Part shown: piece after piece, positions 1 through 18,036 of the stretch | Layout of the letters: each line of letters opens with the position of its first letter | Numbering within the stretch: position 1 is the first letter of the stretch | From: Candidatus Eiseniibacteriota bacterium | Lineage (GTDB): Bacteria > JAFGKV01 | Length of the DNA: 18,036 nucleotides | NCBI GenBank assembly: GCA_025453925.1 | Contig: JALOPK010000024.1 | Coordinates: 1 to 18,036, forward strand | Direction: 5' to 3' | Program-made: the position numbers and the translations under genes | Notes under the pieces: model-generated | What the model saw: the letters and a program-made list of their open reading frames with translations, nothing else | Told to the model about the DNA's origin: nothing | Database searches by the model: none

Positions 1-2733
1 CAGGCAGTTGAGTGACAGCGGCGCGCTTTCGGTGGCGTCCCCGAACACGCCGCCGAAGTTGCGGTACAGGGCCGTGCGCTGGGTGTTGGCGACGATGAGA
101 TCGAGCCATCCGTCGCCATCGAAGTCCAGCCAGGCGGCGCCCGAGGAGCTCCGTGGATCCTCCACGCCGGCGTCGATCTGCCGGACGAAACCCATGCCCC
201 GGATGTTCCGGTAGAGCCGGTTGGGCTGCCCCGATGATCCCTTGTTGGTCACGTAGAGGTCGAGCCATCCGTCGGCGTCGTAGTCTCCCCAGATGCCGCC
301 GGTGGAGGTCAACTCCTCGTCAGCCAGCCCGAGGTTCGCTGCCCGTTCGAGAAAGGTCCCGTCACCATTGTTCACGTAGAACTGGTTCACCTGGCCGAGC
401 CAGACGGTGCCGTAGTTGGCGACGAAAAGGTCAAGATCACCGTCGCGATCGTAGTCTGCCCATGAGGCCCCGTAAGAGATCGAGTCACTGGCCACACCGG
501 CGGCCGCGGCGATGTCGGTGAAGGTGCCGTCGCCATTGTTGCGGTAGAGTTGGTTGCTTTGCTGCTGGTGGGCGACGAACAGATCAAGCCATCCATCGCC
601 ATCGTAGTCGCCCCATACCGGTGCGAAGTTCTTGACCGAGGTGGAAACCAGCCCCGCCGCAGCACTCACGTCACTGAAGCTCTGCGCCTCGTCGTTGCGG
701 AAGAGCGCAATGCCCGCTGCCGTGCCACGGGCGAGGTCGGCATCGCCGTCATTGTCGAAGTCGCCCCATGCCGCGCCTTGGCCTTGGCCGGTTGAGGGCA
801 GGCCCACCGCCGCAGTCACATTGACGAGCGTGTCGCCGTCGTTGCGGTAGAGGCCGTGACTGTTGCTCCATGCGGAACGGTAGAGGTCGGCATCGCCGTC
901 ACCATCGAAATCGGCGAAGACCGCGGTGATGCTTCCCGTCACGCCGCCGAGCCCGAAGTCGGCGGCGGCATTGGCCATCACCTGAGCCGCCATGGGCACG
1001 CTGAACGGCAGGTCTTCAGAGTAGCCTCCGGCGCTCAGCCGCAGCGTGAACGGCACGTGGTAGCCGATCTCGGCGTCTGGTGCGACGCCTACCGTGATCC
1101 CGCCTGCCGATGGCGCGACGCTGTCGGTAGGGATGGTGCCGAAGGAGATCGCCGCGGTGGTATCCACCGCCACGGATGGGTCCTCGGTCCGCACTGCGCC
1201 CACCACGCCGGATGCGTCCTGCCAGAAGTTGCGCACCGTGAAGGACAGAGTGACGGTCTCCCCCGGGCCGAGAAGCCCATCGCCGTTACCGCCCGTGCCG
1301 TCGTCCACGGTGACGGTCAGGAGCCGGAGCGCCGGATGGGGCGCCTCAGTGAGTGCCCGGGCTCCGTTCACCCGTCCGCACCCCAGCTTGCCCCTGAAGC
1401 CGGGGTTGGTGCCGTCGATTTCGTCGCAAGTGCCGACGAGCTGATAGTACAACTCGACGTTGGTGAGGGCGGGATTGCGTGAGAGGAGCAATCCTGCGAC
1501 GCCGGCCACATACGGGCATGACGCGGACGTGCCGCTGAAGTCGGGCATGTAGGTGTCGTCGAAGGCGGTGGTCCAGATGTCGACACCGGGCGCCGACACG
1601 CCCACCCACGCGCCGTAGTTGGAGAACGATGCCTTGATATCCTGCTGCTGCGTGGCGCCCACGGCCAGTACTTCGGGATACCCTGCCGGGGTTGGCGCAG
1701 CTTCCGCCCCCTCGTTGCCGGCGGATGCCACCAGGAACACCCCGGCGGCATGGGCGTATTGCACGGCCTCGTGCAACCCGTCGGATGCACCGCTCCGGAA
1801 GCTCATGGACAGCACATCGACGCCGTTGTCCGCCGCGTAATAGAACGACTCAATGATGTCTGAGGCCACGGCCGTGGCATTGCCCGAGGGGTGGCCGTAG
1901 AACGTCTTCAACGGCATGATGGTGCAGCCCCAGGAGGTGCCCGCGACAAGGAGCCCATTGTCCGTGACTGCCCCGGCGATACCCGCTGTCGCGGTGCCAT
2001 GGCCGTCGAAGTCCATGGGGTCGGGATCCGGCGGGAGCGAATCCTCTCCCTCCGCCACGTTTGCCGCGGTCACGAAGTCCCATCCGATCACGTCGTCGAT
2101 GTAGCCGTTCCCGTCTGCATCGAGGCTGTCGAAATCGCCGCCCAGGGTAGCGGCGTAGTTGTCGAACGCCCCATTGCCGTTCAGATCCTCGGCGTCGTTG
2201 ATCCAGATGACGTCCGCCAGATCGGGATGATTCCAGTCGGTTCCCGTGTCGCTGATGCCGATGACCACCTGCGGCGAGCCGCGGGCCACGTCCCATGCGG
2301 CGGGCAGGCTCATCCGCGGCATGGCCCACTGCTGGGGGTAGAGCGGATCGTTGGGCGCCGCATCCAGGGTAGCGTAGAAGTCAGGGTGGGCGTAGATGAC
2401 GCCTGGGAGAGCCGCCAGGTGTTGGGCGACAACGGCCGGATCCACATCGACGCCGTAGGAGAGGGCCAGAATCCCCGCAGAGCCAAAGCGGCTCCTGAGC
2501 CCATCGTTCCGGCCATCACGCCGGGGCTTGACAAGCTGACGGACGCCATCGACAACCAGGGACTCAAGGTAGTCGTCCAATTCGGCATGTCCGGTCGCAG
2601 TACCGGCGAGCACACGCTCGGCAACCGAAGGGTCGGCTTTCAGGACCAGTCGGTAGGGCGGGTAGTCCTGTGCGTCAACGGCGTGCGACGACGCTATCGC
2701 AGCAATCAGCGCATACTGGGCAATGCGACGCAT
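1..2733 (-). CDS. Exported S8 subtilisin-like serine protease with FG-GAP/VCBS-type repeats (3' end outside window)
   Basis: Secreted endopeptidase of the subtilase family; 911 residues are visible and the reading frame is still open at base 1. Residues 1-22 form a signal peptide (MRRIAQYALIAAI, cleavage near DAQ). Residues about 25-120 look like an I9-type propeptide. The catalytic domain has the complete triad: Asp162 in SDTGTD, His245 in DGHGTATAG, and Ser403 in FSGTSASCPYVAG, with oxyanion Asn340 in SAGNEG. From about residue 600 six repeats of roughly 50-55 residues each carry a DxDxDG calcium-binding loop followed by an acidic/hydrophobic stretch (DFDGDGDADL, DYDGDGWLDL and variants), as in FG-GAP/VCBS propeller repeats. 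An extra EF-hand-like loop DADGNGYIDD lies near residue 205. The start is set by AAGGAG at 2741-2746, seven bases upstream. It lies 239 bp downstream of the giant regulator on the same strand and may be read separately. Substrate is unknown; the repeats suggest adhesion or propeller folding on the cell surface. Confidence 0.93.
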   Translation of the reverse strand, partial: MRRIAQYALIAAIASSHAVDAQDYPPYRLVLKADPSVAERVLAGTATGHAELDDYLESLVVDGVRQLVKPRRDGRNDGLRSRFGSAGILALSYGVDVDPAVVAQHLAALPGVIYAHPDFYATLDAAPNDPLYPQQWAMPRMSLPAAWDVARGSPQVVIGISDTGTDWNHPDLADVIWINDAEDLNGNGAFDNYAATLGGDFDSLDADGNGYIDDVIGWDFVTAANVAEGEDSLPPDPDPMDFDGHGTATAGIAGAVTDNGLLVAGTSWGCTIMPLKTFYGHPSGNATAVASDIIESFYYAADNGVDVLSMSFRSGASDGLHEAVQYAHAAGVFLVASAGNEGAEAAPTPAGYPEVLAVGATQQQDIKASFSNYGAWVGVSAPGVDIWTTAFDDTYMPDFSGTSASCPYVAGVAGLLLSRNPALTNVELYYQLVGTCDEIDGTNPGFRGKLGCGRVNGARALTEAPHPALRLLTVTVDDGTGGNGDGLLGPGETVTLSFTVRNFWQDASGVVGAVRTEDPSVAVDTTAAISFGTIPTDSVAPSAGGITVGVAPDAEIGYHVPFTLRLSAGGYSEDLPFSVPMAAQVMANAAADFGLGGVTGSITAVFADFDGDGDADLYRSAWSNSHGLYRNDGDTLVNVTAAVGLPSTGQGQGAAWGDFDNDGDADLARGTAAGIALFRNDEAQSFSDVSAAAGLVSTSVKNFAPVWGDYDGDGWLDLFVAHQQQSNQLYRNNGDGTFTDIAAAAGVASDSISYGASWADYDRDGDLDLFVANYGTVWLGQVNQFYVNNGDGTFLERAANLGLADEELTSTGGIWGDYDADGWLDLYVTNKGSSGQPNRLYRNIRGMGFVRQIDAGVEDPRSSSGAAWLDFDGDGWLDLIVANTQRTALYRNFGGVFGDATESAPLSLNCL

Positions 2734-2972
2734 GAGTTCGCTCCTTCTGGAACAGCACGAGTGCGACGAAGAGACGGATCGGGGCGTGGAACGGACATGT
2801 TAGCCATTTCCACTGCATTCGGCCATTGTCGCCTATCCGTGAACCCGGACGCTCCGGATGTGGCGCCTCCCCGTGCTCCAGTCGTTCAATGGCCCCGGTT
2901 CCGCCCATACCGTCGAGAACTCGTCGATGCCTGCAGACCGAACCACCGCAGGCACGATCGGGCAAGCCTCCG
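2734..2972. other. Intergenic region between regulator stop and protease start
   Basis: This is a 239-bp gap without a supported gene. On the minus strand it must hold the protease promoter if the protease is not co-transcribed with the regulator. A possible -10 (TAACAT) is visible on the minus strand near 2799, but no good -35 partner was found. A small inverted repeat (TGCCTGC/GCAGGCA, 2928-2954, 13-nt loop) follows the regulator stop and lacks a T-run, so it is only a weak terminator candidate. Confidence 0.5.
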
Positions 2973-5900
2973 TCAGGAGCGGGCTTCCTCCGTGTTCCCC
3001 CCTGGGCGCCGCGGGCCTGGAGGTGCCGGCCCCAGATCATGACGCCGCATGAGCCGTTGGATCTGTCGGCGGCCGATGGCCAGCCTGCGGGCGGCTGCTG
3101 ATACGTTCCAGCCCGACTCCTTAAGCGCCCGGTCCAGGCACTGACGCTCCGCGGCCCGCAACTCCTCGGCCAAAGGACCGACCAACCGGCCGTCACGGCT
3201 GCTCAGGGGCGCGTCCAGGACCAGCGTGAGCGCGTCCGGATCCACGACCGTTCCCGGGGACAAGGCCACTGCCGCTTCGACCACGTGCTCCAACTCGCGA
3301 ACATTTCCCCGCCAGTCACGCGCGCACAACATGGCCATCGCCTGGCGATCCACGCGCCGGATCTGGGCGCCGAAGCGCTCATTGTACACTGACACGAAAT
3401 GGGAAACCAGAAGTGGAATGTCCTGCCGACGCTCCCGCAACGCCGGAAGTCTGACCACGACCACCTTGATCCTATAGTACAAATCCGGCCTGAACCGACC
3501 TTGTTCCATCGCCTGGTGCAGATCACGGTTGGTCGCGCAGAGGACCCGGGCGTCGGTCTGTCTGGCGGCGGCCCGGCCCACAGGGCGCACCTCCCCGGAG
3601 TCCAGCACGCGCAGGAGCTTTGCTTGCAGGGAGAGGCTCATGTCGGCGATCTCGTCGAGGAAGATCGTCCCACCGGTGGCGGCGACGAAGAGGCCCTCGG
3701 TCTCCCCCGTGGCGCCGGTGAAAGCTCCCCTCGCGTGGCCAAAGAGCTCGCTCTCCAGCAGGCCTTCGGGCAGCGCGCTGCAGTTGACGGTCACAAAACG
3801 GCCGCGGCGACGTGGGCTGAGATGGTGGATCGCCTTGGCAATCAGCTCCTTGCCGGTGCCGGTCTCTCCCTGGATCAGCACCGTCACCGAACTCCGTGCC
3901 ACCGCGCGCACCGCCCTGGCGACCGCCATCATGCCCGGGCTGTGACCCACCAGCGTCTCGATGGATTCGGACGCCTCGAGTCTCTCGTGCAGTTGGGCGT
4001 TCTCGTCCTCCAGTTCTGCGAGCAGCCGCCGGTTCTCCATGGCGATGGCCGCGTGGTTCGCGAAGGCAACCAGAAAGGAGATGTCATCCTCCACCAGCCG
4101 GCGGCTCAGATCGCTGGAGTCCACGTAGATGGTGCCGGTGATCACGCCGCGCACAGTCAGCGGGACGCAGGCGAAGCACGCGATTCGATTCAGGCGGATG
4201 CTGTCGTGGTCGGAGAACCGAGCGTCTTTCAACGCGTCATCGGAGAAGACGGGCACGCCCGCTCCCGCGACCTGGCGCACCACGGCTTCGCTGATCCTGC
4301 TGGCATCAGCGACGGTCGCGCCGTCGATTTCGGTTTTGGCGCGAACGACGAGGTCCTTCGACGCGGGGTCTACAAGAATGATGAGCCCGCGCTCGCCCCC
4401 CACGGCGTGTACGGCGAGGTCGAGCACCTGGTCCAGCAAGCCCTCGGCGGATTCCGCCGAATTGACGAGGGTCAGCATGCGGTACAGGGCCGACAGCTTC
4501 CGCGTGGTGGCCACGGCGGCTCCTCCTGTCGCCCCGGAGGAGAGTCTTTCCAGTGCCTCCTCTGCGTCCCGAAGCCGAAGAGCGGATCCGAGACGCCGGA
4601 ATGCGTCGGCTGCTTGGGCCAGGTAGCGTTCGGGCGCGCGGAATCCCCCTGCCTGGTGCCCGTCGGCGAGCCACCGGCCCACCGCCAGTCTCACCAGCGC
4701 CGTTTCCTCAGCATCCGGTCTATCGCCCGCAAGCGCGAGGCACCGCTGCAACACGGAAGCCGCGTCCTGGTGCCGCCCAGCGGAAGCCAGGGCCTGGCCG
4801 AGGGTGCGGAGGACGATCACTTCGTCAACGGTTCCCTGGTAGCCCGGCGAACTGGCGGCGCGTTCCGCCGCGCGTACCGCGTCCTCGCCGCGCCCCTGGG
4901 CGATCCGGAGGACGGCCAGCTCACAATAGGTGCGGAGGCGGAGCTGGGCATCGCCGGCCTCATCCACCATGCGGAGCGCATCATCCATGTGCGTGCCCGC
5001 CTGGTCGAGGAGACCTTGCTCGCGCTTGAGTCGCGCGAGGCAGAGCATCTCCACCACCGACCCTTCCGGATCGTCGCTGCCGGGCCCCAGCGCAGTGACC
5101 TGGGACAGGCAGTGTTCCGCCTGGGCTGCCTCGCCGCAATCCAGCCACACATTCGCAAGATTCCGCAACGCTTTCCGCTCCGCGGAACGGTCTCCTCTAT
5201 GGCGGGCGCGAACCCTGGCTTCCATGAAGAGCGCACGGGCCTGGGCACGCTCCCCGCAGGCGTTCATGGCGAGACCGTGGTTGTTGAGGGCACGGCATGC
5301 GGTCCGCCATCGTCCGCTCTCAAGCGCCAGACGGACCGCCCTTGCAAAGGAGGCACAGGCGCCCCATGGGTCCCCGATTGTGAGTTCCAGCAGACCCAGT
5401 GTGTTGTGGACCTGCGACAGGAAGGACACGGCGCCCGCTGCACCCAGACGGTCCAAGGCCAGACGCAGCCACTGCCGTGCTTCCGCGTAGCTCCCCGCAC
5501 GTCGGGTCAAGATCCCCAGGTTGAGAGCGCAGCGACCCGCATCAAGCTCCTGCCCCTCGGACTCGCGCGCGTGGTAGCTGCCCTCCAGCGGCACCCGTGC
5601 CTCCTCAAGCCTGCCCTGCATGAGCAGGGCGACGCCCAGAGTGTTCTCCAGGCTGGATCGCAGGGAAGGGTCTGCGGCGCCTGTCTCCAGGCCGGCGCGG
5701 GCGTGTCGCTCGGCGTCAACCCATCTCCTTCCCTCCGCCGCAACATGGGCGGCCGCGCTCATGACCTCTGCCCGGACGGGAGGCGGAAGGGGGATTTCCA
5801 GCAGCTCTCCCAGCCGTCGTTCCGCATCGCGTTCAGTCCCTACGGCCGAGTCCGCCTTGGCCAGCATCAGGGTGAGCTCGGCTCGTTGGGCGATGGGGAG

Positions 5901-8027
5901 GGCTTCAGCGTCACCGATCGCGAGAGCCCGGGCCGCCTGGGTTGCGGTCTGCCGCCACTGCCCGAGAGCTGCATGGCACACCGCCGTTCCGCGTGCCACG
6001 CGGATACCCATGGGCCCATCGTCGGGAGGAACACAACGTTCGACCATACGGAAGAGGCTCAAGGCGGTCTGGTATTCCCGCGTCTGGAGAGACTTCTCGG
6101 CCGCCGGCAGCCCAAGACCCAAGGCCTCGGGGAATGCTCCCGATTCCGCCAGATGCCACACCAGCGGCGCGACCCATTCCGAATCGTCGGGCCGGCGGGC
6201 GAGGATGGCCCGGGCCGCCCTGGCATGCAGTTGGGTGCGCTCGCTCGCATCCAGGGATGCCAGCAGACAATCCCTTAGCGCGGGGTACCGGAGCGCCCAT
6301 CCCCCTCCTCGGCGAACCACATGGGCGCCTTCCACAAGCGCCCGCACGGCCTCATCGAGTTCTGAGGCCGACGCGGCGGCCACTTCGCCCAGAACGTCAT
6401 CCGCATGGCGCTCGCCCAGCGCCGCGATTGCCGTCAGGACTCTCCGGTGGAGCGCAGGCATCGGCCCGAGCACCCCCCAGCTCGTCCATGCCTCGGGGGA
6501 CTGCAGGTCCGGAATGCTCTCCGCAATCCACTGACCGCCGCTCCGGCGAAGACTGCCCAGGGTGATAAGGTGACCAAGAATGTGCGGTACGACCGTGGGG
6601 TCCCCACCCGATGCCGCGTGGACTACCGCCGCGATTTCCGAGCCACAGGCTTCGATTCCAAGGCACGAGCAGACCAGGCGTGCCGTCTCGCCGCGGGTGA
6701 GGCGTCTCAGCCGGACGGTGCGAACATGGGGCCGGGCGCATACGCCCGAAATCGCGGCCTGCAGCCGACGAAGGTTCTCTTTGTCTACCGCGACGGTCAT
6801 CATCACCTGCTCGCCGGCCAGCAGCGGGCCCGCGGCGTCCAGGAATACGCCGAGGGAGTCGATGTCGCTCCGGCCGGGGTCGATCAGCAGGGAAAGAGGC
6901 TGGCCCGAGGCCAGCCGGGCGGCCTCCGCGAGACATCTGATCCGGGCTCCCATCGCCGGGGGAACATTGTCTCCCGCGGGTGCATCCGGTTGCGTCAGGG
7001 CCTGGGTGCGTCTGACGAGTTCGTGGATGAGATCGGCATGGGAGCAGGCATCAGGCCCGCCGACGGTGACCCGGTCGACGCCCGCGAGACCGAGTTCGAT
7101 GGACAGCCGCGCAAGCAGGTCTTCGGCCCGAGCCCCATTGTGTCCATAGACCAGCATCTGAGTTCCGCGGCCGTGACCGGCGAGCTCCATGGCCCGTCGG
7201 ATGAACCTCCATGGCCTTTCCTCGAATGTCGCGGGGAGGGCAGGGAGCGATATGCCGGGCCGCCTTCTCTCCCGAGCGCCGAGGAGGGCCTCAGCGGACC
7301 GCGGACGTTCGCCGGGCTCCTTGGACAAAAGTCGGAGCACGAGACGGGCCATGGCGGGCGAGACGCGGTCATTGATCTCGCGGGGGTCGCGAGGCTGCTC
7401 GTGAAGGTGAGCATCCAGGACGGCCTGTACGGAGTCGCGGGTAAAGACCGGCTGACCGGTGAGCACCTCGAACAGGGTCGCCCCCAGAGAGTAGAGGTCG
7501 GCGCGCCGGTCCGGACGGTCGCCCCGCACGAGCTCGGGGGGAGCAAACGCGGCCGTGCCCCTGAACCCCGCCCCCTCGGTCGGCTGGGGCCGGCAGAATC
7601 CGAAATCGGTCAGGACGGCTCGAGACGGAGGGGATCGGCAGCCGTCGAGGAGGATGTTGGACGGCTTGATGTCGCCATGAAGGAGTCCTCGACCGTGGGC
7701 GGCCTGCAGCCCTCGACACACGCCGTCGAGCAGCTTCCTCAAGCATCCCTCGCCCCACGTGAGGTATGCCTCCCGCAACGTCGGCCCGGCCACGTACTCC
7801 AGCGCCAGGTAGCGGCTCTTTGCGGACAGAAAGGCATCCAGCACCCGGACGATGTTCACATGATCCAGATCCGCCCACGCCTGGATGCCGGCCCGCTCGG
7901 GGTCATCACGGAGGAGCTTGACGGCAACCGTGGTGTGTCGCCAGTGATCCGTCGCACGATACACCCGCCCCTCACCGCCTTCGGCGAGAAGCGCTTCCAG
8001 CGTGTACCGGCCGGCCAGCAGACTCAT
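2973..8027 (-). CDS. Giant sigma-54-dependent activator: Ser/Thr kinase + degenerate NTPase + TPR + GAF + sigma-54 AAA+ + Fis HTH
   Basis: A 1684-residue one-protein signalling and transcription factor. Residues 7-245 are a Hanks-type kinase: Lys37 (VAVK), catalytic loop HGDIKPSN with Asp119 and Asn124, DFG at 141-143 and an APE-like PPE. The usual alpha-C Glu is not obvious and HRD is HGD. Residues about 270-600 resemble the NTPase module often placed after such kinases, but the P-loop position reads GHNGARAED (295-303) without the Lys-Thr/Ser, so nucleotide binding is probably lost. TPR-type helices fill about 620-1160. GAF spans about 1187-1335, followed by a short coiled coil. The sigma-54 AAA+ domain is intact: Walker A GETGTGKE at 1387, GAFTGA at 1434-1439, Walker B TIFLDE to 1459. 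A Fis-type HTH spans about 1640-1665. The start is chosen at 8027 because GGAGG (minus strand, 8034-8038) lies 6 nt upstream; a further ATG at 8063 falls inside a palindromic operator and lacks a ribosome site. It probably activates the sigma-54 promoters in 8028-8777. Confidence 0.92.
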   Translation of the reverse strand: MSLLAGRYTLEALLAEGGEGRVYRATDHWRHTTVAVKLLRDDPERAGIQAWADLDHVNIVRVLDAFLSAKSRYLALEYVAGPTLREAYLTWGEGCLRKLLDGVCRGLQAAHGRGLLHGDIKPSNILLDGCRSPPSRAVLTDFGFCRPQPTEGAGFRGTAAFAPPELVRGDRPDRRADLYSLGATLFEVLTGQPVFTRDSVQAVLDAHLHEQPRDPREINDRVSPAMARLVLRLLSKEPGERPRSAEALLGARERRRPGISLPALPATFEERPWRFIRRAMELAGHGRGTQMLVYGHNGARAEDLLARLSIELGLAGVDRVTVGGPDACSHADLIHELVRRTQALTQPDAPAGDNVPPAMGARIRCLAEAARLASGQPLSLLIDPGRSDIDSLGVFLDAAGPLLAGEQVMMTVAVDKENLRRLQAAISGVCARPHVRTVRLRRLTRGETARLVCSCLGIEACGSEIAAVVHAASGGDPTVVPHILGHLITLGSLRRSGGQWIAESIPDLQSPEAWTSWGVLGPMPALHRRVLTAIAALGERHADDVLGEVAAASASELDEAVRALVEGAHVVRRGGGWALRYPALRDCLLASLDASERTQLHARAARAILARRPDDSEWVAPLVWHLAESGAFPEALGLGLPAAEKSLQTREYQTALSLFRMVERCVPPDDGPMGIRVARGTAVCHAALGQWRQTATQAARALAIGDAEALPIAQRAELTLMLAKADSAVGTERDAERRLGELLEIPLPPPVRAEVMSAAAHVAAEGRRWVDAERHARAGLETGAADPSLRSSLENTLGVALLMQGRLEEARVPLEGSYHARESEGQELDAGRCALNLGILTRRAGSYAEARQWLRLALDRLGAAGAVSFLSQVHNTLGLLELTIGDPWGACASFARAVRLALESGRWRTACRALNNHGLAMNACGERAQARALFMEARVRARHRGDRSAERKALRNLANVWLDCGEAAQAEHCLSQVTALGPGSDDPEGSVVEMLCLARLKREQGLLDQAGTHMDDALRMVDEAGDAQLRLRTYCELAVLRIAQGRGEDAVRAAERAASSPGYQGTVDEVIVLRTLGQALASAGRHQDAASVLQRCLALAGDRPDAEETALVRLAVGRWLADGHQAGGFRAPERYLAQAADAFRRLGSALRLRDAEEALERLSSGATGGAAVATTRKLSALYRMLTLVNSAESAEGLLDQVLDLAVHAVGGERGLIILVDPASKDLVVRAKTEIDGATVADASRISEAVVRQVAGAGVPVFSDDALKDARFSDHDSIRLNRIACFACVPLTVRGVITGTIYVDSSDLSRRLVEDDISFLVAFANHAAIAMENRRLLAELEDENAQLHERLEASESIETLVGHSPGMMAVARAVRAVARSSVTVLIQGETGTGKELIAKAIHHLSPRRRGRFVTVNCSALPEGLLESELFGHARGAFTGATGETEGLFVAATGGTIFLDEIADMSLSLQAKLLRVLDSGEVRPVGRAAARQTDARVLCATNRDLHQAMEQGRFRPDLYYRIKVVVVRLPALRERRQDIPLLVSHFVSVYNERFGAQIRRVDRQAMAMLCARDWRGNVRELEHVVEAAVALSPGTVVDPDALTLVLDAPLSSRDGRLVGPLAEELRAAERQCLDRALKESGWNVSAAARRLAIGRRQIQRLMRRHDLGPAPPGPRRPGGNTEEARS

Positions 8028-8033
8028 CAGACG

Positions 8034-8038
8034 CCTCC
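8034..8038 (-). promoter_or_regulatory. Ribosome binding site fixing the regulator start
   Basis: GGAGG on the minus strand, six bases before ATG at 8027. It decides between this start and the in-frame ATG at 8063, which would give 12 extra basic residues and would lie inside the operator. Confidence 0.75.
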
Positions 8039-8040
8039 GT

Positions 8041-8072
8041 TGTCGCATCTTGGTGTGCGACATTTTGTCGCA
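8041..8072. promoter_or_regulatory. Operator/enhancer: palindrome TGCGACA-TTT-TGTCGCA plus an extra half-site
   Basis: A perfect 7-bp dyad with a 3-bp centre occupies 8056-8072. A further half-site TGTCGCA lies at 8041-8047, facing the first arm across 8 bp. The 17-bp design (7-3-7) is that of NtrC/Fis-type sigma-54 activator sites, and the same arms recur twice at 8506-8541. It sits 14-45 bp upstream of the regulator start codon and about 95 bp upstream of a weak -24/-12 candidate on the plus strand. It could therefore serve both autoregulation of the regulator and activation of the divergent small gene. Recognition by the neighbouring Fis-type HTH is inference from position and symmetry. 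Confidence 0.75.
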
Positions 8073-8167
8073 TCAGCGCAACCTATGGTGAGGGGCTACC
8101 AGGGACAAGATCAAGGGGTGTCGACAGATCAGGGCGGCAGGGCTTCACGGCCCGCTTGCTGCATGGG

Positions 8168-8183
8168 TGGTGGGGTGACTGCG
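8168..8183 (+). promoter_or_regulatory. Weak candidate -24/-12 (sigma-54) promoter for the small exported peptide
   Basis: The stretch TGG-N9-CTGC has GG and GC with the invariant 12-bp register (8169-8170 and 8181-8182), but the rest of the consensus TGGCACG-N4-TTGC is poor. Its place, about 95 bp after the palindrome at 8056-8072 and about 54 bp before the start codon, fits enhancer-dependent transcription. In G-rich DNA such a match can arise by chance. Confidence 0.28.
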
Positions 8184-8224
8184 CGCTTCCTGTCATGCCG
8201 CAGCCGGTTCACCACCCCCGTCTG

Positions 8225-8231
8225 AGGAGGT
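8225..8231 (+). promoter_or_regulatory. Strong Shine-Dalgarno AGGAGGT of the small exported peptide
   Basis: Perfect anti-16S match with 5-nt spacing to GTG at 8237. It is the main evidence that this short ORF is translated from the internal GTG. Confidence 0.8.
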
Positions 8232-8236
8232 CCTCC

Positions 8237-8428
8237 GTGTCGAGACGCCAGGTCCGGTCGAGAGCCGCCATCGCAACCCTTCTGCTAGCGTTGTGCCTTG
8301 CCACTACTGGGATTTCCCCCGCACGCGCCGACGGAACCAGTGACAAGGATGACGATCCCTCGCCGGGCCGTCTTCCGGTTGTCACCTGGTCTATGGTGCA
8401 TGCATGGGAGCTGTGCCTCGTCCTGTAG
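8237..8428 (+). CDS. Small exported peptide, 63 residues, function unknown
   Basis: No family is recognised. The product begins with a basic n-region (VSRRQVRSR), a hydrophobic core (AAIATLLLALCLATTGI) and a cleavage-type end SPARA, so it should be exported. The Arg pair (SRRQV) loosely resembles a Tat motif. The predicted mature part is only about 32 residues: an acidic stretch (DKDDD), a Pro/Gly link, then a hydrophobic tail with two Trp and one Cys, ending LCLVL. The GTG start is chosen because a full Shine-Dalgarno AGGAGGT (8225-8231) lies five bases upstream; an in-frame ATG at 8156 has no such site. It is divergent from the giant regulator, has its own strong terminator, and follows a copy of the palindromic operator. 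A secreted signal, lipid-interacting peptide or toxin are all possible; none is shown. Confidence 0.65.
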   Translation: MSRRQVRSRAAIATLLLALCLATTGISPARADGTSDKDDDPSPGRLPVVTWSMVHAWELCLVL

Positions 8429-8444
8429 TCGCCGGCTCACTGAG

Positions 8445-8478
8445 AAGGGTCGCCCCTCTTGGGGGGGCGGCCCTTTTT
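8445..8478 (+). terminator. Rho-independent terminator after the small exported peptide gene
   Basis: A 12-bp stem (AAGGGTCGCCCC with GGGGCGGCCCTT, one G-T wobble), 7-nt loop, and a run of five T at 8474-8478. It begins 17 bases after the stop codon at 8426-8428 and separates this gene from the next promoter region. Confidence 0.9.
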
Positions 8479-8505
8479 CGTTGTCCCCACGCCCGAAAAG
8501 TCAGA

Positions 8506-8541
8506 TGCGACAGTTTGTCGCAGGTGCGACAAACTGTCGCA
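8506..8541. promoter_or_regulatory. Tandem enhancer: two 17-bp palindromes TGCGACA-N3-TGTCGCA
   Basis: Site 1 (8506-8522) has centre GTT and site 2 (8525-8541) has centre AAC; both have perfect 7-bp arms identical to those at 8056-8072. Centres are 19 bp apart. Site 2 is the exact reverse complement of site 1, so the whole block is one 36-bp mirror around GG. Located 120 bp upstream of the -24/-12 promoter at 8662-8677, it has the normal spacing and copy number of a sigma-54 enhancer. The probable binder is the Fis-type HTH of the giant regulator (inference). A hairpin role in RNA is less likely because a terminator precedes it. Confidence 0.82.
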
Positions 8542-8661
8542 CGACGCAAGGCATAACAGCCAGGACCGCTCTCGTCGCGTGCCGCCCCTTGATCGTGGGT
8601 ATGCCTTGCAGGCAAAGGAAATGGCCGCATGAGACGGGGAACGTCCGGGGGCCACCGGGAG

Positions 8662-8677
8662 TGGAACGCGGCTTGCA
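8662..8677 (+). promoter_or_regulatory. Sigma-54 (-24/-12) promoter of the SpoIIAA/STAS-like gene
   Basis: TGGAACGCGGCTTGCA matches the consensus TGGCACG-N4-TTGC(A/T) at all fixed positions except one (A for C), with correct GG/GC spacing. The transcript should start near 8688, giving a leader of about 89 nt before the GTG at 8777. It lies 120 bp downstream of the paired palindromes. It implies that the genome encodes RpoN, which is not in this window. Confidence 0.8.
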
Positions 8678-8776
8678 TTGATGGTGGAGATTGCCGTCTG
8701 GCTTGAGTCTCGGCCCTTGGAGCGGGTGCCCCGCCTCCTCCCTGCCGGGAACAGGAATCTCCGGAGGAACGCGACC

Positions 8777-9154
8777 GTGTCGTACATGACCGTGGAACGT
8801 CACCATCTCCACCTGCGTGCGATAGTGCGGGGCAACGGAAGCTTCGCATTGTCGCCGTCCAACGTGGATGACCTGCTCCACGCCGCGCGTGAGGAACTGG
8901 CCTCCGCGGTCTTGGTCGATGCTCGGGAGGCCGGGCAGGCCGCTGGCATCGTGGAGTGGTTCACGGTTGCGGACACTCTGGCACATCGTCGTCCGCCGAC
9001 ACTTCGGTCAGCAGCCCTCGTGGTGTGCGCCGGCCAACTCCGGGATGCGCGGTTCGCCGAGTTGGTGGCGCGCAACCGCGGATTGAACCTCAGGGTCTTC
9101 GAGGATGACCGGGCTGCAGTTGAGTGGCTGGAAGGTGACGATTGCGCGACATAG
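8777..9154 (+). CDS. SpoIIAA/STAS-like small protein (125 residues)
   Basis: Soluble protein without signal peptide or membrane segment. It has the feel of the SpoIIAA-like/STAS fold: alternating strands and helices, a central AVLVDAREA strand-turn, an ALVVCAG strand, then RFAELVARNRGLNLRVF followed by a C-terminal helix AAVEWLEG. The last segment is typical of small SpoIIAA-like proteins (VARNRGxNxRVF...AxxWL). It lacks a clear phosphorylatable Ser of classical anti-anti-sigma factors (inference from reading only). The GTG start is chosen because GGAGGAA (8763-8769) lies seven bases upstream and because starts before about 8688 would precede the sigma-54 transcript start. The ATG at 8786 is an alternative. 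It is likely a target of the giant regulator. A role in partner switching or as a regulated cytosolic binding module is possible but unproven. Confidence 0.8.
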   Translation: MSYMTVERHHLHLRAIVRGNGSFALSPSNVDDLLHAAREELASAVLVDAREAGQAAGIVEWFTVADTLAHRRPPTLRSAALVVCAGQLRDARFAELVARNRGLNLRVFEDDRAAVEWLEGDDCAT

Positions 9155-9216
9155 CAGGCTGGAGCGCGCTACACTGAACTAGAATCACCCTGGGCGGTTG
9201 TCGGGCAGTGCCGGAA

Positions 9217-9253
9217 GCGGGGAGTGTCGCGGAACATCCGCGGCGCTCCCCGC
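9217..9253 (+). terminator. Strong GC-rich hairpin downstream of the STAS-like gene
   Basis: A 16-bp stem (GCGGGGAGTGTCGCGG with CCGCGGCGCTCCCCGC, two G-T pairs) and a 5-nt loop AACAT, 62 bases after the stop codon. No proper T-run follows (only TTT a few bases later), so it may be a factor-assisted terminator, a 3' stabiliser, or part of an unrecognised RNA. Confidence 0.5.
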
Positions 9254-9636
9254 GCTGCGTTTCACCCCGAGTCTCACGCCGGCTGGGGACGCGACCACGT
9301 GAATCCCACGACCATGCCTGGTCTTCGGGCCATGCGGCTGTCCCCACGCGGGCGTGGAGACCCAGACGCTCTCGGCCAGGGCCGCTTCGGAATGGCTCCT
9401 CTTCTCCCTGTCGATGCCTCGGTTCTCCCCTCCGCGCTGTCCACCCAACGGCGTGCCACGGTCCGTCGCAGAAGGGTACCGCGACGCGGCAGCGCAGCCT
9501 GCTCACCCCAGCCCGGCCGGCGATAGCAGGGAGGCCGGGACCGAGAGGGAGCGGGCCGGCGTACAGATCAGGTCATGCAGGTGATATCCGAACGTCGTGA
9601 ACTTCGGGCGAATCCTTCGCTGACGCTCGCGAACTA

Positions 9637-9672
9637 ATATGGGACAGGTCCAATATAGGACATGTCCTATAT
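9637..9672. repeat. REP-like tandem palindromes built on GGAC-NN-GTCC
   Basis: A perfect 20-bp palindrome ATATAGGACATGTCCTATAT occupies 9653-9672. Overlapping it at 9637-9656 is an imperfect copy with the same GGAC-NN-GTCC core (8 of 10 pairs match). The block is much more AT-rich than its surroundings. Such TATAGGAC/GTCCTATA units recur in many genomes as REP-like elements, some linked to Y1-family REP transposases; no such gene is in this window. An operator is the alternative reading. Confidence 0.55.
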
Positions 9673-9760
9673 GCCTGGGGGGCCATCTCCGTGGCCGGCA
9701 TGATGCGGCGGAGCTGCCTCGTGCTTGGGCGGCGGGCGTGTCATCGCGCAGTCCCAACAC

Positions 9761-9814
9761 GGCCATGACGATGCATGGCCGTCCATCGCGAAACTCGGTG
9801 GGCCTCGCGAGAGA
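9761..9814. repeat. Diverged direct repeat, copy A
   Basis: About 54 bp resembling 9974-10027 (offset 213 bp), starting with the identical GGCCATGACG and staying roughly 70-75 percent identical through ...CGCGAA-CTC-GT-GG-CTCGCG. Similarity seems to continue with small gaps upstream. The mismatches are often third-position in one minus-strand frame (ARPTEFRDG against ARPTELRGG) and one plus-strand frame (both with SVGLA), so this may be a decayed duplicated coding fragment. Confidence 0.5.
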
Positions 9815-9973
9815 GGTACGTTCCAAGGCGTCGGCCGTATCGGCGCGCCGACCGGCTCAGGGGGGTAGCCCTCAATGTTGAACCGGCGTGAGCCGCGAAT
9901 CATCCGCCACGCAACACGTTCTTCCCGTTCCGCCTCCGAGCAGGGGAACAAGTCGCACAAGGCCCGTATCAGC

Positions 9974-10027
9974 GGCCATGACGGAGCGTCGCCTTCCACC
10001 GCGAAGCTCAGTCGGTCTCGCGGAAGG
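9974..10027. repeat. Diverged direct repeat, copy B
   Basis: Partner of 9761-9814. It is 213 bp away and in the same orientation. See that entry for the shared core and the possible coding frames. Confidence 0.5.
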
Positions 10028-10156
10028 GACCGGTCTGTCTGTTCGTCCTATGCGTCGCGGCCATCCCGCAGGGGCTCACCTTGGTGTGAACGGGAGCCAC
10101 GAGACCTCGGACTCGCGGGTTCTTGCGGCCTGTTGGGGCGGCCAGTCCTCTCCGGG

Positions 10157-10708
10157 CTACCGCCCCTCGTCACGGTGCCGGGTGGAGATATCCGACACGT
10201 CGGCGCCAAGCTCAAGGGGTGGACGATTCGGCATCAAGGCCACATCAGGCGGCGTCCTGTCAGGAGAGTCGCCTCGGAACCCTGCGTGAGTGTCACACTC
10301 CTCGAACGATGGCTGCGCCCAGAGATCGGAGACCGCGGCAACAAACGGGGGAAACGTGCCGTGCCGCGGGGAAGGTCGGGGCATGTTGATGCCGACGAAG
10401 AGCAGGGCGACCGCCGCCACCGCAGCCGCAACCTGATACAGCGGGACGCGGTATGCCACGAGACGCTGGATCGCAGGCCGGGGGCGATGGGCGTGCGCAT
10501 GCCGCCGCATCAGGCGCTCCCGCACGTCGCCGGAGAGTGCGGGCTCAGGCTCGAACCGGAGGGCTCCAAGGGTGTCCGACATCTGCTGGCGAAGTGCCCG
10601 GCACGCCGGGCACACGGCACAGTGCTCCGTCATTCGTGCGGAAGGATGACCGTCTATGTCCTCAAACAGCTCTTCATCAGTCAGGTGGTCGTAAGTCGGG
10701 GATGTCAT
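10157..10708 (-). CDS. Zinc-finger anti-sigma factor, membrane-anchored
   Basis: A 183-residue partner of the adjacent ECF sigma factor. The N-terminal cytoplasmic part has the ZAS signature His29-x3-Cys33-x2-Cys36 (EHCAVCPAC), as in zf-HC2 anti-sigma factors. A His/Arg-rich linker (RRHAHAHRPRP) precedes one membrane helix at about 90-107 (LYQVAAAVAAVALLFVGI). The remaining ~75 residues would be periplasmic and show no known domain. Its ATG overlaps the sigma stop codon by four bases (ATGA, 10705-10708), so the two are translationally coupled. It should hold the sigma factor at the membrane until a signal causes release or cleavage. Three-gene operon with 10705-12434. Confidence 0.88.
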   Translation of the reverse strand: MTSPTYDHLTDEELFEDIDGHPSARMTEHCAVCPACRALRQQMSDTLGALRFEPEPALSGDVRERLMRRHAHAHRPRPAIQRLVAYRVPLYQVAAAVAAVALLFVGINMPRPSPRHGTFPPFVAAVSDLWAQPSFEECDTHAGFRGDSPDRTPPDVALMPNRPPLELGADVSDISTRHRDEGR

Positions 10709-11286
10709 GCGGTTCTCACCTCCTCGGATGCCTCATGGGCGAGCAGGGTGCGAAGGTCATGCAAGGCGCTGTGCATGCGGGTTCGTGCCGTAGCGGGCGG
10801 GATGGACAGAATGGCAGCGATCTCCTCATACGGAAGGTCGAGCCAGATGCGCATGACCACGACCAGCCTCTTGGGCTCGGAGAGCGCGGCAAGGAGGCGA
10901 CGCGCCAGCGTCTCCGCCTCGACCGGAAGCAAGCCGCCGGACTCCATGTCCGACGAGGCCGTCGGGCACTCCTCGGTCAACGGTACCGAACCGTCGTGTC
11001 GTCGCGCAGCCTTGCGGCCAACATTGAGGGCGATGGTGAACAGCCATGACCGGAATGCCCCCTGCGACCGGTACGACGGCAGCGCATCCATGACCCTGCA
11101 GAACGTATCATGCACCATGTCTTCCAGATCGGCCTGGTCACGGGCGTAGGTCCGCAGAAGCCGTGCCACGCGGCGCGCATACCGGTCATAGAGAGCGCCG
11201 AACGCCGCGGTGTCTCCCTGGCTGGCCCTGATGGCCAGCAGCTCATCGAGCCGGTCTGACCCCGCGACATCGACCTCGTCGTTCAC
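10705..11286 (-). CDS. ECF-type RNA polymerase sigma factor
   Basis: A 193-residue group-4 sigma factor. Region 2 runs from about FGALYDRYARRVARLL through DLEDMVHDTFCRVMDAL and AFRSWLFTIALNVGRKAARR. Region 4 is LSEPKRLVVVMRIWLDLPYEEIAAILSI... with the HTH PPATARTRMHSALHDLRTLL. The GTG at 11286 is chosen because it forms a GTGA overlap with the stop of the upstream TPR gene; longer in-frame extensions read into low-complexity Arg/Gly sequence that is the shadow of that gene. The following anti-sigma gene overlaps by 4 bp. It likely directs genes responding to the envelope signal sensed by this operon, possibly including its own promoter. Confidence 0.92.
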   Translation of the reverse strand: MNDEVDVAGSDRLDELLAIRASQGDTAAFGALYDRYARRVARLLRTYARDQADLEDMVHDTFCRVMDALPSYRSQGAFRSWLFTIALNVGRKAARRHDGSVPLTEECPTASSDMESGGLLPVEAETLARRLLAALSEPKRLVVVMRIWLDLPYEEIAAILSIPPATARTRMHSALHDLRTLLAHEASEEVRTA

Positions 11287-12434
11287 CGCGCCGCCAGCTC
11301 CTCCAAGTGCTGCTGGATGCTGGTCTCCCCGTGGAACTTGGCGATGCTGATGCCGATCTCCGCGAGACGTCCGGCGGACTCGCCGTCCCCGGCCTCCCGT
11401 GCGTCCTCCGCGGCCCTCGCGAGCACGTGCAGGTAGTTGGTGAGGAGCTTCTGCTCGGCGGTGCGGAGGTCCCACGGGTAGGTCCAGTCAGTGGCGCTGT
11501 CCAGCCGGTAGGTGTCACGGAACAGGGCCAATGTCTTCTTGTAGTCTGTGCGCTCGGATGATCCCGTGAGCCCGTCGACACGGGCGCAGAGCCCCTCGAT
11601 CGTGAGGGATCGCGCTGACCCCAGCCGGTCGAAGGGAACCGTGAGGGATATGTAGACGGGCCGCCGTCGTGTCTTCACGAGGTCTCGAATCACCGCCAAG
11701 GCGCCGCTGAAGGGGCCCTTCTCAACATCCTTCGAGATCTCCGGGAACCAGTCGGGATGCTGCTCTCTCATGGCGTTCGCATATGCGGGGCATCCCAGAA
11801 GGCTCTGGTTGAGCACCGTCACGTCGGTCCTGAAGCCCCGGCCCGCCTGCAGCGACACCAACGGATAGGTGTCATTGTCGCCATTGGTGACGAGCACGGC
11901 CCCCTCGGGCAGGCCCGCCAGGATGTTGTACCCGAAATCCCACACCGGCGTGTGGATGAGTTGACGTTCGTACATCTCCCGGGCGGTCTCGTAGGCACGA
12001 CCCACGCGGCCCGTGCAGGTGTGCAGCCCGTAGAGGCTGTAGAGCACGTCACCATAGGTGGGGTCTGCCGTGCGTGCGCGTTCAAACATCTCCGTGGCCC
12101 TGGCCACGTCGGCGGCGTTCCCATGGGTCCAGAGCTGGCAGGCATAAAGGTCCAGCGCCCGCGCGTAGGTAGGGCCCAGTTCCACCGCCTTGGCGTAGAA
12201 GGGGAGATAGGTGTCCTTGGCCTCGCCGGCGTACCGGTAGGCCTGGGCAAGATTCACGTAGCCCTCGGCGCTCTCGCCGTGGCGCTCCATGTAGTCTTTC
12301 CACTGCTGCGCCAAGGCTCGATACGCCGCGGGCGACAGCATCTTCTCCCGCAGACTCACCACGGGCTCGGGAGTCTGGGCAGTCGCTACGGTCCAGAGGA
12401 GTGAGAGCAACAGAAGGGAGATGATACGACGCAT
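11283..12434 (-). CDS. Exported TPR protein with a GDNDT motif, first gene of a sigma/anti-sigma operon
   Basis: 383 residues. Signal peptide MRRIISLLLLSLLWTVATA then Gln20. Residues about 35-160 are TPR-like helical pairs (GYVNLAQAYRYAGEAKDTYL, ARALDLYACQLWTHG, GDVLYSLYGLHTCTGRVG). Residues 184-213 (NGDNDTYPL ... DVTVLNQSLL) closely resemble the soluble motif found near the end of DUF2723-type membrane proteins, but no membrane helices follow, so this is a detached module rather than a glycosyltransferase. The C-terminus is helical. The start at 12434 is set by GGAGG (minus, 12440-12444) five bases upstream; an in-frame ATG at 12464 lacks a site and would mask the signal peptide. It is coupled by GTGA to the ECF sigma gene. 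A periplasmic sensor or regulator of that sigma pathway is a reasonable inference. Confidence 0.85.
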   Translation of the reverse strand: MRRIISLLLLSLLWTVATAQTPEPVVSLREKMLSPAAYRALAQQWKDYMERHGESAEGYVNLAQAYRYAGEAKDTYLPFYAKAVELGPTYARALDLYACQLWTHGNAADVARATEMFERARTADPTYGDVLYSLYGLHTCTGRVGRAYETAREMYERQLIHTPVWDFGYNILAGLPEGAVLVTNGDNDTYPLVSLQAGRGFRTDVTVLNQSLLGCPAYANAMREQHPDWFPEISKDVEKGPFSGALAVIRDLVKTRRRPVYISLTVPFDRLGSARSLTIEGLCARVDGLTGSSERTDYKKTLALFRDTYRLDSATDWTYPWDLRTAEQKLLTNYLHVLARAAEDAREAGDGESAGRLAEIGISIAKFHGETSIQQHLEELAAR

Positions 12435-12649
12435 GGCATCCTCCATGGATGATGAGAGACTCATGATACAAGGCCCGGGCTCCTTCAGGTAGAATCCCCG
12501 TGCATCGTGAAATGTTCATCGCATGGCGATCGGCAGCCCAATCCTTGCTGCGACGGGGAGTGGTTCGTAACGTGCGTGAAGATCCAAAGGGCGCCCTCCC
12601 TCGGAGTCCAGGGCGGATTGGCGTGGCGCAGTCGAGAGGCGTGCCGGTG
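12435..12649. promoter_or_regulatory. Shared divergent promoter region of two sigma-factor operons
   Basis: A 215-bp region between the minus-strand TPR-sigma operon and the plus-strand CHAT-sigma operon. TAGAAT on the plus strand (about 12490-12495) and TATCAT on the minus strand (near 12461-12466) resemble -10 boxes, but neither has a convincing -35. No clear ECF-type GGAAC element was found. If the CHAT gene starts earlier (in-frame ATG at 12500) the region shrinks to about 65 bp. Confidence 0.45.
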
Positions 12650-15600
12650 ATGATTGACGATCCGAGAGCCAGTAGGCAGGTCGACCACACTCGTACCGGG
12701 TGGCTGCACGGCACTCCCCGGTGGCGGATGCTCGTGCATGTGCTGGCTCTTGCCGGCATGATCACCTGCGGTGATGAGCGAGACGGAGCGTCCCGATACG
12801 CCGGGGCTCGGGAGCGGGCCGTTGCGAACGAAGCTCAGCCCGGGTCCCCAGGTCGCCCCGTGTGGGAAACGACGAACCGCTTTCTTCCGATTCGAATTGC
12901 CATGGCATCCTGTGGTGACAGCCTTGCACGGGGTGCCTTTCTGGCGGCCTGGCGGGACAGCCTGCGGATCTCTCCGGAGGATCCGCGGGGCGACTACGCC
13001 GTGGGGCTTGCGTGCCTTGCCCAGGGAGAGGATTCCCTGGCCCTCAGCCATCTCCGGCGACTGATCGCCGCCGGGGTACGGGATCCTGTGTGCTATTCCC
13101 ACCTCGCCGAGGCCGCACGAAGAACCGGCACGCTGCCCGCCATCAGCGCCGACATATCACGCGGCTCCCGGGACACCACGTCAGGAGCCGACTGTGTGGC
13201 GGCGGGATCGATCTTCCTTGAGCTGGCCGCGTGGGATTCGGCGGCGGCCTGGGGGCGTGCCGCGCTCTCGGCGGGAACCGACTCGGGTGAGGCGCACCTG
13301 CTCCTGGCCCGGGCACTCCGCGGGCAGGGGCGCCTGGAGGAGGCCGCACAGGAGGCTGACGCGGCTGCGTCACTGGCAGCCCGCGCGAGTGACCACGAGT
13401 TGCGCGCGAGGAGTCTGGATGCGATGTGCGTCACCTATCGAGCGCATGGCGAGCGGTTTCGCGCCACCGCGGTGGGCACTGAGGCGCTGCACCTTTGCCT
13501 CCGGCACGGTCTGCGACACCTGGAAGCCCCGATCCGTTGCGAGTTGGGCTACCTGCGGCTGCGTCAGGGAGATGGGCCGGGCGCCTGCCTGCTCCTCCAG
13601 CGCGCGGTGGCCGTGGCTGACAGCGCGGGCGATCGAAGAAGCCTCGGGTGGGCAACGAAGTTGCTGGGGGATGCGCGGGCTGTGCAGGGTGATCTTGAGG
13701 ACGCGGAGGCGCTGCTGGGCCGGGCGCTCGTGATGCTTGGCGCGGTACGAGACCCGGAAGGGCCGGCCGCCTGCCTGGACGCCCTGGCGGGACTGGCTGC
13801 GGGTCGCGGTCAGGTGAGGAAGGCCGTGGCGCACTATCAGGAGGCACTCGCGCTGCATCGGGCCCGCCGTGACGGGCGGGCGGAGGGGGCCACACTGGTC
13901 AATCTGGCGTCTACCTGGCTGGAGCACGGTGAGGTGGCCGACGCAATTCGAAGTTTCCATCAGGCGATTCGGGGTGCGGCTGCCGGGGGCGACTCCATGA
14001 CCATTGCCGCCGGATCCATTGGTCTGGGTAACGCGTATCTGACACTCGGTGACCTGGCGCGCGCGGATGAGATGCTCCAGCGGGGGCTGGCGCTGGCGCG
14101 GGCGCGTCACGACACGGCTGCGATGGCCCGGGCACTGGGTGCCGCGGGTGCCCTTGAGTTCCGCAGGGGAAACCTGGGGAAGGCACGAGAACAATTCCAG
14201 ACCGCCGGAGGCCTATTTGAACGACTCAATGACCGGCGTTCCATGGCAGCGGCACTCATGAATGCCGGCATATCGCAACTGCATGACGACGCCCGGCGCG
14301 CGGCGAGTTCGATTCGGGAGGCCCTGGAGGCCTTCACCGGCTGTCATGACGCCTATGGTCGTGCCGCCGCATGGGCCTCGCTGGGCGAAATCTCTTTGGC
14401 CGCCGGCAGGATTCGGGACGCCGACTCGCTCTTTTCCGGGTGCCTCGATCAGGCCGTCGCGCTGGGCGCTCCTGACCTGACATGGTTCGCCCAGTATGGG
14501 GTCGCGCGCTGCCGCGAAGCGGCGGATGACTGGGAGGGAAGCCTCATGATGTATGAGGCAGCCACGAGCACGGTGGAACACGCCCGGACCCGGCTTCCGG
14601 CCCACGAGTGGCGGTTCGCGTTCCTGGCTACGACCATGGAGATCCCCGAGCGCCATATCGGCCTGTTGGCGGCACTGGACGACCGCTGGCCGTCCCGTGG
14701 ATTCGCCCGTCGAGCATTCGATGTGGCCGAGGCAGCGAAAGCCCGCTCATTCCTCGATCTCCTGAGCGAACCAGAGCGCCGGAAGGCGCGGCATGACGAC
14801 CCCGACGGGGAGATCAAGGCAGCCTTGGTCATGGAGATCTCCAGTCTCAGCAGGGCACTCTGGCAACTGCCTGAAGGCTCACTCCAGGCGGTGTCGCTTC
14901 GTCGGCAGGTGGCCGCCCGCGAAGACGAACTCAACCGTCTTCAGTCCTTGTCTGACCAGTCCTGGCGCGAAGATCGAGCGTCAGCACCCAATCCTCTGGA
15001 GAGGCTCCAGAGTTCCATGGGTGCTCGCGGAACGGGGCTGCTCCTGGAGTACGTCACCGGGAAGGCCGGCTCGTTCCTGTGGCTCGTGAGACCCGACACT
15101 GTGCTGTTGCGGCGCGTGCCCGACCGTGGCCGGCTCGCCAAGCTGGTGAGACCCCTCATCGATGCCCTGCGCATGCCTCCCCGCATAGGCGCGTATGATG
15201 AGACGGGGCTTCGCGCTCTGGCGGAAGCCGTGTTGCCTTCGCCCGCCTGGTTCGAAGAGACATCAGGCGGGATCTTCATCGTGCCGGATGGCCCGCTGTG
15301 CTATGTTCCGTTCGAGACCCTCCCAGTGGCGATGGATTCCGCCGGCTCGGCACTGATGATCGAGCGCGGCCCCGTGAGCTACGCGCCTTCGGCCGCGGTC
15401 TTGCTCTCGGTCTGGAACCGGGGCCCATCCCCGGCGGGAGGCACCGTCTTGGCAGTGGGAATACGTGATGCCCACGGTCTCGAACCAGTCGGGGAGGGGA
15501 ATCACATAGGTGGGGCGCCCATGCTTCCCCCGTTGCGCTACGCGGAGGCAGAGGCGGAAAGCGTTTGCGCGTCGTTCCCACCGGGTTGTTGTACCAGTGT

Positions 15601-16096
15601 GATCGGCCTCGACGCCACGGAAGGCCGGGTAGTACACGAGTTGCAGGAGCCCTATGCCATTGCCCATCTTGCCACCCATGCCATGATTAACCTTGAAGCG
15701 CCAAGGAGCTCGTGTATCGTCCTGAATCCTGGGCCTGCCAGCGGCGATGACGGCGTGCTCGTCTTCGATGAGATCCTCCAGCTCTCGTCGTCACCTCGGC
15801 TCGTGGTGCTGTCGTCTTGCCAGAGCGCGTTGGGGCAGTTGATTTCCGGCGAGGGAATAGTGAGTCTCTCACGGGCGTTCTTTCACGCGGGAGCACGGAC
15901 CGTGCTGGTGACGCTGTGGCCGGTGAATGACCGGTCGGCCGTATCCTGGATGAGCGAGTTCTACCAGTGCCTCGCCGAGGGAGCATCACCGGACCAGGCG
16001 GCGAGAGCGGCCAAACTGCGGCTTCTCCATGGGCATGCGCCGGCAACGCGTCATCCGTACTACTGGGCGCCCTTCGTGCTCATAGGAGGGAGCTGA
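12650..16096 (+). CDS. TPR-CHAT cysteine protease
   Basis: About 1148 residues. A hydrophobic segment MLVHVLALAGMITC (27-40) follows a basic stretch, so the protein may be exported or membrane-tethered; the Cys40 context is a poor lipobox. Residues about 80-640 are many TPR units (for example GARGQ-, EGATLVNLASTWLEHGEVADAI, MTIAAGSIGLGNAYLTLGDLARA). A helical linker follows (AKARSFLDLLSEPERRKA). The C-terminal ~290 residues are a CHAT domain, a caspase/separase-fold peptidase, with both catalytic residues present: His1010 in HLATHAM (codon at 15677) and Cys1057 in VVLSSCQSALG (codon at 15818), then GEGIVSLSRAFFHAGARTVLVTLWPVND. The start is uncertain: GTG 12647 or ATG 12650 has AGAGG upstream, while the frame is open from an ATG at 12500. 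It is followed four bases later by an ECF sigma gene. Substrate unknown; the anti-sigma factor encoded two genes on is an attractive candidate. Confidence 0.9.
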   Translation: MIDDPRASRQVDHTRTGWLHGTPRWRMLVHVLALAGMITCGDERDGASRYAGARERAVANEAQPGSPGRPVWETTNRFLPIRIAMASCGDSLARGAFLAAWRDSLRISPEDPRGDYAVGLACLAQGEDSLALSHLRRLIAAGVRDPVCYSHLAEAARRTGTLPAISADISRGSRDTTSGADCVAAGSIFLELAAWDSAAAWGRAALSAGTDSGEAHLLLARALRGQGRLEEAAQEADAAASLAARASDHELRARSLDAMCVTYRAHGERFRATAVGTEALHLCLRHGLRHLEAPIRCELGYLRLRQGDGPGACLLLQRAVAVADSAGDRRSLGWATKLLGDARAVQGDLEDAEALLGRALVMLGAVRDPEGPAACLDALAGLAAGRGQVRKAVAHYQEALALHRARRDGRAEGATLVNLASTWLEHGEVADAIRSFHQAIRGAAAGGDSMTIAAGSIGLGNAYLTLGDLARADEMLQRGLALARARHDTAAMARALGAAGALEFRRGNLGKAREQFQTAGGLFERLNDRRSMAAALMNAGISQLHDDARRAASSIREALEAFTGCHDAYGRAAAWASLGEISLAAGRIRDADSLFSGCLDQAVALGAPDLTWFAQYGVARCREAADDWEGSLMMYEAATSTVEHARTRLPAHEWRFAFLATTMEIPERHIGLLAALDDRWPSRGFARRAFDVAEAAKARSFLDLLSEPERRKARHDDPDGEIKAALVMEISSLSRALWQLPEGSLQAVSLRRQVAAREDELNRLQSLSDQSWREDRASAPNPLERLQSSMGARGTGLLLEYVTGKAGSFLWLVRPDTVLLRRVPDRGRLAKLVRPLIDALRMPPRIGAYDETGLRALAEAVLPSPAWFEETSGGIFIVPDGPLCYVPFETLPVAMDSAGSALMIERGPVSYAPSAAVLLSVWNRGPSPAGGTVLAVGIRDAHGLEPVGEGNHIGGAPMLPPLRYAEAEAESVCASFPPGCCTSVIGLDATEGRVVHELQEPYAIAHLATHAMINLEAPRSSCIVLNPGPASGDDGVLVFDEILQLSSSPRLVVLSSCQSALGQLISGEGIVSLSRAFFHAGARTVLVTLWPVNDRSAVSWMSEFYQCLAEGASPDQAARAAKLRLLHGHAPATRHPYYWAPFVLIGGS

Positions 16097-16100
16097 TTCG

Positions 16101-16655
16101 GTGTCATCGGTCCCAGCGGTTCCCTCGGATGAAGCGTTGATCCAGGAAATCCACGCGGGCAGCGCCCGTGCGGAGCTGGCGCTGTGGGAGCGGTATCGGC
16201 CACGCATATGGTTCTTTCTGCTCCGCCGACTTGATGGCGACCGGGAGGCGGCTCGTGATCTGGAGCAGGAGGTCTTCGTCGCGCTGCTTCAGGCGATTCG
16301 TGACGGGCGCTTGACTCAGAGCGGGAACCCGGGAGCCTATCTCTACAAGACCAGCTCGAACCTGGCAACGCGCTGGATGCGGCGTGTGCGTCGCAATACT
16401 CCAGTCGGGGACGCCGACCTCACGAGGACTGACGATACACCGGAGACGATTCACCTTACCCAGGAAGCCCATGAGACGTTGCGCCGTATGGTGGGAGCGA
16501 TTGCGGCGCTGGACCGGCGCATCCTCGACTTGCGGTTCGGGGAGGAGTGGAGCTACCGCCGGATTGCGGGGGAGCTCGGTCTGAGCGAAGACTCCGTGCG
16601 GCAACGCGCCTGCCGAACAGTGGCAGGACTCCGGAGAGGGCTCAATGACCGGTGA
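16101..16655 (+). CDS. ECF-type RNA polymerase sigma factor (CHAT operon)
   Basis: 184 residues. Region 2: LALWERYRPRIWFFLLRRL, AARDLEQEVFVALLQAI, GAYLYKTSSNLATRWMRR. Region 4: IAALDRRILDLRFGEEWSYRRIAGEL with the HTH GLSEDSVRQRACRTVAGLRRGL. The GTG start lies four bases after the CHAT stop and uses GGAGGGA at 16085-16091, inside the end of the CHAT gene, so the two are co-transcribed. The N-terminal PSDEALIQEIHAGSARAELAL is the usual ECF lead-in. It is only distantly similar to the sigma factor at 10705-11286, so the two operons are not a recent duplication. Its anti-sigma partner is most likely 16855-17601. Confidence 0.9.
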   Translation: MSSVPAVPSDEALIQEIHAGSARAELALWERYRPRIWFFLLRRLDGDREAARDLEQEVFVALLQAIRDGRLTQSGNPGAYLYKTSSNLATRWMRRVRRNTPVGDADLTRTDDTPETIHLTQEAHETLRRMVGAIAALDRRILDLRFGEEWSYRRIAGELGLSEDSVRQRACRTVAGLRRGLNDR

Positions 16656-16827
16656 GAGCGCCTGGATGAGAACGCACCGGAAATGGAGGGACGGCCTCCG
16701 CGTCGACCACACCCGCGCTGCAGAGCGGTTCCGCGCCACGTACTCCGCCGCTCGCGTGTCACAGAACAGGGGGATCGTGAACATGGTAGGTGAGGGCGCG
16801 GCCTTGATGGGTAGCGAGGCAGGATAG
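16645..16827 (+). CDS. Small hypothetical ORF between sigma and anti-sigma genes (doubtful)
   Basis: 60 codons, starting inside the sigma gene end with GGAGAGG nearby (about 16632-16638). The product is basic and without recognised motifs (MTGESAWMRTHRKWRDGL...). Third-codon GC is high in the first half only. It fills the otherwise unexplained 199-bp gap before the anti-sigma gene. It could be a small peptide, or leader sequence that happens to be open. Confidence 0.28.
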   Translation: MTGESAWMRTHRKWRDGLRVDHTRAAERFRATYSAARVSQNRGIVNMVGEGAALMGSEAG

Positions 16828-16854
16828 TGACCATGACGAATAGAGGAACAGGCC

Positions 16855-17601
16855 ATGGCGATTGACCACGATCCGTTGAGCGTAATGCGGACCATTGAAC
16901 GCTACCTCGGGGGAGAACTCAGCCCCGAAGAGCAGCAGGAGTGGGAGGAGCACTACTTTCAGTGCGCCCAGTGCTTCGAGACACTGGAGGCGACGGCACA
17001 GATCAGAGAGCATTTCAGGGAAGAGGCCCGAGAGCGACTCCGTGAGGGCGGCCGTCCCGCGTCGCGACACCGCTTCCGCCTCAGGGCGCTGACCCTCCCG
17101 CAATGGCTCTTGCCGGCCCCGGCCTGGCGCCCGTCCCTGGCGGCAGCGGCAGCCGCCATCATCGTGGCCATCCCGGCAACGATGGGATGGCTGCGCCTGG
17201 CCTCCTTGCGACAGGAGGTCAGGCAGCTAAGGATGCCGGGCGTGGCCTCCTTGACTTATGTTCTGGATGAAGGCGTGCGGGGCGTGGAACCCGCAGTGAC
17301 CATCCCGGTCGATGCCGGCAGATTCCTTCTCCAGTTCAATCTCGTCGGTGAAGAAAGAGAGGCGACGACCCGCACCGCCCGCATCCGGGATGCATCGGGA
17401 CGCGTGGTGTGGGCGGGCGCGGGCCTTGCGGGCCAGGGGCCCTACGGCACCTTCGTCATCTCGTGCCAAAGCTCTTTCTTCAACCCTGGCGACTACGAGC
17501 TTATGGTCGATGAGGTGCGGAGAGATGACGGAACGGTACTGAACAGCTCGGTCTTCGCGTTCCGGGTCACGGGCGCCACCAGGCAGGGAACGGGCCAATG
17601 A
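16855..17601 (+). CDS. Zinc-finger anti-sigma factor with large extracytoplasmic domain (CHAT operon)
   Basis: 248 residues. N-terminal zinc-binding anti-sigma motif His33-x3-Cys37-x2-Cys40 (EHYFQCAQC) following YLGGELSPEEQQEWEEH, the classic zf-HC2 lead-in. One membrane helix at about 94-113 (PSLAAAAAAIIVAIPATMGW). The C-terminal ~130 residues (about 120-248) would be extracytoplasmic and look beta-rich (VTIPVDAGRFLLQFNLV, YGTFVISC, GDYELMVDEV), suggesting a ligand- or protein-binding sandwich. The next gene overlaps its stop by four bases (ATGA). It is the likely antagonist of the sigma factor at 16101-16655. Whether the CHAT protease cleaves it is a hypothesis. Confidence 0.85.
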   Translation: MAIDHDPLSVMRTIERYLGGELSPEEQQEWEEHYFQCAQCFETLEATAQIREHFREEARERLREGGRPASRHRFRLRALTLPQWLLPAPAWRPSLAAAAAAIIVAIPATMGWLRLASLRQEVRQLRMPGVASLTYVLDEGVRGVEPAVTIPVDAGRFLLQFNLVGEEREATTRTARIRDASGRVVWAGAGLAGQGPYGTFVISCQSSFFNPGDYELMVDEVRRDDGTVLNSSVFAFRVTGATRQGTGQ

Positions 17602-18036
17602 GCTGTTCACGGCAGGTTCGGGCGGTATTCCTGGCGGTGGCCTTCGGCACGCTTGCCGGCGGGGTGGCTCCCCGCCAGCCAGGCGCGGAGACCCTGGATG
17701 CGATCGCCTTCGAGTACGGCATCGTGGGCCGGACCGCGCAGTGCCCCGACAGCCTGTTCCTCGTCAAGGATGGGGTGACGCTGCGCTCTGGAGATCAGAT
17801 CCGGATCACGGTCCGCCGGATGCCGGATACCTGCTTCTACGTAATCCTCCAGATGTCCAACGGAGACTACACGCTGTTCCATGCCGCGCCAGGAGCGACA
17901 CCCGCCGATCCCATGATTGAGTCGTTACGCTGGCTCATGCTCGATGATGACACGGGCGTGGAGACGATCCACCTCGTGGCGTCCGCAGAACCCCTGACGT
18001 CTCTGGAGCGCTCGCTGGCTGCGTACGATGCATCCC
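17598..18036 (+). CDS. Exported DUF4384-like protein (3' end outside window)
   Basis: 146 codons are visible and the frame is open at the edge. N-terminal signal peptide (MSCSRQVRAVFLAVAFGTLAGG, cleavage near VAPRQ). Residues about 55-105 (LRSGDQIRITVRRM ... CFYVILQMSNGDYTLF) match the look of DUF4384: 'raised pressure to be displayed' beta-strands with GD...R and a YV-L strand, a domain often found beside caspase-like and CHAT proteases and sigma/anti-sigma operons. Translational coupling (ATGA) to the anti-sigma gene makes it the last visible member of the CHAT operon. The length and any further C-terminal domain cannot be seen. Confidence 0.75.
   Translation, partial: MSCSRQVRAVFLAVAFGTLAGGVAPRQPGAETLDAIAFEYGIVGRTAQCPDSLFLVKDGVTLRSGDQIRITVRRMPDTCFYVILQMSNGDYTLFHAAPGATPADPMIESLRWLMLDDDTGVETIHLVASAEPLTSLERSLAAYDAS

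Follow-up and report, generated by a model that had tools for sequence, protein, structure and literature searches.

Organization of the locus

The window (the whole 18,036-nucleotide stretch of DNA that was analyzed) holds the gene of a giant kinase-headed activator on the minus strand and, divergent from it, two small plus-strand genes, one for a predicted exported peptide and one for a STAS-fold protein (Table 1). Between these genes lie three copies of the dyad TGCGACA-N3-TGTCGCA with perfect arms, at the positions given in a preliminary description of this DNA. That description had passed over the peptide gene, the -24/-12 element in front of it, an additional half-site and the 36-bp inverted repeat discussed below.

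Table 1. Features of the activator, peptide and STAS-fold genes and their intergenic regions (window coordinates).
Feature	Position	Strand	Remarks
Giant activator, 1684 aa	2973-8027	-	Pfam; full-length orthologue in G002
Activator domains (residues)			Protein kinase 8-248; NTPase-like/TPR region ~290-1100; GAF 1192-1331; sigma-54 AAA+ 1359-1525 with lid; Fis-type HTH 1623-1662 (Pfam)
Extra half-site TGTCGCA	8041-8047	.	Between first dyad and regulator start; not seen in G002
First dyad, TGCGACA-TTT-TGTCGCA	8056-8072	.	Proposed upstream activator site of peptide-gene promoter
Peptide-gene sigma-54 -24/-12 element, CGGCCCGCTTGCTGCA	8148-8163	+	9/12; 75 bp past first dyad
Small exported-peptide gene (predicted), 63 aa	8237-8428	+	GTG start; AGGAGG Shine-Dalgarno sequence
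Terminator-like hairpin of peptide gene	8445-8478	+	
Tandem pair, copy 1, TGCGACA-GTT-TGTCGCA	8506-8522	.	
Tandem pair, copy 2, TGCGACA-AAC-TGTCGCA	8525-8541	.	19 bp from copy 1
STAS-gene sigma-54 promoter, TGGAACGCGGCTTGCA	8662-8677	+	11/12 consensus; GG-N10-GC
STAS-fold protein, 125 aa	8777-9154	+	Orthologue in G002; structure model

The activator carries the domains of an enhancer-binding protein: its AAA+ sigma-54 interaction domain was recognized as PF00158 (E 2.9e-66), a GAFTGA motif is present in the translation, and the C-terminal Fis-type HTH matched PF02954 (E 6e-8). A full-length orthologue (49% identity) is encoded at C108:5393-10534 in a genome of a sister genus within the same family (G002), on a contig that is the Candidatus Fermentibacteria record JAUXFG010000104.1. 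Because the alignment of the two proteins runs from the ATG at 8027, we set the activator start at that position. Their HTH regions are strongly conserved (RRQ[IV]QRLMRR). Apart from this record, a scan of the genome collection returned two weak partial matches only. No full-length activator was found in a 94% complete genome of the window’s own genus (G001), where matches were limited to the common GAF-AAA+-HTH part.

The peptide has a signal-peptide-like N-terminus, a DG-x4-DDDPSPG motif and a Cys near its C-terminus; its export is predicted by a crude rule based on hydrophobicity. The orthologue in G002 (L042 11274-11513, 79 aa, 43% identity) has the AGGAGG sequence, the signal-peptide-like start and DG-x4-DDDPSPG in common with it. 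No family in Pfam, NCBIfam or PHROG matched the peptide, whose gene is the sole ORF of such a kind adjoining the regulator. A second match coding for DDDPSPG in the window’s genome, on contig C240, lies outside any small exported ORF and looks like a chance occurrence.

The STAS-like label given to the third gene was borne out. The protein matched no Pfam family at E 1, and its AlphaFold2 model (pLDDT 91) has a SpoIIAA-like beta-alpha fold, and both Foldseek and VIA-align matched it to STAS proteins; among solved structures, anti-sigma factor antagonists and RsbS came out best (Z 11.9 with 4qtp and 11.8 with RsbS 6jhk). Its orthologue in G002 (L042 12301-12738) is 36% identical.

When the window and the G002 contig were compared in translation, only the regulator, the peptide gene and the STAS gene matched in order; the genes flanking them differ. 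In G001, neither a full-length regulator nor a STAS gene or perfect dyad was found. The three genes thus appear to form a cassette that is inherited, lost or moved as one unit. Its retention in a related genus makes it very likely that the arrangement is genuine. Within the cassette, the regulator is the sole recognized DNA-binding protein. We also considered the cassette as an anti-phage system and rejected the idea: there was no match to the cassette as a whole, and PADLOC matched only the kinase and AAA+ domains.

Distribution of the dyad

In the window, the next-best match to the dyad has three mismatches, so the earlier count of three copies stands. Under a first-order Markov model, chance alone would give 0.00013 perfect dyads in the window and, over 3.9 Mb, about 0.03. 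The whole assembly of the window’s genome, G000 (3.9 Mb, 502 contigs, 82% complete), contains exactly five perfect dyads and none with one mismatch. They fall at two loci, the window (three) and contig C196 (two, at 1372 and 1581). Three of 193 genomes have a perfect dyad: G000 (five copies), G002 (one) and G162 (one, within a long open frame). Among the three related genomes that made up our within-phylum comparison (G000, G001 and G002), dyads occur only in those that have the kinase-headed regulator, and, as the preliminary description had anticipated for related genomes, the regulator orthologue in G002 has dyads next to it, one perfect copy and a tandem pair that is degenerate. We saw no motif common to dyads near kinase-headed activators of other genomes. 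No description of the operator TGCGACA-N3-TGTCGCA was found in the literature, where the top ten of 194 matches to its arms were all unrelated papers.

The first dyad and the peptide gene

The first dyad sits between the regulator and the divergent small gene in both G000 and G002, which poses a question: which of the two genes does it serve? The two genomes align here without gaps from the dyad (C108:11090-11106 in G002) to a -24/-12 element 75 bp on (TGGCCTCTTTCCTGCA at L042 11182-11197 in G002), and they also have the Shine-Dalgarno sequence in common. On C196, a -24/-12 element again lies 75 bp from a dyad, the one at 1372, on the minus strand; the gap is therefore exactly 75 bp at three loci in two genera. 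A composite pattern (dyad + 76 bp + GG-N9-TGC), searched with zero mismatches in the three genomes, returned these three places only (window 8056, C196 1282-1388(-) and G002 C108 11090), and the reversed pattern, run as a control with up to 3 mismatches, gave 0–2 matches per genome. When the flanks were Markov-shuffled 20,000 times, an offset common to all three loci never arose (0 of 20,000), and one common to the window and G002 alone arose 22 times; this shuffle test was run once the 75-bp gap was known, and it scanned every offset between 20 and 200 in either direction. The fixed gap is the strongest single result of the analysis.

The distance from the dyad to the regulator start, on the other hand, is 28 bp in the window and 555 bp in G002. 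Because the gap to the peptide promoter is identical and the distance to the regulator varies, we have reassigned the site, once attributed to the regulator, to the peptide gene, for which it would chiefly serve as the upstream activator site. As far as sequence constraint can tell, the peptide gene is the most tightly constrained of the putative targets. The preliminary description had instead held that the regulator controls itself through this dyad, with the tandem pair driving the STAS gene. In the window, the dyad does stand immediately upstream of the regulator ATG with a further half-site in between, and the G002 dyad coincides in part with a weak sigma-70-like site of the minus strand, but about one such site is expected by chance. 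Moreover, a search within 200 bp of the window’s first dyad showed no good -24/-12 element directed at the regulator. The regulator may still control itself, but the analysis lends this no support, and we judge autoregulation an unlikely account of the site.

The C196 dyads and promoter indicate that the regulon extends beyond the cassette; the earlier term “self-contained” does not fit a system that has a third promoter, equally spaced, and a further two perfect dyads on another contig. As sigma-54 matches, the promoters of the peptide gene and on C196 are moderate (8–9/12), and the orphan gene on C196 starts about 430 bp past its promoter. Its product has no recognized family in Pfam, NCBIfam or PHROG, was found among the 41 genomes searched only as itself in the window’s genome, and gave a single-sequence model with a pLDDT of 40. 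At the left end of this contig (L011, 1-433), a membrane-protein-like plus-strand frame overlaps the end of the minus-strand orphan gene, and a contig misjoin near that end, or a frameshift, is possible.

The tandem pair and the STAS-fold gene

Copy 2 of the tandem pair is the exact reverse complement of copy 1, and the pair as a whole is a near-perfect 36-bp inverted repeat. It precedes the STAS promoter by 120 bp, as had been claimed. That promoter, correctly singled out before as a strong one, is the best sigma-54 match among the 36,042 window positions on both strands. G002 has the corresponding pair (C108:11589-11605 and 11608-11624, two mismatches each, same 19-bp spacing) and the corresponding promoter (TGGCACGGTATCTGCA, L042 12171-12186, 11/12), and the top sigma-54 match of each of the two contigs stands just before the STAS gene. 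There, however, pair and promoter are 546 bp apart. Among the sigma-54 promoters of Desulfovibrio vulgaris, the largest group is found <100 nt from the nearest activator site, and four are >300 bp away (PMC4641369), so that long enhancer distances have precedent. Tandem copies of GTGGCGCAGGTCA occupy L042 11810-11880, between the G002 pair and the promoter, and are perhaps the cause of the longer distance. Activation of the STAS gene through the pair, as first proposed, is supported by the near-consensus promoter before the gene in both genomes; the weaker and more distant pair in G002 speaks against it.

Could the pair instead act as an RNA hairpin, a terminator or small RNA, with only the single dyads being operators? 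Its inverted-repeat form would suit this role, as would G002, in which two changes in the outer arms compensate each other and a 14-bp stem and, behind it, TTTTC come right after the peptide gene (L042 11589-11640). This likeness to a terminator makes the operator role of the G002 pair less sure, and the pair there is best described as a putative operator that has perhaps turned into a terminator or serves as both. In the window, however, a separate terminator precedes the pair and no T run follows it on the plus strand. In addition, each half is a perfect copy of the single-dyad motif, and the 17-mer stands by itself at another three sites of the genome. A hairpin in place of an operator is therefore improbable in our estimation, and we retain the pair as a candidate operator of the STAS gene.

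Proposed regulon and mechanism

We consider it likely that TGCGACA-N3-TGTCGCA is the enhancer of the kinase-headed activator and defines a small regulon comprising the exported peptide, the STAS protein and the orphan gene. The dyads, the fixed 75-bp gap, the promoter matches, the co-occurrence and the conserved cassette, all legible in the DNA itself, point to this reading. The activator had already been named as the binder; the co-occurrence agrees (G002 has both, G001 neither), and the assignment itself derives from neighborhood and this co-occurrence only (two genomes with, one without). Sigma-54 activators are numerous in each genome, with 45 candidate matches in G000, and with the binder assigned by proximity another regulator, be it a sigma-54 activator or a repressor, could bind the dyads and leave the kinase-headed protein a mere fellow member of the cassette, but among the three related genomes dyads are confined to those that have the regulator, and the conserved cassette holds no second recognized DNA-binding protein. 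We judge this reading improbable.

We infer binding, activation, the direction of control, the use of sigma-54, the signal and the order of sensing, and put them together as follows. Each dyad would be bound by a dimer of the activator’s C-terminal Fis-type HTH. On sensing a signal, the GAF, TPR and kinase parts would free the AAA+ ring, and the ring would then contact and remodel sigma-54 RNA polymerase at the -24/-12 promoters. The targets would be the peptide gene, via the first dyad; the STAS-fold gene, via the tandem pair; and the orphan gene, via the two dyads on C196. The sigma-54 gene, rpoN, was found in G001 and G002 and was not found in the 82% complete G000 assembly.

Such a regulon would supply a concrete operator and target list for giant kinase-headed sigma-54 activators in an uncultivated lineage, that of Candidatus Fermentibacteria; no earlier description of a regulon of such activators was found in the literature searched, nor did our search find any publication dealing with kinase-headed sigma-54 activators, or with sigma-54 in Fermentibacteria. 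With its exact length of 75 bp, the dyad-promoter gap can help to find more members in new genomes.

Comparison with known systems

The arrangement is broadly familiar in kind. Regulons of the NtrC, NifA and NorR type likewise have an activator with a GAF-AAA+-Fis HTH core and a GAFTGA motif, acting at 17-bp dyads about 75–120 bp upstream of GG-N10-GC promoters. The window’s activator differs in having an N-terminal Ser/Thr-type kinase and a long TPR region, and its putative targets are a predicted exported peptide and a STAS protein. The kinase-headed architecture, which had been thought undescribed, is not unique to this lineage, judging by Pfam: the same order of kinase, TPR, GAF, sigma-54 activator and HTH domains recurs in at least two genomes from other phyla (G055 C7 and G036 C86). 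The similarity of these proteins to the window’s activator is limited to the GAF-AAA+-HTH part (37–39%); neither genome has an exact dyad, and no small exported ORF with a Shine-Dalgarno sequence adjoins either regulator.

Proteins of the RsbV/SpoIIAA type usually bear a phosphorylated Ser in the loop after the third strand. In the STAS-fold protein, this loop reads DAR in both the window and G002. Its likeness to SpoIIAA/RsbS-type proteins lies in the fold, as identities in the structural alignments are 11–13%.

A different parallel concerns the peptide. RRNPP systems pair an intracellular TPR receptor with an adjacent propeptide gene and are known from Gram-positive Firmicutes and their mobile elements (PMC10075063). 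Here, too, a TPR-containing cytoplasmic regulator adjoins a small gene for a predicted exported peptide (63–79 aa), apparently its target, and this adjacency is kept in G002. The present lineage is outside the Firmicutes, and the regulator has kinase and sigma-54 AAA+ domains. By analogy, the peptide might be a signal that returns to the activator’s TPR/kinase part, or is sensed via it, in an autoinducing sigma-54 circuit with the STAS protein as feedback partner. We hold this to be a long shot. The conserved peptide gene, exposed here as a probable target, nonetheless raises the prospect of peptide signaling outside the Firmicutes; if the circuit were real, this signaling would be autoinducing, with a sigma-54 output.

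Other features of the window

Downstream of the regulator, positions 1-2972 hold a minus-strand frame of >900 aa for a subtilisin-like secreted protease, running toward the contig edge; it is not conserved beside the G002 activator orthologue. Farther right are two apparent sigma-70-family (ECF-like) pairs of sigma/anti-sigma-like genes, at 10157-11475 (-) and 16101-17601 (+). The left-hand pair was judged by eye; in the right-hand pair, Pfam recognized sigma-70 regions at 16101-16655 and, weakly, zf-HC2 at 16855-17601. The two pairs flank a TPR-CHAT protein at 12602-16096, whose CHAT domain was identified by Pfam.

Follow-up and report, generated by a model that had tools for sequence, protein, structure and literature searches.

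This locus raises the question of what a TPR-CHAT protease does in one operon with an ECF sigma factor and its putative anti-sigma factor. To our knowledge, few substrates are known for CHAT proteases outside CRISPR. The window, i.e. the whole stretch of DNA analysed here, is one complete contig (18,036 bp) of a fragmented genome. On its plus strand lie, in this order, the TPR-CHAT protease gene (12650..16096; ATG at 12650, reading frame open from 12500), the ECF sigma factor (16101..16655), the anti-sigma factor (16855..17601), and a DUF4384-like gene for an exported protein that is cut by the contig end (17598..18035). The protease gene stops at 16096 and the sigma gene starts at 16101, leaving a gap of 4 bp, and the anti-sigma and DUF4384-like genes overlap by 4 bp (17598-17601). 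The sigma and anti-sigma genes are separated by a spacer of 199 bp and are not coupled. The open reading frames, the gap, the overlap and the domains are as described in the initial annotation, with CHAT, TPR and ECF assignments confirmed by Pfam and NCBIfam. We think it nearly an even bet that the operon is an envelope-facing transcription switch in which the TPR-CHAT protein serves as a dedicated extracytoplasmic site-1 protease for the ECF anti-sigma factor. The observations on the side of this switch are the recurrence of the trio, a match of compartments, a natural fusion, the catalytic dyad, and the topology as read from the sequence.

The arrangement is conserved within the genus. A metagenome-assembled genome of the same genus (the congener) harbors all four genes in identical order and with a similar kind of spacing, at identities of 50-51% (CHAT), 60-61% (sigma), 57-59% (anti-sigma) and 54% (DUF4384-like). 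Order retained at 50-61% identity argues against a chance arrangement, and the flanking genes differ between both genomes, which marks the operon as a conserved unit. The complete set is found in these two members of one genus only: a scan of genome contigs returned the congener and a single TPR-only match in Streptomyces, and in another member of the family (G002) a search for CHAT at E 1e-20 gave no match. The four-gene set is thus conserved in the congener, whereas its core of ECF sigma factor, anti-sigma factor and CHAT protein is widespread (see below).

The first gene encodes a TPR-CHAT protease, with TPRs (TPR_12, 3.3e-20) and a CHAT domain (PF12770, E=8.8e-55; 15212..16087, plus strand) that contains the dyad of His1060 (15677-15679) and Cys1107 (15818-15820), as the initial annotation had claimed. 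A search of PDB sequences matched the TPRs and nothing else. The protein also carries a predicted export signal (12650..12769, plus strand) that ends at Cys90, a feature absent from the initial annotation and seen in both genomes. The terminal cysteines are aligned between the window (HVLALAGMITC) and the congener (ALALIVAVLTGC). The LTGC of the latter is a perfect lipobox, whereas the MITC of the window has a Thr at position -1 and departs from the consensus; the window protein is probably a lipoprotein. The second gene codes for a short protein with regions 2 and 4 only (PF04542 2.2e-10, PF08281 1.7e-8, TIGR02937 7.4e-22), as is typical of an ECF sigma factor.

The third gene had been read as a zinc-finger anti-sigma factor. 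The ZAS motif H33-x3-C37-x2-C40 is intact near the N-terminus (HYFQCAQC, 16951-16974) and kept in the congener (HYFQCDEC), and the gene adjoins that of the ECF sigma factor, both as in known zf-HC2/ZAS anti-sigma factors. Unlike these, the protein stays below the Pfam cutoff (zf-HC2 profile score 18.5 versus 22.2 bits; PF13490 0.0022 and TIGR03988 7.7e-5, both below cutoff) and its outer domain has no Pfam match; binding and inhibition of the sigma factor by the ZAS domain are putative. Two further parts had escaped the initial annotation, namely one transmembrane (TM) helix at about 17137-17190 (rule-based hydropathy) and an outer part at about 17242-17571. The latter is a beta-sandwich in a low-confidence model (pLDDT 50 on average, reaching 80 within the sandwich), for which Foldseek returns mixed beta-sandwiches that are informative for the fold class only. 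A single-pass anti-sigma factor with an outer domain, predicted from the sequence and this low-confidence model, is the architecture of regulated intramembrane proteolysis. A site-2 protease is encoded in genome G000 (PF02163, 1.3e-54), and M50 proteases occur in both genomes; since M50 proteases exist in nearly all bacteria, this is a weak criterion.

The fourth gene, called DUF4384-like in the initial annotation, is full-length in the congener (222 aa), and its product has an N-terminal signal-peptide-like stretch in both genomes. Neither the truncated window gene nor its counterpart matches Pfam, including DUF4384 (PF14326); the resemblance is a remote one, with a profile built from both sequences matching a genuine member of DUF4384 (2.1e-6). 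A structure model of the protein (pLDDT 37) was set aside. Taken together, the signals and the TM topology place the CHAT and DUF4384-like proteins outside, together with most of the anti-sigma factor; only the sigma factor and the ZAS domain are inside.

The proposed switch would then work as follows. Through its ZAS domain, the anti-sigma factor would tether the sigma factor to the cytoplasmic side of the membrane, with the beta-sandwich displayed outside. The TPRs of the exported CHAT protein would read an extracytoplasmic signal, perhaps together with the exported DUF4384-like partner, and the activated protease would cut the anti-sigma factor in its outer part (the site-1 step). Release of the sigma factor would be completed by the site-2 protease and cytoplasmic proteases. 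In this scheme we infer the cleavage, the cut site, the signal, the role of the DUF4384-like protein and the genes controlled by the sigma factor.

Sigma factors freed by a protease are known from CRISPR immunity (PMC10028731, PMC11417357, PMC12751052). The Craspase of type III-E CRISPR combines a TPR-CHAT protease (Csx29), a sigma inhibitor (Csx30) and an ECF-type sigma factor (CASP-sigma) in one locus (PMC10028731). The window likewise groups a TPR-CHAT protein, a sigma inhibitor and an ECF sigma factor, and the initial annotation had drawn this analogy. The window differs in that it contains neither CRISPR-type repeats nor Cas genes, that the protease carries a predicted export signal, and that a membrane-bound ZAS anti-sigma factor replaces Csx30; no RNA trigger is expected outside the cytoplasm. 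In the CalpL-CalpT-CalpS system of type III CRISPR, an anti-sigma factor is likewise the target of a protease (Lon-SAVED), and a transcriptional response follows (PMC11417357, PMC12751052); this system differs in its protease family, its cyclic nucleotide trigger and its cytoplasmic location. That the window protease acts as Csx29 does, cutting the anti-sigma factor within the cytoplasm and possibly for defence, we regard as very unlikely. Csx29 does cleave Csx30, the inhibitor of CASP-sigma (PMC10028731), and our survey does contain leaderless CHAT proteins with soluble anti-sigma factors. Against this reading stand the export signal of the CHAT protein and the TM helix of the anti-sigma factor in both genomes, as well as the lack of CRISPR repeats and of a defence partner. 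The comparison with Csx29 thus fails on location, because the protease has a predicted export signal, and its presumed substrate spans the membrane with a domain outside, an arrangement that fits DegS/RseA.

The role in defence suggested by the initial annotation was likewise dropped. For the CHAT gene PADLOC yields only generic TPR and weak BovA matches, and for the other three genes of the operon it yields none; the window holds no CRISPR-type repeats, and no Cas7-11- or Csx30-type gene is found among the neighbours examined. The closest parallel in logic is DegS/RseA-type signalling, with a caspase-like enzyme. As in DegS-RseA-sigmaE, the anti-sigma factor spans the membrane, the ECF sigma factor is inside, the protease is outside (here by sequence), and a site-2 protease is present in the genome. 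DegS is a PDZ serine protease, whereas the putative cutter here is a TPR-CHAT protein with a caspase-like Cys/His dyad and probably a lipid anchor. A literature search of partial coverage found a link between CHAT proteins and sigma factors for type III-E CRISPR only, and nothing in the same incomplete search described an ECF/ZAS operon with a CHAT protein.

The association extends far beyond the genus. We searched PF12770 in 386 genomes, nearly all outside the family of the window, and retrieved 114 regions, mostly CHAT neighbourhoods. Up to 1.5 kb from a CHAT gene, the density of sigma genes is 16.5 per 100 kb; at distances of 1.5-9 kb it is 0.8-2.3 per 100 kb. This is an enrichment of about tenfold in a survey of 115 CHAT genes. 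The core of ECF sigma factor, anti-sigma factor and CHAT protein is found in about twenty families with varying gene order; the order sigma, anti-sigma, CHAT is the commonest, and the CHAT-first order of the window is less common. The complete four-gene set occurs in two genomes only, as might be expected of neighbours that share no function; this reading is disfavoured by the survey, given the strong sigma enrichment and the fusion described below, and we give it hardly any credence.

The surveyed loci fall into two kinds, either an exported CHAT protein with a TM anti-sigma factor, or neither export signal nor TM helix. The counts are 24 exported/TM, 1 exported/soluble, 4 non-exported/TM and 11 non-exported/soluble (p=6e-6), obtained with home-made export and TM rules that were tuned by eye ahead of the final count, and with some anti-sigma genes chosen by hand. 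A first, stricter signal-peptide rule had missed evident signal peptides and was replaced, with sigma ORFs and internal segments of CHAT proteins serving to check the false-positive rate. The match persists for cases with a ZAS motif only (18/1/3/9, p=1e-4) and when collapsed to one unit per family and class (p=0.001, counted by hand). Four genomes (G139, G209, G196 and G324) harbor both kinds of locus, each of them matched, and the pattern is therefore not a matter of lineage alone. Applied to 20 fresh loci, the frozen rule gave three exported/TM matches out of three and zero leaderless CHAT proteins; this replicate thus covers one half of the compartment match only. Leaderless CHAT proteins with soluble anti-sigma factors are those of L074, L119, L126, L160 and others.

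The main rival explanation holds that the CHAT protein is an output: an ordinary ECF pair would govern the operon, and the exported protease would have its substrates among other proteins of the envelope. Many ECF operons contain target genes, and the CHAT gene is the first of the window operon. About half of the CHAT genes surveyed have no sigma neighbour, 33 of 61 such proteins being exported (strict rule), and CHAT proteins therefore have other roles too. The compartment match would also be expected, more weakly, if the protease acts where the signal arises. Against it, the association persists across about twenty families although the gene order varies, and a simple target gene would hardly be expected in a ZAS-TM-TPR-CHAT fusion. 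The fusion favours a direct link, and on balance we consider the output reading possible, if rather unlikely.

This fusion is found at locus L106 (genome G137), where the sigma gene is followed after about 15 bp by a gene for a single protein of 1191 aa that combines two ZAS motifs with a TM helix, TPRs and a CHAT domain; its topology places ZAS inside and CHAT outside. In a congener of G137 (G422) the corresponding parts share a reading frame that a single TGA interrupts, and they may be separate proteins there. Together with the recurrent association and the conserved catalytic residues, the fusion supports the core of the initial annotation, namely that a protease is linked with an ECF sigma factor and its anti-sigma factor in a setting other than CRISPR.

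The catalytic residues also bear on a further alternative, in which the CHAT protein is a non-proteolytic sensor or scaffold whose TPRs bind the outer domain of the anti-sigma factor and alter its grip on the sigma factor without a cut. Natural variants with the catalytic His replaced by Tyr do exist in two sigma-linked loci of one genome (L073 and L094), as this alternative would allow. The dyad is intact, however, in 43 of the 45 sigma-linked CHAT proteins, and we judge the scaffold improbable. From this count, proteolysis by sigma-linked CHAT proteins is probably needed, with exceptions.

DUF4384 occurs in several positions around CHAT genes. At L117 an anti-sigma factor beside an exported CHAT protein has it as its outer domain (5.4e-4, below cutoff), at L090 and L141 it forms the outer part of a kinase-TM protein encoded between the sigma and CHAT genes, and at L070, L077 and L121 it is a separate exported protein near the CHAT gene. 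Counted by hand, 12 of the 71 DUF4384 matches have a listed CHAT gene no more than 10 kb away, versus about one expected. The outer-domain cases and this proximity make DUF4384 a plausible input module of CHAT/sigma systems, that of the window included. More generally, exported TPR-CHAT proteins might be dedicated site-1 proteases for ECF anti-sigma factors in many bacterial families and thus form a caspase-like branch of transmembrane signalling, one new to the literature, with Craspase as a cytoplasmic relative and with DUF4384, TPR and beta-sandwich domains as exchangeable outer sensors; we offer this as a conjecture with perhaps one chance in three. Should the anti-sigma factor indeed be what the protease cuts, a role open to testing could be given to many unassigned TPR-CHAT genes. 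Activating proteases of a new class would then be added to ECF signalling, and the protease/sigma switch linked to CRISPR could plausibly be traced to such an ancestor.

Within the spacer between the sigma and anti-sigma genes, a block of 27 bp (16777-16803) is identical to the congener at 25 of 27 positions, the rest being unconserved. The block is enclosed by a small ORF of 23 aa (16756..16827, plus strand) and may be either peptide-coding or a cis element; Rfam gives no match. A reading as an autoregulatory promoter was rejected: the block is present once per genome, the regions upstream of the two operons have no convincing block in common, and a search for a sigma-70-like promoter found none.

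Upstream of the TPR-CHAT operon, the window contains a second ECF/anti-sigma pair, absent from the initial annotation. The divergent sigma factor (10705..11289, minus strand; PF04542 1.6e-16, PF08281 6e-11) has a reading frame open from 11475 and an inferred start. Its putative anti-sigma factor (10157..10708, minus strand) has no zf-HC2 match and carries an HCAVCPAC motif and one TM helix. The divergent operon is headed by a gene for an exported TPR protein (11283..12464, minus strand), with a signal peptide read from the sequence.

Among the surveyed regions of other genomes, several loci combine a CHAT protein that carries no export signal with soluble anti-sigma-like proteins (L074, L098, L116, L119, L126, L138, L149, L155, L160 and L162), and these loci represent an all-cytoplasmic version of the system. 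One of them, L138, has a sub-threshold CarboxypepD_reg match. Locus L106 (6396-10507) consists of a sigma gene followed by a gene encoding a ZAS-ZAS-TM-TPR-CHAT fusion protein (ZAS, zinc-binding anti-sigma domain; TM, transmembrane helix). In L090 (5446-7215) and L141 (3766-5607), a Ser/Thr kinase-TM-DUF4384 protein is encoded between the sigma factor and an exported CHAT protein, taking the place of the anti-sigma factor. The CHAT proteins of L073 and L094 have Tyr at the position of the catalytic His; their linkage to sigma and anti-sigma genes is retained.

Within the CHAT operon of the window, a small ORF (16756-16827) is located between the sigma and anti-sigma genes. It contains a 27-bp block with 25/27 identity to the congener, and its third-position conservation exceeds that of the adjoining genes (P about 0.04), so that the block is possibly either a cis element or a peptide.

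A second ECF operon (10157-12464, minus strand) runs divergently to the CHAT operon and encodes, in this order, an exported TPR protein, an ECF sigma factor and a putative ZAS/TM anti-sigma partner, a layout that looks like that of the CHAT operon minus CHAT. No convincing gene was found in the adjacent 8064-10156 (about 2 kb), the longer ORFs having no Pfam match. The minus-strand gene at 2973-8063 encodes a 1696-aa protein in which a Ser/Thr kinase is fused with TPRs, a GAF domain, a sigma-54 activator and a Fis-type HTH. A subtilase-like gene with FG-GAP-type repeats is found close to the CHAT operon in both genomes: at 1-2733 (minus strand) in the window, the copy covered by the Pfam domain check, and at 6991-11199 (plus strand) of L008 in the congener, directly divergent from the operon.
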